DNA from: Stigmatella ashevillena
GTDB lineage: Bacteria; Myxococcota; Myxococcia; Myxococcales; Myxococcaceae
DNA: 64,000 bases
NCBI RefSeq assembly: GCF_028368975.1
Contig: NZ_JAQNDM010000002.1
Coordinates: 9,418,425 to 9,482,424 of the forward strand
Direction of reading: 5' to 3'
Shown: one piece after another, positions 1 to 64,000 of the stretch
Numbering within the stretch: the first letter of the stretch is position 1
How the letters are laid out: each line of letters begins with the position of its first letter
The notes under the pieces: model-generated
What the model saw: only the letters and a program-made list of their open reading frames with translations
Database searches by the model: none
Told to the model about the DNA's origin: nothing
Translations under genes and position numbers: made by a program

Positions 1-1
1 T

Positions 2-1630
2 TACTCGCTCAAAGTGGCACGCCATCGCGATGCCAGCGGGGACGACAAGCAGACACATGCCCGGATGGTGCGTGAGGCCACGACACTCCTCATGTTGGAC
101 CATCCCAACATTATCCGGCACAGGGGGTATGGCTACGCGGAAACGGGCAATATGTATGTTGTGTTGGAATACGTGGACGGCTGGACGCTGGCGGAGTGGA
201 AGGAGCGCAAGCACCCCACGATCCATGAAATCTTGAGAGTCTTCGTCAAGCTCGCTTCCGCGCTGTCGTACATGCATGAGCGGGGCGTGCTTCATCGGGA
301 TTTGAAGCTGGTCAACGTCCTGATCCGGAAGAGCGATGGGGAGCCCATCATCATCGACTTCGGCTGCGCGACTTACACACTGGCCGAAGACCTGACGGAA
401 GAAGGGTTGCCACCGGGGACCGAGCGCTTCCGAGCACCCGAGCAGTTCAAGTTCCTGCGCGAGCACAAGAACGAGCACCGGGCACGGTATGCCTTCAAGG
501 TGGCCGACGAGATTTTCGCGTTCGGAGTCATGCTCTACGAACTGCTGGCGGACTCGCGTCCGGCGGAACATCGGCCGCGCATCGCCCTGAACAACCCCAT
601 GATGCCACCGCCTCCGGTACGGGGAGTGAATCCCCGGATACCCTTGGCGCTCAGCGAACTGGTCGAGAGGATTCTTTCCCGGGACCCCTCCCAGCGCCCC
701 GTGGACACGGAGGCCCTCCGTCGTGAACTGGAAGAGCACCTGGAGCGCTCGGGGGCCGAGTACATGGTGCCCGCCCATGCCCCCTCGGAACAGTGGTCGT
801 CCGAGCCTTCAGGGGTTGGGGGACCTCCTGTGGTGCCTTCCAACAGCCCTACGCCTCCCAAGAGGGCCTCAAGCGCGCTGGCCGCAGGTGCTGCGCTGGT
901 GGTGGTCCTGGCCGCGGCGATGACCTTCTGGCGCGTCTCTGGAGACCTTCCCTCCCTGCCTCCTCCCCCCCATTCCTCACCGCCCACGACATCCCCTCCT
1001 GATATGTCCCTCCCGAGTCCCGCGCCGATGGTCCTTCCCTCGGCTGCGGACGTTGGTCAGAAGGAAGGTTCAACCGTGAAGATGCCGACACCTGAAGTCT
1101 CGTCCCAAGGACGCCCCACGCGCGTGCGGAACAAGGTTAGTGCTGTCGAATGCGCGGCACTGTCCCTCGTTGCGGCACTGGCAACGGGTTGCCCGAGTTC
1201 TCAAATCCGGCCCGAGTCCTTCACCTGTCCGGCGGGTGCCGTGGCTGCCATGGAAGACGAGCTTCACTGGAGAGAGGCCGATGAATTCGCGCTCACTCTC
1301 GACGACCGGCACGACAGAGAGGGTAAGATTTGGTTCACCCCCGGCTCAGAAGTGGTGGGGGTTGTCCCGAAGATGAAGGGCCATGACCGGAGGCAGCTCG
1401 AAGTGGCCCCCCCTGGGACCCGCTTCTACGGGAAGGCTTACTACCTCTCTGACAAGCTGGGCCGCGCGGACGGGCCTGCGCTGGTGGTGCGGTACGACCG
1501 CGTGAAGCTCCCTGGGCAGGACGAGAGACCCATCTGCTTCGTGGTGGAGGGGACCGCCTTCGCGTTCAAGGACGGTCGCGTGCAGGGCCAGAACTTCAAC
1601 GTGGGCTACGTTGTGGACCGATGGCCCTGA
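2..1630 (+). CDS. Hanks-type Ser/Thr protein kinase with TM segment and C-terminal extracytoplasmic domain (5' partial)
   Basis: The frame is open to the left edge and reads YSLKVA before the first possible GTG at base 14. The lysine there fits the VAIK lysine of strand beta 3, so the gene starts outside the window and has lost its glycine-rich loop. Kinase hallmarks follow: HRDLKLVN at about base 293, IIDFG at about base 350 and an RAPEQ motif. A Pro/Ser-rich linker leads to one hydrophobic segment (bases about 875-945), then a second Pro-rich stretch and a roughly 160-residue C-terminal domain. That domain begins with a lipobox-like ALATGC and contains a few cysteines. I infer a membrane kinase with an outside sensor domain. 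The fusion to a lipoprotein-like module is unusual. The ligand is unknown. Confidence 0.93.
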   Translation, partial: YSLKVARHRDASGDDKQTHARMVREATTLLMLDHPNIIRHRGYGYAETGNMYVVLEYVDGWTLAEWKERKHPTIHEILRVFVKLASALSYMHERGVLHRDLKLVNVLIRKSDGEPIIIDFGCATYTLAEDLTEEGLPPGTERFRAPEQFKFLREHKNEHRARYAFKVADEIFAFGVMLYELLADSRPAEHRPRIALNNPMMPPPPVRGVNPRIPLALSELVERILSRDPSQRPVDTEALRRELEEHLERSGAEYMVPAHAPSEQWSSEPSGVGGPPVVPSNSPTPPKRASSALAAGAALVVVLAAAMTFWRVSGDLPSLPPPPHSSPPTTSPPDMSLPSPAPMVLPSAADVGQKEGSTVKMPTPEVSSQGRPTRVRNKVSAVECAALSLVAALATGCPSSQIRPESFTCPAGAVAAMEDELHWREADEFALTLDDRHDREGKIWFTPGSEVVGVVPKMKGHDRRQLEVAPPGTRFYGKAYYLSDKLGRADGPALVVRYDRVKLPGQDERPICFVVEGTAFAFKDGRVQGQNFNVGYVVDRWP

Positions 1631-1789
1631 GAACACGTGCCAGGAGGGACGTGACAGGTAGGCTCAGATTTTCGCCCGCTCGCTCGAACGACACCAGATG
1701 ACCTGGGGGGTAGTTCCCTTTCGTCCAATCCTGCGGGTAATATTCCCTGCGTCGCGTCGGCTCGGTGCCGCGCGAGCGGAGGGACGAAC

Positions 1790-2926
1790 ATGTCAGCGAC
1801 CGGTTTTGGAGTTCCAAAAGGGGCGATTCTCTTCGAGGAGAACGGCTTTCAGTACGAGTTCCGCGAAGACTTGGGGGAGATTCACCCCGGGGTTCACCTT
1901 CTTTTGGCGTGGCGACGCGAAGGAGGGCAGCCCCAAGACAAGGTGCTGATCAAGGCAATGGGTCCTTCGAGTGCTACCCATACGCCGATATCACGAATCA
2001 AGCGAACACGGGCGAGACTGGAAGAGCAGGTGCGCCTCTCAAAGTATCTTGCCCACCCGGGGATTCTTGAAGTCCATGGGCTGAAAAAGGTTGAGGGGAC
2101 TTGGTACGTGATAAACGAGTATCCGAGCGGTAATAGCTTGAGTTCTCTGCTGACGCTCGTGGGGGAGTGCCGACGGTGGTATTCGCCCCATTTCACGATG
2201 TTCGTCGGCGCCCGAGTCGCAGACGTATTGGCGTTCGCGCACGGTGTAAAAGGCGAGCAATGGCGCCCCTTGAAGATCGTTCATCGCGCCATCGATGCGG
2301 ATCACGTCTTCTTGGACTGGAACGGCATCGTTCGAGTCTCTGACTTCGGTCTCGCGCTTTCTACCTTGCCGGGGCGCGTGTCTTCCACTGCCCGTCGCCT
2401 GCAAGGGGATGGCTTCTACTCCTCGCCGGAAATGCTTCTGGGCAAGCGTGTCGACGCGCGCTCGGATCTCTTCTCCCTGGGCGTGCTCATGCTCGAGATG
2501 TCCACGGGCAATAATCTTCTCTATGCCCCGGATGAGGTGACCGAGGAGGTGAAGGCGTTCCTCAGGCCCTCACAGCTTCGCCGAGTCATGCGCGCCATCC
2601 AACGGGCGCAGCTTTCGGGGGGCAGCCCTCTTCTGGAGGATGCGATCTGGCGCGCGGCGACCTATACGCAAGCGGACGTGGAGCGGTTGACGGCAAACCT
2701 CGATGAGGGCCTTCGCACAACGCTCCGCAAGCTTCTTCATCCCGTGCCTGGGGAGCGCTACCAGACGGCGGGGGAACTGGCGGAGGATTTGGGCCGCTGG
2801 CTCGGAGAGCTGACTTTCTGCCCGGAAGATGTGGTCGCTGAGATGAAGAGCGTCATGGATGAGGCTGGGAGGAGGATGGCCGGGACGGAGCTACAGCATT
2901 CCCTCGGCGAGAACACCACGGCGTAG
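1790..2926 (+). CDS. Ser/Thr kinase-like protein, probable pseudokinase
   Basis: A 378-residue cytoplasmic protein with a whole kinase fold but a broken catalytic loop. The VLIKA lysine (residue 55) and VSDFG (185-187) are kept. HRDLKPEN is replaced by HRAIDADHV (165-173), so the catalytic Asp is Ala and the Asn is Val. APE is changed to SPE. No transmembrane segment or sensor domain follows; the rest is a helical C-lobe. The ATG at 1790 is preceded by GGAGGGA at good spacing. It follows the kinase upstream by about 160 bases on the same strand. I infer a regulatory or scaffolding pseudokinase. Some HRD-altered kinases do keep activity, so inactivity is not proven. Confidence 0.85.
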   Translation: MSATGFGVPKGAILFEENGFQYEFREDLGEIHPGVHLLLAWRREGGQPQDKVLIKAMGPSSATHTPISRIKRTRARLEEQVRLSKYLAHPGILEVHGLKKVEGTWYVINEYPSGNSLSSLLTLVGECRRWYSPHFTMFVGARVADVLAFAHGVKGEQWRPLKIVHRAIDADHVFLDWNGIVRVSDFGLALSTLPGRVSSTARRLQGDGFYSSPEMLLGKRVDARSDLFSLGVLMLEMSTGNNLLYAPDEVTEEVKAFLRPSQLRRVMRAIQRAQLSGGSPLLEDAIWRAATYTQADVERLTANLDEGLRTTLRKLLHPVPGERYQTAGELAEDLGRWLGELTFCPEDVVAEMKSVMDEAGRRMAGTELQHSLGENTTA

Positions 2927-2930
2927 CCGC

Positions 2931-2967
2931 GAGCCCCCCTCTGGGCTCCGGTGCTTTCTGGGGGCTC
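2931..2967 (+). terminator. Possible hairpin terminator after the pseudokinase gene
   Basis: GAGCCCCC (2931-2938) and GGGGGCTC (2960-2967) form a perfect 8-bp stem just after the TAG stop. The loop is long (21 bases) and no T-run follows, so it is at best a weak or Rho-assisted terminator. The sequence from here to 3153 shows nothing else convincing. One frame stays open for about 33 codons up to a TGA near 3060 but has no start. Confidence 0.35.
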
Positions 2968-3153
2968 AGCAGCTCGAAGGAAGCTGGCAAAGAACAGACA
3001 GCGGCCGAGCTGAAGAGTCTGAAGAAGGATGATGTGCAGTCATGGTTGACCGTTCAGCCCTGAACAACTCAGAGCAGGAACGGTTCCATCAGGAGGGTAA
3101 ACCGACCGGGTTTGCTCTTCCGTAAGGCCATGCCCTGGTGATACAGAGCACCC

Positions 3154-3539
3154 ATGGACTTCGACTCGATCGCTAAATCATTCGTAAACCATTACTACAC
3201 CTCCTTTGACGCCAGTTTGAGCGCACGCACCAATCTCGCGTCGCTCTACCGGCCCGAGTCCATGCTCACCTGGGAAGGCCTCCAGCAGCAGGGGGGGCGA
3301 ACATTATAAGCGCCCTGAGCAAGCCGGAGTTGGGCACCGTCAAGCACCGCGTGAGCACCATCGACGTTCACCCCTCTGTAGGAGGAGGCGTCCTGGTCTC
3401 CGTCACCGGCTCCCTCGCGCTCGATAACGCGTTCGACAAGCCCATGCTCTTTTCTGAAGTCTTCCTTCTTCAGCCCATTCCCGGCCAGCCCGGAGGCTTC
3501 TTCGTCTACAACCACATCTTCCGTCTCATCTTCGGCTGA
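3154..3539 (+). pseudogene. NTF2-like domain protein, frameshifted in a G7 tract
   Basis: The ATG at 3154 opens a frame (MDFDSIAKSFVNHYYTSFD...) typical of the N-terminus of nuclear transport factor 2 family proteins. It stops at 3307 after the homopolymer GGGGGGG (3291-3297). The other half of the fold, with GTVKHRVSTIDVHPS and the final FVYNHIFRLIFG, continues in the -1 frame to the TGA at 3537. Adding one G to the tract joins the halves into about 128 residues, the normal size of an NTF2 protein. So either one G was lost, the tract is slippery, or there is a sequencing error. NTF2-like folds are small alpha/beta cones with many roles; no function can be assigned here. Confidence 0.72.
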
Positions 3540-3651
3540 GACGAGGCTTTGTCACAGCCCTCTGCGCCTCGTCTAGAGCAGTCCTGAGGGGCGCTGATCT
3601 CCCTCGGGGCGAGAGAGCCCCGCCGCCATGCGGTGGCCACCGGGAACGTCC

Positions 3652-4050
3652 TCACTGCGGCTTGGGTGGGATTGTGTCGAACTGATGCACCCCATCCGCG
3701 ACGTCGTAATAATCGCCCTTGTTGGCCATGTAAATGTGGACCGCCAAGCGGGTGTGGGTAGGCGTGTCGAAGGCGCCCATCGCGATCCCAATCCAATCGC
3801 GTTGGAGCGGATCCCAGAACAGCGACGAACCGCAAATGGAGCAGAAGCCGCGACGCGCCTTCTCGGACGATTGAAACCAGCCGATTTTATCTTCGCCCTC
3901 GATTGTGACGGATGAGCGCGGCACGTCGGTCGAGACGAAGTAATGACCCGAGTGCTTGCGACACTTGCTGCAGTGGCAAGCGTCAGGGCCGGGTAACTCG
4001 CCTTCCACGGTGAAGCGGACTGCGCCGCACAAGCAGGAACCCCGATGCAT
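3652..4050 (-). CDS. GFA family (Mss4-like fold) zinc-binding protein
   Basis: A 132-residue protein starting at MHRGSCLCGAVRF. It has the GFA signature of glutathione-dependent formaldehyde-activating enzyme-like proteins: CLCGAV near residue 6, CHCSKCRKHSG near 25 and FCSICGSSLF near 69. These supply the cysteines for structural and catalytic zinc. The frame is open far upstream to 4401, but that part has no family similarity, so I use the ATG at 4050. Most family members are general S-hydroxymethyl-glutathione-related or unassigned enzymes, so the substrate is unknown. It is monocistronic, and convergent with the broken NTF2-like gene. Confidence 0.85.
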   Translation of the reverse strand: MHRGSCLCGAVRFTVEGELPGPDACHCSKCRKHSGHYFVSTDVPRSSVTIEGEDKIGWFQSSEKARRGFCSICGSSLFWDPLQRDWIGIAMGAFDTPTHTRLAVHIYMANKGDYYDVADGVHQFDTIPPKPQ

Positions 4051-4308
4051 GGATGACCTCGTCCGAACGATGAGGTGGAAGACTGCTGCTTTCGCTCCGG
4101 ACAGACAAGCGCAACGAGACTGTTTGCTGCGCTTCGTCATGGCGCGGAGCTGACCCGGCCGGGGAGCGGACGGGAGAGGCCGCCACCAGTCTTGACTCTT
4201 CGGGAGCGTGAAGGTGCCAGGGGGCTCAATGGCGGCGAGCGTAGCGCGCCGAAGGAGTTGTCTATGGGTGCGTGTCTCGGGCGCTGGACGACGCGGCGGC
4301 GGCATTGT

Positions 4309-4401
4309 GCTCGCCAGCCACGGGCCTCGCTGCCTCAGTCGCAGGGCGATGCCACAGCCCATCATCCCACTACCGACCCTCACCACGTCGAGGTCTCGCA
4401 T
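4309..4401 (-). pseudogene. Possible N-terminal remnant of an FAD-dependent oxidoreductase (ThiO/DAO-like)
   Basis: About 31 codons read MRDLDVVRVGSGMMGCGIAL... on the minus strand. This looks like the Rossmann nucleotide-binding start of glycine oxidase/D-amino-acid oxidase proteins, with the pattern GxGxxG followed by ALRLRQRG. Similarity ends after that and the frame runs on into unrelated sequence toward the GFA gene. It is a short match, so chance cannot be excluded. If real, it is a deletion remnant in a region already rich in broken genes. I see nothing else in the stretch 4051-4308. Confidence 0.35.
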
Positions 4402-4427
4402 CGCGCCGCCTGTGCTCGCTCCGGGAG

Positions 4428-4514
4428 GGCATAGACTTGGTGAAGCTGTTCAAGGCCAACGATCTCGGAGATATCGAGGTTATTTATATTCCCCCTGCTT
4501 CCCCAACCCTGTGA
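4428..4514 (+). pseudogene. Possible C-terminal tail of a polymorphic toxin, next to Imm52
   Basis: A 28-codon open stretch (GIDLVKLFKANDLGDIEVIY, then IPPASPTL and TGA) ends 14 bases before the Imm52 start. Imm52 genes normally sit directly downstream of a toxin C-terminus, often of the restriction-endonuclease-fold toxin type. The hydrophobic/acidic composition and the stop-to-start spacing fit the end of such a toxin, with the rest deleted. The identification rests mainly on position. Confidence 0.3.
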
Positions 4515-4528
4515 GGAATAGCCGCCCG

Positions 4529-5248
4529 ATGAGAGAAACGTATTACGCTGGCTCCTACTGGCTCGCCCGGCCCGAATCCGCCCAGGCTTGCGCGCGACGC
4601 GCAGAGCGTTTCTTCCACCTCCTGGGGCGCTGCGACCCGGCGTGGACCCGCTGGCATGAGACGGCTGACTCCTTCGAGGAGGCGCGCAATCTCCAGTTCC
4701 GCACGGATGCGTCGAGCTTCCAGAAGCTGTTCGCACAGGAGGAACATCAAATCGGTGATGGCTTCTCTTTCCATCTGTGGACGGGCGAAAACCTGCACGA
4801 AACATCCGGTGTTGACGGGGCGTGTGGTTCGTCCTCCCTCCGGCTTTCATCCTCCTGTGTACTCGAGCCCTACACCCAAGGACCTCATGCGGAGCGGGTG
4901 ATGACTGCTCCCGTTATGGCCGAGGCGCTGCGCGCCATGGCCCAGGCCTGGGACCCGGAGTGGGGAGTGGCTACATCTCACTAGCACCGCGACAGCGTGA
5001 CGGAGAAAGCGAAGCCGGGCACCTTCGTAGGCTGGGTGCTGTACTTCTCGCGGTTGCGCGGCACAGTGCCTCCCCTGCCTGCTCCTGTGTGCATTGAGCC
5101 GGTGGAGGACAAGGGCACCCTCGTCATCCTCACCCCCGAGCGGTTCACCGCTTCAAACCCGGAGCACGTCGCGCTCGCCGCACGTGTCCACGAACTGCTG
5201 GACCGGGCCGGGCTGCTGCGGCCGTTGCAGCCCTGGTCTGCAAGTTGA
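4529..5248 (+). pseudogene. Imm52 family immunity protein, interrupted by an in-frame TAG
   Basis: The ATG at 4529 begins MRETYYAGSYWLARPESAQ, a good match to the Imm52 family that neutralises polymorphic toxins in the cytoplasm. The frame reaches WDPEWGVATSH and meets a TAG at 4982-4984. The same frame then continues with HRDSVTEKAKPGTFVGW and ends with the conserved tail ERFTASNPEHVALAARV...PLQPW before a TGA at 5246-5248. Both halves are recognisable, with no frameshift, so a single nonsense change (for example CAG to TAG) explains it. The intact product would be about 240 residues. The truncated 151-residue product probably does not fold. No intact cognate toxin is present. Confidence 0.75.
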
Positions 5249-5320
5249 CGGCGGGGCCGAAGGACGGGACGTCGCGCCTTTGTGTGGTCAGACTCGGAAG
5301 AGGGCGGTAAGGAGCTTCAG

Positions 5321-7768
5321 ATGGGAAGCCGTGACTCCCATCCAGATGGAGGTCTCTCTTTGTCGTCTCATCCTCTCATGATCCTCCGCGACGTTGGCTT
5401 GGCGCTGGGTGCCCTCCTTCTGACCTTCAACGCCCAGGCCCAGGCTCCGACACCCGCTCAGGAAGTGAATCCCTTCATCGGCACGACGAATGGAGGCAAC
5501 GTCTTTCCGGGACCCGTCGCGCCGTTCGGCATGGTGTCCTTCAGCCCCGACCAGAGCCCTCTGCCCGGCAAGCGCGCGCCCATCGCCGCGCCCGGCGGGT
5601 ACGAGTGGCGCTCCAATGGAATCCGGGGCTTCAGCCTCACCCACCTGTCGGGCAGCGGTTGCGCTGGAGCAGGGGGCGACATCCCCCTCATGCCCATCAC
5701 CACCCCGGTGCGCATCTCTCCTTCCTCGCCAGACGCCTACACCGCTTATTCCAGCCTAATGAGCCATGCGAAGGAGAGCGCCTCACCCGGCGCCTATCGC
5801 GTGGCGATGGACAACGGAGTGACCGTCGATCTGGCGGTGACGCCGAGGACAGCGGTGGGCCGGTTCACCTTCCCGGCCGACAAGCCCGCGAACGTCCTGG
5901 TCCGCACCTCCGACTCGCAGACAGGCAGCACCGCCGCCGTCACCCGCATCGCTCCGGACAAGCGAACGGTCTCAGGCTCGGTGACCAGCGGCAACTTCTG
6001 CGGCTACCTCGCCACCGACCGGCGCGAGAGCTACTACACGCTTCATTTCGTGGCGGTATTCGACCAGCCCTTCGTGACGGGCGGCACGTGGCGCGATGGC
6101 GTGGTGACGCCCGGATCGACCTCGACGGAGGGAGGGACCACCTATGGCGAGCAGGGCTTCCCACCGGCTGGCAAGGGCTCCGGTGGATGGATCACCTTCG
6201 ATCCGAAGCGCGCTCCCATCGTCAACGTGCGGATCGGCGTGTCCTATGTCGACGAGGCGGGCGCCCTGGCCAATCTGGAGGCCGAGAGTCCGGTCTCGGC
6301 GACGCTGGAGGGGACGCAAAGCGCCACGCGTGACACCTGGAATCAACTGCTGGGGAAGATCCACATCGAGGGCGGAAGCCGTGACGACCGCACGGTGTTC
6401 TACACGGCGCTCTACCATTCCTTGATTCACCCCAGCCTGCACAGCGACGTGGATGGCCGCTATCGCGGCATGGGCGGCAGGATCCACAAGGTCTCGGGCG
6501 CCCAGAAGGCGCAATACGCCAACTTCTCCGGCTGGGACGTCTATCGCTCGCAGGTGCAGTTGGTCACGCTGTTGGAGCCCAAGGTCGGCTCCGATCTCGC
6601 CCAGTCACTGCTCAACCAGGCCCACCAGAACGGCGGTGTCTGGGATCGCTGGACGCACGTCACGGGGGCGACGGGGGTGATGAACGGCGATCCCTCGCCG
6701 CCCTCCGTGGCCGCCATCCACGCCTTCGGCGGACGCGACTTCGACCTGAAGGGTGCCTACGCCTCGCTCCTCAAGGCCGCGACGGTGCCGACGGCGAAGG
6801 ACCTCGGCCGCGTCGGCTGCCCGGTCCTCTGTCAAGGCCAGCGGCCGGGTCTCGATCAATGGCTGTCGCACCGCTACATGCCCGTCGGCTCGCCCGGCTG
6901 GGGCAGCGCGTCCGACACGCTGGAGCTGGCGGCTGCTGATTTCGCCATGGCACAACTGGCGCGCCTGGTCGGCGACAAGACGAACGTCCGGCGATTCACC
7001 GAACGGTCGGGAGGGTGGCGCAACCTGTACAACCCCGCCGCCACGAGCGCGGGCGGCTACCTCCAGCCGCGCAACGCCGATGGAAGCTGGCCCGCCTTTG
7101 ACCCAGCCTCCGATGACGAGTTCGTCGAGGGCTCGGGTGCGCAATATCTGTGGATGGTTCCGTTTGATCCCGCTGGCTTGTTCGAGCTGATGGGCGGACG
7201 CGACAAGGCGCGGGCCCGTCTGGACGGGTTCTTTCAGGACGAGAAGGGGGCGTGGGTGGTCACCAAGGCCGGCCCGCTGCATGCCGAATTGGACAACGAG
7301 CCGTCCATCGCGGCCCCCTGGCTCTATGTGTTCGCCGGCGAGCCCTGGAAGACACAGGCCGTCGTGCGCGCCGCCATGCGGAAGATCTGGACCCACGCAC
7401 CCGAAGGCATCTCCGGAAACGACGACCTGGGGCAGATGTCGTCCTGGTACGTCTGGTCGGCCCTGGGGCTGTATCCGGTCTACCCGGGGCGCGCCGAACT
7501 GGTCGTCGGCAGTCCGCTGTTCACGTCGGCGCGGATCTCCCGCCCGGGCGCGACCCTCACCATCAAGGGCACGGGCGCCGCTCCCAGCGCGCCCTATGTG
7601 CGCAGCCTCAAGGTCAATGGAAAGCCATCCCAGCGGGCTTGGCTGTCGGCGGACTTCATTGCTCGCGACGGCGTCCTGGAGTTCGAACTCTCGGAAACCC
7701 CCGACCGCGGATGGGGCGCCGCTCCCGCGGATGCTCCGCCGTCCTTCGGCCCACAATCCACCCGGTAG
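5321..7768 (+). CDS. GH92 family alpha-mannosidase, secreted
   Basis: An ~815-residue glycoside hydrolase of family 92, which are calcium-dependent exo-alpha-mannosidases acting on N-glycans and related mannosides. The N-terminus has a signal peptide (LGALLLTFNAQAQA). The mature part begins with VNPFIGTTNGGNVFPGPVAP, typical of the family, and includes HLSGSGC, GGDIPLMP and, late in the barrel, GNDDLGQMSSWYVWSALGLY with PVYPG after it. AAGGAG at 5309-5314 supports the ATG at 5321. An ATG at 5378 would give a shorter signal peptide but has no ribosome-binding site. It is followed by cutC after 15 bases. The acidic catalytic residues were not individually verified. Confidence 0.93.
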   Translation: MGSRDSHPDGGLSLSSHPLMILRDVGLALGALLLTFNAQAQAPTPAQEVNPFIGTTNGGNVFPGPVAPFGMVSFSPDQSPLPGKRAPIAAPGGYEWRSNGIRGFSLTHLSGSGCAGAGGDIPLMPITTPVRISPSSPDAYTAYSSLMSHAKESASPGAYRVAMDNGVTVDLAVTPRTAVGRFTFPADKPANVLVRTSDSQTGSTAAVTRIAPDKRTVSGSVTSGNFCGYLATDRRESYYTLHFVAVFDQPFVTGGTWRDGVVTPGSTSTEGGTTYGEQGFPPAGKGSGGWITFDPKRAPIVNVRIGVSYVDEAGALANLEAESPVSATLEGTQSATRDTWNQLLGKIHIEGGSRDDRTVFYTALYHSLIHPSLHSDVDGRYRGMGGRIHKVSGAQKAQYANFSGWDVYRSQVQLVTLLEPKVGSDLAQSLLNQAHQNGGVWDRWTHVTGATGVMNGDPSPPSVAAIHAFGGRDFDLKGAYASLLKAATVPTAKDLGRVGCPVLCQGQRPGLDQWLSHRYMPVGSPGWGSASDTLELAAADFAMAQLARLVGDKTNVRRFTERSGGWRNLYNPAATSAGGYLQPRNADGSWPAFDPASDDEFVEGSGAQYLWMVPFDPAGLFELMGGRDKARARLDGFFQDEKGAWVVTKAGPLHAELDNEPSIAAPWLYVFAGEPWKTQAVVRAAMRKIWTHAPEGISGNDDLGQMSSWYVWSALGLYPVYPGRAELVVGSPLFTSARISRPGATLTIKGTGAAPSAPYVRSLKVNGKPSQRAWLSADFIARDGVLEFELSETPDRGWGAAPADAPPSFGPQSTR

Positions 7769-7783
7769 CCCTCATTCGAGCTC

Positions 7784-8509
7784 ATGCCCAAAGCCATCCT
7801 CGAAGTCTGCTCGTTCAATATCCAGTCGTGCCTCATCGCAGAGAAGGCCGGTGCCTACCGCGTCGAGCTTTGCGACAATCCGACGGAAGGTGGAACCACT
7901 CCGAGTTACGGGGCCATCAAGCGGACCCGGGAGAAGATCTCCATCAAGCTCTACCCCCTCGTGAGACCCCGGGCGGGCAACTACTATTACGATGACAACG
8001 AGATCGCCATCATCCAGGAAGACATTCGCGCATGCCGTGAACTCAAGTGCGATGGAATCTCCATTGGCGCGCAGTTGCTCGATGGGCGGATCGACAAGGA
8101 CTTGATGAAGCGGTTCGTCGAACTGGCGGGGCCGATGGGCGTCACCTGCAACCGCGCCTTCGATGCAACGCCGGACATGTTCCAGGCCCTGGAGGACCTG
8201 ATCGAAGTGGGTTGCGAGCGTGTGCTCACTTCGGGTCAGGCCAGTGGCGCGCCAGAAGCGGGAAGACGCCTGGGTGAGTTGGTGAAGGCCGCAGGCGACC
8301 GCATCATCATCATGCCAGGGGCGGGAATCCGCTCATCCAACCTTGGAAAGCTGATGGAGGAGTCCGGTGCACGGGAATACCACGGCTCCGTTCGCAGGCC
8401 CACGGCCAACCCCATGACGCATGGCAACCCCAGGGTGTTGGACTTCGGGAACGTCTATCTGCCGGATGAGCAAGAGTTGGCGGGCATGCTGGAGCAAATG
8501 AGCGTTTGA
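7784..8509 (+). CDS. cutC: CutC family protein
   Basis: A 241-residue TIM-barrel protein of the CutC family. It begins LEVCSFNIQSCLIAEKAGA and keeps the family motifs RVELCDNPTEGGTTPS, IKLYPLVRPR, GVTCNRAFDATPD and RVLTSGQASGAPEG-like RVLTSGQASGAPEAG. CutC was named for copper tolerance in E. coli, but that role is disputed. The gene very often sits with glycoside hydrolases, as it does here, 15 bases after the GH92 gene and almost certainly in the same transcript. I infer a role linked to sugar or amino-sugar breakdown rather than copper. Confidence 0.93.
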   Translation: MPKAILEVCSFNIQSCLIAEKAGAYRVELCDNPTEGGTTPSYGAIKRTREKISIKLYPLVRPRAGNYYYDDNEIAIIQEDIRACRELKCDGISIGAQLLDGRIDKDLMKRFVELAGPMGVTCNRAFDATPDMFQALEDLIEVGCERVLTSGQASGAPEAGRRLGELVKAAGDRIIIMPGAGIRSSNLGKLMEESGAREYHGSVRRPTANPMTHGNPRVLDFGNVYLPDEQELAGMLEQMSV

Positions 8510-8521
8510 GGGCCGTCCTGG

Positions 8522-11497
8522 TCAGAAGCTGTAGCCCATGCCGAACTGAAAGCTGCGCGGCGGACCCACCAGGACTGAGGGCATGCCGAACTTCGGGTTC
8601 GCAGGCTCCGTCTCCGGCGGAATGAATCCGTCGTATCCGCCGTAGTTCTTGGCATTGAAGAGGTTGAAGCACTCGGCGAAGGCGTTGATCCGGTGGCCCT
8701 TGGAGATCGTGAAGTCTTTTGCCAGCCGGACATCCACCTGGCTGAATTGGATGAAGCCATCCGCCCGGCCTCCATTGGTGCGGAGCAGGTACTCGGTGGG
8801 ACCGAAGCCCTGGGACGCATCGGAGATGGTGTAGGGCAAGCCGGTGCCCAGGGTGATCAGCGTGGACAGCTTGAACGCGAGGGGCAGCCCCACGATGCCG
8901 GAGAGCACGAGCCGATGACGCTCGTCGGTGGTGGTGGGGGTGAGGGGGCTGTCTTTGACGGTCGGGTAGTCGAAGTTGAAGGCCGACCCGCGCTCCCGCG
9001 CGACGCCAAAGGTGTACGCCAGGGACGCCCCCCACTGAATGTTTCCCGACGAGAGTTCGCTCGAGTAGGGCTTCTCCGCGGAGACTTGCAGGCTGCTGTA
9101 GGTGGAGGTCCGGTCGTCGACGGAGATGAGGACACTGCCGAAGCCGCCCGGTGTGGGGATGAAGTCGCGGCTACCTGTCGACCTGCGGTTGGCGGGATAG
9201 AAGCCGACGCCGTTCTTGCTGCGGATGTGCGTGAGCGTCGCCGAGGTGTTGACGGGGCCGACCTGCTGCCGGAGGCCCGCGCTGAACTGGTCGCTGAACT
9301 GTGGCCGGGTGTCGTTCTCGAGCAGGAAGATCTCCGGGGCGGGGGCCACGCCACTGTCGATCAGTGAATCGAGCCCCCCCTGGCTCAGGTACTCGGGCCG
9401 CCAGGCGATGGTCGGTTGCCCTTGGCGGGGGGCGCCGTCCGCCGAGAACTGGAACGTGCGGACCTGGTACCGAAGACGCAGCCGCTCGTCCACGCCGGTG
9501 TTGAACAGGGTGCGATCGTAGTAGCGCCCAGCGCCGGCGAAGAGGACCGTATGGCCATTGCCCATCACGTCGAAGGCCGCGCCGAGCCGCGGCTGTACCG
9601 CGCCCAGGAAGATGGGGCGCTGCTTGCCGTTGGTCAGGTAGTTCTCGACGGGAAAGAACCCGGGCCCATTGGTCTCCGCGACGATGTCAGCGAGTTCCTC
9701 CACCGCGGCACGGACATCGTCGGGCGTCACGTAGTCATTGTTCAGGGGGTTGGTCTCGATGTCCCACCGGAGGCCCACGTTCAGGGTCAGCCTCTTGGCG
9801 ATCTCCCAATCGTCCTGGACGTACACGCCCACTTGCGTGTTGTTGGACGCTGCCTTCGGGTCGCCGATGCCATAGGAGGCTTCGGCTGGGAAGTCATAGC
9901 TGAGGCCATTGTCAGCTTCCTCGCGGAAGCGGAACACGGGGTTCCCATAGAGCGTGCGCTCGATCTCGTACCGCTGAAAGGAGAGCTTGGCACCTGTCTT
10001 CACCACGTGCTGGCCGGCCCACTCGAAGTTCGTGAACGTCGTGTCATCGCGCAGCGTGAACGCCTGTTGGCGGATGTCCTGGCTGGTATCGCGGCCACCG
10101 ATCCGGATGACGCCCGCGTAGTCCCGCCCGATCCCGCCAGGGGTCGCGGCGGTCGGGTTGAACTGCGAGTGGAGGTACTGGAACGTGGCCTCGTTCGTCA
10201 GCGAGCCCAGCCGCAGTTGATGCCTGGCCGAGGTGGTGATCACATTGTTTCGCACGTCCTCGGCACTCTCGACGCTGATCAATCCACCGAAGCTGCGGAC
10301 GTCGGTCTCTGTTCTGAGGCTGGCGCTGAGATCCAAGGTCTGGTTGTTCGTCGGCCTCCAGGTCAGCTTCGCGAAGCCGAGGTGTTCCCGGAAGGGGCTC
10401 GTGAAGCTGCCCTGGTATTCGCCGAACCGGCTCAGGTTTTCCTCCGTCGGATTGCCGATCGTCACCGCGTTCGAGCGATCCTGCAGGTTGCCCTCATAGG
10501 TCACGAAGAAGTGCAGCGTGTCCTTCACGAGGGGGCCCCCCAACGCCGCACCGAACTGAGAGCGCAACAGCTCGGGCCGCTCCAACTCGCCACGCGTCAC
10601 GGCGAAGTGGTCGCGCGCCATCAGCGCTTGGTTCTGAAAGGTGAGGAAGAGGTCGCCATGGAAGTCGTTGCTGCCCGAGCGCGTGATCGCGGAGATGATG
10701 GCGCTGTTGGCCTGCTCGTATTCGGCCTTGTAGTTCTGACTGATCACGCGGAACTCGCTGACCGCGAGCTGGGGGAAGGGGTTTCCGCGGCTCGCGTCCT
10801 GACCGACCAATCCGCCTTCGATGACGTTGTTCTTGAGACTCACTCCGTCCACGAACACGTTGGTGCTGCGCGCCTCGAGCGCGCCCGACGAGAAGTTCTT
10901 GTTGAACTCATCGTTGGAGACGCGAACGCCGGGGGCCAGGGCCGCGAAGTTGAGGAAGTTGCGGTTGCTCTGGGGCAGGTTTTCGATCTCTTCGCGGCTG
11001 ACATTGGTGGCGACCTCGGAAGTCGAGCTCTCGAGGGCCTTCCCCTGGACGAGCAGGGTCTCGCCTTGGCCGAGATCGAGTGCCACCTCCTCCGCGAGGT
11101 TGATCTTCAGGTCCACCGTCTGGCCGACCTGGACGGTGACCTTTCGGTAGACCTCCTTGCCGCCGGGCTGGGTGACGGTGATGACATACTCGCCGGGCTG
11201 CAGGCCGGCCAGGAAGTACGAGCCATCCGCGCGCGCGCTCCCCTGCGCCGAGAAGCCGCTGTAGGTGTTCACGGCGAGCACCGTCACGCCGGTGGCGGGT
11301 GTGGGGGCCGAGCTGAGGCTGACCCGGATGGCCGCCGTCGTCTTCTGCGCGAGCGCGGGTGCGGCCGTGAGCAAGACGGCGATTCCCAACACGCGCCCCA
11401 GGCGCATCACTTGCGACACCAACGGCATGGAGACGCGGGCCTTACGAGCCACGTCCTGGATGTTGTCCTCTGAGCCGGCTCGCGCGATTCCAGTCAT
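8522..11497 (-). CDS. TonB-dependent receptor, Oar-like, with N-terminal carboxypeptidase-regulatory-like domain
   Basis: A 991-residue outer-membrane receptor. A signal peptide (MRLGRVLGIAVLLTAAPALA, from residue 31) is followed by a CarboxypepD_reg-like beta domain (about 50-135), a plug region with NVSREEIENLPQSNRNFLNF, and a long beta-barrel ending in aromatic SFQFGMGYSF. This fits TonB-dependent import of large substrates, possibly glycans released by the convergent GH92. Residues 11-30 (DNIQDVARKARVSMPLVSQV) look like the first helices of a LacI-type helix-turn-helix, which is odd before a signal peptide. The true start may instead be the ATG at 11407. It ends 12 bases from cutC, convergent. 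Confidence 0.9.
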   Translation of the reverse strand: MTGIARAGSEDNIQDVARKARVSMPLVSQVMRLGRVLGIAVLLTAAPALAQKTTAAIRVSLSSAPTPATGVTVLAVNTYSGFSAQGSARADGSYFLAGLQPGEYVITVTQPGGKEVYRKVTVQVGQTVDLKINLAEEVALDLGQGETLLVQGKALESSTSEVATNVSREEIENLPQSNRNFLNFAALAPGVRVSNDEFNKNFSSGALEARSTNVFVDGVSLKNNVIEGGLVGQDASRGNPFPQLAVSEFRVISQNYKAEYEQANSAIISAITRSGSNDFHGDLFLTFQNQALMARDHFAVTRGELERPELLRSQFGAALGGPLVKDTLHFFVTYEGNLQDRSNAVTIGNPTEENLSRFGEYQGSFTSPFREHLGFAKLTWRPTNNQTLDLSASLRTETDVRSFGGLISVESAEDVRNNVITTSARHQLRLGSLTNEATFQYLHSQFNPTAATPGGIGRDYAGVIRIGGRDTSQDIRQQAFTLRDDTTFTNFEWAGQHVVKTGAKLSFQRYEIERTLYGNPVFRFREEADNGLSYDFPAEASYGIGDPKAASNNTQVGVYVQDDWEIAKRLTLNVGLRWDIETNPLNNDYVTPDDVRAAVEELADIVAETNGPGFFPVENYLTNGKQRPIFLGAVQPRLGAAFDVMGNGHTVLFAGAGRYYDRTLFNTGVDERLRLRYQVRTFQFSADGAPRQGQPTIAWRPEYLSQGGLDSLIDSGVAPAPEIFLLENDTRPQFSDQFSAGLRQQVGPVNTSATLTHIRSKNGVGFYPANRRSTGSRDFIPTPGGFGSVLISVDDRTSTYSSLQVSAEKPYSSELSSGNIQWGASLAYTFGVARERGSAFNFDYPTVKDSPLTPTTTDERHRLVLSGIVGLPLAFKLSTLITLGTGLPYTISDASQGFGPTEYLLRTNGGRADGFIQFSQVDVRLAKDFTISKGHRINAFAECFNLFNAKNYGGYDGFIPPETEPANPKFGMPSVLVGPPRSFQFGMGYSF

Positions 11498-11530
11498 GAT
11501 CCTGCGCCATCTAGATGCTTCCCCGCTTGG

Positions 11531-11544
11531 TGTAAACGGCTACA
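11531..11544. promoter_or_regulatory. Candidate LacI-family operator upstream of the TonB receptor
   Basis: TGTAAACGGCTACA differs at only two central bases from the palindrome TGTAAACGTTTACA, a known pattern for LacI-family sugar regulators. It lies 34 bases before the receptor start at 11497, a suitable place for repression. A second partial dyad, TTAAAGCGCT, lies nearby at about 11564-11573. No complete LacI-type regulator gene is in the window. Confidence 0.45.
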
Positions 11545-11607
11545 TGGTGTGAAAGCCCCAAGGTTAAAGCGCTCGACGCATCGCGGCTGAAAGGCGGTGT
11601 TTCGGTT

Positions 11608-12915
11608 TTACAGGACGCCGCGGGCCTTGATGTCCAGGTAGCGGTTGACGGCGGCGAGGCTCAGCTCGTCAGGTTGGACGTCAATCATTTGCACTCCACC
11701 TATTCCCACCTGGGCCTTGAGGGCCTCTCGATCGGCGAGGAGCTCCGAGGCGACCGCATGCTGAAAGGCTTCCTCAGGGCTGGGGGGAGGGGAGCGCAGC
11801 AATCCCTGGAGTGCGGTGTCTTTCACGGAGAGGCAGAGCGGGACGTGGCGCCGTGCCAGCCGGTGCAGCGGTTGAATCATCGTGGAGGCCTGCTCCTCGT
11901 CGAGGAAGTCGGTGAAGACACACAGCAGGCTGCGCCGGTGGAGCCGCAGGTTCAGCTCTTTGAAGAGCGCCAGATAGTCCACGTACGTAAGGCTTGGGGT
12001 GGCCGAGTAGAGCGTGTCGGCCATTTTCCGGTACTGCCCGCGCCCGGCCATGGGCGGCAGGTAGGCTTTCACCCCATCCGCGAAGAGGGCCAGCCCCACC
12101 CGGTCCCCATTGCGCACTGCGACAAAGGCCAGGAAGAGCGCCGCGTTCACCGCGTGGTCCAGCTTCGTCAGCTCGCCGACCCGGGCGGCCATGGAGCGGC
12201 CCGCGTCCACGCAGATGAGGATGGACTGGGAGCGCTCGGACTCCATCACCCGGGTGACGGGTTTGCCGCGGCGGGCGGTCGCCTTCCAGTCCACGTCCCG
12301 CACCGAGTCGCCCTGGGCATAGTCCCGGAGGCGGGCGAACTCGCTGCCCTGGCCATCCCGGCGGAGCCGGCGCAGGCCCAGGTTGACCCAGTCCAACGCG
12401 GCGCCCGAGAGCAAGAGGCGGCTGGCCCCGCGCATGTCCGGGAAGACGGAGACGCTTCGCGCCGCCGGGAAGGTCCGCTCGTGGAAGAGCAGTCCCAGGG
12501 GCCCCCGCACCCGCACGTGCACATCCCCGAAGCCGAACTTGCCGCGCTGGGCAGGCACCACCCGGTACACCCAGCGCGTCTGGCTCTCCGGGGGAAGGCT
12601 CAGTGGCGCCTCGTCGGGCGTGGCGGCGAAGCCCTCGGGCACGTCATCCTTCACGCGCACCCTCACGGCGAGGCGGGAGCGGTGGATGAGCCGCACCTCC
12701 ACCCGATTGGGGACCCCCACCGAGAGCTTCGAGGGCAGCTCCCGGTGCACTTCCAGGCGCACGCCGCGCGCCAGGAGGGCATCCACCAGGGCCAGCACGG
12801 CCACCAGCGCGTCCAGCGCCAGCACGAGGCCGCCCAGGCCTGGAAAGAAGCCCGCCGCCATCATGGGCAGGGCCAGCAGGGCCAGCAGCACCCACAGGCG
12901 CGGGGTGGGAATCAC
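11608..12915 (-). CDS. DUF58 domain protein
   Basis: A 435-residue membrane-anchored protein. Two hydrophobic helices at the N-terminus (about 7-50) precede a beta-rich region and the DUF58 core with [20 protein letters not shown] near residues 205-225. A degenerate von Willebrand factor A-like fold follows ([13 protein letters not shown], a MIDAS-like DxGxS). DUF58 proteins are usual partners of MoxR ATPases, which act as chaperones for metal-dependent VWA proteins. It overlaps the moxR gene by 4 bases (ATGA), so the two are translationally coupled. The physiological target of this system is not known. Confidence 0.92.
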
Positions 12916-13910
12916 CGGGGAACCTCGACGGACTGCACCACCTCCCGGAGGACGTCCGAGGGCGTGGCCCCATCCAGCTCCGCGTCCGGAGACAGGAGCA
13001 GGCGGTGCTTGAGCACGGGACCGGCCAAAAAGCGCACGTCATCCGGGGTGACGAAGTGCCGGCCGCGCAGGGCTGCCAGCGCCTTGGCTGCCAGGAGCAG
13101 GTGCACGCCCGCGCGGGGCCCCGCTCCCAGGCGGATGCGATCCGAGGTCCGCGTGGCGGACACCAGCTTGCGAATGTAGGCCAGCACGGGGGGCTCCACC
13201 GTCATCTGGTGGAGGGCCGCGCGCGCCTCCATCAGCCCCGTTTTCTCCACCGCTGCGCCCACCCCGGCCCGCTCCAGGTTTCCCGAGTCGAAGCCCCGGT
13301 GCACCGAGGCGAGGATGGCGTCCTCCTCCTCGGGGGCGGGGTAGCCCACTTCGACCTTGAACAGGAAGCGGTCCAGTTGGGCCTCGGGCAGTGGGTAGGT
13401 GCCCTCGGACTCCACGGGGTTCTGGGTGGCGAACACCGTGAAGAGCGGCGAGAGGGTGATGTGGCGGCCTTCCAGCGACACGCTGCGCTCCTGCATCGCC
13501 TCCAGGAGCGCGGACTGCGTCTTGGCCGGCGCGCGGTTGATTTCATCCGCCAGCAAGAGGTCCGTGAAGATGGGGCCGCGCACCAGCACGAAGGCCTGGG
13601 ACTTCAGATCGAAGATGCTGGTGCCGAGGATGTCCGCGGGCATCAGGTCCGGGGTGAACTGGATGCGCTTGAAGTCCGCGCTGACGCTGCGCGCCAGTGC
13701 CTTGGCCATCAGCGTCTTGGCCACGCCGGGCACCCCCTCCAGCAGCACGTGGCCGCCGGCGATGAGGCCACACAGCATCAGCTCGAGCGCCTCGTCCTGG
13801 CCGACCACGGCCTTGCGCACCTCGCTCAGCACGCCCTCGCGGATGGCGTGGGCGGCCTGCACGGCGTGGCCAGGCGAAGGGCTGGGGAAGGGCGGGGGGG
13901 GGACGTTCAT
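12912..13910 (-). CDS. MoxR family AAA+ ATPase
   Basis: A 332-residue AAA+ ATPase with Walker A GVPGVAKT (near residue 60), Walker [21 protein letters not shown] (near 119) and sensor-1 [19 protein letters not shown] (near 158). These mark the MoxR subfamily, which remodels or matures partner proteins carrying VWA domains. The DUF58 gene directly downstream overlaps by 4 bases and is its likely partner. The gene also overlaps the upstream DUF4350 gene by 4 bases. Confidence 0.95.
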
Positions 13911-15196
13911 GGCTCCTCGGTGGAAACGGTGGGCGCGCGGGGCCCGGTGGGGTGGAGGCGGCTGCGCAGCTCGGCGGCGCGTGTGGCGAGCCGCACGAGT
14001 TGCTTGTCGTTGGAAGGCTCTTCCGCTTGGCGGACGAGGGCACCCAGGCCCCGGGACAGATCCGTGCGGCCCCGGGCGGCGAGCGCCGCGGCGACCGTGG
14101 AGGCGGGCGCATGGGGCGGCAGGCCGGCCGACAAGGCCAGCTCCTGCGTCACCCCGCGGGCGATGAGCCCCGCGGCGAAGGCATGGTGGCGGCCCTCACG
14201 GTACAGCCGGCTCATGGCGAACAGGGCATCCGTGGCCCCCACGCGGATGGACTCTGGCGGCGGGCGCGGTCGGCCGAAGCGCTTGAGGGACACCGCCCAG
14301 AAGGCCACGCCCAGCAGCAACTGCGCCACGGCGAAGTGCAGGCCGTAGCGCTGCGCGAAGTCCACCACCGAGCGCTCGTTGCTGAAGCCATGGTGGAACT
14401 CGCTGAATTCGAAAGGGCCCGGGCCCAGCGCGCGCAGGGCGCTCAGCCAGAACTGCGCGTTGTCCGCGCGCGCCAGCGCCTGGTTCATCGCCAGCTCGGG
14501 CGCGCCCACCACCAGCACCCGGCCCAGGCCGTGAGGCACCACCGCCGCGACCGGGCGCCCAAGCTGTGCGTCCTCCAAGAGGGGCACCGCGCCGGAGGGC
14601 AGCTCCAGGTACGCCTGCACCTTGGCCTCCACGCGCTCGACGCCCAGCGTGTAGGGGCTGGACAGGGGGGGCACCAGGGTGCGCATGGGCAGCGAGGTGT
14701 CTGCCTTGGAGAGCTTGACCTCCAGGGCATCCAGGAGCGGGTTCTCCCGGGAGCCCCAGGGGACGTAGACGAGGCTGTGTCCGGCTTGCACCCGGCGGAG
14801 CAGCTCCTCGCGCTCCTCCTCGTTCAGCTCGGCGGAGTGCAGGGAGTTGAGGCCCTCGTGGGGGAGTTTCTCGTCCTCCAGGCCCGCGTCCCGCCCGCTG
14901 GCCAGCAGCGTCTCATCGAGATCATCCTCGCGAGCGCCTTCCACTTCCACGGCCAGCAGGATGAAGGTCGCGGGAGAGTCCTCGTCCAGCAGTTGAAGGT
15001 CCGTGGCGCGGCGAAGGGTCTCCAGGCCGCTCTCCTGGGCCAGGAGGTAGAGGGCCCGGGCACCGTTCTCCGAGGCGCGGTACGTGGAGAGGGTGTCCGC
15101 GAAGTCTCCTCGCGCGGCCCCGCGCAGCAGGAAGTTGCCGAGGATGAAGGTGAACAGCAGCCCCCCCACCACGAGCAACGGGAAGCGGTCACGCAC
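13907..15196 (-). CDS. DUF4350 domain membrane protein
   Basis: About 429 residues. The frame is open further upstream, but a GTG at 15196 ([20 protein letters not shown]) overlaps the stop of the preceding gene by 8 bases and starts directly at a membrane helix, so I choose it. The protein has one N-terminal helix, a large extracytoplasmic alpha/beta DUF4350 domain ([20 protein letters not shown] onward) and a second helix near [17 protein letters not shown], followed by a cytoplasmic tail. DUF4350 proteins occur in MoxR-DUF58-DUF4129 operons of many bacteria with unknown function. Confidence 0.88.
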
Positions 15197-17051
15197 GGGA
15201 GGCCTCCGGTGCGGAGGAGGCGGCGAGCAGTGGCTGCGTGAGGGCGCGGAAGTCGCGGTAGCCCTCCGCGCCCACCGGCAGGTTGCCATACCAGGCGAAG
15301 TCGAAGCGACGTGTCAGCTCCCGGAAGGGAGGCAGCCACTCGCGACGGCCCTTGAACTGGCGCAGGTAGTCCCAGTTGCTCAAGGTGGAGTCGTAGAGGA
15401 TGGCGCCCTCGCGGTGCAGCCGGGACAGGAGGGCCAGGTAGAGGCTGCGCACCGCCTCCCGGTATTGGCCTTGGGCGGCCAGCTCGTCGGCGAGGTGAGC
15501 CCAGCCTTCGGGGGGGCGCGCCAGGGCGCTCATCGGGTCCTGCGCGAGCGCCGCCGCATCCAGCGTGCTGACCTCGAGCTGCGCGCCCTCCTTGCGCTGT
15601 TGCTGGCCCAGGGCGCGCAGCAGCACCGTGACAAGCACCCCCACGACCGCCGCGATGAGGAGCACCACCAGCCCGTTGGCCACGGTCAGGTCGCCACCCA
15701 CGGAGGTGGGTTCCACGCGGGAAGGCGAGGGGCGCCGCTTGAAGAGCTTCTCCAGCACCTCATCCAGCCAATTCATGAAGCGCTGCCACCAGTCCGGGGC
15801 CACCGGAGGGGGTTCTTCCGAGGCGCTGTCCGCGCGCGGGGCCGCCGCGAACTCCGGCCGGGAGAGGATGTCCCGTGCTTTCGCCGAGGCGGCTCGGGAA
15901 TCCGGGAGCGCGGATTCCAGGGCCCGCGTCTCCGCGGCTTGCTCCAGGCCCTGCCGCAGCGTCTCCGAGGCCGCCTCGCAGTCCTCGCCCTCGTAGGCCT
16001 TCTTCTCCACGGCGCGCAGCAAGCGCTGGAACTTCTGCTGCTCGGCGGCGCTCAAGGACGAGACGGCGGCGAAGTCCTCTTCCAGGTGCTCGCTGTCGTA
16101 CTCACAATCGGTGGCCACCGACTCCATCCGCTGGAGCAGCTCCGAAGGCGCCTCTGAAGGCGCTGGGGGGGCCGCCCGGACGGTGGTGGCGCCCAGCAAG
16201 AAGCCCAGGAAGACGAGCGCCCCGCCACGGTTTACCGTGCGCGCTGCGCTCCGGACGGGGAGCTGCTGGACGGCGGCGAGCAGGTCCAGTCCTTCCTGGC
16301 GAACCCGCCCATCGACCAGCAGCAGGGAGGCGGTGGCTGCCTTGAGGGGCTCGAACAGGGTGAAGGTGAGGGCGCCCAGGAAGGCCAGCCAGACCGGGTT
16401 GTCGATGGAGGCGAAGCGCTCGAGGAAGGTGAGATCCAACGCCAGCAGCCGTCGGCCCAGCCAGAACAGGACGTTGAGGGCGATGTGGAGGTTGAGGAAG
16501 GTGAGCCCCATCGCCAGCCCCATCAGCACGCGCACGCCCGTGGCGGCCCCCCGGGCGGGCCCCAGCAGCCGGGAGCAAAGCCCATACAGGCGCAGCGGGT
16601 GTCCCTGGCCCTGCAGGGTCACGGCATAGCCCACCCAGTGCGCGGACAGCAGGAGATAGGCAATGCCGAGGGAGAAGATGAGCGACAAGGGCGTGAACAC
16701 GAAGAGGTAGCCCGTGGTGATGAGGAGGCTGGGCGTGCGTCCCAGGGCCGCGCGCACGCTGGCGCGCACGGTGGGCTCCTGTTGCCCAAGCAACAGTTCC
16801 TGAACGTGGTGGCAGGCGGCCCCCTGGAGGAGGCCCCGGAGCAACCAGGCCAGGGTGAGCCACAGGGTGGGGAGGTTCAACTCGCGGTGATTCCGGGCCG
16901 CATCCACGAGGTGGAGGACGGCTCCGGTCACGAGCGCGCCGGCCGGGAGCGTCAGCGCCCACACCCCGGCATTGCGCGAGCACAGGCGCAAGGCGGAATC
17001 CATGAGGGCGATGGCGCCCCGGGGGCGCAGCTCGAGGGCGGAGACAGGCAT
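15189..17051 (-). CDS. DUF4129 domain multi-pass membrane protein
   Basis: A 620-residue protein. The first about 280 residues contain several membrane helices (for example LLITTGYLFVFTPLSLIFSL). A helical, charged region follows, then another helix (NGLVVLLIAAVVGVLVTVLL) and the C-terminal DUF4129 domain with YREAVRSLYLALLSRLHREG and LSNWDYLRQF. It is the first large gene of the minus-strand operon with DUF4350, MoxR and DUF58 and overlaps DUF4350 by 8 bases. Its role is unknown; in other organisms such operons are tied to envelope functions and aerotolerance. Confidence 0.88.
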   Translation of the reverse strand: MPVSALELRPRGAIALMDSALRLCSRNAGVWALTLPAGALVTGAVLHLVDAARNHRELNLPTLWLTLAWLLRGLLQGAACHHVQELLLGQQEPTVRASVRAALGRTPSLLITTGYLFVFTPLSLIFSLGIAYLLLSAHWVGYAVTLQGQGHPLRLYGLCSRLLGPARGAATGVRVLMGLAMGLTFLNLHIALNVLFWLGRRLLALDLTFLERFASIDNPVWLAFLGALTFTLFEPLKAATASLLLVDGRVRQEGLDLLAAVQQLPVRSAARTVNRGGALVFLGFLLGATTVRAAPPAPSEAPSELLQRMESVATDCEYDSEHLEEDFAAVSSLSAAEQQKFQRLLRAVEKKAYEGEDCEAASETLRQGLEQAAETRALESALPDSRAASAKARDILSRPEFAAAPRADSASEEPPPVAPDWWQRFMNWLDEVLEKLFKRRPSPSRVEPTSVGGDLTVANGLVVLLIAAVVGVLVTVLLRALGQQQRKEGAQLEVSTLDAAALAQDPMSALARPPEGWAHLADELAAQGQYREAVRSLYLALLSRLHREGAILYDSTLSNWDYLRQFKGRREWLPPFRELTRRFDFAWYGNLPVGAEGYRDFRALTQPLLAASSAPEASRA

Positions 17052-17321
17052 CTACCGCTCCACCAGGGCGATCAGCAGGCGCAGGCCGGTGAAGAGGACG
17101 CCGGCGCTGGTGAGGGCGAGGAGCGCGTTGCCCACCGTCCACTCACGGCGTGCCACGGGCCCTTGCAGCACCTTGAGGCGCTGCTCCAGGCAGCGGGCGC
17201 ACCGGTTGATGCCCTCGAACTGGGTGGTGCACTCGCGGCAGATGACGCGGCGGCACTCGACACAGATGCCGAGCCCGGCCCGATCCGGGTGATAGTGGCA
17301 GCGACCCGAGCCCTGAAGCAT
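17052..17321 (-). CDS. Small B-box-like zinc-finger membrane protein
   Basis: An 89-residue protein. The N-terminal half carries a His/Cys pattern (CHYHPDRAGLGICVECRRVI, then CREC and CARC) like bacterial B-box zinc-binding domains. The C-terminal half is one membrane helix (NALLALTSAGVLFTGLRLLI). It ends at 17052, immediately before the DUF4129 gene starts at 17051, so it is probably the first gene of the MoxR operon. Such proteins are thought to position zinc-finger domains at the membrane; the partner is unknown. Confidence 0.85.
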   Translation of the reverse strand: MLQGSGRCHYHPDRAGLGICVECRRVICRECTTQFEGINRCARCLEQRLKVLQGPVARREWTVGNALLALTSAGVLFTGLRLLIALVER

Positions 17322-17428
17322 GGGGCCAGCCTACGAAATCCCCTGGTCCCTGTCCCACCCGACTGTGTCAGTCTGCTCCACCCGAAGGAGCGGACCTCCC
17401 GCCTCTTCGCTCTCCCAGAGGCAAACAT

Positions 17429-17854
17429 ATGGGCATCAGCAAGGGCAGCGCGCAGTGGAATGGCGGTCTCAAGGATGGCAAGGGCGTGATGAAGCCCGCC
17501 CACGCCCCGGAAGCCCCCTTCTCCCTGGGCACCCGTTTCGAGGGCCAGCAGGGCTCCAACCCCGAGGAGCTCATCGGCGCCGCGCTCTCGGGGTGCTTCT
17601 CCATGGCCCTGTCCCTCGGTTTGGAGACGGCGGGCCTCAAGCCCACGAGCATCCAGACCTCCGCGGATGTGCACCTGGACAAGCAAGGGGCGGGCTTCGC
17701 CATCACCACCATTGCCCTGATCACCGAGGCCCGCGTGCCCGGGGCCAGCGCTGAGCAGTTCCAGAAGATCGCCGAGGAGACGAAGAAGAATTGCCCGGTG
17801 TCCAAGGCGCTCGCGGGCACGAACATCACGCTCAAGGCGACGCTCGCCTCCTGA
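17429..17854 (+). CDS. OsmC family peroxiredoxin-like protein
   Basis: A 141-residue protein of the OsmC/Ohr family, thiol-dependent reductases of organic hydroperoxides. The two redox cysteines are seen in AALSGCFSMALS (near residue 56) and KKNCPVSKALAG (near 120), at the usual spacing. The length is normal. It diverges from the zinc-finger/MoxR operon across about 107 bases that must hold both promoters. I judge it OsmC rather than Ohr from the GCFSMAL context. Confidence 0.93.
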   Translation: MGISKGSAQWNGGLKDGKGVMKPAHAPEAPFSLGTRFEGQQGSNPEELIGAALSGCFSMALSLGLETAGLKPTSIQTSADVHLDKQGAGFAITTIALITEARVPGASAEQFQKIAEETKKNCPVSKALAGTNITLKATLAS

Positions 17855-17982
17855 GCGGATCCTGACGCAGCACCGCTGGGGGCCCCGTCCAGGAGGCCCC
17901 TGGCACCGCAGGGTGATGGGCTGCTGGCTCGCCGGACGCAAATTGTCCGATCCATGCCTCCTGGCCTTCCCGGCGAAACAAC

Positions 17983-19206
17983 ATGACCAAGGGTAAGCAC
18001 TCCACCTACGGCTTGCTGCTGCATGTCGGCGAGCAGCCTCTGGACACGCGATACGGTGACTTCCGGGCGCATGTCTTCCAGAACCTCGGTACACGCACCT
18101 ATGTGCTGGCGGTATGCCGTGGTGACATTCAGACACCCGCGCCACTGCTCGCGCGCATCCACTCGGCCTGCATCACGAGCGAGGCTTTTGGGGGCTGCGA
18201 TTGCGACTGTGCCGAGCAGCTCCATCTGGCGCTCGAGCGCATTGCCGACGCGGGGCGGGGCGTCCTCTTCTATTTGATGCAGGAGGGCCGAGGCGCGGGG
18301 TATGCCGCGAAGGCGCGCGACCGCATGCTCGTCCAGGCGAGCTCCCATAAGGTCTCGACCTTCGAGGCGTATAAAACGCTCGGTTTCGACCCCGATCCCC
18401 GCCGCTACCACGAGGTGGCGCTGGCGCTGGAGATCCTGGGGGTGAGAGCGCCTGTCCGGTTGCTCACGAACAACCCGGAGAAGACCCGGGCGCTCAAGAA
18501 ACTGGGCATCGAGGTCGAGGCGGCCGAGCAGATCCAGCGCGAGGCGAGCCCCTTCAACGTCCATTACCTCTCATCGAAGCGCCGCGACGGCCACGCGCTG
18601 GCCAGTGGCTTGCTCGCCGAGAAGGAGGCGGTGCTTCCGGAGCCAGTGCTTTCGTTCGAGCCAGCTCCGCTCAAGGCCGCTCCCTATCTCATCCAGATGG
18701 CGTCCTATCTGCTTCCAGTCCGCGTCAGCGCCGAGGGCCCGCGTGCGTGGTTCCGGGTGCACGTCTACTTTGATCTCCTGGCGGGCTGTGAGCGCGTCGT
18801 GCTCACGTATGGCCAGCCCTTGGAGGACTCGCGGCGGGTGCCGCTCGTGCGCATCCAGCGTGAATCGCTGTTCGAGCGCTTTCCGATTCGCAACGGCGTC
18901 ACCCAACCACAATGGAAGACGGCCGTCGCTGAAATGGTCCAGCATGGGCATGGCATCGCCCTGTTCCCATCCGCCGATGGTGACACGGCGATGCTGGCGG
19001 CCTTGACGCTCGGTCCCCAATCCCCCGGAGAGCGGCTGGCGGCTTCGTGCCTCACGGACGAGGCGCTGTTCGTGCTCCTGGCGCATCACGTTCCAGGCAA
19101 GGCGCTCACGCCCATTTTCACCAGCCTGGACGAGGAAGGCGCGCGGCGGACCCTGGCCGACGCCTTCAATCGGCACGGGTTCCTGCTCTTCAAGAGCGCG
19201 TCCTGA
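17983..19206 (+). CDS. GTP cyclohydrolase II variant with a second, degenerate GCHII-like domain
   Basis: 407 residues, about twice the usual GCHII length. Residues 1-215 form a full GCHII domain: zinc cysteines in ACITSEAFGGCDCDCAEQL, QEGRGAGYAAKARDRML, LGFDPDPRR and LLTNNPEKTRALKKLGI. The canonical active-site Tyr is replaced in KARDRMLVQ, apparently by Met. In one S. coelicolor paralogue a Tyr-to-Met change makes the enzyme keep the formyl group and release the formamidopyrimidine FAPy. Residues about 225-400 align again with GCHII (ERVVLTYGQPLED ... GHGIALF) but lack all zinc cysteines. The SIS-creatininase gene follows after 12 bases. Housekeeping riboflavin synthesis is unlikely. Confidence 0.87.
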   Translation: MTKGKHSTYGLLLHVGEQPLDTRYGDFRAHVFQNLGTRTYVLAVCRGDIQTPAPLLARIHSACITSEAFGGCDCDCAEQLHLALERIADAGRGVLFYLMQEGRGAGYAAKARDRMLVQASSHKVSTFEAYKTLGFDPDPRRYHEVALALEILGVRAPVRLLTNNPEKTRALKKLGIEVEAAEQIQREASPFNVHYLSSKRRDGHALASGLLAEKEAVLPEPVLSFEPAPLKAAPYLIQMASYLLPVRVSAEGPRAWFRVHVYFDLLAGCERVVLTYGQPLEDSRRVPLVRIQRESLFERFPIRNGVTQPQWKTAVAEMVQHGHGIALFPSADGDTAMLAALTLGPQSPGERLAASCLTDEALFVLLAHHVPGKALTPIFTSLDEEGARRTLADAFNRHGFLLFKSAS

Positions 19207-19218
19207 AAAGAGCGGCCG

Positions 19219-21117
19219 ATGCCTGAGACCGAGTCCGGCCCGAGCCCGTGGCGCACCGGGTACGAAGTCCTTCAGGAACGGGTGCAGCGCCTTCCCGCGT
19301 TGCTGCGGGCCCAAGCGAAGATCCCGGTAGCTCCGGTGTGTTTCGATCCGCGCTCCGTGCGCTGCTTCCTGACGAGCGGCGTGGGCAGCTCGGAAGCACA
19401 CGCGCGCTACCTCGCCGCGCTCCTCTCGGGGGAAATGGGTCTTCCGGCGCGTTTCGTTCCGCTCTCGGCGCTTGCGTTCGCTCCCCCCCGCACGGCCGAG
19501 AGGGATGTGCTCATCGTCTTTTCCCAGGGGCTCTCACCGAACGCCCGGCTGCCGCTGGCAACACCGAAGGCCTGGCAACACGTGGTGCTCGCGACCGCGG
19601 TGACCGATGCGGGGGCTGCTCGGCCAGGACAAGAGGCGAAGCGGGAACTGCTCGATCGTCTGAGCGAGGCGGGCGGGCAGGTGGTGCGCTTCCTTCCCGA
19701 GGACGAGTACACGACCCTGGTGCGGGTGCTCGGACCGATGGCGGGGTACCTCTGTGCACTGCGGATGGCCCAGGCCATCGGCGAGCGCGCGGGCATTGCT
19801 CCCATCGCCGTCGACCTCGAGGCCCTCTGCGCGCGGATCGACCAGGCGGGCCCCGCGGTGGATGCGGCATTCGCTGGATGGGATCTGAGCACGCTCCCGG
19901 GGGAACTCGCGTTCCTGACGAGTGGAGAGTACGGCGAACTCACGGCCAACCTCCGGTACAAAGTGCTGGAGGGGATGTTGGCGCCCCTCCCACCGGTGTG
20001 GGACTTGCTCCACTTCGCGCATGGACCCTTTCAGCAGAGCCATGACCATCGCGCGGTGTTCATTGCGTTGACCCACGAGGGAGCGCCACGGGAGACCGGG
20101 TTGCTCTCCAGGCTCGAGACGATGCTGGTCCCGGAGCGGCACGCGCTCGTGCGATGGGAGGCCCATCTCCCAGGGCCGCTGGCGATCTTCGAGCATGAAG
20201 CTTTGCTGAATCACCTCATGCTCCGCGTCATCGAGGCACGGCGCATCGATCAGGTGCGTTGGCCGGGCCAGGGGCTCGACGGGCCGATCTATGAGGTGGG
20301 CGCCGAGGCCCCTGGCATGAGTCCCCTGGGCGCTGGGGAGAGCCCGAAGAAGAAGAAGCCCGAGGAGCGGCGCCTGGACCGGCTGACCTGGCCCGAACTC
20401 GAGCGGCTCCTGGCCAGGGGAGTCCGGACCGCCGTGCTTCCACTGGGCGCGCTTGAGCAGCATGGCTTCCACCTTCCGTTCGCGACCGATACGTGGATCG
20501 CCGATGCGCTCGCGGAGCGCTTCTGCGCACGCGTCGAGGACGCGATTGCTTGCCCGGCCTTGTCGTTCGGATGCTCGCCGGAGCATCTGGCATTTCCGGG
20601 CACACTCAGTTTGAGCGCTGCCACGTTGAGCGCGGTGCTCCAGGACCTGCTGGTGTCATGTCGGCAGCATGGGTTCGAGCGGGCGTATCTGTTCTCGGGC
20701 CACGGAGGGAACGGGGGCCCTCTGGCGGAGTGCATCCGTGCGCTTCGGGCCGCGAGCGCCCCCATGGAGCTCATCGTCTTCACGGACCTCGATCGGTTGA
20801 CGCGCATCTTCCACGGTGCGAGCCAGGAGCACGGGGTCGGTCCGGAGTGCTCGGGCCACCATGCCGGCGAGTTCGAGACGTCCATTCTCCGAGGGCTGCG
20901 GCCGGAGGCTGTACGCCTGGACCGCTTGGAGCCGGGCTTCATGAAACCGGCTGAGCAGCCCAGTGCACTCTTCTACCCAAGTCTGCGAGCGAACGCTCCG
21001 AATGGCACCGTCGGAGATCCCCGCCCGTCGGCTCCGGAGCGAGCGGAGCGCTACCTGGAGGCCTGGGTGGATGTGCTCGTCCACGCGTACCGCGAGGCGC
21101 TCGCCCGCAAGGGATGA
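19219..21117 (+). CDS. SIS-domain / creatininase-family fusion protein
   Basis: 632 residues. The N-terminal half contains a SIS-like (phosphosugar-binding) fold, seen in TSGVGSSEAHARYLAALLSG and VLIVFSQGLSPNA. The C-terminal half (from about residue 390) is a creatininase-family metal-dependent amidohydrolase with LGALEQHGFHLPFATDTW, SGHGGNGG and HHAGEFETS; these carry the metal-binding Glu, His and Asp residues. A lysine-rich linker (ESPKKKKPEERR) joins them. Creatininase relatives such as archaeal ArfB deformylate FAPy, the product expected from the variant GCHII 12 bases upstream. I infer it processes that product, with the SIS part handling the ribose phosphate. This is a hypothesis from family and context. 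Confidence 0.85.
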   Translation: MPETESGPSPWRTGYEVLQERVQRLPALLRAQAKIPVAPVCFDPRSVRCFLTSGVGSSEAHARYLAALLSGEMGLPARFVPLSALAFAPPRTAERDVLIVFSQGLSPNARLPLATPKAWQHVVLATAVTDAGAARPGQEAKRELLDRLSEAGGQVVRFLPEDEYTTLVRVLGPMAGYLCALRMAQAIGERAGIAPIAVDLEALCARIDQAGPAVDAAFAGWDLSTLPGELAFLTSGEYGELTANLRYKVLEGMLAPLPPVWDLLHFAHGPFQQSHDHRAVFIALTHEGAPRETGLLSRLETMLVPERHALVRWEAHLPGPLAIFEHEALLNHLMLRVIEARRIDQVRWPGQGLDGPIYEVGAEAPGMSPLGAGESPKKKKPEERRLDRLTWPELERLLARGVRTAVLPLGALEQHGFHLPFATDTWIADALAERFCARVEDAIACPALSFGCSPEHLAFPGTLSLSAATLSAVLQDLLVSCRQHGFERAYLFSGHGGNGGPLAECIRALRAASAPMELIVFTDLDRLTRIFHGASQEHGVGPECSGHHAGEFETSILRGLRPEAVRLDRLEPGFMKPAEQPSALFYPSLRANAPNGTVGDPRPSAPERAERYLEAWVDVLVHAYREALARKG

Positions 21118-21226
21118 CGTGCCTGGAGGGTGTAACCCGGTGGTGGGCATGCTCGTATTGCACGTGTTTCCGCCGTTCCGCGTATTGCTCACCTTGGCCG
21201 TGCATTGCACCGAAAGACGTTAGCCC

Positions 21227-23707
21227 ATGACGCCGCTCCCTCTCCGTCCCGTATCTTGTCCGAAACGCTTCTTTGCCTTCTTGACGGCCTTGGTCACGTA
21301 TTGCGTGGCCTTTTCGCCTCAAGCCGCGTTCGCGGATTCCTTCGACGCCTTGCGGGTCCGATGGGCGGAAACCATCGTCGCCGACAAAGCCAAGGTCGAT
21401 CCGAGTGACCCCGTGATCGTCAATGGACTCAAAGAGATCACGGCGCTGGGGCAAAAGCATTGGAACTCCATGAACAAGCAGGCCGGCCGCACGTATCTCT
21501 GGAGCGACCTGACCAATACGGAGGATTCAGCGGAAGTCACCAAGGCCTATCAGTTCCTGCACGCGATCGCGGTCGCGGTCCAATATGACTCCTACCCTGC
21601 GGCGGTTACCAAGCTCACCAATGCCGCCCAGGCGAAGCGTGATTTGATCGGCGCGCTCGACTGGATGTTCGTCAACCGTTACCAGAACAATGCCTATAAG
21701 GCTGGCAATTGGTTCGACTGGGAGATTGGCGCACCCCAGGTCCTGCTCAACATCGTGGCCCTCGTCTGGGATGATCTCACGCCCACCCAGCGGGACAATT
21801 ACACGAAGGCCGTGTTGGCCAAGGTGAAGCCAGGACTGGACTACTACGGGGCCAATGGTGCGTGGCAGACGAAGATCTGGGCCCTGGTCGGTGTCCTCCG
21901 GAAGAATTCGAATTACCTGGCCGATGCGCAGGCCCGGGTCAATAACGTGCTGGCCGTTCCCTTCACGTCTCTCCCCGGGGGAACCAATACCAAGAGCGGC
22001 ATGTACGCGGACGGCAGCTTCATTGAGCATTACAGGCATGCTTACAATGGTGGATACGGTGCCTCCTACCTCAGCAATCTCGTCAACGTTCTCTACCTCC
22101 TCAAGGGGTCAAGCTGGGAGCCCAATCTCGGCAACGTCACGAACCATGTCGTGCCCTGGGTCTTCGACGCGTACGACTTCTCGATGTACAAGCGCATGTT
22201 CTTCCACTCCGTCAAGGGCCGCTATGTCGGCCGGGTGGACCAGAACTACGACGCCGTCGCGGATGGCTCGGGAGTTGGCCAGGCGGTCACGCGCTTGATC
22301 GAGGTGACGCCTTTCTCCGCCGAACGGGAAAGGCTTCGCAAGGTCATCCGGGAGTGGAATGACTCGAACACGAGCGCCAGCCACTTGGTGCAATCCTTCG
22401 TGGCCTCCTCGATTCATGACTATTCGCATGCCATTCAGTTCGTTTACACCATCACGCCCCGGGGGCCCTTGAATGCCTACAAGCAATACCCCTGGATGAA
22501 CCGGGCCATGGTGCACCGGCCCGGGTGGGCGGCCTCGGTCGCGATGTACAACAGGGACGACGTGAGGGGGACCCGCCTGCTGACCCTCTCGAATGAGACG
22601 CTTCAAAAGGAGACGCTTCAGGGATTGCACCTGAGCGACGGCACCCTCCAGGTGATGAACGACGATTTTGGCCAGTACAACTCCGATTACTTCCGCAGGA
22701 TTGACTGGACCCGGCTGCCGGGCACGACGGTGGCTTATGGCTATGGCATTCCCTTGGTCACTCCGCCTGGAGCCGCTCCGGCTTGGGAAGAGCGCCACAG
22801 CAACCAGAGCAACTGGGCCGGGGGTGCGTCGGCCGACGAGTTTGGCGTCACCGGGTTCCAATTGAACCCCACCAGCACGCAGTGGTACGGCCATCTGCAT
22901 GCACGCAAGGCATGGTTCTTCTTTGACAAGGAGATCGTCTGCCTCGGAGCGGATATCCGCACCACGGATGGCTCGGAAACGCATCCGATTCAAACCGTGA
23001 TCGAGAACTGGAAGCTCAACCAGGCCGGCACCAATGCCTTCACGGTCAATGGAAGCCTCAAGCCCACCACGCTGGGATGGACCGAGACGATGGAGAGCGT
23101 GAGCTGGGCCAGTCTCGAGGGAATGGTTCCGGGGACAGACATGGGCTATTACTTGCCCACGCCCGGGCGGATCTTCGGGCTGCGCGAAAACCGCTCCGGC
23201 GTGAAATTCATGACGCTGTGGGCAGATCATGGCGCGAGTCAGTCCGCGCGGAGCTACGGCTACGTGCTGTTGCCCAATCACAATGCCGCCCAGACGCAGG
23301 CGTATGCGGCATCGGCACCGCTGACGGTCCTGGAGAACAGCCCCAATGCCCAGGCGGTGCGGAAAGCTTCGATCGGCGTGACCGGCGCCCTGTTCTTGAA
23401 GGATCAGATCAAGACGATCACCCTGCCGAACAGCACGGCCAGCGCCATGAAGAGCGACCGGAACGCCGCGGTGATGGTTCACGTGACGCCGGGAAACGTG
23501 AAGATCGGCATCTCGGATCCGACCTGGGAGAACACGGGGACCATCAGCCTCGAGATATGGCCCGTGCTCACCGGGAATGTCACGAAACTGGTGAGCAAGG
23601 ACGCGCGAATCACCGTCCTGCAAACGGCACCCACGCTCAAATTGGCCGTCAACGTCAAGGACGCCCAGGGCGACACCCTCACTGCCAGCTTTACGGCCAC
23701 ACCTTGA
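21227..23707 (+). CDS. Polysaccharide lyase family 8 (hyaluronate/chondroitin/xanthan lyase-like), secreted
   Basis: 826 residues with a signal peptide (VTYCVAFSPQAAFA). The alpha/alpha toroid domain holds the PL8 catalytic region: KAGNWFDWEIGAPQ (Asn161) and ADGSFIEHYRHAYNGGYG (His268 and a Tyr in the GGYG part). The central beta-sandwich and C-terminal beta domain follow (HARKAWFFFDKEIVCLGADI). PL8 enzymes cleave uronic-acid polysaccharides by beta-elimination; the substrate cannot be told from the sequence. It is a single gene after the GCHII/creatininase pair, about 110 bases downstream, and fits the predatory, polymer-degrading lifestyle. Confidence 0.92.
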   Translation: MTPLPLRPVSCPKRFFAFLTALVTYCVAFSPQAAFADSFDALRVRWAETIVADKAKVDPSDPVIVNGLKEITALGQKHWNSMNKQAGRTYLWSDLTNTEDSAEVTKAYQFLHAIAVAVQYDSYPAAVTKLTNAAQAKRDLIGALDWMFVNRYQNNAYKAGNWFDWEIGAPQVLLNIVALVWDDLTPTQRDNYTKAVLAKVKPGLDYYGANGAWQTKIWALVGVLRKNSNYLADAQARVNNVLAVPFTSLPGGTNTKSGMYADGSFIEHYRHAYNGGYGASYLSNLVNVLYLLKGSSWEPNLGNVTNHVVPWVFDAYDFSMYKRMFFHSVKGRYVGRVDQNYDAVADGSGVGQAVTRLIEVTPFSAERERLRKVIREWNDSNTSASHLVQSFVASSIHDYSHAIQFVYTITPRGPLNAYKQYPWMNRAMVHRPGWAASVAMYNRDDVRGTRLLTLSNETLQKETLQGLHLSDGTLQVMNDDFGQYNSDYFRRIDWTRLPGTTVAYGYGIPLVTPPGAAPAWEERHSNQSNWAGGASADEFGVTGFQLNPTSTQWYGHLHARKAWFFFDKEIVCLGADIRTTDGSETHPIQTVIENWKLNQAGTNAFTVNGSLKPTTLGWTETMESVSWASLEGMVPGTDMGYYLPTPGRIFGLRENRSGVKFMTLWADHGASQSARSYGYVLLPNHNAAQTQAYAASAPLTVLENSPNAQAVRKASIGVTGALFLKDQIKTITLPNSTASAMKSDRNAAVMVHVTPGNVKIGISDPTWENTGTISLEIWPVLTGNVTKLVSKDARITVLQTAPTLKLAVNVKDAQGDTLTASFTATP

Positions 23708-23796
23708 GGAAGGCGTTGTCTGTCCACCGGGAGTAGCTCCGGGAAGGGGGGCTGCGCTTTGACGCAGGCGCTTCCTGGACTCTCAAGGAGGTACTC

Positions 23797-23952
23797 ATGG
23801 GTTCGTCCAGCGGCCTCCAGGGCGCGTGCCGCGGGCGCGGTGGCCCACGGGAGCCCACCCCCCTTGTGTCAGGGCACTTGTCGCCTCGGCAGATGGGCCG
23901 AGCTGACGACGCCCTCGCGCGCCTCGTGATGCACATTGTCACGCAGGCTTGA
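23797..23952 (+). CDS. Small ORF (51 aa) with a strong ribosome-binding site, unknown
   Basis: AAGGAGG lies seven bases before an ATG that opens 51 codons ending with RLVMHIVTQA. The coding sequence is Gly/Arg-rich and shows no known domain. The strong Shine-Dalgarno sequence is the only argument for it; it may be the cut-off start of a lost gene. Nothing else is visible in the 490-base gap 23708-24197. Confidence 0.28.
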   Translation: MGSSSGLQGACRGRGGPREPTPLVSGHLSPRQMGRADDALARLVMHIVTQA

Positions 23953-24197
23953 CGCACCCATGACACACTGACCGAGCCTGCCCCGAGGGGCAGCTGTATC
24001 CGGAATGAGGCACTCTCACGCGGCCAGTCGGTCCTTGAAGGTTTCGAATAGGCAGAGACCCTCTGCCTTGCTCGCCAACTCTGACTGGCATGTATGCGAC
24101 AGATTGCGCAATGAGTGCTCGTTCTGTCCTTCCCAGGGGGGCATACTTTGGTGGCGATTCTCGAAATCTTTGTGATGTGGAGCTGAGGAGGCTGAGC

Positions 24198-24662
24198 ATG
24201 GTGTATAAGCTTGTGGGTCTTCTGTGTCTTTGTCTGGCTTCGGCAGCCGCTGCGCAGGACTCAGCGGCACATTCGCCTGTTGTCACTCTCTACGGGAAGG
24301 GCGGCAAGGCGGATGTCCTGTGTACGCTTCCGTTGACTAACTCCAAGGGGATCAGTTTCAAGAATAGCGATGCGAAGTGTCCCGACGACAAGGCGTACTT
24401 CTTCTCGGTGGCGCGCCCCGCCGACGGCATGGAGATTGGCCTGTATGACAGCGAGACGTGTGACGCGAGCGCTCCCTATTCTTCGTACAAGGTCACGGGG
24501 CACGTCGAGCCTGGTAAGAGCACCAGGCTCTTGTCCGTTGATGCTGCCGGTGGCGTTCCAGCCGGGAAGGTAATTGCGGATTCCCTGGCGGGGAACGGGA
24601 ACAACAAAAGCGGTCCCCTTCGAGGGAAAGTCTCCTGCGTGACAGTGAGCGGCGCCCCGTAA
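24198..24662 (+). CDS. Secreted protein of unknown function
   Basis: 155 residues from the ATG at 24198, which has GAGGAGG upstream and a signal peptide (LVGLLCLCLASAAAAQ). The mature protein has four cysteines in VLCTLPL, DAKCPDDKAYFF, SETCDAS and KVSCVTVSG, enough for two disulfides, and a beta-rich pattern. The frame is open for 36 more codons upstream but these lack a start signal. I do not recognise the family. The IS element lies about 150 bases downstream. Confidence 0.7.
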   Translation: MVYKLVGLLCLCLASAAAAQDSAAHSPVVTLYGKGGKADVLCTLPLTNSKGISFKNSDAKCPDDKAYFFSVARPADGMEIGLYDSETCDASAPYSSYKVTGHVEPGKSTRLLSVDAAGGVPAGKVIADSLAGNGNNKSGPLRGKVSCVTVSGAP

Positions 24663-24816
24663 GCTCGGCTCGGCTCGACTGTTTGCTGCGCTGCCGTGAG
24701 TGGAACGGGAGGCTGGTGCGACTGTGCTCGACGTCGGCCCCCCACGAGGAGGGCATCGAGGTCTTCACCCTTTCGCAATTGGAGCACGGCCTCCCGCTGC
24801 CTTCACTTCGGGCTAG

Positions 24817-26517
24817 GAGCTTGTCGAGGAACGAGCTGACACGAGGACAGCGCGTAGGAAGTCCCCCCATGAAGCCAATGGAGGGAACTTTCCGGAGAGC
24901 AAAGTCTTCTCGCCTGGCGAGGCTGTACCCCGCAAGGGTGAGCCCCCTACGAGGCGAGAGCCGCCCGGGAGGGTAGCTCCCAGGTCTGCTTCCACAGTTT
25001 CTTCAGGTTGTGCACTGCACACGCCAGGCTGAATTCCCCGCGCACCTTCCTCAGCCCCCGGAGCGAGAAGCCCTTGAGCACGGTGTTCTTCACCTGGCCA
25101 ATGACAGGCTCAGCTGTCACCTTTCGCCGCGCGTACGCCCGCCTGCCTCGCTTCGTCTGCAGCTTCCGGCCCATACGCTCCTTGAAGCTCAGTGCCTTGG
25201 GCGGCCTTCCTCGTGGGGCTGGCACTGGCTCCTGGCCATGCTTGGAGCGCCCCGGCGCTACAAAGGGCTCCACGCCTCGCTGCTGCACCTGCTCAATGTC
25301 CTCACGGCAGAAGTACCCCGAGTCGGCGCTCAGCTCTTTGGGCAACAACCCCGTGTTGGCCTCTACCTGCGCCACCATTGGCTCCAACTGCCTCGCATCG
25401 CTCGGACTCTGCCCCACTTCTTGCGCCACAATCAGTTGCGTCTCCGCGTCCACCGCCACCTGCGCGTTGTAGGACTGCTGGAAGCTCCCGTCCCTCTTCA
25501 TGATACGTGAGTCCGGGTCGGTGAAGTTGCGCTGCGCCTTCGACTCCGGCTTGGCTTCCTCTGGCTTTTGGCCCTTCTGCTCAGCCTTGTGTCTCGCCTC
25601 CTGCTCCAAGTCCTGCTGGGCTCGGCGAATTTTCTTCACCCGCTTCTTCTTCTCGGCTGCCAGCGCCCTCTTCTTATCGGCCTCCAGTCGCCTCTTGGCC
25701 TCTTTGAGCCTCTCGGCTCGGGTGGCTGGGTCCTTCATCTCCTCGGGCAGCTCATCCCCTCTTCTTCCTTTGCCGTAGCGCTCGTCTTCCTGGGCGTCGA
25801 GTGCAGCCGCCTCTTCCAACAACTTCTTCACCTGCTCTTCCAGCTTCCTCGTCGCCTCCTCCATCCTCCCGTAGCTCATCGCCTTGTGCTTGCTGGCATT
25901 CGCCTTCACCTTCGTCCCATCCACTGCAAGGTGTCCCAGCTTTTTCATCCCGGCTTCGCTCGCCACCCTCAGCGTGTCCACGAACAGCTCCCCGAAGGCT
26001 TCCAGGTGCCTCACTCGAAAGTGACACAGCGTGTCGTGGTCCGGCCTCTCTCCTCCGGCAAGGTAGCGGAAGCCCAGGTCTATCTCGCACCGCCTCTCTA
26101 TCTCCCGGCTGCTATTGACACCCCTCGCATACGCGTACATCAACAACAGCGTCATCATCACGGGGTGGTAGGGCGGCTGTCCGCACTCCTTCGTGTACCC
26201 CTTCAGCACGGGGCTGAAGTCCAGCACCCCCGCCAAATCCGCGAAGAAGCACGCCAGGTTTCCCTCTCCCAGCGCCTCTCTCGTGTACTGCGGTAGCAAC
26301 TGCCCCTGCTCTGGCTGCCACGGCCGGAATGGCCTGGGAGACACGAACCGGCCCTTCGCCTCCTTCGACTGCTCTGGCCTCTCCGGCTTCGCGCTGGCTC
26401 CCACTTCCAGCAGCTCGTTCTGCTCGGGCGTCCTCGTTGGGCCTTGGCTCATTCCCTCCTTCAACCACACTACGTCCTACGCCGGAAGCACTACCCCATG
26501 GGTTCTCCGACAAGCTC
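24817..26517 (-). mobile_element. Complete IS1182-type insertion sequence
   Basis: The ends are near-perfect inverted repeats: GAGCTTGTCGAGGAAC at 24817-24832 and GTTCTCCGACAAGCTC at 26502-26517 (14 of 16 pairs). Both are flanked by CTAG (24813-24816 and 26518-26521), consistent with a 4-bp palindromic target duplication. Length is 1701 bp with one transposase gene on the minus strand. The element appears intact and may be mobile. Confidence 0.85.
24947..26452 (-). CDS. IS1182 family transposase
   Basis: About 501 residues. The N-terminal DUF772-type domain (GQPPYHPVMMTLLLMYAYAR, SREIERRCEIDLGFRYLAGG, PDHDTLCHFRVRHLEAF) is followed by the DDE core: HLAVDGTKVKANASKHKAMS, a long lysine-rich coiled region, DSRIMKRDGSFQQSYNAQVA and ADSGYFCREDIE, with the final Glu region YARRKVTAEPVIGQVKNTVL. 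I place the start at the ATG at 26452 next to AAGGAGG; a GTG at 26470 is an alternative. The gene has no frameshift or stop. Confidence 0.93.
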   Translation of the reverse strand: MSQGPTRTPEQNELLEVGASAKPERPEQSKEAKGRFVSPRPFRPWQPEQGQLLPQYTREALGEGNLACFFADLAGVLDFSPVLKGYTKECGQPPYHPVMMTLLLMYAYARGVNSSREIERRCEIDLGFRYLAGGERPDHDTLCHFRVRHLEAFGELFVDTLRVASEAGMKKLGHLAVDGTKVKANASKHKAMSYGRMEEATRKLEEQVKKLLEEAAALDAQEDERYGKGRRGDELPEEMKDPATRAERLKEAKRRLEADKKRALAAEKKKRVKKIRRAQQDLEQEARHKAEQKGQKPEEAKPESKAQRNFTDPDSRIMKRDGSFQQSYNAQVAVDAETQLIVAQEVGQSPSDARQLEPMVAQVEANTGLLPKELSADSGYFCREDIEQVQQRGVEPFVAPGRSKHGQEPVPAPRGRPPKALSFKERMGRKLQTKRGRRAYARRKVTAEPVIGQVKNTVLKGFSLRGLRKVRGEFSLACAVHNLKKLWKQTWELPSRAALAS

Positions 26518-26622
26518 CTAGGGGCTGTCCCTGCTCTCCAGAGCGGAAATCGGCCCGATACGGGCCGCCCATTCGGTCCGGTCGAGCCCTGGGTAGATCG
26601 GCGTTGCCAGCGGGCGCCAGGC

Positions 26623-26799
26623 ATGACCAACGCCAAGCGTGCGCCGACACATGAACTGAGCGATGCCGAGTGGAGCCTCCTCGAGCCCTTTCTGGACACC
26701 AGGAGCGGCCCTCCCTCGAAGCGAGGCGACCGTGACTTCATCAACGCCGTCGTGTGGAGAAGTCTCCGACGCCTTCGCCTGATTCCCCGGAGGGTTTAG
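26623..26799 (+). pseudogene. IS5-type transposase N-terminal fragment
   Basis: The frame from the ATG at 26623 reads THELSDAEWSLLEPFLDTRS followed by DRDFINAVVWRSL. This is the start of the DUF4096-type N-terminal domain of IS5-group transposases (LTDAEWxxLEPLLP...). Similarity stops after about 48 codons, and the DDE catalytic domain is missing. It starts about 100 bases to the right of the IS1182 copy. Confidence 0.68.
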
Positions 26800-26817
26800 T
26801 GTGAGGGTCGCGCTCCG

Positions 26818-27627
26818 ATGCCGACTCTCCCCCGCTACATCGAAGTCCGTCCTCGTCCGCCCCTGACGCCTTATGTGCAGTGCTTCTGGGCTCTTACGGG
26901 GCAGGCCTCCCCGGGCCTGTCCCACCGCGTCCTTCCGGATGGGTGCCTCGACATTCTGGTGGACCTGGGCCCTCAGGGCCGGGCCGAAGGGGACGCACCG
27001 CGCCTCCAGATCGTGGGGACCATGCGGCAGGCGGAGGTGGTCCCGCTTGCTGCCGAGGTGTGTCTCCTCGGCATTCGTTTCCGCCCCGGGGGCGCCTACC
27101 CCTTTCTGAGACTCCCCCTGCATGAACTCACCGGCAGGCAGCTCTCCTTGGAGTTGCTCTGGCCGCGAGAGGCCCGCGAGTGGGAAGGGCGGCTCTGGGA
27201 GGCGGAGGGACTCCAGGTGCGCGTGGCCCTTCTGGAGGAGCTGCTCTTGCGACGGCTTGCTCCGGGCCTGTGGGACGGTGTGCTCGCCCACGCAGTGGGC
27301 CTCATCCATATGACGCGAGGCCAGGTGCCGCTGCAAACGTTGGAAACGGTGGTGGGCATCAGCCCCCGTCAGCTCGAGCGCCGTTTCCAGGCCACGGTGG
27401 GATTGCCGCCCAAGGTGCTTTGCCGCATCGCCCGCATGCGCCATGCCGTGGAACTCCTGGAGTGCCAGCCCCGTCTGCCCGGCGCGCAGCTGGCGCTGGA
27501 AGCCGGGTACTGCGATCAAGCCCACCTGGTGCATGAGTTCCGCACCCTCACGGGGTTGACCCCGGGGGCCTACGCGCGTGAGCAAGGTGCCGGATTTCTA
27601 CAATCCGGCACCGTCAGTGGCATCTAG
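26818..27627 (+). CDS. AraC family transcriptional regulator
   Basis: 269 residues. The N-terminal part (HRVLPDGCLDILVDLG ... LGIRFRPGGAYPFL) matches the DUF6597-type sensor region common in AraC proteins. The C-terminal third has two helix-turn-helix motifs: LQTLETVVGISPRQLERRFQ and QLALEAGYCDQAHLVHEFRT, ending LTGLTPGAY. It most likely controls the VOC gene 29 bases downstream, with which it may be cotranscribed. The inducer is unknown. Confidence 0.92.
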   Translation: MPTLPRYIEVRPRPPLTPYVQCFWALTGQASPGLSHRVLPDGCLDILVDLGPQGRAEGDAPRLQIVGTMRQAEVVPLAAEVCLLGIRFRPGGAYPFLRLPLHELTGRQLSLELLWPREAREWEGRLWEAEGLQVRVALLEELLLRRLAPGLWDGVLAHAVGLIHMTRGQVPLQTLETVVGISPRQLERRFQATVGLPPKVLCRIARMRHAVELLECQPRLPGAQLALEAGYCDQAHLVHEFRTLTGLTPGAYAREQGAGFLQSGTVSGI

Positions 27628-27656
27628 AGTCCCCGGCCTCACTTTTTGGAGCGCGC

Positions 27657-28019
27657 ATGTCCACTCAGAGCCAGGCCGAGCAGCACCACCGCATCGATTA
27701 CATTGAGCTTCCCGCGGGAGACATTGCCGAGGTGAAGCGCTTCTACGGAGAGGTTTTTGGCTGGCGCTTCGAGGACTACGGGCCGGACTACACGAGCTTT
27801 CAGGACGGTCGGCTGAATGGGGGCTTCAGCAAGGAGGTGCCGGGGGGCAAGGGCGGCCCGCTTCTCGTCCTCTACTCCCGGGATCTGGAGGCAACGCTGG
27901 CCCGGGTGCGCGAGGCGGGGGGACGCATCGTGAAGGACACGTTCTCTTTTCCCGGAGGGCGGCGCTTCCACTTCGCGGATCCGAGCGGCAATGAGCTCGC
28001 GGTGTGGACCGAGCCCTGA
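27657..28019 (+). CDS. VOC (glyoxalase/bleomycin-resistance fold) protein
   Basis: A 120-residue protein with the VOC pattern: HRIDYIELPAGDIAEVKRFY, FGWRFEDYGPDYTSF, and the closing FHFADPSGNELAVW. A His/Glu pair suits metal binding (DYIEL region and GNELAVW). Single-domain proteins of this type range from glyoxalase-like to antibiotic-binding. It lies 29 bases after the AraC regulator. Confidence 0.9.
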   Translation: MSTQSQAEQHHRIDYIELPAGDIAEVKRFYGEVFGWRFEDYGPDYTSFQDGRLNGGFSKEVPGGKGGPLLVLYSRDLEATLARVREAGGRIVKDTFSFPGGRRFHFADPSGNELAVWTEP

Positions 28020-28055
28020 GGGAAGCGCCATGGGAGCGCGGGCAACGCGTGGCGC

Positions 28056-28751
28056 TCACAGGCGTGAGGCGGATGCGTAGCCCACGAAGAGTTCGCCGGT
28101 CAGGCGAGCGCGCCCCGTGGGATCGGCCCGGCGCAGGTAATCGTTGAGGGTGCGCCCTTTCTGGGTGCGCACCGTGGGAAATCGCGGGTTCATCCGCGCG
28201 CGCCGCACGCCCGGACCTCCTCGGTGTACGAAGGTGACGGTGCCATCCTTCGCCACCGTTTCCACGACGCCCACATGCGTGAGCCCATCGTTGCGCACGC
28301 CATCGCGGTTCCGGTCGTATGTCTCGCGGAAGAAGATGAGGTCCCCCGGTTGGGGCGTCTTCCGGTGCAGCGCGCCCCGGGCCTGGGCGCGCCGGTAGAT
28401 GGCGCTCACGGCGTTCTCGCCCGGCCGCGTGCCGTGGGACAGCAACTCGACCCCCACGGCCTGATAGGCGAGCCGCGCGAGGCCGGAACAGTCATTGGGT
28501 ACACGGTAGGAGGCCAGGGACACGCCCACCAAGCCCACCGCACGTTTGGCTACCCTCCTGCCCCGGGGAGGGCGTGCCGCAGGGCGCTTCGCCTGGGCGG
28601 GAGCGCCCTGGGACACCGTGGGAGCCTTGGAGGGACGGCCTGCCGCAGGCGGCGCGGCCAGGGCCTGTGCGCCTCCCAGCACCCCCAGCATCCAGGCAAG
28701 CAGGAATCCGCGAATCATCCTGCGAAGCAACGGACGGCCCCGCAGGGACAT
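28056..28751 (-). CDS. Secreted NlpC/P60 (CHAP-like) domain protein
   Basis: 231 residues. A basic N-terminus and signal helix (FLLAWMLGVLGGAQALA) precede a Pro/Ala/Arg-rich linker. The catalytic domain shows a Cys in VPNDCSGLARLAYQAVGVEL, a His in LTHVGVVETV and a second His in FVHRGG; PGDLIFF is typical of NlpC/P60 and CHAP hydrolases of cell-wall peptides. It is convergent with the VOC gene. The start may be the ATG at 28718. I infer a cell-wall-associated amidase or peptidase. Confidence 0.85.
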   Translation of the reverse strand: MSLRGRPLLRRMIRGFLLAWMLGVLGGAQALAAPPAAGRPSKAPTVSQGAPAQAKRPAARPPRGRRVAKRAVGLVGVSLASYRVPNDCSGLARLAYQAVGVELLSHGTRPGENAVSAIYRRAQARGALHRKTPQPGDLIFFRETYDRNRDGVRNDGLTHVGVVETVAKDGTVTFVHRGGPGVRRARMNPRFPTVRTQKGRTLNDYLRRADPTGRARLTGELFVGYASASRL

Positions 28752-28782
28752 TCATTCCGGTTTTATTCCCGCCTGTCGCAGA

Positions 28783-29871
28783 TCAAAGCAGGGTGGCGAG
28801 TCGGCGCACGCCTTCTTCGATCTGCGCAGGGGTGACGGCGCAGAAGGGGAGCCGCAGGAAGCGTTCGCTCGGGACGGGCTTCCCATCGTGGGGATCGGCG
28901 AAGAAGGGGGCTCCGGGGGTGAGGATGAGCCCGTGGTCCTTGGCCCTTCCCATCAGGTTCTCCGTCCGGGCGGACTCGGGAAGGATGATGCTCACGAAGA
29001 AGCCGCCATCGGGAATGAAGGCCTGGGCGCCCGGCAATTGGGTCCGCACCGCGTTGGCCATCGCCTCCCAGCGCGGCCGGTAGAGCGCCTTGAGCTGGTC
29101 GATGTTCGGCTGGAGCCAGCCCCGCCGGATGTACTCGGCGACGGCGGCCTGGCTTGGCAGGACGGGGGAGAGAACGGTGTCCTCTTCCAGCTTGGTCACC
29201 GCCTTGATGAGGGCGGCAGGCGCCAGCATGAACCCGACGCGAAGGCCCGGGCTGAGCAGCTTGCTGAACGAGCTGAGCGTGATGATGCGCGAGGCATCGA
29301 ACTCGCGCAGCAGGGGGTGCTCCTGGCCCTGGTAGCGCAGCTTGCGGTAGGGGATGTCCTCCAGCACCCAGAAGCCGTATTGGTTCGCCAGCTCCACCAC
29401 GCGCTGGCGCTTCTCCCGGGAGAGGGTCGCTCCCGCGGGGTTCTGGAAGTCAGGCACCAGGTACAGGAAGGCCGGCACCTCTTTCTTCAGGGCCGCCTCC
29501 AAGTGCTGGACGTTGATGCCATCGCTCTCCAGGGGAATTCCCACCACCCGCGCGCCCCGCCGACGGAACGTGGTGATGGCCCGGTCGTAGCTCGGCTGTT
29601 CGGTGAAGACCACCGACCCGGGCCGGATGAGGTGCGCGGAGAGGAGATCCTGCAAATGAAGTGAGCCATTGCCGACGAGCACCTCGGCCTCGCTCACCCG
29701 GTACTCCTTGGCCAGCTCCTGGCGCAGCGGCAGATAACCCTGCTGCTGGCCGTACTGGAGGACAACGGCGGTGTCTCCCTCCAGGGCCGCCGTGAAGCAC
29801 TCGGCGAGCTGTCGGGTCGGAAAGGCCTCGGTCGGTGGCACACCACGGGTAAAAACGATTGCGTCGGTCAT
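28783..29871 (-). CDS. PLP-dependent aminotransferase (fold type I, class I/II)
   Basis: 362 residues, resembling the aminotransferase part of MocR/2-aminoadipate-type enzymes without an N-terminal DNA-binding domain. Key regions are LQYGQQQGYLPLRQELAKEY, VGNGSLHLQDLLSAHL, YLVPDFQNPAGATLS and the PLP-lysine motif SSFSKLLSPGLRVGF. The substrate is uncertain; aromatic or 2-aminoadipate-type transamination is possible. It is a single gene 31 bases before the NlpC/P60-like gene. Confidence 0.9.
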   Translation of the reverse strand: MTDAIVFTRGVPPTEAFPTRQLAECFTAALEGDTAVVLQYGQQQGYLPLRQELAKEYRVSEAEVLVGNGSLHLQDLLSAHLIRPGSVVFTEQPSYDRAITTFRRRGARVVGIPLESDGINVQHLEAALKKEVPAFLYLVPDFQNPAGATLSREKRQRVVELANQYGFWVLEDIPYRKLRYQGQEHPLLREFDASRIITLSSFSKLLSPGLRVGFMLAPAALIKAVTKLEEDTVLSPVLPSQAAVAEYIRRGWLQPNIDQLKALYRPRWEAMANAVRTQLPGAQAFIPDGGFFVSIILPESARTENLMGRAKDHGLILTPGAPFFADPHDGKPVPSERFLRLPFCAVTPAQIEEGVRRLATLL

Positions 29872-30026
29872 GAGTGCGTTCGTCTTCAGGGGCGCGGACG
29901 AAGGCCCGCGTCAAAGCCGTCGAGTGTACTGGCCACCCCCACACCCGTCGAGCCCTCGCTTGCCAGGGTGCGTCATTCCTACCCCTGGCAAAGGGGCAGC
30001 TCTTTCAAGGAATTCAAGTCTTCTTT

Positions 30027-31238
30027 TCAGATGCTGGGCACGTTCTGCGCGAAGCCTTCGTTGACGAGCCTGTCGCGCAGGGAGTTGGAGATCAGCTGCC
30101 CCTGGGTCTGCCCGGGGACGTCCTGGTACGCGACATCGATCTTGTCGTACTTCCGCTTCGAGCCGGGGGCCGTGGAGGAGGGGGTGTAGGACTCCGCCGG
30201 GGCGCTGGGGTCGTACCCGCGGCCCGGGCCGATGTTCTGGTTGAGCTTGGAGTTGACGCTGCCGGCGTAGCGGTAGCTGCCAATCAGGCCCAGGCGGCTG
30301 TCGGACTGATTCATGTCCAGCCGCGGCTGGTGGGTGCCGGCGTCCTTGGCTGGGTTGTAGAGGTCCTTGCCCTGGGTGCTGTTCAGCAGGTGATTGGAAT
30401 CCCGGTGGAAGGCGCTCGCGGGATGGGCCGCGTCGTGGTCGACGCGCGTGGACGTCCGGTTTCCGCTGGGATCCGCATCCTTGTAGCCCTGGCGGGAGCC
30501 GTAGGTCAGGCTGTGCGACTTGTGGGCCCGATCGTCCGGAATGGCCACCGTCACGCCTTCCTTGTAGGCGTCGGTCTTGGCGTCCGCGGCTTGCCCTGGG
30601 AGCCGGTTGCGCTTGTTGAGGGACTCGCCCGAGGGGACATGGTCCCGGTTGGTGTTCCAGTCCGCCTTGGTCCCCGACACGTGCTTCAGCTCCGAGTTGG
30701 GATCATTGGGGTTCACCCGGACGTTCTTCTCGTAGGGCCCCACGTCGCCCGGGCGCACGGGAGTGCTGGTGCTGTTGCGGTCCTCGCGCGAGCGGTCCAA
30801 GAGCTTGCCGTCTGTCATGGACTGCTTGAGGGCCGCGTTCTGCTGGGCACTGACCGGAGCACCCTTGTTGCCGGGCTGGGTCTTGTCGAACTCGAAGAAC
30901 TGTCCGGACTGCTTGTCGTAGGCGTAGTTCTTCCCGGAGGCCGGATCCCACGCCTTGTTGCTGCCCGTGCGCTTGCCGCCGTTCTTCAGGGTCACGAACT
31001 GGTTCGCGTCCATCTCGAAGTAGTCGTTCTTGTGCTGGAGGCGCGTGTTCGGGGTGTCGAGGGTCTGCTGATGGAACTTCTGGCGCTCGTCCAGCCGCAC
31101 CTGGACCCGTGGCGGGGTGTTCGTGGTGGGGACGCTGGCCCCGCCAGAGGTGCGCTGCAGCTTGGGCGCGGGCCCTTGCGTCGAGGACGAAGGGGACGAG
31201 AAAGAAGGCTTGCTGGAGATGCCTTTGAAGCGGCCCAT
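30027..31238 (-). CDS. Toxin-like hydrophilic protein of unknown function
   Basis: About 403 residues from the ATG at 31238, which has GGGAG at good spacing. The first 60 residues are Ser/Pro/Thr-rich and probably disordered. The C-terminal part contains NRDHVPSGESLNKR and VAIPDDRAHKSHSLTYGSRQ. The spaced pattern DHxPS...HxxxxTYG is seen in nuclease-like toxin domains of polymorphic toxins, which is why I call it toxin-like. There is no signal peptide, so export would depend on a secretion system. The large plus-strand protein at 31853-34468 nearby has a similar style. The function is an inference. Confidence 0.6.
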   Translation of the reverse strand: MGRFKGISSKPSFSSPSSSTQGPAPKLQRTSGGASVPTTNTPPRVQVRLDERQKFHQQTLDTPNTRLQHKNDYFEMDANQFVTLKNGGKRTGSNKAWDPASGKNYAYDKQSGQFFEFDKTQPGNKGAPVSAQQNAALKQSMTDGKLLDRSREDRNSTSTPVRPGDVGPYEKNVRVNPNDPNSELKHVSGTKADWNTNRDHVPSGESLNKRNRLPGQAADAKTDAYKEGVTVAIPDDRAHKSHSLTYGSRQGYKDADPSGNRTSTRVDHDAAHPASAFHRDSNHLLNSTQGKDLYNPAKDAGTHQPRLDMNQSDSRLGLIGSYRYAGSVNSKLNQNIGPGRGYDPSAPAESYTPSSTAPGSKRKYDKIDVAYQDVPGQTQGQLISNSLRDRLVNEGFAQNVPSI

Positions 31239-31462
31239 GGTCGTGCTCCCGTCAGGTGGAGAGAGGTGAGTGCGTGCCGACTTCTTGTGCACCCGCCGTA
31301 CCAGCCCAGAAGGGAAGGGGCGGGAGGAAACCCCCTGTCATACCGGGCGTTTGGGCAAGGCCTCCCCAGGCTGGGGTGGTGACAGGCGTTCGCGCTGATG
31401 AGGAGGGTCACCACCCCTGGGCCGTGGACCTGGGCGCCTGGGGATGAGACACAGGGGAGGCC

Positions 31463-31771
31463 ATGCTGATGACCCCTCTTGGACGTTTCCGTGCCGTGGC
31501 CCTGGCCGAGGGCCTCTCCTTTATCGTGCTTCTCTTCATCGCGATGCCCCTGAAGTACTTCGCGGGAATGCCCCTGGCCGTGAAGTACACGGGGTTGGTG
31601 CACGGCTTGCTCTTCGTGGTGTACCTCCTGGTGCTCCTGGAGGCGGGCATCACCTACCGGTGGCCGCTGTTCCGATGGGTGGGGGCCTTTGGCGCGTCGC
31701 TGGTCCCCTTTGGGGTCTTCGTGCTCGATGCGCGTCTGCGCCGCGAGGCGCCTTCCTCGCAAGGCTCCTGA
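31463..31771 (+). CDS. DUF3817 small membrane protein
   Basis: A 102-residue protein with three membrane helices: FRAVALAEGLSFIVLLFIAM, LVHGLLFVVYLLVLLEAGIT and FGASLVPFGVFVLDA. MPLKYFAGMPLAVKYTGLVHG is the hallmark of DUF3817. Members are widespread and of unknown function. It stands alone between the two toxin-like genes. Confidence 0.88.
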   Translation: MLMTPLGRFRAVALAEGLSFIVLLFIAMPLKYFAGMPLAVKYTGLVHGLLFVVYLLVLLEAGITYRWPLFRWVGAFGASLVPFGVFVLDARLRREAPSSQGS

Positions 31772-31852
31772 GTTCCCAAGGATTCTAAATCCGTTGCACA
31801 CTTCGGGGGACGGGAAGCTCTTCCCCCCCTGCCTGTCCAACGGAGTTCATCC

Positions 31853-34468
31853 ATGGCCGTCAGCCGCGTTCCTCCGCGCCCCCCTCCTCCTCCTCCCCCA
31901 CCTCCGAAGAAGAAAGAGGTGGAGAAAAAGGAGGTCGGCAATGCGGCCTCGGCCCAGCAGACTCCTCTCAAGACAGAGGTTGAAGCCCCCCCAAAGGCAG
32001 AGCAGAAGAATGAGCTCCTGGCGGGCAAACCCCAGGACCTCTTCTCTGCTGACGCCGAGGCTACGGCCTCCCCCGTGAACCTGACCGCCAAGGCAGGCAG
32101 CGAGCCGACCGCCGCCGTGCCAGAGGACACCGAGCTCCCCGTGGAACTCGGCGAGACCCCCACCCCCACCGTTTCCTCGAACCTGCCCAAAGCCGTTCAG
32201 GATCTTCCCGCCCTCGTCTCCTTGGCCGCGGTCGACACCCCCGCCGAGATTGGCCCCACTGCGGCGACGGAGACCCGAACGCTCTCCGCCGAGGAGCGGG
32301 CCGCGCAGGACGTGGACATCCAGACGGTGGCGGAGGATCGCCAGCACGCCTTGGATGCTCAACAGGCTTTGAGGAACAACACCACCCAACAGGTCCAGGA
32401 TCTCCTGACGCAGTCCCAGACGCCGGAGACGGCCCCCGAGGGAACCTCGGTCCGCAGCGTCGACGCCAATACGGCGGAGATGGTGCGCCAGGACGCCCAT
32501 GGCAACGTCATCGAGCACACCGTGGCCAGACGGGGCGAAGACGGCTCGGTCAGCATTGACTCCACGGGCTTCAAGGACGGTGTCAACACCCACGACAGGA
32601 CCGAAATGCTCGCGGATGGCAGTTCGCGCGTGCGGCATGCGAATTGGCAGAGTGAGCAGAGCGAGATCGGCCAGCAGCCGTCCTTCGAGGACATCGAAAA
32701 GTCGAGAGATCCCAAATACACCCTGACCGACAACCGGATGGGCCAACGGGACGTGTTTGGCCACTGGGAGACCAACAGCCTGAGCCAACTCACCGTCGAT
32801 GAGTACGTGCAGAGTGGGGGCTCGGTGAAAGGCAGCCGAACGACCTTCTACACGCAGCAAGGCGGCGACAGACTCGACGACAAGCTCCAAGGCCCCTTCC
32901 ACCTCGACGATGGCCAGCCCGTTGACCGCGCCACGACACACTCCTATGCCATCGCGGCTCCGGATGCGGAGGGCAATCAGCCCAAGCCCGAGTACCAGCG
33001 CATCGAGCGCTTCTCCAAGGGAGATGTCCAGGCCACCTCCTTCGCCAACAGCGAGTTGACGCATGACATCCGGCCTCCCATCCCAGGTCCGACCCCGACG
33101 GCGCCCCCCGTCCAGCCAGGGGCCGTGGTGCTCTACGAGCCACTGGCGGGCAAGGAGCCTCATACCCGCGAGGACCTCGACAAACTCCGCGATGCGCACG
33201 AAGGCTTCTGGCACGGTCAGTTCGATGCCGACGAGGCGGTGGACACCGGCTCCACGCCCAAGCGCTGGTTGGTGGAACTGAAGAAGACCCCGGACAGCTA
33301 TTCTTCCCAGACGTTCCTGGAGGGCTCCCCCAACGCCACCATCACCACCCAGCGCCAGCGCACCGGCGATACCGTGACGGAGAGTTACAGCGGCAAGACC
33401 TATCCCCCCGATGGGGATGATCTGGTGGACGTGAGCGGCTCCTCCACGAGCAAGTACGGCGCGGACGGTCGGCTCTCCCAACTGGACAGCACCCGCCAGG
33501 ATCCGGACGGCACCCGGCAAGAGCACCACTATGCCCGCACCACCGAGAGCACCCCGGAGGGCCCGCGCCACACCGAGAACACCGCCAGCAAGTACTGGGA
33601 CGCGGAGGGGCAAGAAAGCACTGCGAATCAATCACGGGTCTGGCTCGAGGGGGACAAGGGCCTCGGTCAGGCGGATCGGGAAATCAGCCAGCGCAATGAG
33701 CTGACCGGCCCGGCGGGCAAGGCCATCCACGAGGTGACGGAGGAGGGCGACCACCTCACGTTCGAGAATGCGTCGGGCCAGGTGTTCGATGTGACCGACG
33801 CATCCCAGTTCCAGAGTGAGGACGAGAAGAGCCTGGCGCTGACGGCGGCGGCCATGAGCATGACGGCCTCGAAGGCCTTCGTCGATGGCAGCTATGCCGC
33901 CACGGGCCTGGGGATGCACATGGGCGTGGCGAGCGCCCTGCATGGCGGCACCGCCCAGCTCAACGCGGCTGCTGACGGCATCAAGTCCGCGAGCGATACG
34001 GTCGGTGCCGTCGCGGGAGGCGTCGGGGGGGCCGTGGGGGTGGCGGGTGCCGCCGTCTCGTTGGCCCAGGCCGTCGGCGACAAGGACAAGGCGGCGCAGG
34101 CCCTCGCGGGGCTCCAGCTCTCGGGAGCCACCCTGGACATGACGGCGGCAGCCAGCGTGGCGAGCTCGACGCTGCGCCAACTGGGCCTCGACAAACCGCT
34201 GGGGGCCGCAGGGGCCGTGATCGGCGCAGCCGCAGCCATCTGGGATGGTGCGAACAGCATCAAGGAGGGAATGGAGTCCGGTCTCTCGGGAAAGATTGCT
34301 CAGGGCTCCGTTGATATCATCGCCGGAACAGCCAGTGCGCTGGCCGCCGTTCTGGGCGCGCCCATCATCGGCGCGGCCATCGGACTGGGAGGGTTCCTCA
34401 TCAAGAACCTCATTGATATCTTCAACGACGATGAGCATCAGATCAGCCAACTCACCATCGATGACTGA
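31853..34468 (+). CDS. Large toxin-like protein with poly-Pro N-terminus and hydrophobic C-terminal region
   Basis: 871 residues, no signal peptide. It begins with a run of nine prolines followed by KKKEVEKKEV, then a Glu/Ala-rich stretch. The middle (about 200-640) is beta-rich and hydrophilic, with short repeats of the kind DGSVSIDSTGFKDG and TRQDPDGTRQEHHYART. The C-terminal ~200 residues are Ala/Gly-rich with hydrophobic hairpins (VGAVAGGVGGAVGVAGAAV; ASALAAVLGAPIIGAAIGLG), as in pore-forming or membrane-inserting toxins. I do not recognise a family. The reverse strand is also open for 594 codons, but the plus frame has the sensible composition. Confidence 0.68.
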   Translation: MAVSRVPPRPPPPPPPPPKKKEVEKKEVGNAASAQQTPLKTEVEAPPKAEQKNELLAGKPQDLFSADAEATASPVNLTAKAGSEPTAAVPEDTELPVELGETPTPTVSSNLPKAVQDLPALVSLAAVDTPAEIGPTAATETRTLSAEERAAQDVDIQTVAEDRQHALDAQQALRNNTTQQVQDLLTQSQTPETAPEGTSVRSVDANTAEMVRQDAHGNVIEHTVARRGEDGSVSIDSTGFKDGVNTHDRTEMLADGSSRVRHANWQSEQSEIGQQPSFEDIEKSRDPKYTLTDNRMGQRDVFGHWETNSLSQLTVDEYVQSGGSVKGSRTTFYTQQGGDRLDDKLQGPFHLDDGQPVDRATTHSYAIAAPDAEGNQPKPEYQRIERFSKGDVQATSFANSELTHDIRPPIPGPTPTAPPVQPGAVVLYEPLAGKEPHTREDLDKLRDAHEGFWHGQFDADEAVDTGSTPKRWLVELKKTPDSYSSQTFLEGSPNATITTQRQRTGDTVTESYSGKTYPPDGDDLVDVSGSSTSKYGADGRLSQLDSTRQDPDGTRQEHHYARTTESTPEGPRHTENTASKYWDAEGQESTANQSRVWLEGDKGLGQADREISQRNELTGPAGKAIHEVTEEGDHLTFENASGQVFDVTDASQFQSEDEKSLALTAAAMSMTASKAFVDGSYAATGLGMHMGVASALHGGTAQLNAAADGIKSASDTVGAVAGGVGGAVGVAGAAVSLAQAVGDKDKAAQALAGLQLSGATLDMTAAASVASSTLRQLGLDKPLGAAGAVIGAAAAIWDGANSIKEGMESGLSGKIAQGSVDIIAGTASALAAVLGAPIIGAAIGLGGFLIKNLIDIFNDDEHQISQLTIDD

Positions 34469-34569
34469 TGCCTGGGTTGCATGAGCCATGGCAGTTTTTC
34501 GTGGCGCTGCAGGCCTGCCTCCAAGTCTCATCCATTTGACCTGTGTGCCACTGTGCCGTGCAGAACCTG

Positions 34570-34609
34570 GAGCCCCTCGCCCGCCGTGCAGCGGCGAACG
34601 GAGGGGCTC
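34570..34609. repeat. GC-rich inverted repeat, possible terminator
   Basis: GAGCCCCTC (34570-34578) and GAGGGGCTC (34601-34609) form a perfect 9-bp stem, with CGCCG/CGGCG inside. It lies 100 bases after the large toxin-like gene. No T-run follows. Apart from this and the AT-rich patch at 34700-34930, I see nothing in the 477-base gap 34469-34945. Confidence 0.4.
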
Positions 34610-34729
34610 TCACCTGTTCGGTGCTTCAACCTGTTCGTCTCTCGAGTGTTTGGCCGAGGGGGCTCCAAGAGAAGGAGATGGGGCTACCCAGTCCGTCTCA
34701 TTTCCTCAGGGAAATGGAGGTTTCTCATT

Positions 34730-34747
34730 TCAAATATTGAATATTGA
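34730..34747. promoter_or_regulatory. AT-rich palindrome in the leader of the aldolase operon
   Basis: TCAAATATTGAATATTGA is an imperfect dyad in a locally AT-rich stretch (about 34700-34930), striking in such a GC-rich chromosome. It lies about 200 bases before the aldolase start and could be an operator or part of the promoter. Confidence 0.3.
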
Positions 34748-34945
34748 ACAATGGTTGTAGGATATGTTATCGAACTCTGGATTTTGGCTGCAACAGGGCG
34801 TCGTTCCAGAGCAGGTGGACAGCAAATTCCATCGAGAGAGTCCTGGTGGGCTTCATGTCGCAGGGGGGCCTGCTGTCGTTCGTTCGCTCAGATCGAATCA
34901 AGTCGTTGTTGCAAGATTCGAAGAACTTATTCAAGGGGCACTCTC

Positions 34946-35815
34946 ATGATGGATGGTGTTGCAAAGAGGCTTCGTTGGTCACGCTTTCTGCACAAGCAGT
35001 CCAGCCGGGGAATCATCGTTCCCATCGATCATGGTCTCACCCTGGGGCCCATCCCAGGCATCGACGATGTGTCGCGCATCGAGGGCTGGATTCGGCACCC
35101 GGGTATCACCGGCGTCATCGCCCACAAGGGAATGGTGGAGCGGCTGGGGTGCCGGGGACTTCTCCAGGGCATGGGCGTCATGCTCCACCTCAATGGCATG
35201 CCGTCGAGCGCGCAGGCACCGGACCGCAAGGAGCGGTTGACCTCCCTGGAGGCGGCGGTGCGCCTGGGGGTGGACGCGGTCTCGCTGCAGATCAACTTCG
35301 ACGGGACGAACGACGGCCACAACCTGACGCTTCTCGGGGCGGTGGTGGACGAGGCCCAGCGCTTCGGCATGCCCGTGCTGACCATGCTCTACGACAAGGT
35401 TCCGAGCGCCGAGGACGACAAGCGCATCACGCGGCTGCGGCATCTGATGCGTGTCTGCGTCGAGCTGGGCACGGATGCCCTGAAGCTGGCCGCCCCCACC
35501 CGGCGCGAGGAGGTCCCCGTCCTTCTGGAGGGGTTCCAGGATCACACCGCGATCTTCTTCGCGGGGGGAGCCGTCTGCTCGGATGAGATGCTGCTCGCCC
35601 TCGCGAAGGACACTGCGGCATTCGGGGCTTCCGGTCTGTGCGTCGGGCGCAATGTCTTCCAGCGTGAGTCCGTGGGCGACATCCTCACGCGGTTGCAGAA
35701 GGTTCTGCTGGAGGACCTGGAGAGTGCGCCTCCCTCCATCGGTCCTTTCTTTCACCTGCCGGAGACGGCTCGGCCGCAGCCGCCGTCCCTCTGGTCGGAG
35801 GTTCGTTTCGGATGA
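34946..35815 (+). CDS. DeoC/FbaB-type class I aldolase, GriI/ADH-synthase-like
   Basis: 289 residues. GIIVPIDHGLTLGPIPGIDD at the N-terminus is a hallmark of 2-amino-3,7-dideoxy-D-threo-hept-6-ulosonate (ADH) synthases. These join aspartate semialdehyde with a deoxy-hexose or dihydroxyacetone-type phosphate in archaeal aromatic synthesis and in GriI of 3-amino-4-hydroxybenzoate synthesis. The Schiff-base lysine fits DALKLAAPTRREEVP. AAGGGG precedes the ATG at 34946. The stop overlaps the next gene by 4 bases. The usual DHQ-synthase-II partner (GriH) is not nearby, so a different product is possible. Confidence 0.85.
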   Translation: MMDGVAKRLRWSRFLHKQSSRGIIVPIDHGLTLGPIPGIDDVSRIEGWIRHPGITGVIAHKGMVERLGCRGLLQGMGVMLHLNGMPSSAQAPDRKERLTSLEAAVRLGVDAVSLQINFDGTNDGHNLTLLGAVVDEAQRFGMPVLTMLYDKVPSAEDDKRITRLRHLMRVCVELGTDALKLAAPTRREEVPVLLEGFQDHTAIFFAGGAVCSDEMLLALAKDTAAFGASGLCVGRNVFQRESVGDILTRLQKVLLEDLESAPPSIGPFFHLPETARPQPPSLWSEVRFG

Positions 35816-36879
35816 TGAAGACATTGCAGGCATCTCTTCGGGTCTGCTCCCTGGTGGTGCTCCTTCCCGCGTGCGCCTCCCTTCCGGCGCGTGCGCCGTA
35901 CAGCCGGGAGTGGGGTGGCTTCGAGGGGGAGTTCCAGGTGAACACTCCCGAGGCGAAGTGGGTGTACTCGGGGGCGGGCTCCTACGTGGGCGACGACGGT
36001 CGTGTCACCCCCTCGCGGGAGGGGGGGCTGCGCGTCGTCGCGAGCGGGGTGAACCCCTCCACCGGCGAGCCAGCCTTCGCCCGGACGACGGGCCAGGAGG
36101 GCTCGACGGGAGGGCCTCATGGTGGAACCGACCACATCAAGTGGCTGATCTACATGAACAACAAGGCGTCCAGTGGCCAGCTTGGCTTCGACGCCATCCC
36201 TGGCCAAGAGCTGGCGTGCGAGACGTGGATCTCCGGGAGGACCTATGGCACCGGGCTCCACCCCTTTGGCTCGGCCGTCACTCACCACACGGATGACCTG
36301 CGGCTCGCGTCGTTCGCGCAGAACACCGTCGATTCGGAGACGGCGATGGTGTTCGACTTCTTCTTTACGAACGAGCAGGTCTACGCGTTCTACGAGCGTC
36401 TGCCCTTCGCGCGCACGCCCGAGAACCACTACGCGTCCTTCTCGTTCATGATTCCGGTGGCCAAGCGGACGCCGGATTCCTCTCACCACGTGAAGATTGC
36501 GTATGACCGGGCTGCCGGCATCGTGCGCTGGGTGCTCGACGACCACGAAGTCTTCCGTGTCAACCGGGTGGGCCGTCACATCGACCGGAAGTACATGGCC
36601 CTCGACCATGGCGGAGTCGAGCAGGATGTGGACATGCGGCAGCTCAACTGCGGCATGGGCATGTTCACCCTCCTGGATTTCTACCTGCCTTCGGGCGCGG
36701 GGCTCGTGCGGCTGTCGGATGCTTCCAACAATTACTTCGTGCCGAGCAGCACCGAGCCGGTGCCGCTGACGTTCGTTGATGAGAAGAGCAAGGATTCGAG
36801 CCGTCTCTTCGGCCAGGGGGCGGAGCTCCGAGTGACGCGCTACGTCGTCTCGAGTTCTCCGGTCAAGGCCGACCCGTAG
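35812..36879 (+). CDS. DUF6081-like secreted lipoprotein
   Basis: 355 residues. The N-terminus MMKTLQASLRVCSLVVLLPA is followed by a lipobox Cys (LPAC). The mature protein is beta-rich and lectin-like, with aromatic motifs FEGEFQVNTPEAKWVYSGAG, TGLHPFGSAVTHHTDDLRLA and KIAYDRAAGIVRWVLDDHEV. This resembles secreted DUF6081 proteins of actinomycetes, which have no assigned function. It overlaps the aldolase gene by 4 bases, so both are translated together. Its 3' end overlaps the monooxygenase gene on the other strand by 17 bases. Confidence 0.72.
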   Translation: MMKTLQASLRVCSLVVLLPACASLPARAPYSREWGGFEGEFQVNTPEAKWVYSGAGSYVGDDGRVTPSREGGLRVVASGVNPSTGEPAFARTTGQEGSTGGPHGGTDHIKWLIYMNNKASSGQLGFDAIPGQELACETWISGRTYGTGLHPFGSAVTHHTDDLRLASFAQNTVDSETAMVFDFFFTNEQVYAFYERLPFARTPENHYASFSFMIPVAKRTPDSSHHVKIAYDRAAGIVRWVLDDHEVFRVNRVGRHIDRKYMALDHGGVEQDVDMRQLNCGMGMFTLLDFYLPSGAGLVRLSDASNNYFVPSSTEPVPLTFVDEKSKDSSRLFGQGAELRVTRYVVSSSPVKADP

Positions 36880-38158
36880 CGGTGGCGTGCCGTTCTGGGG
36901 GCTGGACCACGTCCCAGGCGGGCTGCTGGTTGAGGGCTTCGACCTCGAAGCCCGCGATCCGCTTGTAACCCCGGGCAACGGTGTCGAGCTCGTCCTGGGT
37001 CATGACGTCTTCGATCCGGCTGAATCCGTTCGGAGCCCTTTCCGCCACGATGCGCAGGAAGCGCTCCGGGCCGGTCTGGCGATTGGCCAGGACGAGCGCG
37101 CTGGTGCGCTCCCGGCGCACGGACTCGTAGTCAGCCAGCGCCGTCGCCGGGTCCTCGTTGCGCGCCAGGTGCCAGGCCAGCACGCGGGCATCGATGATGG
37201 CCTGCGTGCCTCCGTTCGAGCCAATGGGATACATCGGGTGCGCGGCATCTCCCATCAGGGTGACCCGGCCGGTGCTCCACCAGGGCAGCGGATTGCGGTC
37301 CACCATCGGGTACCACAAGATCTTGGAGCTCTGCTGGATGGTGGCCGCGACGTCCAGACACTCGAAATGCCAGTCGGCGTAGTACGGGAGGACGTCTTCG
37401 ATCCTTCCGGGGCGGTTCCAGTCCGAGACCTCTCCGAGGTCGCCCCCCTTCTTCACTTCCGCCACCCAGTTCACCAGCGCCCGTCCCTGCTTTTCCGCGG
37501 ACAGGGAGATGGGGTAGGCCACGAATTTCGCGTGATCATTGTTGCCGACGATGATCATCGAACGCCCGGTCAAGAAGGGGGGCGCCTCGGTGACGCCGCG
37601 CCACATGTGGACGCCATTCCAGACGGGCCGCCCCTCACCGGGGTGGAGTTGAGCGCGCACCTTGGAATGGATTCCGTCGGCGCCGATCAGGACATCCGCC
37701 GTCTCCGTGACGAGTCGGCCGGTGACCACGTCCCGGAACTCCGCCACCACCCGGTTGCCGCGCTGTTCGAAGCGCTCGAAGGCCAGGCCCATCCGCACGG
37801 CGCCAACGCCGAGCCGCTGATGGACGGCCTTGAGGAGCAGCATCTGCAACTCTCCCCGGTGGATGGAGTACTGGGGCCACTGGTAGCCGGCGGCGATTCC
37901 CCTCGGCTCCCCCACGATGCGGTTGCCAAAGCGGTCGAAGTAGATGAGTTCCTTCGTGGGGACGCCGACCGCCGCGAGCTGCTCGTCCAGCTCCAGGGCG
38001 AACAGCTCGCGCGTGGCGTGGGGAAGCAGGTTGATGCCCACGCCCAACGGCTTGATCTCTTTCACTGCTTCAATGACACGCGCACTGATTCCAGCAGCAT
38101 GAAGGCTCAGGGCGGTGGTCAACCCACCGATGCCGCCTCCGACGATCAGGACGTCCAT
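36863..38158 (-). CDS. Flavin-dependent aromatic monooxygenase
   Basis: About 431 residues of the class A (salicylate hydroxylase-like) FAD monooxygenase family. The FAD-binding GGGIGGLTTALSLHAAG is at the very N-terminus from the ATG at 38158. The DG motif is ADVLIGADGIHSKVRAQL and the GD motif is GRVTLMGDAAHPMYPIGSNG. These enzymes hydroxylate phenolic or amino-aromatic rings with NAD(P)H and O2. It is convergent with, and may act on products of, the GriI-type aldolase operon; the substrate is unproven. A small upstream extension to 38257 is ignored. Confidence 0.9.
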   Translation of the reverse strand: MDVLIVGGGIGGLTTALSLHAAGISARVIEAVKEIKPLGVGINLLPHATRELFALELDEQLAAVGVPTKELIYFDRFGNRIVGEPRGIAAGYQWPQYSIHRGELQMLLLKAVHQRLGVGAVRMGLAFERFEQRGNRVVAEFRDVVTGRLVTETADVLIGADGIHSKVRAQLHPGEGRPVWNGVHMWRGVTEAPPFLTGRSMIIVGNNDHAKFVAYPISLSAEKQGRALVNWVAEVKKGGDLGEVSDWNRPGRIEDVLPYYADWHFECLDVAATIQQSSKILWYPMVDRNPLPWWSTGRVTLMGDAAHPMYPIGSNGGTQAIIDARVLAWHLARNEDPATALADYESVRRERTSALVLANRQTGPERFLRIVAERAPNGFSRIEDVMTQDELDTVARGYKRIAGFEVEALNQQPAWDVVQPPERHATATGRP

Positions 38159-38364
38159 GGACTGGCCTCTCGTGTGTATGCGATTCGCAGCGAGCAGCGA
38201 TACATTCGAAACAGAAAAGCGTTTTTCAACGAAAACACCCGGTAGAGGCTTTGTCAATCAAGAGACACGGGGGCCGCCCGGAGAGGCCGCCCAGACTCTC
38301 GTGGGGTGAACGGGAGCCGAGCGGGCCGAGTGAATCCATTGCGGTGTCTTCCGGGTTTGTCGGT

Positions 38365-39228
38365 TTAGCGAACCCAGGCCTTGGCCATCTCGGCGGCGAA
38401 CGCGTCAAAGGTGCGAAGCGGATGGCCGAGGAGCTTTTGCAGGCGGCTCAGCTCGTCGGCGGTGGCGATGAGCCCCTTCTCCTGGTACGCGCGGTACATC
38501 AGCTTGAAGTCGTAGACCATCCAGGCCGGGAGGAAGTTGAGCGTCTGCTTCTGCCATGCCTCCAGGTCGTTGCCGCCGTAGGCAATCGGACGGCCCAGGT
38601 GCTTGCTGTAGATTTCGGCGACGCGTGCGCCGGTGAGCACATCCGGTCCAACGAGGGGGTAGGTCTGCCCCTCATGGCCATTCTGGGTCAGGGTGATGAC
38701 CGCCGCATCGGCGATGTCACGCGCGTCGACGCGCGAGATGCCGATGTCGCCGATCGGCTGCGGGTAGACGCCGTACTGGAGGATGGCGTCCTTGAAGGCA
38801 TAGTCATTCTGGTAGAAGTTGTTTGGCTGTAGGATGGTGTAGGGGATTCCCGAGGCCTTGAGCGCGAGTTCGATGGGAATCTTGCTGCCGAAGTGTGGCA
38901 TGTGGGGGGCGGCGGTAACGTTGTGTACCGTCATGTAGACGAAGCGCTTGACCTTCGCCGCCTGCGCCTGGTTCACCGCCGACAGGCCCTCGTGGGCCTC
39001 GGTCATGCTGACGGGGTTCAGCATGAACACGCGCTCCACGCCGTGGAAGATCTTCTCCAGGTCCTCTGGCTTGGTGAGGTCTCCCACCACGGCCTGGGTC
39101 CCCTTGGGAAGCTCCTTGGCCTTCTCGGCCGAGCGCGTGAGCACATGGACCGGCTCGTTGCGTGCGAGGAGCCCTTGGACGACGAGGGAGCCCACGGTTC
39201 CAGTGCCACCAATCACCAGTGTCTTCAT
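38365..39228 (-). CDS. NmrA-like SDR-family NAD(P)-binding protein
   Basis: 287 residues from the ATG at 39228. TLVIGGTGTVGSLVVQGLLA is the Rossmann motif of atypical short-chain dehydrogenases, and the rest (FVYMTVHNVTAAP; GIPYTILQPNNFYQNDYAFK; ISRVDARDIADAAVITLTQ) is typical of NmrA/azoreductase-like members. Such proteins act as redox sensors or quinone/azo reductases. No close partner is seen; it is about 200 bases upstream of the flavin monooxygenase gene on the same strand. Confidence 0.9.
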   Translation of the reverse strand: MKTLVIGGTGTVGSLVVQGLLARNEPVHVLTRSAEKAKELPKGTQAVVGDLTKPEDLEKIFHGVERVFMLNPVSMTEAHEGLSAVNQAQAAKVKRFVYMTVHNVTAAPHMPHFGSKIPIELALKASGIPYTILQPNNFYQNDYAFKDAILQYGVYPQPIGDIGISRVDARDIADAAVITLTQNGHEGQTYPLVGPDVLTGARVAEIYSKHLGRPIAYGGNDLEAWQKQTLNFLPAWMVYDFKLMYRAYQEKGLIATADELSRLQKLLGHPLRTFDAFAAEMAKAWVR

Positions 39229-39393
39229 GCTGTTTTCCCCAACGACGGTGTAGGGTTGAAGGCTGCGCCTTAGTGGACCGCCGCCGCGCCTTGCAACCAT
39301 GAACTCGTGGCTCGCACGGCGTGTCATGTGAGCACGCTTCGCGCGGAAAAGGGTAGCGCCCAATCACCTCCCACGGACGTAGAAGAGGAGTGC

Positions 39394-39564
39394 ATGAATA
39401 TGTGTCGCGAAGTCCTACAGCTTATAGCGGCGACCGCTGGGACAACCCGAACGACATGCGTTTCTGACCGGGATTCCCGATGTATCTGCACCAGGAATGA
39501 AGAATTTCACATGTGTCATACACGGATGTCATGTCTGGAAACCTTGCGTACCATGACAGCCTAG
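39394..39564 (+). CDS. Small Cys-rich ORF (56 aa), doubtful
   Basis: An ATG with GAGGAG upstream opens 56 codons containing six cysteines, including SRCICTRNEEFHMCHTRMSC. Codon use is not GC3-biased like the neighbours, so it is either foreign or not coding. No known RiPP or toxin family is recognised. The rest of the 390-base gap 39229-39621 shows no other clear feature. Confidence 0.3.
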   Translation: MNMCREVLQLIAATAGTTRTTCVSDRDSRCICTRNEEFHMCHTRMSCLETLRTMTA

Positions 39565-39621
39565 AAAATAGAGGCGTCGTTCAGCCCGGCCGCTCCAGTC
39601 CCAGGCCAGGGCGTCGTGCGC

Positions 39622-40566
39622 TCAGTAGAAGAAGCCGACGGGAATTTGGTTCGCGGTGTTCGCGGAGAAGTTCGAGATCCGAAACGACCAATACGCGGAA
39701 GGCGCGGTAAAGATATTGGCGATGTACCAGCTCGATCTCTGAGCCGCACTCATCGGCTTCCGCCATCCCCAATTGGGTGCCGCCCTGTCCGGGAATGAGG
39801 TGCCTTGCAGGTCCTCCGCCACCCTGAGGTCACCCAGCCACGCGATTCTTTGGCTGATCTGATACTTCACGATCCGAACACTGACGCCCGCATCAACCGC
39901 TTTTTCAACAGCCACCTTGACCACATAGACCTGATTGTCTTGAAAGACACCGCCCTTGCACCCACCTACCTCATTGGAGGGAGGGTTCTGGTGACCGTAG
40001 GGCGCCCAGAAGTGTTCAATCGCGACTCCCCGGGACTCCGTGCCGCACCCCCCCAGGATGATCCCATCGCCATAGGCGTGGGGAATGGCCGCACCATAGG
40101 CAACCGTATACGGATCGAGCCCGCTGCCGGTGTATGGAATGAATGCACGGGCACCTATCGCGATGTGGGAGCCGGGGTTGATCGAGAAGAAGTCACGTGG
40201 CTCGAAGATGAACGACACATACTGGACGGGTGCTTCTCCGCCGTATGCATCGGTCGCGAGGGTTCCCCGGACGATCTGGCCGCCGCCACTCGCGGCTTCG
40301 ATGGTTTGGGAAATCACCGAGAAAGGAGTGAGCAGTTGTGCGTTCGCCTTCTTGCACGACGGGTCGTATTCAGACACATTGTTGGGGCAGACGGTCAGAT
40401 TGTTCGGTGACACGGATGGGCCCCCACCGGGAGCCGATTGATTGCCGTAGAAGGTAAATACATTGGCGCCCGAGAACGTATTGTTTCCGTCCGCGACGGC
40501 TGCCAATGGCAGAGAAAACACCGACGTGAAGAGCAACCTCTTGAGAAAACCGTCCGTGAACTTCAT
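39622..40566 (-). CDS. Secreted protein of unknown function
   Basis: 314 residues. A signal peptide (LLFTSVFSLPLAAVADG) precedes a beta-rich mature protein with several aromatic and Gly-rich motifs, for example NNTFSGANVFTFYGNQSAPG and YTGSGLDPYTVAYGAAIPHA, and cysteines suitable for disulfides. I recognise no family. It is more AT-rich than its neighbours, which hints at horizontal origin. Confidence 0.72.
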   Translation of the reverse strand: MKFTDGFLKRLLFTSVFSLPLAAVADGNNTFSGANVFTFYGNQSAPGGGPSVSPNNLTVCPNNVSEYDPSCKKANAQLLTPFSVISQTIEAASGGGQIVRGTLATDAYGGEAPVQYVSFIFEPRDFFSINPGSHIAIGARAFIPYTGSGLDPYTVAYGAAIPHAYGDGIILGGCGTESRGVAIEHFWAPYGHQNPPSNEVGGCKGGVFQDNQVYVVKVAVEKAVDAGVSVRIVKYQISQRIAWLGDLRVAEDLQGTSFPDRAAPNWGWRKPMSAAQRSSWYIANIFTAPSAYWSFRISNFSANTANQIPVGFFY

Positions 40567-40669
40567 GTGACCACCTTTCTAGGACTGCGAACACTCGCCC
40601 AATGCGTGCTGATCGTGGGCTTGCCCCGGTCATGAGGCGCTCCGCACTCTACTCCCAAGTTCCCGCCGC

Positions 40670-41560
40670 TCAGGCAGGAGAGGCGATGGTTCTCTCCATC
40701 TCGGACACGAAGAGATCCGAGAGCAGACGGACCCGAGGAATGTCGAGCGCGGATTTGGCGCACACCAGGTGGTACGTGAGGCGTTTGTACGGTCCGAGTT
40801 CGACCGGCAACGCGACGAGCTGCGACGGGCCTGCGAAGGCGTGGCGCACGACGGGCATGGGCAGGGCCCCCAGGCCTGCCTCCGCCGCGGCGGCCAGCAC
40901 GAGATAGTTGTCGGACGTGAACACCGGAGTGAAGCCGGGGATGAGCTGTTCGAGTTGGGGATTCGGTGGCAGGGTGTCCATGGGCGGCGCGAAGGCAAGC
41001 CACGGAATGTCGGTCAGACAGGGCTTGCGTGGCAGCCTGGCGGCGAGCGTCTTCGAGGCGAAGGCTGCGCTCTCGATGCTGAAGGATTTCACCACCGTCA
41101 GCCCCTCTTGCTCCGGCTTCTTGTGGCGCAGCGCGAGGTCCGCTTCGCCTCGGTGGAGATCCAGTTGATGGGGGCTGGAGATCACCTCCAGTTGCAGGCC
41201 CGGGTGTTTCCCGGCAAGCCATGCCGCGAAAGGCGCGAGGAACGCCGCACATGGGTAGGGGGGCGCCGTGATGCGGACAATCCCTTGGAGATGTCCCTCG
41301 GAGGATTTCGCCGCCCTTCCCACCTCGCCCGCCCACTCCGCCATCCTCCTCGCGGGTAGCAGCAACCGCTCCCCCACGCCCGTCAGCACAGCGCCGTCCA
41401 CGCTGCGCCGGAAGAGTGCCCTTCCCAGTTGGTACTCCAATGCGGCCAGACGGCGGCTCACGGTGGGCTGACCGATGCGCAACTGGCGCGCCGCGCCGCT
41501 CAGGCTGCCCGTCTCCGCCACGGCAAGGAACAGCCGTACATCCTCCCAAGGGATATCCAT
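40670..41560 (-). CDS. LysR family transcriptional regulator
   Basis: 296 residues. The helix-turn-helix EDVRLFLAVAETGSLSGAAR followed by RIGQPTVSRRLAALEYQLGR is at the N-terminus; the rest is a two-lobed effector domain. It diverges from the kelch gene, and a palindrome lies 31-44 bases ahead of its start, as expected for an autoregulated LysR gene. The effector is unknown. Confidence 0.93.
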   Translation of the reverse strand: MDIPWEDVRLFLAVAETGSLSGAARQLRIGQPTVSRRLAALEYQLGRALFRRSVDGAVLTGVGERLLLPARRMAEWAGEVGRAAKSSEGHLQGIVRITAPPYPCAAFLAPFAAWLAGKHPGLQLEVISSPHQLDLHRGEADLALRHKKPEQEGLTVVKSFSIESAAFASKTLAARLPRKPCLTDIPWLAFAPPMDTLPPNPQLEQLIPGFTPVFTSDNYLVLAAAAEAGLGALPMPVVRHAFAGPSQLVALPVELGPYKRLTYHLVCAKSALDIPRVRLLSDLFVSEMERTIASPA

Positions 41561-41590
41561 GAATGGATGGCATCATGCCAAAACAGCGAA

Positions 41591-41604
41591 TTTCAATCGA
41601 AATT
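41591..41604. promoter_or_regulatory. Candidate LysR-type palindromic operator
   Basis: ATTTCAATCGAAAT has 5-bp inverted arms (ATTTC/GAAAT) around a 4-base centre. It lies between the divergent LysR and kelch genes, 31-44 bases from the LysR start, and sits in a small AT-rich patch. Binding by this LysR protein is inferred only from position. Confidence 0.4.
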
Positions 41605-41716
41605 TCGGATGGATAGCGTCCTTTCCTGCGAGGCGCCAGCCCGTCTCGCCGCGAGGTTCTCTGCTTGAAGCCTCACGCACATTCCATGGGATTGTTTTTG
41701 ATTGGGGGCCGTACAC

Positions 41717-42886
41717 ATGAGACGCAGGGTATTGCAGGCATTGGCCGGGTTGATGGGCGTGGTTCTGTCCGGGTGCGGTTTCCAGCCGCCGGAGGAAGCC
41801 ACAGGCGCCAGGAACACCACGGGGCAACAGCTCGTTGCCTCCTGGAGTGGCACCGGCAGTCTGATCAACAGTGATGGGTTTGCCGGACAGACGGCGACGG
41901 TGCTCCCCTCGGGCAAGGTGCTCGTGGTAGGAGGCTATAAGTCCCCCGGCGACGAAGCGGCCGCAGAATTGTATGATCCCGTCACGGGGACTTGGAGTTC
42001 CGCGGGCATGCTGAACGACGCGAGGACCGAACACACCGCCACCTTGCTTTCAAATGGAAAGGTGGTGGTCGCGGGCGGGCATCACAGCACGGGCTTGCTC
42101 GCTTCAGTGGAGGTCTATGATCCAGGGACGAACCTCTGGAGTTCGACGGGGGATATGCAACTGGCGCGCTCCAAACACGGGGCCGTGGAGGTGATCACGC
42201 CTGCAGGACCGCGGCTGCTGGTCATGGGCGGTTTCGACTCCCCTTCCTGGGAGCAAGACACCGCAGAGCTTTTCGATCTAGCGACCGGAAGTTGGACCTT
42301 CGCGGCATCCATGAACACGGCCCGTTCCGGATTCAGAGCCGTGAAACTCTCGTCGGGGAAGGTGCTCGTGATGGGTGGAAACAGCTTCTACTCCATCATC
42401 GACAGCGCGGAAGAATACGACCCGAGCACGGATACCTGGTCTCCGGTGGGCTCCCTGATGGAGAACCGGAGGGGCTACACCGCCACCTTGCTCTCCAGCG
42501 GAAAGGTGCTCGTCACGGGAGGCTTGCACGACACCAACGGGAGTGGCTTCGTAGATCTCGCCTCCGCGGAGCTGTATGACCCGGCCACGTCGAGTTGGAG
42601 TTCCGCGGGCAGCATGCCCTATGACACATCTGTCGGGGGCAATGGCGGGCGGGGGTCGCATGCGGCAGCCTTGCTCGCCACAGGGGAGGTGCTTGTGGTC
42701 GGCGGGGTAGGAGGCTCAGTCATGCAGTCCGCCGTGGTGTATGACCCCACGGCGAATACATGGAGCGCGACGGCCGACACGCTCGATGGGCGAGCCTTTC
42801 ACACCTTGAGCGTGTTGCCCTCGGGTGAGGTGCTGGCCGTAGGTGGCCAGTACGCTCGTACGTCTTCCGAGTTGTACACCCCATAG
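41717..42886 (+). CDS. Kelch-repeat lipoprotein
   Basis: About 389 residues. A lipobox is seen in LMGVVLSGC near the start, so it is probably anchored to the outer membrane. The body is a series of about seven kelch repeats with the pattern TATLLSNGKVVVAGG...AEVYDPGTNLWSSTG, e.g. GKVLVVGGYKSP and GKVLVMGGNSFYS. Kelch propellers mediate protein or carbohydrate contacts. It is convergent with the cyclitol-type cluster. Many such proteins exist in myxobacteria. Confidence 0.9.
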   Translation: MRRRVLQALAGLMGVVLSGCGFQPPEEATGARNTTGQQLVASWSGTGSLINSDGFAGQTATVLPSGKVLVVGGYKSPGDEAAAELYDPVTGTWSSAGMLNDARTEHTATLLSNGKVVVAGGHHSTGLLASVEVYDPGTNLWSSTGDMQLARSKHGAVEVITPAGPRLLVMGGFDSPSWEQDTAELFDLATGSWTFAASMNTARSGFRAVKLSSGKVLVMGGNSFYSIIDSAEEYDPSTDTWSPVGSLMENRRGYTATLLSSGKVLVTGGLHDTNGSGFVDLASAELYDPATSSWSSAGSMPYDTSVGGNGGRGSHAAALLATGEVLVVGGVGGSVMQSAVVYDPTANTWSATADTLDGRAFHTLSVLPSGEVLAVGGQYARTSSELYTP

Positions 42887-42911
42887 GGCAGACGCATCGC
42901 CTGGTTTACTG

Positions 42912-43964
42912 TCAAAACGGGGGCTCGTGTTTCACGGGCTTTCTTCTGGAAGCCTCGGTATGGCTGGGATGAATGGCCTCGCGGACATCGAGTTCGAGGG
43001 CCAGGGGCACCTTCGCCAGCCGGTGGGGCTCTTGCGCGAGCCGGCTGGCCAGGCGGGCCACCGTGTCCAGCGGATCCACGGGCAGCTCCGTCCATTGCCA
43101 TCCCATCAGGGAGAGAATGGCCATCAGCTCGCGGCGCAGCAGTCCCTCCCGGGCCAGGAGCAGCGAGCCTCCCAACCCCACGTGGACGGGTCCGGTCAGG
43201 TGGCACCGGGAGGCCACGGCGGTGATGCCGGCCGCCAGCTCCCGGGCGGCCTCGGCCAGGAGGGTCTTGGCCACGGTGTCCCCTCGCGCCGCCTCGGCGA
43301 GCACCGCGGGGGCAAAGCTGGCCGCCGTGAGCTTTGGAGCCCCCGTGGCATGGACCCGTGTGCACAGGGCCTCGGCGCTGTTGTCCCCGCCTGTGTCCTC
43401 GCCCGCCCAGGCTTCGGCCGCTTCGGCCAGGCTCGTGACGGGCCCCCGGCCATCCCTCATCCGCACCACGGCGGCGAGCCCCCGCCGTCCCAGGTCGAAG
43501 CCTCCGCCTTCATCGCTGAGCAGGTACTCCATGCCAGAGGCCCGGGCCCAGCGCCCATCGGTCGTCATGGCGGCGTAGCCCGTTCCCGTGCCGCAGATCG
43601 CGACCACATCACACGCCCCGGCCGCGACCGGGGGGACGATGTCGTTCATCAACCACAGCCGCTCGGCTCGGAGGGGCATCAGCCCGCGCTCCGCCAGCGC
43701 CCGCAGGGTGGCCCCCGTCGCTTGGAGGGCTTTGCGTGTTCCGGCATTCGACAGGGCCAGACATGCGGTGCCAATCCGCTGAAGCTCCGGAGGCCGGTTT
43801 CGCCACAGCTGCTCGAGGAGCCCCGCCAGGACGTCCATGCCCCGGCCCCCCGTGGTCTGCTCGTTGCAACTCGGTCCTTCGAGCCGGGCGAGGAGGCGGC
43901 CCTCGATGGCGAGGCCCAGGCGGGTGGAGGAGCCTCCTCCGTCGACGACGAGATCGCACTTCAT
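42912..43964 (-). CDS. BadF/NAGK-type sugar or cyclitol kinase (cluster gene 8)
   Basis: 350 residues of the ASKHA kinase fold: phosphate-1 motif VDGGGSSTRLGLAIEG, phosphate-2 motif VVAICGTGTGYAAM and the family signature LLSDEGGGFDLGRRGLAAVV. The family includes N-acetylglucosamine kinases. In the validamycin pathway a kinase (ValC) phosphorylates the cyclitol before nucleotide activation; position in this operon suggests a similar job here, though the family differs. The ATG overlaps the MFS stop by 4 bases (ATGA). It is the last gene of the operon. Confidence 0.87.
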   Translation of the reverse strand: MKCDLVVDGGGSSTRLGLAIEGRLLARLEGPSCNEQTTGGRGMDVLAGLLEQLWRNRPPELQRIGTACLALSNAGTRKALQATGATLRALAERGLMPLRAERLWLMNDIVPPVAAGACDVVAICGTGTGYAAMTTDGRWARASGMEYLLSDEGGGFDLGRRGLAAVVRMRDGRGPVTSLAEAAEAWAGEDTGGDNSAEALCTRVHATGAPKLTAASFAPAVLAEAARGDTVAKTLLAEAARELAAGITAVASRCHLTGPVHVGLGGSLLLAREGLLRRELMAILSLMGWQWTELPVDPLDTVARLASRLAQEPHRLAKVPLALELDVREAIHPSHTEASRRKPVKHEPPF

Positions 43965-45154
43965 GAGGCCATCGCTCGGGGCTGAAGCCGGGGCAAGGCG
44001 AAAGCTGCCAGCGCCAGCACCCCGCCGGCCGCCGCGAGCATGCCCCAGGTGGCCCTCAGCCCCCACGCCTGGGCGATGGCGCCGCACAAGGGAGGACTGG
44101 CCAGATAGCCGAAGTAGGCCAGCAGGGTGACCCGCGCGATGGCGGCGCCCCGGGCCGAAGGTTCCGTGGCTTCGGTGGTCATGCTGAACACCGTGGGGAT
44201 TCCGCCCGCCATGCCGAGGCCCGCCACCGCGAATCCAGCCAGGGCGACGAGGGGATGGGTCGCCGAGAGCACCACCACCAGTCCGGCCGTGGCACTGGCG
44301 CCGGCCAGGGCCAGCTGGGTCCTTCCATCGATCCGTGTGGCCAGCCGCTGGGCCACGAGTCGGCCGAGAAACAGGCTCCCCATGTAGACCGCAGGGCCCG
44401 TGCCCCCGAGTACGGGCGGCGCGCCGAGCACCGTCTCCAGGTACAGCGCGGACCACTGCTCGACCGCGTTCTCCACCAAGTGGACCGCTGCCCCCAACAA
44501 GCCCAGGGTCAGCAGGAGCGGAACACCCCGCGGGCCGCCTCTTGAGGTGGCTTCTTCGCCGCTCGGAAGGGGCAGCTTTCCCAGGTTGGCGGGCACGGCA
44601 AGAAACACCGAGAGCGCCAGCACGGAGATGAGCAGCGGCAGTGGCAACTCGAGCTGACGGCCCAGCCCCGCGCCGGTGCTGGCGAGGACCACGGCGAGCG
44701 GAAAGGCCGCATGGGCCATGTTGAACAGCTTGCGTCCCATCGCCGCCTCCAAGGCCGCGACGCGCGCATTGAGCGCGATGTCGAGCGCTCCCGAGGTGGC
44801 ACCCACGAAGATGAGCGCGATTCCCAAAGCCCAGGGCGAGGTGACGAGTCCCAAGGGCACCACGGACACGGCGAAGGCCGCCAGGGTCAACGGCAGCGCC
44901 CGGTTGCGCAGCCGGTCGACCCATGGGCCAAACAGAAGCATTGCGGGCAGGGCCCCCGTGGCCACGCCCAGCAGGGACAGCCCCAACTCCCGCTCACTGG
45001 CGCCCGTTGCCCCCTTCACGGCGGGCAGCAGCGCTCCCCAGGCCCCCCAGAAGATTCCCCAGGCCCCGTAGGCCAGCAAGACACCGGCAATGGCCCCCCG
45101 CGGGTTGCTCAGCTTCGTGGTCACCCCGTCCTCCTTGCGTGCCCGCTCCTTCAT
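43961..45154 (-). CDS. MFS transporter, drug-efflux type (cluster gene 7)
   Basis: 397 residues with about 12 hydrophobic segments, for example GAIAGVLLAYGAWGIFWGAW and LVVVLSATHPLVALAGFAVA, and the loop FGPWVDRLRNRAL of the major facilitator superfamily. It lies within the cyclitol operon between the dehydrogenase and kinase, overlapping both by 4 bases. I infer export of the cluster product or import of a precursor; the direction cannot be told. Confidence 0.9.
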   Translation of the reverse strand: MKERARKEDGVTTKLSNPRGAIAGVLLAYGAWGIFWGAWGALLPAVKGATGASERELGLSLLGVATGALPAMLLFGPWVDRLRNRALPLTLAAFAVSVVPLGLVTSPWALGIALIFVGATSGALDIALNARVAALEAAMGRKLFNMAHAAFPLAVVLASTGAGLGRQLELPLPLLISVLALSVFLAVPANLGKLPLPSGEEATSRGGPRGVPLLLTLGLLGAAVHLVENAVEQWSALYLETVLGAPPVLGGTGPAVYMGSLFLGRLVAQRLATRIDGRTQLALAGASATAGLVVVLSATHPLVALAGFAVAGLGMAGGIPTVFSMTTEATEPSARGAAIARVTLLAYFGYLASPPLCGAIAQAWGLRATWGMLAAAGGVLALAAFALPRLQPRAMAS

Positions 45155-46212
45155 GGCACGACCAAAACCTTACCGGGCCGTGGTTTCGGCCCTCCAGCGC
45201 TCAGTTCAACAGGCAGTTCTGTCAGGCCAATGCGCCGCAACACCAGCCGCTCCAGTGCCCAACTGGCATCCGGGGCCGAAAGCCATCGCAAGCCTCGTGC
45301 AAAACAGGACGGTTCGGTGCCATAGCTCCCCGCTACCGTCAGAGGTTTCCGTCCCCAGCGCACGGAGGCAGAGCCCTCCTGACGGCGGAGGGGATCCAAC
45401 GCCAGCTCGACGCCCGCCTCGGCGAAGCGGTCCTCCTGCTGCGTTCCTCCATATAAGAGGATGGCGCCGTCTGGCGTCACCGTGTCCAGGGCCCAGCGCA
45501 GCCAGCGCGCCTCGATGAACGCGGTGGCCAGCACGATGGCCTCCGGGGGTGTCCGGGGAGGCTCGTCCCGGCCGAGGGCCTCGGCGGCGAGCAGGCCGGT
45601 CTCGCGCAGGAACTCCAGCTTGTCCGGGCTCGCGTTGCGCAGGCTTACCGTGGCGCCCGCGGCCCGGGCCGACAGGGCAATGAGCGTCCCGGCGATGCCC
45701 GCTCCCACCACGAGCACGTGGCGTCCGGAGATCTGCCCGCCCAGCGCTTGAGTCACCCGGTCGAGACAGTGCACGGCACACGCGAGCGGCTCCGCGAACA
45801 CCGCTCGCTCCAGGGAGACGGTCCGGGGAACCCAGTGCAGGGCCTCGGCCAGCTCCTTCTCGGTGCCATCGGCCGGCATGAGATCGGCGAAAGCTGTTCC
45901 CCGGTTCAGCGGGCGATTGGGATCCAGGCACACCCGGTCTCCCACCTCGAAAGGGGCTTTTCCCCAGTGCGCGATGACCTCTCCCACGACTTCATGGCCG
46001 AACTGGCTCGCCCCCTGGCGCTGCCGCGCGGCCTCTTTGTAGTCAGAGCGGCAGATGCCCAGCATCAGGGGGCGCACCATCACCCCCGCACGGTGGCGCG
46101 GAGACCAGTCCAGGCCCGGGCGGAGCTGGGGACCCTCGGGTGTCAGGGCCACGTGCCGCAACTCCGGGCGTGCGTCGCCCGTGCTCCGTGCCTCGCCGTC
46201 AAGCCAGGGCAT
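45151..46212 (-). CDS. MDR-family dehydrogenase without a structural-zinc lobe (cluster gene 6)
   Basis: 353 residues, start at MPWLDGEARSTG. Catalytic-zinc residues are likely kept (LGICRSDYKEA and FGHEVVGEVI) and the Rossmann motif is VLVVGAGIAGTLIALSARAA. After DRVCLDPNRP the four-Cys structural zinc lobe of alcohol dehydrogenases is absent. Similar enzymes (such as AcbL and ValN in cyclitol pathways) oxidise or reduce cyclitols. The 5' end overlaps the aminotransferase stop by 14 bases. Confidence 0.85.
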   Translation of the reverse strand: MPWLDGEARSTGDARPELRHVALTPEGPQLRPGLDWSPRHRAGVMVRPLMLGICRSDYKEAARQRQGASQFGHEVVGEVIAHWGKAPFEVGDRVCLDPNRPLNRGTAFADLMPADGTEKELAEALHWVPRTVSLERAVFAEPLACAVHCLDRVTQALGGQISGRHVLVVGAGIAGTLIALSARAAGATVSLRNASPDKLEFLRETGLLAAEALGRDEPPRTPPEAIVLATAFIEARWLRWALDTVTPDGAILLYGGTQQEDRFAEAGVELALDPLRRQEGSASVRWGRKPLTVAGSYGTEPSCFARGLRWLSAPDASWALERLVLRRIGLTELPVELSAGGPKPRPGKVLVVP

Positions 46213-47452
46213 GGCACGCCTCTCCGAAGCGGGCGAGCAGCTCATCCACCTCTTTTTCGGTGATGACGAGCGCCGGGCGGATCTCGATGACGTGGCCACG
46301 TCCATGTTCTGAGACCCGGGTCATCAGTCCCTGGCGCAGCAGGGCCGCCTGCAATCCCAGCGCTTGGGCAGGAGCGGGTGCTCCCTGTGGCCCCACCACC
46401 TCCAGCCCCAGCATCAGCCCGACCCCCCGGACCTCGCCGATGAAGGGATGGTTCGGGGCGAGCCGGGCCAGCCCCTCGCGCAGGCGATTTCCCACCTGCC
46501 GGACATGGGGGAGGAAGCCTGGGCGAGAGACAATCTCCACCGTCTTCAGGGCCGCCGCCGCCGCCACCGCGTTGCCCCCTCCGGTGAAGCCGTGGTGGAT
46601 GCGCGGCAGCCCCATCAGACGCTCCTCGGTGAGGATGGCCCCCATGGGAAACCCGCTCCCCGTCAGGCCCTTGGACAGGGTCATCATGTGCGGGGAGACG
46701 CCGAAGTAATTCGCGGCGAACATCTCGCCGGTGCGGCCAAAGCCGGTCTGGATCTCATCGAAGATGAGGACGATGCCCCGCTCCTCGCAGAACCGCTTGA
46801 GCTCGGGAAAGTAGCGCGGCGGGGGGACGATGTTCCCTCCCACCCCGAAGATCGGTTCGATCAGCACGCACGCCACGCTGCCCGAGCTGGCATAGCGGAT
46901 GAAGTCGTCGATCCGCGACACGCAGGGCAGTTCGCAGTGGTCCGCCTGCTGGCCGTAGAAGCAGCGCGAGCAGGAGGGCTCCGGGACATGCAGGGCCCCC
47001 GGCATGACGTAGGGGAAAGGGCCCCGGTGGAACGCGAAGCCCGAGTACCCGATGGTGGCCATGGTCTGGCCGAGGTGGCTCCGGAACATCGTGATGACAT
47101 CCCGCTTGCCCGTGACGTGCTGGGCGATGCGGATGGCGCCCTCGTTCGCGGTGGACCCGCCCGAGCTGCGCAGGTGCACGCGGGACAGGTTCGAGGGGGC
47201 CAGGCCCACCAGCGCCGCGGCGAGCTGCTCGACCGGCTCCGACAGATAGGAGGAGCCCGTGTGCACCAGCCGGTCCATCTGGGCCTTCGCGGCGGCCATG
47301 ACCTCGGGGTGGTTGTGGCCCAGCAGGAGGTTGAAGGTGCCAGAGATGCAGTCGAGGAACTCCCGGCCGTCCCGGGTGCGCACCCGGACCCCCGCGCCCT
47401 CGGTCAGGACGATGTCGCCCGTCTCATAATAGAAGGGGGGCGGCACGGTCAT
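46199..47452 (-). CDS. Class III PLP aminotransferase (cluster gene 5)
   Basis: 417 residues of the acetylornithine/GABA aminotransferase class. Motifs include LLLGHNHPEVMAAAKAQMD, FRSHLGQTMATIGYSGF, IVLIFDEIQTGFGRTGEMF and the PLP lysine in MTLSKGLTGSGFPMGAI. A Cys-rich insert PSCSRCFYGQQADHCELPC is present. In the cluster it probably converts a keto-cyclitol to the aminocyclitol that the pseudoglycosyltransferase uses as acceptor. It overlaps the upstream transferase gene by 4 bases. Confidence 0.92.
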   Translation of the reverse strand: MTVPPPFYYETGDIVLTEGAGVRVRTRDGREFLDCISGTFNLLLGHNHPEVMAAAKAQMDRLVHTGSSYLSEPVEQLAAALVGLAPSNLSRVHLRSSGGSTANEGAIRIAQHVTGKRDVITMFRSHLGQTMATIGYSGFAFHRGPFPYVMPGALHVPEPSCSRCFYGQQADHCELPCVSRIDDFIRYASSGSVACVLIEPIFGVGGNIVPPPRYFPELKRFCEERGIVLIFDEIQTGFGRTGEMFAANYFGVSPHMMTLSKGLTGSGFPMGAILTEERLMGLPRIHHGFTGGGNAVAAAAALKTVEIVSRPGFLPHVRQVGNRLREGLARLAPNHPFIGEVRGVGLMLGLEVVGPQGAPAPAQALGLQAALLRQGLMTRVSEHGRGHVIEIRPALVITEKEVDELLARFGEACHALA

Positions 47453-48894
47453 CGGCGTTCCCCAGGGGCTGTGCCGAGTCCCAGGCTGGAGAGCTGTTGC
47501 CGCACCCAGGTGGGCAGGTCGTACTTGAGGACGACCTCCCGGCGCCGCCGCGCGGCCTCGGCCCGCTCGGCGGGGGTGGCATGCAGGGCCTCTCGCAGGG
47601 CCTGGGCCTGCTCGACGATGTCGAAGGGGTTGACGAGCCGGGAGACGCTGGCGAGGGCCTCGGCCGCGCCGCAGCGCTCCGAGAGGATGAGCACCGCGTC
47701 ACGCTGGTTGAACAGGGTCCCCTCGAAGGCCGTGAGGTTCTGCCCATCGACGGTGGAGTTGAGCAGCAGTACGTCCGCCCGGCGCAGGGCCGCGAAGGTG
47801 CCGTTGACGCTGTTGGTGCAGACGAGCCGGACGGTGTCGCTCCCCAGGTCTTGGTTGGCCGCCTCGACGGCCCGGCCCACCCGGTCCCGGTATTGCTGGT
47901 TGGCCTCCACCGAGAGCCGGTTGGGATTCATCTTCACGAGCAGCCGGGCGCGCCGCAGTCCGGGGTCCTCTTGCAACGCCGCCGTGAAGGCGAGGACGGC
48001 CCGCTCGGCGTTCTTGATGGGGTCGGTGCGGCCCGAGTGGACGACGAGGGGATGATCGCCGATCCACGAGGCCAGCTCGGGGGAGACCTCCCCCTCGCGG
48101 ATGTCCAGGGCCGAGGGGCTGTACCCGAGCGCCATCGCCTCCACCCGCACCGTGCGGCCTTCCCAGCGGAGGGTGGCGGACGAGAAGTCCACGCGTGCCT
48201 CTGGCAGCAGGTCCTCCACACAGGCCAGGAAGTTCCTCACCCAGCGGGTGGCGAAGAAGGCGATGACGTCGGCCCCCAGCATGCCCCGTAGCAGGCCCTC
48301 CCGCATGGGGCGGGGCAACATCCGCCAGTAGTCCGCCGAGGGCCAGGGGATGTGGACGAAGAGCAACTGCGGCGCTTCGGGACGCTGGGCCCGGAGGTGC
48401 TGGGGAACGCCGCACATCTGGTAGTCGTGCAGCAGGTAGACGGGATTGGGGCAGGACTTCGAGCGCTCGAGCAGCGTGGTGGCGAAGGTCGCCGTGAAGG
48501 TCTCGAAGTTCTTCCAGGCCCGGTGGCTGCGCGCGTCGAAGGTGGGCTTCGTCCAGCCATCCCAGAGGTAGTTGTTGCTGGCCCAGAGCAGGTCGGCGGT
48601 GATGATCTCCTGCATGTCCTCGAAGACGGCCGGCTCATGCTGGAGCAGGTGGAGGTGGACGGGGGCAGCCGCGCTCACTTTCACCTCCATTCCCCGGGGA
48701 TGCTGGGACGCCACGTGGCGGTCCTCGTCCGTCATGGCGCAGGCAATCCAGGACACGCCCAGTTGGCTGGCCAGATCGGCCACGACGTTGGCGGTTCCTC
48801 CTGGGGCGAGCTCGGCGGTGAGCGTCCCGGAGACATCGCGGTGGTACGTCACGGGGGCGCGCTTGCTGGCGAGGAAGATGCGTTCTCGGCTCAT
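47449..48894 (-). CDS. GT20-family pseudoglycosyltransferase, VldE/ValL-like (cluster gene 4)
   Basis: 481 residues. It is related to trehalose-6-phosphate synthase but matches VldE/ValL much better: IFLASKRAPVTYHRD, LAPGGTANVVADLASQLGVS, the acidic/His stretch LLFVHIPWPSADYWRMLP, VVHSGRTDPIKNAERAVLAF and NSTVDGQNLTAFEG. VldE joins GDP-valienol to validamine 7-phosphate through an N-linkage with retention, without a classical sugar donor. The Arg/Lys of SGRTDPIKN and the nucleotide-sugar region are kept. This gene marks the cluster as making a C-N linked pseudo-disaccharide. It overlaps the aminotransferase gene by 4 bases. Confidence 0.9.
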   Translation of the reverse strand: MSRERIFLASKRAPVTYHRDVSGTLTAELAPGGTANVVADLASQLGVSWIACAMTDEDRHVASQHPRGMEVKVSAAAPVHLHLLQHEPAVFEDMQEIITADLLWASNNYLWDGWTKPTFDARSHRAWKNFETFTATFATTLLERSKSCPNPVYLLHDYQMCGVPQHLRAQRPEAPQLLFVHIPWPSADYWRMLPRPMREGLLRGMLGADVIAFFATRWVRNFLACVEDLLPEARVDFSSATLRWEGRTVRVEAMALGYSPSALDIREGEVSPELASWIGDHPLVVHSGRTDPIKNAERAVLAFTAALQEDPGLRRARLLVKMNPNRLSVEANQQYRDRVGRAVEAANQDLGSDTVRLVCTNSVNGTFAALRRADVLLLNSTVDGQNLTAFEGTLFNQRDAVLILSERCGAAEALASVSRLVNPFDIVEQAQALREALHATPAERAEAARRRREVVLKYDLPTWVRQQLSSLGLGTAPGERR

Positions 48895-48911
48895 GGGGAC
48901 AAGTCTCCTGA

Positions 48912-49820
48912 TCAACGTGGGGGGACATCGAGCAAGGGGCCGAGGCGCGCGGCACCCGCGGCGAGGCCCGAGATGCTCAGCCCGGAGAGTTCCGGGAGGT
49001 GGTGCAGCCGCAGACTGCGCAGGCAGGCATTGGCGGGGCGGCAGGAGTAGCGTCCGGCGGCGCGCTCCACGGGCCGAACGAGGTTGGGATCCTGCCCGAG
49101 GCTTTCGGCGATGAGCCGACCCCACTCGAAGCGGGACACCCGGTCGGGGCCGGCCAGGTGGAGCACTCCGGAGGGGCCTCCTGGAATCAGGCGCGTGAGG
49201 ACCGCTGCGGCATCGTCGACGAGAATGGGGGTGTTCCAGTGGTCGACGGGCGCCTGCACGGTCTGGCCGGAGCTCACGGTGTCCGCCACCACCATGAAGA
49301 AGTTGCGCCAGCCGCGCCCCGGGCCACGGGGTTCGTATCCATAGACGAGGCTGGTGCGGACAATGAGAGCGCTGGGGTCCGCCGCGAGCAGCACGCGCTC
49401 GGCGGCCAGCTTGGCCCGGCCATAGGCGTTGGCGGGGGAGGGGACCCGGGATTCGTCGTAGCAGGTGTCCTGGCCGTCGAAGACGTTGTCCGTCGAGATC
49501 AGCACCTTGCGGACCGTGGGCGCCTCCTGGCACAGGCGGGTCGCGATGCCCGCATGGGTGGCCATCGCCGTCTCGGGCGCGTTCTCACAGCCGGTGATGT
49601 CGGAAGGGCCATGCACGAGCACCACGGCATGCGCCCCGGTGGTGCCCACCGCCTCCGCGATGGCGCCGGGCCGCGAGGCATCCAGGCCCAGCCAGTCTCC
49701 CGCCCATCGGCCCTTGGGCCGGTGACGTGAGGACAGCGCCACCGAAAACCCTTCTTCCCGCAGGGCCTGGCCGAGCCGCTGGCCAATGAAGCCGCTGCCG
49801 ATGATGAGCACCTGCCTCAT
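48912..49820 (-). CDS. RmlD-like SDR reductase/epimerase (cluster gene 3)
   Basis: 302 residues, start at MRQVLIIGSGFIGQRL (extended SDR Rossmann, GxGxxGxR). It has VRKVLISTDNVFDGQDTCYD and NAYGRAKLAAERVLLA with the YxxxK catalytic pair, as in dTDP-4-dehydrorhamnose reductases. In a cyclitol operon it may reduce a keto intermediate, comparable in position to AcbN. The C-terminal substrate region is not diagnostic. It lies 7 bases after the TIM-barrel gene and 17 before the transferase. Confidence 0.87.
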   Translation of the reverse strand: MRQVLIIGSGFIGQRLGQALREEGFSVALSSRHRPKGRWAGDWLGLDASRPGAIAEAVGTTGAHAVVLVHGPSDITGCENAPETAMATHAGIATRLCQEAPTVRKVLISTDNVFDGQDTCYDESRVPSPANAYGRAKLAAERVLLAADPSALIVRTSLVYGYEPRGPGRGWRNFFMVVADTVSSGQTVQAPVDHWNTPILVDDAAAVLTRLIPGGPSGVLHLAGPDRVSRFEWGRLIAESLGQDPNLVRPVERAAGRYSCRPANACLRSLRLHHLPELSGLSISGLAAGAARLGPLLDVPPR

Positions 49821-49827
49821 GAGGGCC

Positions 49828-50790
49828 TCACCACCAGCGCGCCTGCCGCGGGCTGTGCAGCAGCAGGGGCCGGATGAAGTCGAGGGCGAGGCGGCTGCCT
49901 TCCCATCGGCCGAGGGTGCTGTCCTCGTTCTCCACGGCGACATCGCCGGTGTAGCCCGCCAGGTGGAGCTCGGTCAGGATGCGGCGCCAGTCGAGCTGGC
50001 CCCACCCCGGAATCCGGAAGCGGAAGTTGCGCTCGGCCTCCGAGTAATACCGGTTGTGCGCCAGGAAGTGCCGCCGGGTGACCGGACGGAGCACCTCCGC
50101 ATCCTTGGCGTGGACGTGCCAGATGCGGCTGCCGAACAGGCGGATGAAGTCGACGGCGTCCACGCCGGCCAGGGCCAGGTTGCCGGTATCGACGTTGAAG
50201 CCCCACTCCGCGAATTCACCCAGCACCTCCAGGCTCCGGGCGGCGCTCTCCGTCTCGTAGACGAGCTGCTTCGGGTGCAGCTCGTGGGCAAAGCGCACCC
50301 CGTACTCGCGGTACACGGGCAGCACGGCCCCCATCACTTCGGCGCACTGGGCGAACTGCGAGGCCCACCCGTCCTCCTGCCCAGGCCAGCGGAACCATCT
50401 CGCGTAGTCCGGGCACCCGATGAAGCCCGCGACCAGTCTCACCCCCATCGCGTCAGCCGCGCGGGCGCAGTCCTGCATGCGGCGGATGGCGTAGGCCCGC
50501 TTCTCCGCCGAGGAGCCCTTGAAGATGCCATCCGTCACCTCATGGAGGGGCCCCAGCAGAAGCTGCCCATCCGCGTGGTTGCTGATCGCCGAGATGGCGA
50601 GCCCCGCCTCCGTCAGTTGCCGCTGCACCGTGCCGCGCCGGGAGGGATCCAGCAGGTCCTCCAGTTGGAGCATGCGGGAGGAGGTGTCGACCGCGAGATC
50701 GATGCACTCCAGGCCGAGCCCCTTCACCCGGGTGATGGCCTCTGCGAGCGGCAGGTCCATGTAGGCCGTGGATGCCAGGCTCAGCCGCAT
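49828..50790 (-). CDS. TIM-barrel sugar isomerase/epimerase (AP-endonuclease-2 fold; cluster gene 2)
   Basis: 320 residues, start at MRLSLASTAYMDLPLAEAI. Xylose-isomerase-like TIM barrel with metal-ligand regions VRFAHELHPKQLV, WGFNVDTGNLALAG, RIWHVHAKDAEVL and GDVAVENEDSTLGR. It could isomerise a heptulose phosphate or epimerise a cyclitol ketone; validamycin clusters use a VOC-type epimerase for that step, and none is present here. The start overlaps the cyclase stop by 10 bases. Confidence 0.87.
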   Translation of the reverse strand: MRLSLASTAYMDLPLAEAITRVKGLGLECIDLAVDTSSRMLQLEDLLDPSRRGTVQRQLTEAGLAISAISNHADGQLLLGPLHEVTDGIFKGSSAEKRAYAIRRMQDCARAADAMGVRLVAGFIGCPDYARWFRWPGQEDGWASQFAQCAEVMGAVLPVYREYGVRFAHELHPKQLVYETESAARSLEVLGEFAEWGFNVDTGNLALAGVDAVDFIRLFGSRIWHVHAKDAEVLRPVTRRHFLAHNRYYSEAERNFRFRIPGWGQLDWRRILTELHLAGYTGDVAVENEDSTLGRWEGSRLALDFIRPLLLHSPRQARWW

Positions 50791-52001
50791 GCCTGGGCCT
50801 CCTGCGCGACGAGCTGGCATGCGGCGTCGTACTGGCTCCGGCTGATGTCATCGATGATGGTGCTGCGGTCGATCGCCGTCGGCATGACCAACAGGAGTCG
50901 GCCGTTGCGCACCAGCCGGGCGGTCTCCAGGTGCTGCCACACCTCCTCGCGCAGCCCGTCTGGAACGGTGACGGGCAGCCGCAGCTTCTGGAGCAGGCGG
51001 AGGATCCGGCGCAGGGTGTCCCCGGACGCGAGCCCCAGCCCCACGGAGACCGCCGCGACCGTGGCGGTCCCGATGGCCACCGCCTCGCCGTGTCGGTAGC
51101 GCACGAAGTGCGTCGCGGCCTCCAGGCCATGGCCCACGCTGTGTCCGAGGTTGAGCAGCCGGCGCAGATCCTGTTCGAACGGGTCGGGCGCGAGCAGCTC
51201 GAGCTTCTTGCCGATGGCCGCCGGGATGAGGGGGCCCAGGCCTTCGATCAAGAGGTCCGGCGCGGGCTGGTCCAGGGGCAAAGAGGGGGACAGCGGGAGC
51301 TGCTCGAGCTGCTCGAAGAGGCCGGGCGTTCCAATGAGGGCCACCTTCACCACCTCGGCCAGTCCGTTGATGACCTCCGCGAGGGGAAGGGTGGCGAGAC
51401 ACGACGGATCAATGACCACCAGATCAGGGTGGTAGAAGCCTCCAATGAGGTTCTTGCCCGTGCTGTGGTCGACGCCGACCTTGCCCCCAATGGCCCCATC
51501 CACCTGTCCCATCAAGGACGTGGCGACGTTGACGTAGGGAATGCCCCGTAGGTAGGTCGTCGCGACGAAGCCCACCAGATCGCAGAGCACGCCTCCCCCC
51601 AGGGCCACGAGGAAGGAGCGGCGGCGCACGCTCCGCGAGCGCAGCTCGTCCCAGAGCCTGTGCGCCTGTGCGATGGATTTCGAGGGCTCGCCGGCAGGAA
51701 TGACAATGCACTGCACGGGAGCGCCCGTGGCCGAGATCCGCTTCGTGACGAGTTCCGCGTACAGCGGGCCGACGTGCTGGTCGGTGATGACCACCGCGGA
51801 GTCCGCCGCGTTGGCCTCCATCACCGGGCGCAGCAGATCTCCGAGCCGGGACAGGGTGCCCCGGCCCACGATGATCTCGTAGTGGTCCTCCCGGTGAACC
51901 GTGACGCGATAGCCCGCTTTGCCTGCGTCGATGAGGAGTGAGCCGCGATGAGGAGACTTCACGTCATGGGTCGAGGTGGCTGTGGATCCAGTGGAAGGCA
52001 T
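50781..52001 (-). CDS. Sugar phosphate cyclase of the DHQ-synthase superfamily (cluster gene 1)
   Basis: About 406 residues. NAD and metal motifs are clear: VALGGGVLCDLVGFVATTYL, SLMGQVDGAIGGKVGVDHST, LAEVVKVALIG and RRLLNLGHSVGHGLEA with HGEAVAIG later. The superfamily contains DHQS, EEVS, DOIS and others. Here Arg, Asn and both His of RLLNLGHSVGH and the GGK/GKN lysines resemble DHQS, whereas EEVS normally shows Asp and Pro/Ser there. The C-terminal DKK motif of DHQS reads ARL. Product identity is therefore open. GGGAG 8 bases before the ATG at 52001 supports the start; the frame runs on to 52145. First gene of the operon. Confidence 0.88.
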   Translation of the reverse strand: MPSTGSTATSTHDVKSPHRGSLLIDAGKAGYRVTVHREDHYEIIVGRGTLSRLGDLLRPVMEANAADSAVVITDQHVGPLYAELVTKRISATGAPVQCIVIPAGEPSKSIAQAHRLWDELRSRSVRRRSFLVALGGGVLCDLVGFVATTYLRGIPYVNVATSLMGQVDGAIGGKVGVDHSTGKNLIGGFYHPDLVVIDPSCLATLPLAEVINGLAEVVKVALIGTPGLFEQLEQLPLSPSLPLDQPAPDLLIEGLGPLIPAAIGKKLELLAPDPFEQDLRRLLNLGHSVGHGLEAATHFVRYRHGEAVAIGTATVAAVSVGLGLASGDTLRRILRLLQKLRLPVTVPDGLREEVWQHLETARLVRNGRLLLVMPTAIDRSTIIDDISRSQYDAACQLVAQEAQACG

Positions 52002-52186
52002 TGGGTCGGCTCCCGGGCAACGCGAGGTGTCTGCCGCAAGCGAACAGGTAGTGGGAGCGGACGCGGCCAGGGAGTGGGAAACGGGCGGTGCGGCGTTTTT
52101 CCACTCTCCTCGGGTGCGGGGCTGCTGCTTACTTCCATGCAACACGGGGCCGCGGGGCCGCGCGCAGCGGGAGAGGAGCGTCGTCC

Positions 52187-53278
52187 ATGGAGCACGTGCG
52201 AGCGGTGTTACTGGCGGGCGGGCGCGGCCTTCGCATGGGCCGCCTCGGGCAGGGGCGGCTCAAGCCCCTGGTTCCGTTTGGCGGCCAGTGCCACCTCATC
52301 GACTTCAGCCTCTTGAATTGCCGTGCCTCGGGCGTTGATGAAGTGCTGCTGTTGTCCCAGCACCAGGAGGCGCAGCTGATTCAATACCTGCTGGCGCGCT
52401 GGCACGGCCAGGGGTTGAAGATTCACTTTGGTCCCTATCAAGGCATCACCCCGGAGACCTGTGAGCACGTGCTGGCCACGGTGCACCGGCCGACCGAGGC
52501 CGGTACGGGCGATGCCTTGCGGCTCAATGCGCCCTTCATCTTTGGACGTGGCGTGCGGGAGGTGCTCGTGCTCCATGCGGATCATGTCTACCGGTTCGAC
52601 TACCGGCCCATGTTGGCATTGCACCGCGAGCGCCGCGCGGCCCTGACCCTCGGCTACCAGCGCATCGCTCGCGAAGCCGTGTCTCTGTTTGGCATGGTGG
52701 AGCTCAGCGCCGAAGACAGGCTTCTGCGCTTCGTCGAGAAGCCGGCGCAGCCCACGGCCGACACGGTGTTCACCGCGGTGGCCATCTTCGCGGCGGAGCC
52801 CTTGCAGCGGTACCTGGAAACCCTGTCCCAGGGCCCCTGGCAGGCCGACATCAGCCGGGATGTCATTCCCGCCATGATTCAGGCTGGGGAGCGCATCTTC
52901 GGCTACCGGTTCGAGGCGTACTGGGAAGACATTGGAACCTCGGCGCGCTACCTGGAGGCCCACCGTCGGCTCGTCTCGGACCGGCCCACGCTGGGCCTCG
53001 CGCAGTTGCCGCACACCCTTCAGCCCGCGTCCGCGCGCCACTGGGTGCGCCAGGCCGGAGGGTTGAGCCACACGCTGACCGGGGACGATGTGCGGTGTGA
53101 GGGCCGGGCCGAGCGCTCGGTGTTGTTTCCCGGCGTGGTCATCGGTCCGCGGGCGGTCGTGCGGGACAGCGTCGTGTTGCCAGGGGCGCACATCCTCGGG
53201 GACAGCCGGGTCGAGGGCAGCATCGTGCTGGATGGGGAGCACCTGCACCACGCCCACCTGCGGGACAGAACGGAATGA
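52187..53278 (+). CDS. GlgC-like nucleotidyltransferase (ValB-like, divergent)
   Basis: 363 residues, start at MEHVRAVLLAGGRGLRMGRL, the pyrophosphorylase signature. KPLVPFGG, TEAGTGDALRLNAPFIF and VLVLHADHVYRFDYRPM follow; the C-terminus is a left-handed beta-helix ending RVEGSIVLDGEHLHHA. It is shorter than typical GlgC. The ValB/VldB type activates cyclitol 1-phosphates with GTP. It shares the 185-base divergent region 52002-52186 with the cyclase operon and would provide the nucleotide-activated cyclitol for the pseudoglycosyltransferase. Confidence 0.9.
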   Translation: MEHVRAVLLAGGRGLRMGRLGQGRLKPLVPFGGQCHLIDFSLLNCRASGVDEVLLLSQHQEAQLIQYLLARWHGQGLKIHFGPYQGITPETCEHVLATVHRPTEAGTGDALRLNAPFIFGRGVREVLVLHADHVYRFDYRPMLALHRERRAALTLGYQRIAREAVSLFGMVELSAEDRLLRFVEKPAQPTADTVFTAVAIFAAEPLQRYLETLSQGPWQADISRDVIPAMIQAGERIFGYRFEAYWEDIGTSARYLEAHRRLVSDRPTLGLAQLPHTLQPASARHWVRQAGGLSHTLTGDDVRCEGRAERSVLFPGVVIGPRAVVRDSVVLPGAHILGDSRVEGSIVLDGEHLHHAHLRDRTE

Positions 53279-53320
53279 AGCACAGCGGCCTTGGGCCCGA
53301 ACGAGGAGAAAGAGAGATTC

Positions 53321-54128
53321 ATGGCAAGCGATAGGGTTCATGCCACGGACGGCGGGCGGCGGGCCTCCGTGCTCTCCCGGAGCGGTTGGGCATGGGAATT
53401 CCTTCGCCGCAACCCCGCCTACCAGTCTGAGTGGAAGGCCCTGGCGGCCCAGGGCCGGCTTCCCGTGCATTTCCACGCGGGCGACCTGGAGGTGCGGCGG
53501 CTCGCCGAGCGCAACGAGGAGGTAGCCCATTGGGGACTCCTGGCGTTTCGTGGATCCATCGCTCGATGCCTGGTCAACCTCGGTCTTCTGGGCGAGCGGT
53601 GCCTTGCCTCGCCTGAATGCCCGCATCCAGACCGGCCCCGCCAGCATGCGGGGGTTCTGGCTGGATCGTCTGCAATGCCAGAAGAGTTTGTTGCTCGGCC
53701 CCGAGGGCGGAACGTTGATGTTCACGGGAAATGGGGAGACGGTCGCGCTGGAGTGCGAAGGCGAGGTGGAGGCCCTGCTCTCTCCTGGCGCGGCCTTTGT
53801 GCTTTGGGTTCCCGGGCCGCAGGATCTCGAGGGGGCCATCTCCGCGCTGGATGATTTCCGGACGCTGCTCGGGCCCGGCATGCAGGAGCCGCTGCCCCGG
53901 TCCAAGCAGCTTCAGAGCTACCTCATCGCGCTCGATGCGGAGCGGGCGGGCGCCTCGTACCGGGACATCGCCATCCTCCTGTATGGCGAGGCGGCGGCGG
54001 CGAAGCACTGGAGGGATCCCGCCCGGCACATGAAGGATGCCGTCCGTTACGCGGTCCGGCGCGGATGGGCGCTCATGGAGGGGGGCTATCGCCGGTTGCT
54101 CCTGAAGCGACTGGCGGGGCCGGCATAG
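53321..54128 (+). pseudogene. DUF6499/DUF2285-domain regulator, +1 frameshifted
   Basis: The first 76 codons from the ATG at 53321 match the DUF6499 head (SGWAWEFLRRNPAYQSEW). At WGLLAF the frame must move by one base (the extra C at 53549) to continue VDPSLDAWSTSVFWASG in frame to 54128. The C-terminus then reads GASYRDIAILLYGEAAAAKH and MKDAVRYAVRRGWALM, the DUF2285 helix-turn-helix type. Joined, the product would be about 268 residues. The family occurs mainly in integrative elements of proteobacteria. The gene is directly downstream of the GlgC-like gene. Confidence 0.7.
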
Positions 54129-54231
54129 GTCCATCACTGGACGCTTGGGGCCCCTGCGCCGCACCGCCAGTTGGCGGGAGAGGGGTGCGTCTCCATCTCA
54201 CGTGCGGGGTTCAGGGCGGGGAGAGAGCCGA

Positions 54232-55053
54232 ATGCGGCGTATCGCGTGGGTGGTGTTGTGGGGAGTCATGCTCGGGACGATGGGCGGGTGCTCGCTCCGC
54301 AAGGTGTCCCGGAGCGCGGCCTCCGGTGCCATCGAGTCGTTGGGCGAGCCCGGCGAGGAAGAGGCGTTCCGGCGCAAGGTGACTCGCGTGGCGGACCGGC
54401 TCTTGGATCAAGCCCTCAAGGACCCGCCCGACGCCCAGCAGATCGGCCGCGACACGGTCAGCGGCATGTTGGAGGGGGTGGAAGGCTACCTCTCCGAGGA
54501 AGGGCGGGGCGCACGGCTCGGCGAGGCCGGGGCAGGGTTTGCCCAGGAGTTGGTCCCCGTGCTGGCCGCGGAGATGAGGGGCATGGCGCCCACCAGCCGG
54601 TTGATCCTCGAGCAGAGCGGGCAGGGGCTCGTGGATGGGCTCTCCTCGCGCCGGGAGGAGATCGCCGCCCTCATGGCCGAGATCGCTGATCAGGTGGGCC
54701 GCTCCATGGCCAGCGCCATGGCCCAGCAGCTCCGCCACGAGTTGCAGCAGCAGAGCGCCGCACCGCCCAACGAAGCCCTCGCCCAGGCCGTGGAGGGCGT
54801 CGCCTACCGGGCCGCCGCGGCCGGCATGCGGGGGGCCATGAACGAGCTGGGGCAGACGGTGCCCGAGTGCAAGGACGGCCCCTGCGCGCCCCAGGTCGTC
54901 TCCCAGCTCAGCCGGTCGGCCCTGGGGGGCGCCGTGGCGGCCCTGATGCCCGTGGTGCTCGTGGGGTTCGTCGCGTTCCTGGTGGGGGTGGGGGTGGCGG
55001 CGCTGGCCGCGCGGGCCTTCGTCCGCCGCCAGACCGCCCGCCGCGTCGTCTGA
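54232..55053 (+). CDS. Lipoprotein of unknown function with C-terminal membrane helix
   Basis: 273 residues from MRRIAWVVLWGVMLGTMGGC with a lipobox Cys. The body is helical and Ala/Gln/Glu-rich (DQVGRSMASAMAQQLRHELQ) and a hydrophobic helix near the end reads LMPVVLVGFVAFLVGVGVAA with RRQTARRVV after it. GGGGAGAGAG precedes the ATG at 54232. I recognise no family. Confidence 0.75.
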   Translation: MRRIAWVVLWGVMLGTMGGCSLRKVSRSAASGAIESLGEPGEEEAFRRKVTRVADRLLDQALKDPPDAQQIGRDTVSGMLEGVEGYLSEEGRGARLGEAGAGFAQELVPVLAAEMRGMAPTSRLILEQSGQGLVDGLSSRREEIAALMAEIADQVGRSMASAMAQQLRHELQQQSAAPPNEALAQAVEGVAYRAAAAGMRGAMNELGQTVPECKDGPCAPQVVSQLSRSALGGAVAALMPVVLVGFVAFLVGVGVAALAARAFVRRQTARRVV

Positions 55054-55062
55054 CGGGACGCC

Positions 55063-55377
55063 TCAGTGGGGCCCCGTGTCCTCCACGGGGAGCGTCAGGG
55101 TGCGCCGCACCAGGTCCCGGCAGGCTGGGCAGATGACCCCCGAGCGCTCCCAGTGCACCTGCTCCTCCCACTCGCTGGGATCCTCCGGCCCCTGCTCGAG
55201 CTGCTGGAGCAGTGAGTCGAGGGTGCCTGCGTCTCCCGGTGTTGGCTCGTCGAGCACATCCTGCTCGCCCTGGAGGACCAGGGTGAAGCGGTAATACAGC
55301 TCGCGCGAGGAAATCGAGCGCCCGCAGGTGGCGCACATCTTCGGCGAAAGTTCTGTCACGGACAGGCACTGTATCAA
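55063..55377 (-). CDS. Small zinc-ribbon-like protein
   Basis: 104 residues with two cysteine pairs: MCATCGRSISSREL near the start and VICPACRDLVRR near the end, a likely four-Cys zinc site. The centre is acidic. It is convergent with the lipoprotein gene. The start may be the ATG at 55338 (MCATC). Function unknown. Confidence 0.6.
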   Translation of the reverse strand: MIQCLSVTELSPKMCATCGRSISSRELYYRFTLVLQGEQDVLDEPTPGDAGTLDSLLQQLEQGPEDPSEWEEQVHWERSGVICPACRDLVRRTLTLPVEDTGPH

Positions 55378-55612
55378 CTACCCCCTGCTGGCGTGTGGGG
55401 CGCGGCACGCTGCCCGCAGGGACATCCCTTTTGTCTGGAATTAGTAGGAATTACCGATTTATGAGAGATGAAAGACACCCCTGAAACAACCGAAATTGCC
55501 GTCCGGAGACCGGGCGCGCACTCTTCAACGCATCTCTGCTGCTGACACTGAAAATAAAGCGCCAGGGCAGAGGCTCTGAGTAGAACGGCCGAAGTTTTCG
55601 GGGGGTTGAATA

Positions 55613-56968
55613 ATGAAACACGCTGGATGGGGTGTCCTGGTGGGCGCTGGAGTTGTTCTGGGGGCAATGCCTGCGGGCGCCCAGACCCGTTCTCCCTGGC
55701 AGATGCACCATGGGTTGGAGGTCTCCGTGGACAACCCTCAGGGGCTGCGGCAGTTCTCGTGCGCGCCCACGCAGCACGGTGACAGCTGTGAATACGACGA
55801 GGCCACCATTCCCCCCAGCGAGGAGGCGGGGTGGGCCGCCGCGCCAAACCCAGACACGATTGGCTTCTCCATCCCCTCGCGCGTCTGTCAGGCGCCGGTG
55901 GCGTGTCTGGCGTATGGGGATTTCACCTATTTCCAGACGTTCGTGGAAGTGCCCGCGAACGTGGTGGTGACCACGTTCACCATCGCCTTCCAGGGCATGG
56001 ATGATGGCTCGCGGGTGACGCTTTTCAACTCCGCGTACCCGGATGGGCTCGTCATCCCGGGCAGCTACGTCTACCTGCACGGCTCGGGCACGGCGAACCT
56101 CGGCGCCTATGTCAAAACGGGTGAGCGCAACCGCGTGGTCATCACGCAGGTGGATGACTGCTGCACGGACAACCACCTGCAGAAGGCGGACGTGGTGCTC
56201 AACGGCGACATCCTCGAGCTGCCCGAGGGCTGCCATGGCCCCAGTGATTGCGATGACGGCAACACCTGCACCACGGATGTATGCAGGCCCGATGGGACGT
56301 GTGAGCACCCGCTCCTGGTCTGCGCTGGCGGCCAGTCCTGCGGCCAGCCTCCCGGCGAGGGGGGCGGGGGCTCGGAGGATGGAGAGAGCGGCGGAGGCGG
56401 CGAGGACGATGGCGGGGTCATCATCGGCATCCAGGCACAGAACGCCTGTCCGGAGGATGCCACGGACCTCACGATGTCGGTTCGCGGCACCCGCGACATG
56501 GTGCTGGAGTGCGGCCAGGACGCTTGGGTGGATCCCGGTGCCCAGGCGTGGGACGTGTCTTGCAATGCCCTGGAGGTGCACGCCTTCAACGTGGGCAATG
56601 ACGCGTCTGGCCCGGGCCCGAACCCCTGTGCCGAGGGGACCTATTCGGTGCAGTACGTCGCCTGGGATGCGAAGGGCCGCACGACGAGCACCGTGCGCAC
56701 GGTGAAGGTGGAGGACACCACGCCGCCCGCGTTCCGGCTCAAGGGGCCGCAGCACGTGACGCACACCTGCGGCTCTCAGTGGGTGGAGCCAGGTTGGGAG
56801 GCGATCGATGCCTGCTACGGCAACATCACCCCCGAGGTGCACTGGACGGGCTTCCCGAACGGCTGGGTCGAGGGCTCCTACACGGTGGTGTACACGCTGA
56901 CGGACAGCGGCGGGAACAAGGCCCCGACGCTGACCCGCACCGTGGATGTGGTGGACTGCCCCTGGTAA
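55613..56968 (+). CDS. Secreted protein with C-terminal Ig-like (DUF5011-type) domains
   Basis: 451 residues with a signal peptide (LVGAGVVLGAMPAGAQ). The N-terminal half is beta-rich with cysteines; a DCDDGNTCTTDVCRPDGTCE stretch is a Cys-rich module common in myxobacterial surface proteins. After a Gly/Asp/Glu-rich linker come two DUF5011/HYR-like Ig folds ending EGTYSVQYVAWDAKGRTTST and GSYTVVYTLTDSGGNKAPTL. Likely a cell-surface or matrix protein. Confidence 0.82.
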   Translation: MKHAGWGVLVGAGVVLGAMPAGAQTRSPWQMHHGLEVSVDNPQGLRQFSCAPTQHGDSCEYDEATIPPSEEAGWAAAPNPDTIGFSIPSRVCQAPVACLAYGDFTYFQTFVEVPANVVVTTFTIAFQGMDDGSRVTLFNSAYPDGLVIPGSYVYLHGSGTANLGAYVKTGERNRVVITQVDDCCTDNHLQKADVVLNGDILELPEGCHGPSDCDDGNTCTTDVCRPDGTCEHPLLVCAGGQSCGQPPGEGGGGSEDGESGGGGEDDGGVIIGIQAQNACPEDATDLTMSVRGTRDMVLECGQDAWVDPGAQAWDVSCNALEVHAFNVGNDASGPGPNPCAEGTYSVQYVAWDAKGRTTSTVRTVKVEDTTPPAFRLKGPQHVTHTCGSQWVEPGWEAIDACYGNITPEVHWTGFPNGWVEGSYTVVYTLTDSGGNKAPTLTRTVDVVDCPW

Positions 56969-56991
56969 GGGCCGGGCCCGGGCCGCTGCGC

Positions 56992-58569
56992 CTACAACTC
57001 GTCGAAGAACTCGTCGTTGTAGGTGTAGCGGCTCAGGCGCTTGATGAGCGCCTCCATGGCCTCCACCGGCTTCACCGCGAAGAGCATCTGCCGCAGCTTG
57101 CGGATCTTCTCGTACTCCTTGAGGGTGAAGAGCTTCTCCTCCTTGCGCGTGCCGGACTGGGCGATGTTGATGGCGGGGAAGACGCGCTTCTCGGCCAGCA
57201 ACCGGTCCAGCGTCACCTCGGAGTTACCGGTGCCCTTGAACTCCTCGAAAATCACCTCGTCCATGCGGCTGCCGGTGTCGATGAGCGCCGTGCCGACAAT
57301 GGTGAGCGTGCCCGCCTCCTCGGTGGCGCGCGCGGCGCCGAAGATCCGCTTGGGGCGCTCCAGGGCGCGGCTGTCCACGCCGCCCGTGAGGGTGCGGCCC
57401 GAGCTGTCCACCTCTTTGTTGTAGGCGCGCGCCAGCCGGGTGATGGAGTCCAGGAGGATGAGCACGTCCTTGCCGCTCTCCACCAGCCGCCGCGCCCGCT
57501 CCAGCGCCAGCTCCGTCACCTTGAGGTGGTCGCCGGTGGGCCGGTCCGAGCTCGAGGCGATGACTTCCGCCTTGATGCTGCGGCGCATGTCCGTGACTTC
57601 CTCGGGGCGCTCGTCGATGAGCAACACCATCACGTGGATTTCCGGATGGTTGGCGAGCACCGCCTGGGCAATGCGCTGGAGCATGATCGTCTTGCCCGTC
57701 TTGGGCGGGGCGACGATGAGCGCGCGCTGCCCCTTGCCGATGGGGGCAATCAGGTCCATCACCCGGGTGACCATCTCCCGGTGGCCGTTCTCCAGCTTGA
57801 TGCGCTCGAGGGGGTCCACCGAGGTGAGGTCCGCGAAGTGCGGCAGCCGGGGCGCCCCGTCCAGCGGGCGGCCGTCCACGGTGTCCACGCGCTGGATGAG
57901 GCCCTTGGTGCCCCGCATCTGCGCGAACGCGGTGATGTACTGGCCCTGCCGCAGGCGCAGCTTCTGCACCAGGTTCTTGGGCATCTCCGCGTCATCCGGC
58001 GAGGGCAGCAGGTTCTTCTTCAGCTGACGCAAGAAGGCGTTGGGCCCCTTGGCCTCGGTGTCCAGCACGCCCTCCACGGGGGCCAGGTGCTGCTGGGGCG
58101 CGGCGTGGCCCTGGGAGCCGCCATGGTGCGGGGGGCGCTGGCCGTGGGGCGCGTGCTGCCCCTGCGGCGGGTGCTGGCCGTGCTGCCCCTGCTGGGGGGC
58201 GGGAGGCTGCTGCTGTTGCTGGGCCAGGCGTTGCTGGTGTTGCTGGAGTTCCTGCGGGGTGAGGAACACCTGCACCATCTGGCCGTCCGGCCCCGGCTGC
58301 ATGCGGTAGGCCTGGCCCTCCGGCGTGAAGAGGACCTGGGCGCCCCTGCGGCGGCGGCGGCGGCGGCGGCGGCGGCCTCCCGCCTGGCCCGGAGGTCCCC
58401 CGGGGCCTGCCTGGCCTGAAGGGGCTCCGGAGGCATCGCCCTCGTCGGGCCCCTCGTCTCCCTCACCGTCATCGCCGCCCTCGTCGTCCGGGGCGGACGT
58501 CTCGGGGCGGGCGGCCTCGGCGGGCCGGAGGGGATTGCGGGGATCGTTGTTGTCAGGGGTCTCGCTCAT
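56992..58569 (-). CDS. rho: Transcription termination factor Rho with long low-complexity N-terminus
   Basis: 525 residues. The motor domain is canonical: Walker A IVAPPKTGKTIMLQRI, MVLLIDERPEEVTDMRRSIK, LILLDSITRLARAYN and the C-terminal RRYTY-like SRYTYNDEFFDEL. The first 150 residues are disordered: acidic, then ten arginines in a row, then Gln/His/Pro-rich (QQHQQRLAQQQQQPPAPQQG). The usual Rho_N domain is not evident and the RNA-binding cold-shock-like domain appears divergent (KNLVQKLRLRQGQYITAF). The essential function may still be intact. It is transcribed away from the sppA region. Confidence 0.93.
   Translation of the reverse strand: MSETPDNNDPRNPLRPAEAARPETSAPDDEGGDDGEGDEGPDEGDASGAPSGQAGPGGPPGQAGGRRRRRRRRRRGAQVLFTPEGQAYRMQPGPDGQMVQVFLTPQELQQHQQRLAQQQQQPPAPQQGQHGQHPPQGQHAPHGQRPPHHGGSQGHAAPQQHLAPVEGVLDTEAKGPNAFLRQLKKNLLPSPDDAEMPKNLVQKLRLRQGQYITAFAQMRGTKGLIQRVDTVDGRPLDGAPRLPHFADLTSVDPLERIKLENGHREMVTRVMDLIAPIGKGQRALIVAPPKTGKTIMLQRIAQAVLANHPEIHVMVLLIDERPEEVTDMRRSIKAEVIASSSDRPTGDHLKVTELALERARRLVESGKDVLILLDSITRLARAYNKEVDSSGRTLTGGVDSRALERPKRIFGAARATEEAGTLTIVGTALIDTGSRMDEVIFEEFKGTGNSEVTLDRLLAEKRVFPAINIAQSGTRKEEKLFTLKEYEKIRKLRQMLFAVKPVEAMEALIKRLSRYTYNDEFFDEL
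58348..58376 (-). repeat. (GCG)n triplet repeat encoding ten arginines in Rho
   Basis: About ten GCG/CGC triplets in a row encode the arginine run in the Rho N-terminus. Triplet repeats can change length without breaking the frame. Confidence 0.75.
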
Positions 58570-58836
58570 GGAATTCCGGAGGCTGTCCGCACGGAGGGCC
58601 TGGGGGGCCGGGAACGCGCGGTTCGACGTACATGTGGGACAGGATGCCTGACGCGGGGCCGTCGAGGGGGCCCCCGCTGCTGTGCGTGGGCTCTCGCCGG
58701 CCGGAACCGCCGGTCCTGGGACCCTCCAGCGGCCCGAAGGCCAGCCCGAGGGCGGTGCCTACATTAACAGATGACCCGCGAGAGGCTCCGAGAATTTCGT
58801 CCGCTGTCGGGCAGGGGACGCATGGCGGGGCCCCGC

Positions 58837-58864
58837 GAGGCTTCGTGAGGCTCCGCGAGGCTCC
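58837..58864. repeat. Three tandem 10-base repeats beside sppA
   Basis: GAGGCTTCGT, GAGGCTCCGC and GAGGCTCC are repeated with a 10-base period just downstream of the sppA stop. A related GAGGCTCCG copy is at 58782. They lie in the 303-base gap 58570-58872 upstream of rho, where the rho promoter must be. No other structure is seen in this gap. Confidence 0.5.
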
Positions 58865-58872
58865 AAGGCCGC

Positions 58873-61359
58873 TCAGTGGACGGACAGGGTGAAGGGCAGG
58901 GCCGCCTTCAGCCCAGGCTCCAGCACCCCGCTGGTGAGCCCCGTCTCCCGCAGGAGCCCTTGCAGGCCGGGGGGGAGGGGAGCAGAGGGCTCGGGAAGCA
59001 GCCGGGCGAGCACTCCCGGCTCGCCGCCCAGCGAGGAGAAGAGCCCGCGCGCCTCGCCATACACCACCACATCCAGGTCCTCGGAAGCAGAGGCCCCGCC
59101 CCGGGCCCTCGCCGAGGCCACCGCGTCCGCCAGCCCGCCCAGCCGGTCCACCAGCCCCCGGGCGTGGGCGTCCTTGCCGGACCACACCCGCCCGCGGGCC
59201 AGGGTGTCCACCTGGGACTTCTCCAGCTTCCGCGCCTGGGCCACATAGGTGATGAAGTCGTCATAGGTGGCGTCCACCCAGGACTGCACCGCGCGTTGCT
59301 CCTCGGGGGTCCAGGGGCGCCACAGGCCCATCAGGTCGGCCAGCGGGGCACGGGGCAGCGTCTCCTGGGTCACCCCCAGCTTGTCCTCCAGCAGGCCCTT
59401 GAGCGCGGGCTTCAGGTAGAAGACGCCGATGCTGCCGGTGAGCGTGGTGGGGTTGGCGAAGAGCTCATCCGCCGCCATGGCCGCGTAGTAGCCGCCCGAG
59501 GCCGCCACATCGCCCATGGAGGCGACGACGGGCTTCACCTTCTTGGCCTCCAGCACCGCGCGGTACATCAGGTCCGAGGCGAGCACGTCCCCGCCCCCGG
59601 AGTCCACCCGCAGGACGATGGCCACCACGGATGGGTCCGTCTGGGCCCGGTACAGCGCGAGCGCCACCGTCTCCGCCCCGGCGATGCGGGTGGCCCCCAG
59701 TGGATCCTCGCGGCTCTTGCCTCCGGCGATGGAGCCCAGCACGGGCACGATGGCGATGCGGCGGCGGCGGCCCCATCGGGTCTCCTGCTCGTCCCGCGGC
59801 GAGTAGTTCTCCGCATAGGAGGCGCCCGGCACGAGCTGCTCCAGCCGCTGCTCCAGCTCCTCCTTCCCCTGGAGCACCCCGTCGATGAGCCCCAGGGACT
59901 GGGCCGTCCGGGCGGGGATGAGGCCCACCTTCCAGGCCTCCCGCAGCCGCTCCACCGGCAGCTTGCGCCCACTGGCCACCGCCTGCTCGTACCAATCCAC
60001 CTGAGTGTCCAGCCAGGCGTTGAGCGTCTCGCGCTCCGCGTCGCTCATGTCCTTGCGGGTGAGCTGCTCGGGCGCCGTCTTGTACTCGCCCACGCGCGCC
60101 ACGTCCCAGGACACGCCCAGCTTCTCCATGGTCCCCGCCACGCTGGTGACGCCCGCCGACAGGCCATTGATGAGGAACGAGGAGGCCGGCAGCGCGTAGA
60201 CCTGGTCCGCGGCGGAGGCGACGAAGTAGCCCTTGTCATCACTCGAGAGCACCAGTGCCAGCACCTTCTTGCCCGCCCCGCGCAGGCGCAGCACGGCCTG
60301 CCGCAGCTCCTCCGCGCGGCCCCAATCCACCCCGCCCAGCCCTTCCATTTTCAGCACCACGCCGCGCAGCCGCTCATCCCGCGTGGCCAGCTCCAGGAAG
60401 CGCATCAGCTTCAGGTAGGGGTCCGGGCTGGAGAAGCCGAGCAGCGCCAGGGTGGGGCTGCCTCCCCCGGCCAGCCGATCATTGAGATCCACCAGCGCCA
60501 CCACGCCCGAGGGACGGCGCAGGCTCCGGTAGGGCGCCAAGGACAGGCGCAACGCCAGCGAGTGGTCCAGCCCGTCCTCCGTCCCGCCGCCCGCGTAGGT
60601 GAGGCCGAGGAACGCGGTGTCCAGTGTGGCGGCGACCTGGACGGACAGCGCCTCGCCCCGCTGAAAGCCATGCGAGGCGCCCGCGCTCAGCCGCAGGCCC
60701 GGCACCACCTCTGCCTTCAGCGTGTAGCTCAGGCGCCCCTCGTCCAGCCCCCCGGGGCGCAGCAGGTAGTCCACCCCCAACGTGTAGTGCTCGCCGAAGG
60801 GACGCAGGCCCACGCCCAGCTCGAAGGTGCGCCGGAGGTGGAAGGCGCCCTCCTCGGGCTCATTGATGTCCTTGGCGACGAGGCCGTAGGCGAAGCCCCG
60901 GCAGGGGCGTCCCGACAGGCCAATGTCCCAGCTCGACAGCCGGTCCACATCCGCGCGGTCCCCGGAAGAGAAGGCGTGGTGCGTGGCCCCGAGTGCCAGC
61001 GTGTCCGTGCCCAGGGCGAAGCCGAACGAGGTGCGGCGGTAATCGGGCTCGGTCGGGTGGCGGAGCCACTCCACCCCGAAGCCCACCCCGGCCACCCCGA
61101 ACAAGGACGTGCCGGTGAAGAGGCCATTGCCCACCTGGTCCAGCACCTGGTGCCGCTCGTGCACGTAGAAGAGCTGGGGCGCGTCCACGAAGCGCAGGCC
61201 CGCGGGGTTGATGGACAGGGAGGTGGCTTCTTCCACCAGCGCCGTGGACTCCGGCGGGAGCGTCAGCCCGCGCGAGCTGACGAGCGGGCGGATGATGGCG
61301 GGGGTCTGGGCAAGGGCGACGCCCGAAGCGAGGAGCAGCGGCAGGGCCAGGAGGCGCAT
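58873..61359 (-). CDS. sppA: SppA-like signal peptide peptidase fused to an outer-membrane beta-barrel-type domain
   Basis: 828 residues. A signal peptide (LALPLLLASGVALAQ) precedes about 260 residues that resemble PorV/FadL-type beta-barrel proteins (ALVEEATSLSINPAGLRFVD, then many alternating beta strands such as YTLGVDYLLRPGG). The rest is two SppA repeats. The catalytic Ser is in MGDVAASGGYYAAMAADEL and the Lys in VGEYKTAPEQLTRKD. Ordinary SppA lies on the cytoplasmic membrane; this fusion suggests the peptidase sits in or at the outer membrane. Confidence 0.85.
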   Translation of the reverse strand: MRLLALPLLLASGVALAQTPAIIRPLVSSRGLTLPPESTALVEEATSLSINPAGLRFVDAPQLFYVHERHQVLDQVGNGLFTGTSLFGVAGVGFGVEWLRHPTEPDYRRTSFGFALGTDTLALGATHHAFSSGDRADVDRLSSWDIGLSGRPCRGFAYGLVAKDINEPEEGAFHLRRTFELGVGLRPFGEHYTLGVDYLLRPGGLDEGRLSYTLKAEVVPGLRLSAGASHGFQRGEALSVQVAATLDTAFLGLTYAGGGTEDGLDHSLALRLSLAPYRSLRRPSGVVALVDLNDRLAGGGSPTLALLGFSSPDPYLKLMRFLELATRDERLRGVVLKMEGLGGVDWGRAEELRQAVLRLRGAGKKVLALVLSSDDKGYFVASAADQVYALPASSFLINGLSAGVTSVAGTMEKLGVSWDVARVGEYKTAPEQLTRKDMSDAERETLNAWLDTQVDWYEQAVASGRKLPVERLREAWKVGLIPARTAQSLGLIDGVLQGKEELEQRLEQLVPGASYAENYSPRDEQETRWGRRRRIAIVPVLGSIAGGKSREDPLGATRIAGAETVALALYRAQTDPSVVAIVLRVDSGGGDVLASDLMYRAVLEAKKVKPVVASMGDVAASGGYYAAMAADELFANPTTLTGSIGVFYLKPALKGLLEDKLGVTQETLPRAPLADLMGLWRPWTPEEQRAVQSWVDATYDDFITYVAQARKLEKSQVDTLARGRVWSGKDAHARGLVDRLGGLADAVASARARGGASASEDLDVVVYGEARGLFSSLGGEPGVLARLLPEPSAPLPPGLQGLLRETGLTSGVLEPGLKAALPFTLSVH

Positions 61360-61406
61360 ACCCGCCGGACTCTAGGCCGGGGATTTCCCAGGACAAGCGC
61401 CGAGCG

Positions 61407-62618
61407 CTACCAGTCTTCCGTACCGTTCACTCCATCGAGGGGATCGCCCTGGCGGGGTTTCTTCTCGGACACACTGCGGCGGCCTCCCGGGTTCTCCCCG
61501 TTCCAGTCCTCGGTACCCTGCCGGTTGTCCAGCGGATCCGAGGCCTTTTGCTTGGGATTGCCGCCGCCGCCCAAGGCGGTGCTGACCAGCGCGTTCACCA
61601 ACCGGCCGATCTCCGCCTTCTCCTGGCCGAACTCGTCGCCTTGGAGCACCACGCGCCGGCCCGCGAGCTTCTTGCCACTCTGCAAGTCGAAGAAGCCCAC
61701 CACCAGCTCCGTGCCCTGGGGGCCCAGGGCCTTGATCGTTCCGAGCACGCCCCGGTCCACGCCCAGGGCCTTGCCCAGCGCGGAGGCCGCCGGGCTGGGC
61801 GCCGTCTTGATGATCTCCCCGGCCACCGTGTCGAGCTGTGCGTCGTACTTCTTGTACGCCGTGGTGGGGCTGAGCTCGGCGGTCACCTCCACGTCATCCG
61901 GAGACACCTCGATGATCTGGCCATGCTGCCGGAAGCCGGGGCGCTCCAGGCGCAGCAGGTGTTTGCCCACCTGCATCGTGTTCACCGTCATCGGCGTGTA
62001 GCCCTGGAAATCCCCATCCATATAAACGCGCGCGCCCGCGGGCTTGGATTTCACCAGCGCGTTGCCGCGCAGCATCGCGCTGCGGCCGGTGGCCACCTGG
62101 GCGCGCAGGGAGATGAATTCCTTGGAGTAGCGCTTGGGGCTCAGCTCGAACGTGGGGTTGAGCGCCATCAAGTCGATGAGGTGGAGCCGGGCCTCCTCCA
62201 CATCCCCCCGCCGGTGAAGCACGGCGGCATACAGGGCGGTCGCCTCGCACAGCTCCTTGCAGGCGCTCATCATCGCCGCGGCCGCCTGCAACTCCTTGAG
62301 GGCGGCGCGCAGCTTGCGCTCCGCGTCCTCGTAGTCGTTGGCCTCGTAGGCCTTCACGCTCTCCGAGAGCCCCTGGGTGCCCCGCTGGAGCGAGGCCTTG
62401 GCTTCCTCATCCGGGGGCATGCCGAACAGCTCTTCGGGTTTGCGCACGGTGAACCCGGAGAACTCCGCAAGCCCCTCGTTCATGTAGGTTTCGAGCTTCA
62501 CGCCGCGCGCCTCGGCTCCCTGGTCCATGGGAATGAGGAGGGCGCTGACCCGCCGCGGGGTGGGGGGCGGGGAGGCCAGGGCCAGGGCGGGGAGCAACGT
62601 GAGCGCCAGGACTTTCAT
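61407..62618 (-). CDS. PEGA-domain protein with TPR-like helices
   Basis: 403 residues. A signal peptide (MKVLALTLLPALALA) is followed by helices of TPR type, then a PEGA beta domain (PAGARVYMDGDFQGYTPMTV). The C-terminus holds two copies of DPLD...GTEDW (DPLDNRQGTEDWN and DPLDGVNGTEDW). PEGA proteins are surface or periplasmic adaptors common in myxobacteria. Its start lies 46 bases after the other PEGA gene's stop on the same strand; the two are probably cotranscribed. Confidence 0.83.
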   Translation of the reverse strand: MKVLALTLLPALALASPPPTPRRVSALLIPMDQGAEARGVKLETYMNEGLAEFSGFTVRKPEELFGMPPDEEAKASLQRGTQGLSESVKAYEANDYEDAERKLRAALKELQAAAAMMSACKELCEATALYAAVLHRRGDVEEARLHLIDLMALNPTFELSPKRYSKEFISLRAQVATGRSAMLRGNALVKSKPAGARVYMDGDFQGYTPMTVNTMQVGKHLLRLERPGFRQHGQIIEVSPDDVEVTAELSPTTAYKKYDAQLDTVAGEIIKTAPSPAASALGKALGVDRGVLGTIKALGPQGTELVVGFFDLQSGKKLAGRRVVLQGDEFGQEKAEIGRLVNALVSTALGGGGNPKQKASDPLDNRQGTEDWNGENPGGRRSVSEKKPRQGDPLDGVNGTEDW

Positions 62619-62664
62619 GGGGAAACCTCGGTACCTGCCGACACCTGCGCGTGGCGAGCCATTC

Positions 62665-64000
62665 CTAGAAGCCCAGCCCCGGGAAGCCGGAGATGACGCC
62701 ACCGGGCCGTCCCTTGTCTGCCTGGGTGGCGTAGAAGATGCCACCCGTCACCACGGCGGCCCCTCCCACCACGGCGGCCCAGAACCAGGGCTTCTTGACG
62801 AGGGACGAGGCCGTGGGGGCCCCGGCCGGGGAGGCGGTCAGAGGGCCTCCCACCAGGAAGCCATGGATGCGTTGCGCCGCACCCTCCACGCTGTCGCTGG
62901 GCTTCTTCGAGCGGGTGTCCAACTGCACGCCGCGCAGTCGGCCTTTCGTCTGGACGTCCCACACCTGCACCTCGGCCCCCACGCGGCCCTTCTTCTCGCT
63001 CACGGCGGCGAGCACCACGTAGCGCGCGCCCAGGCGCTCGCCGAGCGAGGCCACCTCGGGGGGAAGGGCGGAGGCGTTGAAGCCCTGCTCGGAGGTGGCC
63101 CGGGTCACGGCGTCCACCACGGTGGCCATCTCCGGAAGCAGGGCGAGCTGGGGCTTCAGCTCCACGTTTTTGGTGGCGGAGAGCTGGGGGTACTCGATGA
63201 CCGGCTGATAGCCGGGCCGGGAGATGACCACCGGGTGCCGCCCCGCGTGCAGTTTCAGCTCGGGCAACGGGGTGACGCCCACGTCCTTTCCATCCACCGT
63301 CACCCGGGCGCCTCGCGGCACCGAGTCGACGAGGAGCGTGCCGGGCGGCTGCCGGGAGAACTCCTGCTGCATGTCCGTGAAGGCCGTCTGGACGTCCGCG
63401 CCGAAGAGCTCCGAGTCCGGTTGAATGGCCGGGTAGGTGGAAATGGCCCGCAGGAAGGAGCGCTTGCCCGTCTCCGGCTCGCCGTTGAGGAGCTGGGCGG
63501 CGCCCAGGAAGATGAAGGCCTTCGCCAACTGCTCGGGTTTCAGCTCCGCGGGGAACTTCTGGTAGGCCTCCACCGCCTCAAGGAACTTCCCCGCGGCGGC
63601 CTCGGGGTCCAGGTTGTCGTAGAGGCCCTTGCCCTCCTCGAAGAGCGCGTCGGCCTCCTGGAAGGAGGCGGGGGCGGGCCGGGGGAAGACGGTGGCCAGG
63701 TCCACCAGGGCCACGTCTGGCTTCGCGGCCAGCAGGCGGGAGAGCTCCTCCTGGAGCGCCTCGGCGGACTTCGAGGAGGCGCCTTGGCGCGGTGCGGCGA
63801 ACACCGCGGTCCGGGGACCCGAGGGCACCGGGGTCACCACGGTCGCGGGGGCAGGCTCGGGCGGGGAAGGGGTGGGCGTGAGGGGCGCGGGCTCGACGGC
63901 GGTCGGCGCCGGGGGGGGGACACGCTTCGAGGCGGCGGGCTTCTTCGCCTTGGCGCGGCGGGAGGACTGGGCCTCGGCCTGGACGCCCAGGACGAGCGCG
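62665..64000 (-). CDS. PEGA-domain protein with C-terminal TM helix (partial at the window edge)
   Basis: The frame is open to the window edge, where LVLGVQAEAQSS suggests the end of a signal peptide, so the start lies beyond base 64000. The body has an Ala/Pro-rich linker, TPR-like helices, a PEGA domain (PRGARVTVDGKDVGVTPLPE) and a closing membrane helix (PWFWAAVVGGAAVVTGGIFY). It is transcribed ahead of the PEGA gene at 61407-62618. Confidence 0.82.
   Translation of the reverse strand, partial: ALVLGVQAEAQSSRRAKAKKPAASKRVPPPAPTAVEPAPLTPTPSPPEPAPATVVTPVPSGPRTAVFAAPRQGASSKSAEALQEELSRLLAAKPDVALVDLATVFPRPAPASFQEADALFEEGKGLYDNLDPEAAAGKFLEAVEAYQKFPAELKPEQLAKAFIFLGAAQLLNGEPETGKRSFLRAISTYPAIQPDSELFGADVQTAFTDMQQEFSRQPPGTLLVDSVPRGARVTVDGKDVGVTPLPELKLHAGRHPVVISRPGYQPVIEYPQLSATKNVELKPQLALLPEMATVVDAVTRATSEQGFNASALPPEVASLGERLGARYVVLAAVSEKKGRVGAEVQVWDVQTKGRLRGVQLDTRSKKPSDSVEGAAQRIHGFLVGGPLTASPAGAPTASSLVKKPWFWAAVVGGAAVVTGGIFYATQADKGRPGGVISGFPGLGF

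Follow-up and report, generated by a model that had tools for sequence, protein, structure and literature searches.

Gene content and conservation of the locus

Which compound does a compact group of genes reminiscent of validamycin biosynthesis make in the myxobacterium Stigmatella ashevillena, and how is the group controlled? The initial annotation of the 64-kb stretch of DNA analysed here (the window) had described nine genes as a cluster for a novel aminocyclitol pseudo-oligosaccharide. The nine genes were borne out with their families, coordinates and junctions, the coordinates given here following the start codons chosen in our analysis. Eight genes lie on the minus strand, with seven junctions comprising five overlaps (4, 4, 14, 4 and 10 bases) and two gaps (17 and 7 bases). 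In ascending order they encode a BadF-type (GlcNAc-kinase-like) kinase (42912–43964, PF01869), an MFS transporter proposed as the exporter (43961–45154, PF07690), an MDR dehydrogenase (45151–46212, PF08240), a class III aminotransferase (46199–47452, PF00202), a GT20 pseudoglycosyltransferase (47449–48894), an RmlD-like SDR reductase (48912–49820, PF04321), a xylose-isomerase-like TIM barrel (49828–50790, PF01261) and a sugar phosphate cyclase (50781–52001, PF01761). A GlgC-like nucleotidyltransferase (52187–53278, PF00483) is encoded on the plus strand. The kinase, a proposed cyclitol 7-kinase, has its best solved-structure relatives in the MurNAc/GlcNAc kinase 8zo3 (E 1.8e-15) and hexokinase (2.2e-06).

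All nine genes occur in identical order in four further genomes of the phylum, and dN/dS lies between 0.06 and 0.30 for every one of them (against L025 and L028), which makes the unit more than a chance neighbourhood. We added two features that had been overlooked, a tenth gene (53321–54128, plus strand) and a conserved inverted repeat (52072–52106). None of the ten genes was recognised as encoding an enzyme for dephosphorylation or for C1-phosphorylation. The stretch around the cluster measures about 40 kb in the window and is shorter, 6.3 kb, near rho in the two relatives G098 and G100. A transposase gene is located at 24947–26470, and in G092 the cluster and rho are on different contigs.

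The transferase belongs to the ValL/VldE type

The assignment of a VldE/ValL-like pseudoglycosyltransferase would fall if the enzyme clustered with ordinary trehalose-6-phosphate synthases. In our tree it grouped with VldE, the 28 rows of that clade standing apart from four OtsA-type rows with support of 100/100, and the attempted refutation failed. The transferase is 54% identical to the ValL/VldE type and matches the VldE structure 3vdm with an E value of 2.8e-161, against 6.5e-50 for the best OtsA-type chain. Among the 19 ligand-contact positions of VldE, taken from the accessible part of PMC3441724, 17 are identical; the differing ones are S388T and R321K, the latter touching the guanine site. 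OtsA-type rows differ from VldE at the guanine contacts. The acceptor-side contacts R12, D158, Y159, N325 and R326 are all retained. By relationship, the enzyme is a true ValL/VldE-type pseudoglycosyltransferase, for which C–N coupling is predicted. A search of 195 genomes from the phylum found the gene in five (best eight candidates per genome scored, E 1e-80). The myxobacterial transferases form a deep sister branch to all 23 actinobacterial rows (support 95/97), so the acceptor may have changed; as far as the comparison reaches, the acceptor is not fixed by sequence.

The cyclase is of another class than ValA

The cyclase falls outside the 12-row clade that holds the EEVS and DDGS enzymes (support 100/99), and it carries N, H and K at active-site positions occupied by D, P and M in ValA. 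Judged by tree and residues, which rule out a ValA-type cyclase, it is not of validamycin's ValA (EEVS) type. Its best solved-structure match is DHQS 3okf (E 4.3e-61), ahead of ValA (2.7e-43), and DHQS-type residues are retained at positions 250, 264, 268 and 275. Where the ten rows with full DHQS residues have the KK pair, the window cyclase has RL. The full pair is absent from all 21 clade rows, a loss that is only partial because RK, with the second lysine kept, occurs in half (eight) of the 16 rows from actinobacteria in the clade. AroB as the best reading was discarded on the score (285.8 bits, under the cut-off of 305), on RL for KK and on the tree, in which the cyclase groups with cluster-borne cyclases apart from the AroB rows. 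A separate cyclase gene in the genome (L003) is AroB-like.

The sister clade (support 90/84, with a long-branch warning) holds the cyclase of a nine-gene set in a genome that we take to be that of Actinosynnema mirum. We propose that the window enzyme is a 2-epi-valiolone synthase (EVS) on the basis of this kinship and of earlier work: such synthases were reportedly described in JACS in 2012, by Asamizu and colleagues, in A. mirum and Stigmatella aurantiaca. They presumably correspond to the cyclase located at 2.216 Mb in A. mirum and to the orthologue in G096 (S. aurantiaca), which is 90% identical to the window cyclase. Because identity to the A. mirum cyclase is 37% and the joint clade is moderately supported, the activity of the window enzyme could differ. 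A myxobacterial location, which had been called unusual, is less surprising in light of the synthase reported from S. aurantiaca.

In the neighbouring TIM barrel, E170, D201, H227 and E287 (E-D-H-E) are invariant in 12 sequences, and sequence and fold matches (2zds, AtHYD 8ro4 and ketose 3-epimerases) point to epimerase and hydratase relatives. The protein is probably a 2-epimerase, predicted to fill the place of the absent ValD-type epimerase. An Ebo operon, in which a cyclase likewise occurs together with a TIM barrel (PMC5133447), was dropped, as no UbiA, TatD or pyrophosphatase family is present among the nine genes.

The gene set is shared with actinobacteria

Among 19 long actinobacterial loci, all nine genes are present in 12, eight genes in six more and six genes in the validamycin locus, and the SDR-PsGT-AT-MDR order is found in every one. 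The gene set is not unique, and the earlier view of its uniqueness was not supported. We took L020 of Streptomyces hygroscopicus NBRC 13472 as the validamycin cluster because its cyclase matches ValA 4p53 (E 7.8e-223) and it also has ROK, VOC, GT2 and MFS genes. The window shares with it orthologues of ValB (51% identity), ValK (46%), ValL, ValM (60%) and ValN (42%, in the same gene-order position), together with the K-L-M-N order. This order and the genuine ValL/VldE-like transferase sustain the assignment to an aminocyclitol pseudo-oligosaccharide cluster. The window also differs in having a BadF kinase instead of the ROK kinase ValC, a TIM barrel instead of the VOC protein ValD, another MFS transporter, unmatched by the one adjoining the validamycin genes, no GT2 enzyme ValG, and an additional FseA-type regulator. 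The ROK, VOC, GT2 and MFS genes of L020 had no match in the other 30 records searched, and tblastn (1e-8) found no homologue of ValC, ValD, ValG or ValH in the window, in line with the reported absence of a ValD-type epimerase and a glucosyltransferase. The validamycin cluster is nested within this set as a variant whose cyclase, epimerase and kinase are different.

The A. mirum cluster (L064) has all nine families, the SDR-PsGT-AT-MDR block and a cyclase in the neighbouring clade. It differs in its arrangement, mdr-at-psgt-sdr-mfs against spc-kin-tim-ntp, and in having TetR genes nearby; a scan of 10 ORFs there found no FseA-type domain. The acarbose cluster shares the chemical logic of a GDP-valienol donor and non-glycosidic C–N coupling, but AcbS is GT5-like rather than GT20 and AcbC makes 2-epi-5-epi-valiolone (PMC9200736, PMC7081202). 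No myxobacterial cluster with a ValL-type enzyme was recognised in literature titles and abstracts among the matches listed, and the word 'aminocyclitol' was not found in the accessible part of PMC10435759. According to the accessible part of PMC6616573, myxobacteria have three saccharide gene clusters, with aminoglycoside and aminocyclitol subtypes, without similarity to others; these may include the window cluster. 'Amir_2000' was counted once in PMC4426668 and not found in its main text.

An FseA-family regulator with a conserved frameshift site

The tenth gene lies beyond the nucleotidyltransferase gene, which it follows in all five cluster genomes. Its N-terminal part (53321–53539, plus strand; PF20109/DUF6499) runs for 73 codons to a frameshift site, and its C-terminal part (53541–54128, plus strand; PF10074, RovC_DNA-bd/DUF2285) continues in the +1 frame. 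Both families matched the read-through protein, which gave no NCBIfam match, and the C-terminal part had no solved-structure match at 0.01. The translation carries an AWEFLRRN motif and WGL, and the +1 frameshift site next to WGL is identical in all five cluster genomes. In its own frame the N-terminal part has dN/dS of 0.18–0.48 (four comparisons) and the C-terminal part in the +1 frame 0.10–0.17, indicating a switch of reading frame within the gene and purifying selection on both halves. An internal GTG start (53550) for the second half is not kept in G095, which makes a frameshift the better reading. Across the 195 genomes, the C-terminal part was found once in each of five genomes, exactly those with the cluster (best candidates, up to 23 per genome, scored; E 0.001). 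A check with every candidate scored in six genomes, three with and three without the cluster, agreed with the phylum searches.

The accessible part of PMC10359603 describes FseA of ICEMlSymR7A as DUF6499 plus DUF2285 with AWEFLRRN and a +1 frameshift at a WGL site, acting through a box of two inverted hexamers with a 15–16 bp spacer at the target promoter, in a family that controls conjugative elements. The window regulator resembles it in both domains, the motif, the frameshift site and, by layout, a candidate inverted-repeat box. Unlike FseA, it has a biosynthetic cluster as its neighbour and is not known to be carried by a conjugative element, and it belongs to none of the groups (alpha, beta and gamma) that are named there.

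The repeat, GAGTGGGAAA-N15-TTTTCCACTC (35 bp, 52072–52106), lies in the divergent promoter and is conserved in an alignment of five genomes. Within its longer arms is a GGGAAA-N15-TTTTCC core with one mismatch, likened to the FseA box by layout rather than by published letters. It occurs at one place in each of the five cluster genomes and in neither of two same-genus genomes without the cluster; five actinobacterial loci, searched on the plus strand, gave none. Comparable hexamer pairs (15–16 bp spacing, at most one mismatch) arise by chance, another one being present in the same 342 bp, and a shuffle control (0 in 100) carries little weight because this site had itself supplied the pattern. 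A scan of the divergent region for sigma-70 promoters and terminators found nothing. The repeat, a probable operator, is proposed here as a candidate FseA-type box.

Proposed pathway and alternatives

Taken together, the locus is best read as an EVS-type C7N-aminocyclitol cluster for a C–N-linked pseudo-disaccharide, whose likeliest identity is validoxylamine A or a closely related compound, under FseA-type control, a reading to which we assign a probability of about 0.62. Very probably, the product of the ten genes is a sugar mimic of the validamycin type whose starting ring is not the one used for validamycin. From the gene content, the orthology, the identity of the transferase and the non-EEVS cyclase, which come from the sequence, we infer the reactions and the product as follows. 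The cyclase would convert sedoheptulose 7-phosphate into 2-epi-valiolone, the BadF kinase would add the 7-phosphate and the TIM barrel would epimerise C2 via a metal-bound enediolate, like ketose 3-epimerases. Dehydration by the MDR dehydrogenase or the TIM barrel would give valienone 7-phosphate, from which the SDR, MDR and aminotransferase enzymes could produce valienol 7-phosphate and validamine 7-phosphate. The GlgC-like enzyme would supply GDP-valienol, to be coupled with validamine 7-phosphate with retention by the ValL-type enzyme. A phosphatase encoded elsewhere in the genome would then remove the 7'-phosphate, and the MFS protein would export the product. From the frame switch and the conserved repeat, likewise read from the DNA, we infer slippage and activation: a fused FseA-family activator of 268 residues would be made only upon a +1 ribosomal slip at the conserved WGL site and would bind the repeat between the two operons, turning on both, its own gene included.

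The same type of pathway might instead yield a different and then new compound, for example through coupling to another amine acceptor such as an amino sugar or, as in salbostatin, an acceptor of the amino sugar/aminohexitol type, or by containing a hydroxylated unit of the valiolamine kind. The missing matches to ValG, ValC, ValD and ValH in the window, the two nucleotide-contact substitutions with the deep myxobacterial transferase branch, and the in vitro use of valienol 7-phosphate by ValL as an alternative acceptor (accessible part of PMC12041759) favour such a product. We consider it doubtful, since the acceptor-side contacts of VldE are all retained and orthologues of the aminotransferase (ValM) and MDR (ValN) predicted to supply validamine are present. 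A clear case for a novel product, as made at the outset, was not supported, the downstream enzymes being orthologues of validamycin's, with validoxylamine A as the best guess. A role of the cyclase as an additional 3-dehydroquinate synthase, with a carboxylated or shikimate-type product, is very unlikely. The better match to 3okf than to ValA and the four DHQS-type residues would fit, but the score under the AroB cut-off, the AroB-like gene elsewhere in the genome, RL for KK, the grouping with cluster-borne cyclases and the C7N-cyclitol partner enzymes oppose it, and an EVS would pass for a DHQS, as PMC5133447 warns.

An operon for trehalose or glycogen metabolism with an ordinary trehalose-6-phosphate synthase, as the GT20 family and the GlgC-like neighbour might suggest, hardly merits consideration in view of the tree split, the residue pattern and a separate OtsA-type gene in the genome (L095), which rule out ordinary OtsA. 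The FseA-like gene might instead be a remnant of a mobile element that brought the cluster in, and not its regulator. The governing of conjugative elements by this family (accessible part of PMC10359603), the transposase gene, the longer stretch around the cluster than in the two relatives and the separate contigs in G092 would agree with such an origin. We regard it as unlikely, however, given the purifying selection on both halves, the constant position after the nucleotidyltransferase gene, the occurrence nowhere else in the 195 genomes among the best candidates scored, and a repeat found only between the two operons; a scan of 12 ORFs in the 17–43 kb interval gave no match to an integrase or conjugation family.

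Implications

The predicted validoxylamine-type sugar mimic is likely a trehalase inhibitor, which would suit a predatory soil bacterium. We see an even chance that the EVS-type nine-gene pathway is the general, older form of GT20-type pseudo-disaccharide biosynthesis, as opposed to the textbook validamycin route, and that its myxobacterial form is under the control of an FseA-type activator whose synthesis depends on a +1 ribosomal slip and whose one box in the genome lies between the two divergent operons; a switch for conjugation would have become the on-switch of a secondary-metabolite cluster. The product derived from 2-epi-valiolone was still described as uncharacterised in 2016 (PMC5133447), and the compact gene set common to two phyla could be expressed to answer this question. 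The findings suggest that the route to an industrial antifungal belongs, as one branch, to a broader pathway family, and they provide a candidate case of programmed frameshifting governing a biosynthetic cluster.

Organisation and genomic setting of the cluster

The nine genes that the initial annotation had placed at 42912-53278 were all recovered there. With gene starts picked from ribosome-binding sites and homologues, neighbouring minus-strand genes, eight in all, share 4, 4, 14, 4 and 10 bases or are separated by gaps of 17 and 7, and 185 bp lie between this operon and the divergent one, which opens with the plus-strand nucleotidyltransferase gene starting at 52187. The gene order is whole in four other genomes of the phylum (G092, G095, G096 and G097), and dN/dS was 0.06-0.30 for each of the nine genes when the window was compared with the loci L025 and L028.

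A variable stretch of about 40 kb (17051-56992) holds the cluster, as shown by the orthologues of window positions 11.6-17.1 kb, which lie only 6.3 kb from rho in two genomes of the same genus, G098 and G100, compared with 40 kb in the window. Among the matches listed, these two genomes and a third of the genus, G099, are without the cluster. The stretch also contains a transposase gene (24947-26470), a GTP cyclohydrolase II gene adjoining a gene with a creatininase domain (17983-21117), a pair that may belong to another small pathway, and a gene for an Ig-like surface protein (55613-56968) with 7-14 partial matches at 1e-30 in each of G098, G099 and G100 and no match in the G092 genome. In G092, the cluster and rho are on different contigs. 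The pseudoglycosyltransferases of G092 and of the same-genus genome G095 are equally close to that of the window (92% identity each), whereas rho identity is 82% and 90%, respectively, which suggests that the cluster was transferred between genera.

The pseudoglycosyltransferase

The initial annotation had proposed a ValL/VldE-like transferase and named clustering with ordinary trehalose-6-phosphate synthases as the outcome that would speak against it. The protein encoded at 47449-48894 instead groups with VldE against four OtsA-type rows with support of 100/100 in a tree of 32 rows, and its match to VldE is far stronger than that to any OtsA-type chain. At the 19 VldE contact positions listed in PMC3441724, it retains 17 and differs only by R321K and S388T. 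These contacts, the tree and a distinct OtsA-type gene in the same genome rule out an ordinary trehalose-6-phosphate synthase and bear out the ValL/VldE-like assignment. The guanine contacts are otherwise retained, and the OtsA-type rows differ at them; this retention points to a GDP donor, like that of validamycin.

The cyclase and the early steps

The cyclase carries N, H and K in place of the D, P and M of ValA, at what we take to be positions 268, 275 and 250 in A. nidulans DHQS numbering, and the tree puts it outside a 12-row clade holding EEVS and DDGS (support 100/99). These residues and this placement rule out an EEVS-type enzyme. AroB is also a poor fit, as the score is below the AroB cut-off and another AroB-like gene is present elsewhere in the genome. 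All ten rows that keep the complete DHQS residues have a KK pair, compared with 0/21 rows of the clade of the window cyclase; L094, which is on a long branch and has different residues, is not part of this count. The pair is replaced by RL in five myxobacterial rows and by RQ, RE, KQ or RK in actinobacterial rows; since 8/16 of the latter retain the second lysine, its loss is only a partly clean mark against DHQS.

The sister clade includes a cyclase at 2.216 Mb of G262, presumably Actinosynnema mirum, with moderate support (90/84) and a long-branch warning. Asamizu et al. (JACS, 2012) reportedly obtained 2-epi-valiolone with Amir_2000, a DHQS-like enzyme of A. mirum, and with one from S. aurantiaca DW4/3-1. 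A. mirum has four cyclase genes, at 2.22, 3.87, 5.02 and 6.25 Mb; the 2.22 Mb copy is closest to the expected place of tag 2000 of 7,174 genes, and the cyclase at 3.78 Mb of G096, which we take to be S. aurantiaca DW4/3-1, is 90% identical to that of the window. The 3.87 Mb cyclase (L087) and that of L086, from genome G197, form a separate pair in the tree, with R replacing the lysine at DHQS position 197. A second C7-type cyclase of the Stigmatella ashevillena genome (G000:C2:7492779-7493111; L002, L075) belongs to the wider EEVS/DDGS clade and has orthologues in G095, G096 (1.69 Mb) and G097.

Among the early steps, validamycin departs from this pathway only in its cyclase, its ValD epimerase and its ValC kinase; by elimination, we tentatively take the TIM barrel to be the 2-epimerase and the GlcNAc/MurNAc-kinase-like BadF protein to be the 7-kinase. 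E170, D201, H227 and E287 of the TIM barrel, presumably the metal set of ketose 3-epimerases, are kept across 12 aligned sequences. Profile searches matched 2zds (4.3e-31) and the 2-hydroxy-3-keto-glucal hydratase 8ro4 (1e-20), and the predicted model (pLDDT 79.5, pTM 0.83) superimposed on 2zds with Z 36.0 (2.5 Å over 305), on 8ro4 with Z 33.4 (2.8 Å over 304) and on ketose 3-epimerases with Z about 26. The TIM barrel may alternatively be a dehydratase. The MDR protein is another candidate for dehydration, because AcbL performs this step in acarbose (PMC7081202).

A putative FseA-type regulator

Downstream of the nucleotidyltransferase gene and adjoining the biosynthetic cluster, 53321-54128 encodes an FseA-family regulator with a conserved predicted +1 frameshift site, PF20109 and PF10074 lying in two frames. 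The sequence at the join, TGGGGACTCCTGGCGTTTCG, is the same in 5/5 cluster genomes. Between the window and the four other genomes, dN/dS before the join was 0.18-0.48 in the first frame; beyond the join, the +1 frame gave 0.10-0.17 and the first frame 2.2-3.2. The N-terminal part has an AWEFLRRN motif and ends in WGL, which are marks of FseA; in about 61% of 4709 FseA homologues, the coding sequence crosses a +1 frameshift site (PMC10359603). Among the matches listed, PF10074 occurs in at least 5 of 195 Myxococcota genomes, one each, and these are the five with the pseudoglycosyltransferase; a search scoring every candidate agrees for six genomes.

Between the divergent operons, an inverted repeat, GAGTGGGAAA-N15-TTTTCCACTC, is aligned in 5/5 cluster genomes, occurs at a single place in each, and is absent from the G098 and G100 genomes. 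Within it, GGGAAA-N15-TTTTCC has one mismatch as a candidate FseA box, described as two inverted hexamers spaced by 15 or 16 bp (PMC10359603). Hexamer pairs alone are not rare, another being found in the same 342 bp; the weight lies on the longer arms, the conservation and the single place per genome. We propose that the regulator would activate both operons through this repeat, including its own gene.

Relation to actinobacterial loci and validamycin

A collection scan returned 16 loci, all actinobacterial by title, and may have passed over sequences closely related to the window; at E 1e-100, a family search around the Allokutzneria genome of L019 found matches in at least 13 of 390 genomes. 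Nineteen actinobacterial loci span 19.9 kb or more; 12 of them have all nine genes, six have eight (four without the MFS gene, two without the cyclase), and the validamycin locus L020 has six. All 19 keep the order SDR-pseudoglycosyltransferase-aminotransferase-MDR. Six loci running to a contig end have 6-8 of the nine genes. In L019 and L071, with eight genes each, the cyclase is absent within the fetched flanks, so the ring-forming gene may be located elsewhere.

The branch of the myxobacterial pseudoglycosyltransferases lies outside the full set of 23 actinobacterial rows (95/97), so that of the window was not recently acquired from any sampled actinomycete. The cyclase of L020, which matches ValA 4p53 (E 7.8e-223), and the VOC, ROK, GT2 and MFS genes of this locus identified it as validamycin; these last four genes had no match in 30 further records, namely the window plus 29 loci with flanks up to about 10 kb, some of them short and one genome present twice. 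In the pseudoglycosyltransferase tree, VldE and L020 sit in a nested position, next to L023 and L024 and then to L016 (98/99 each), and the cyclases of these three loci belong to the 16-row actinobacterial clade rather than grouping with ValA. Validamycin therefore looks like a derived variant of this pathway, in which the cyclase, epimerase and kinase would have been swapped.
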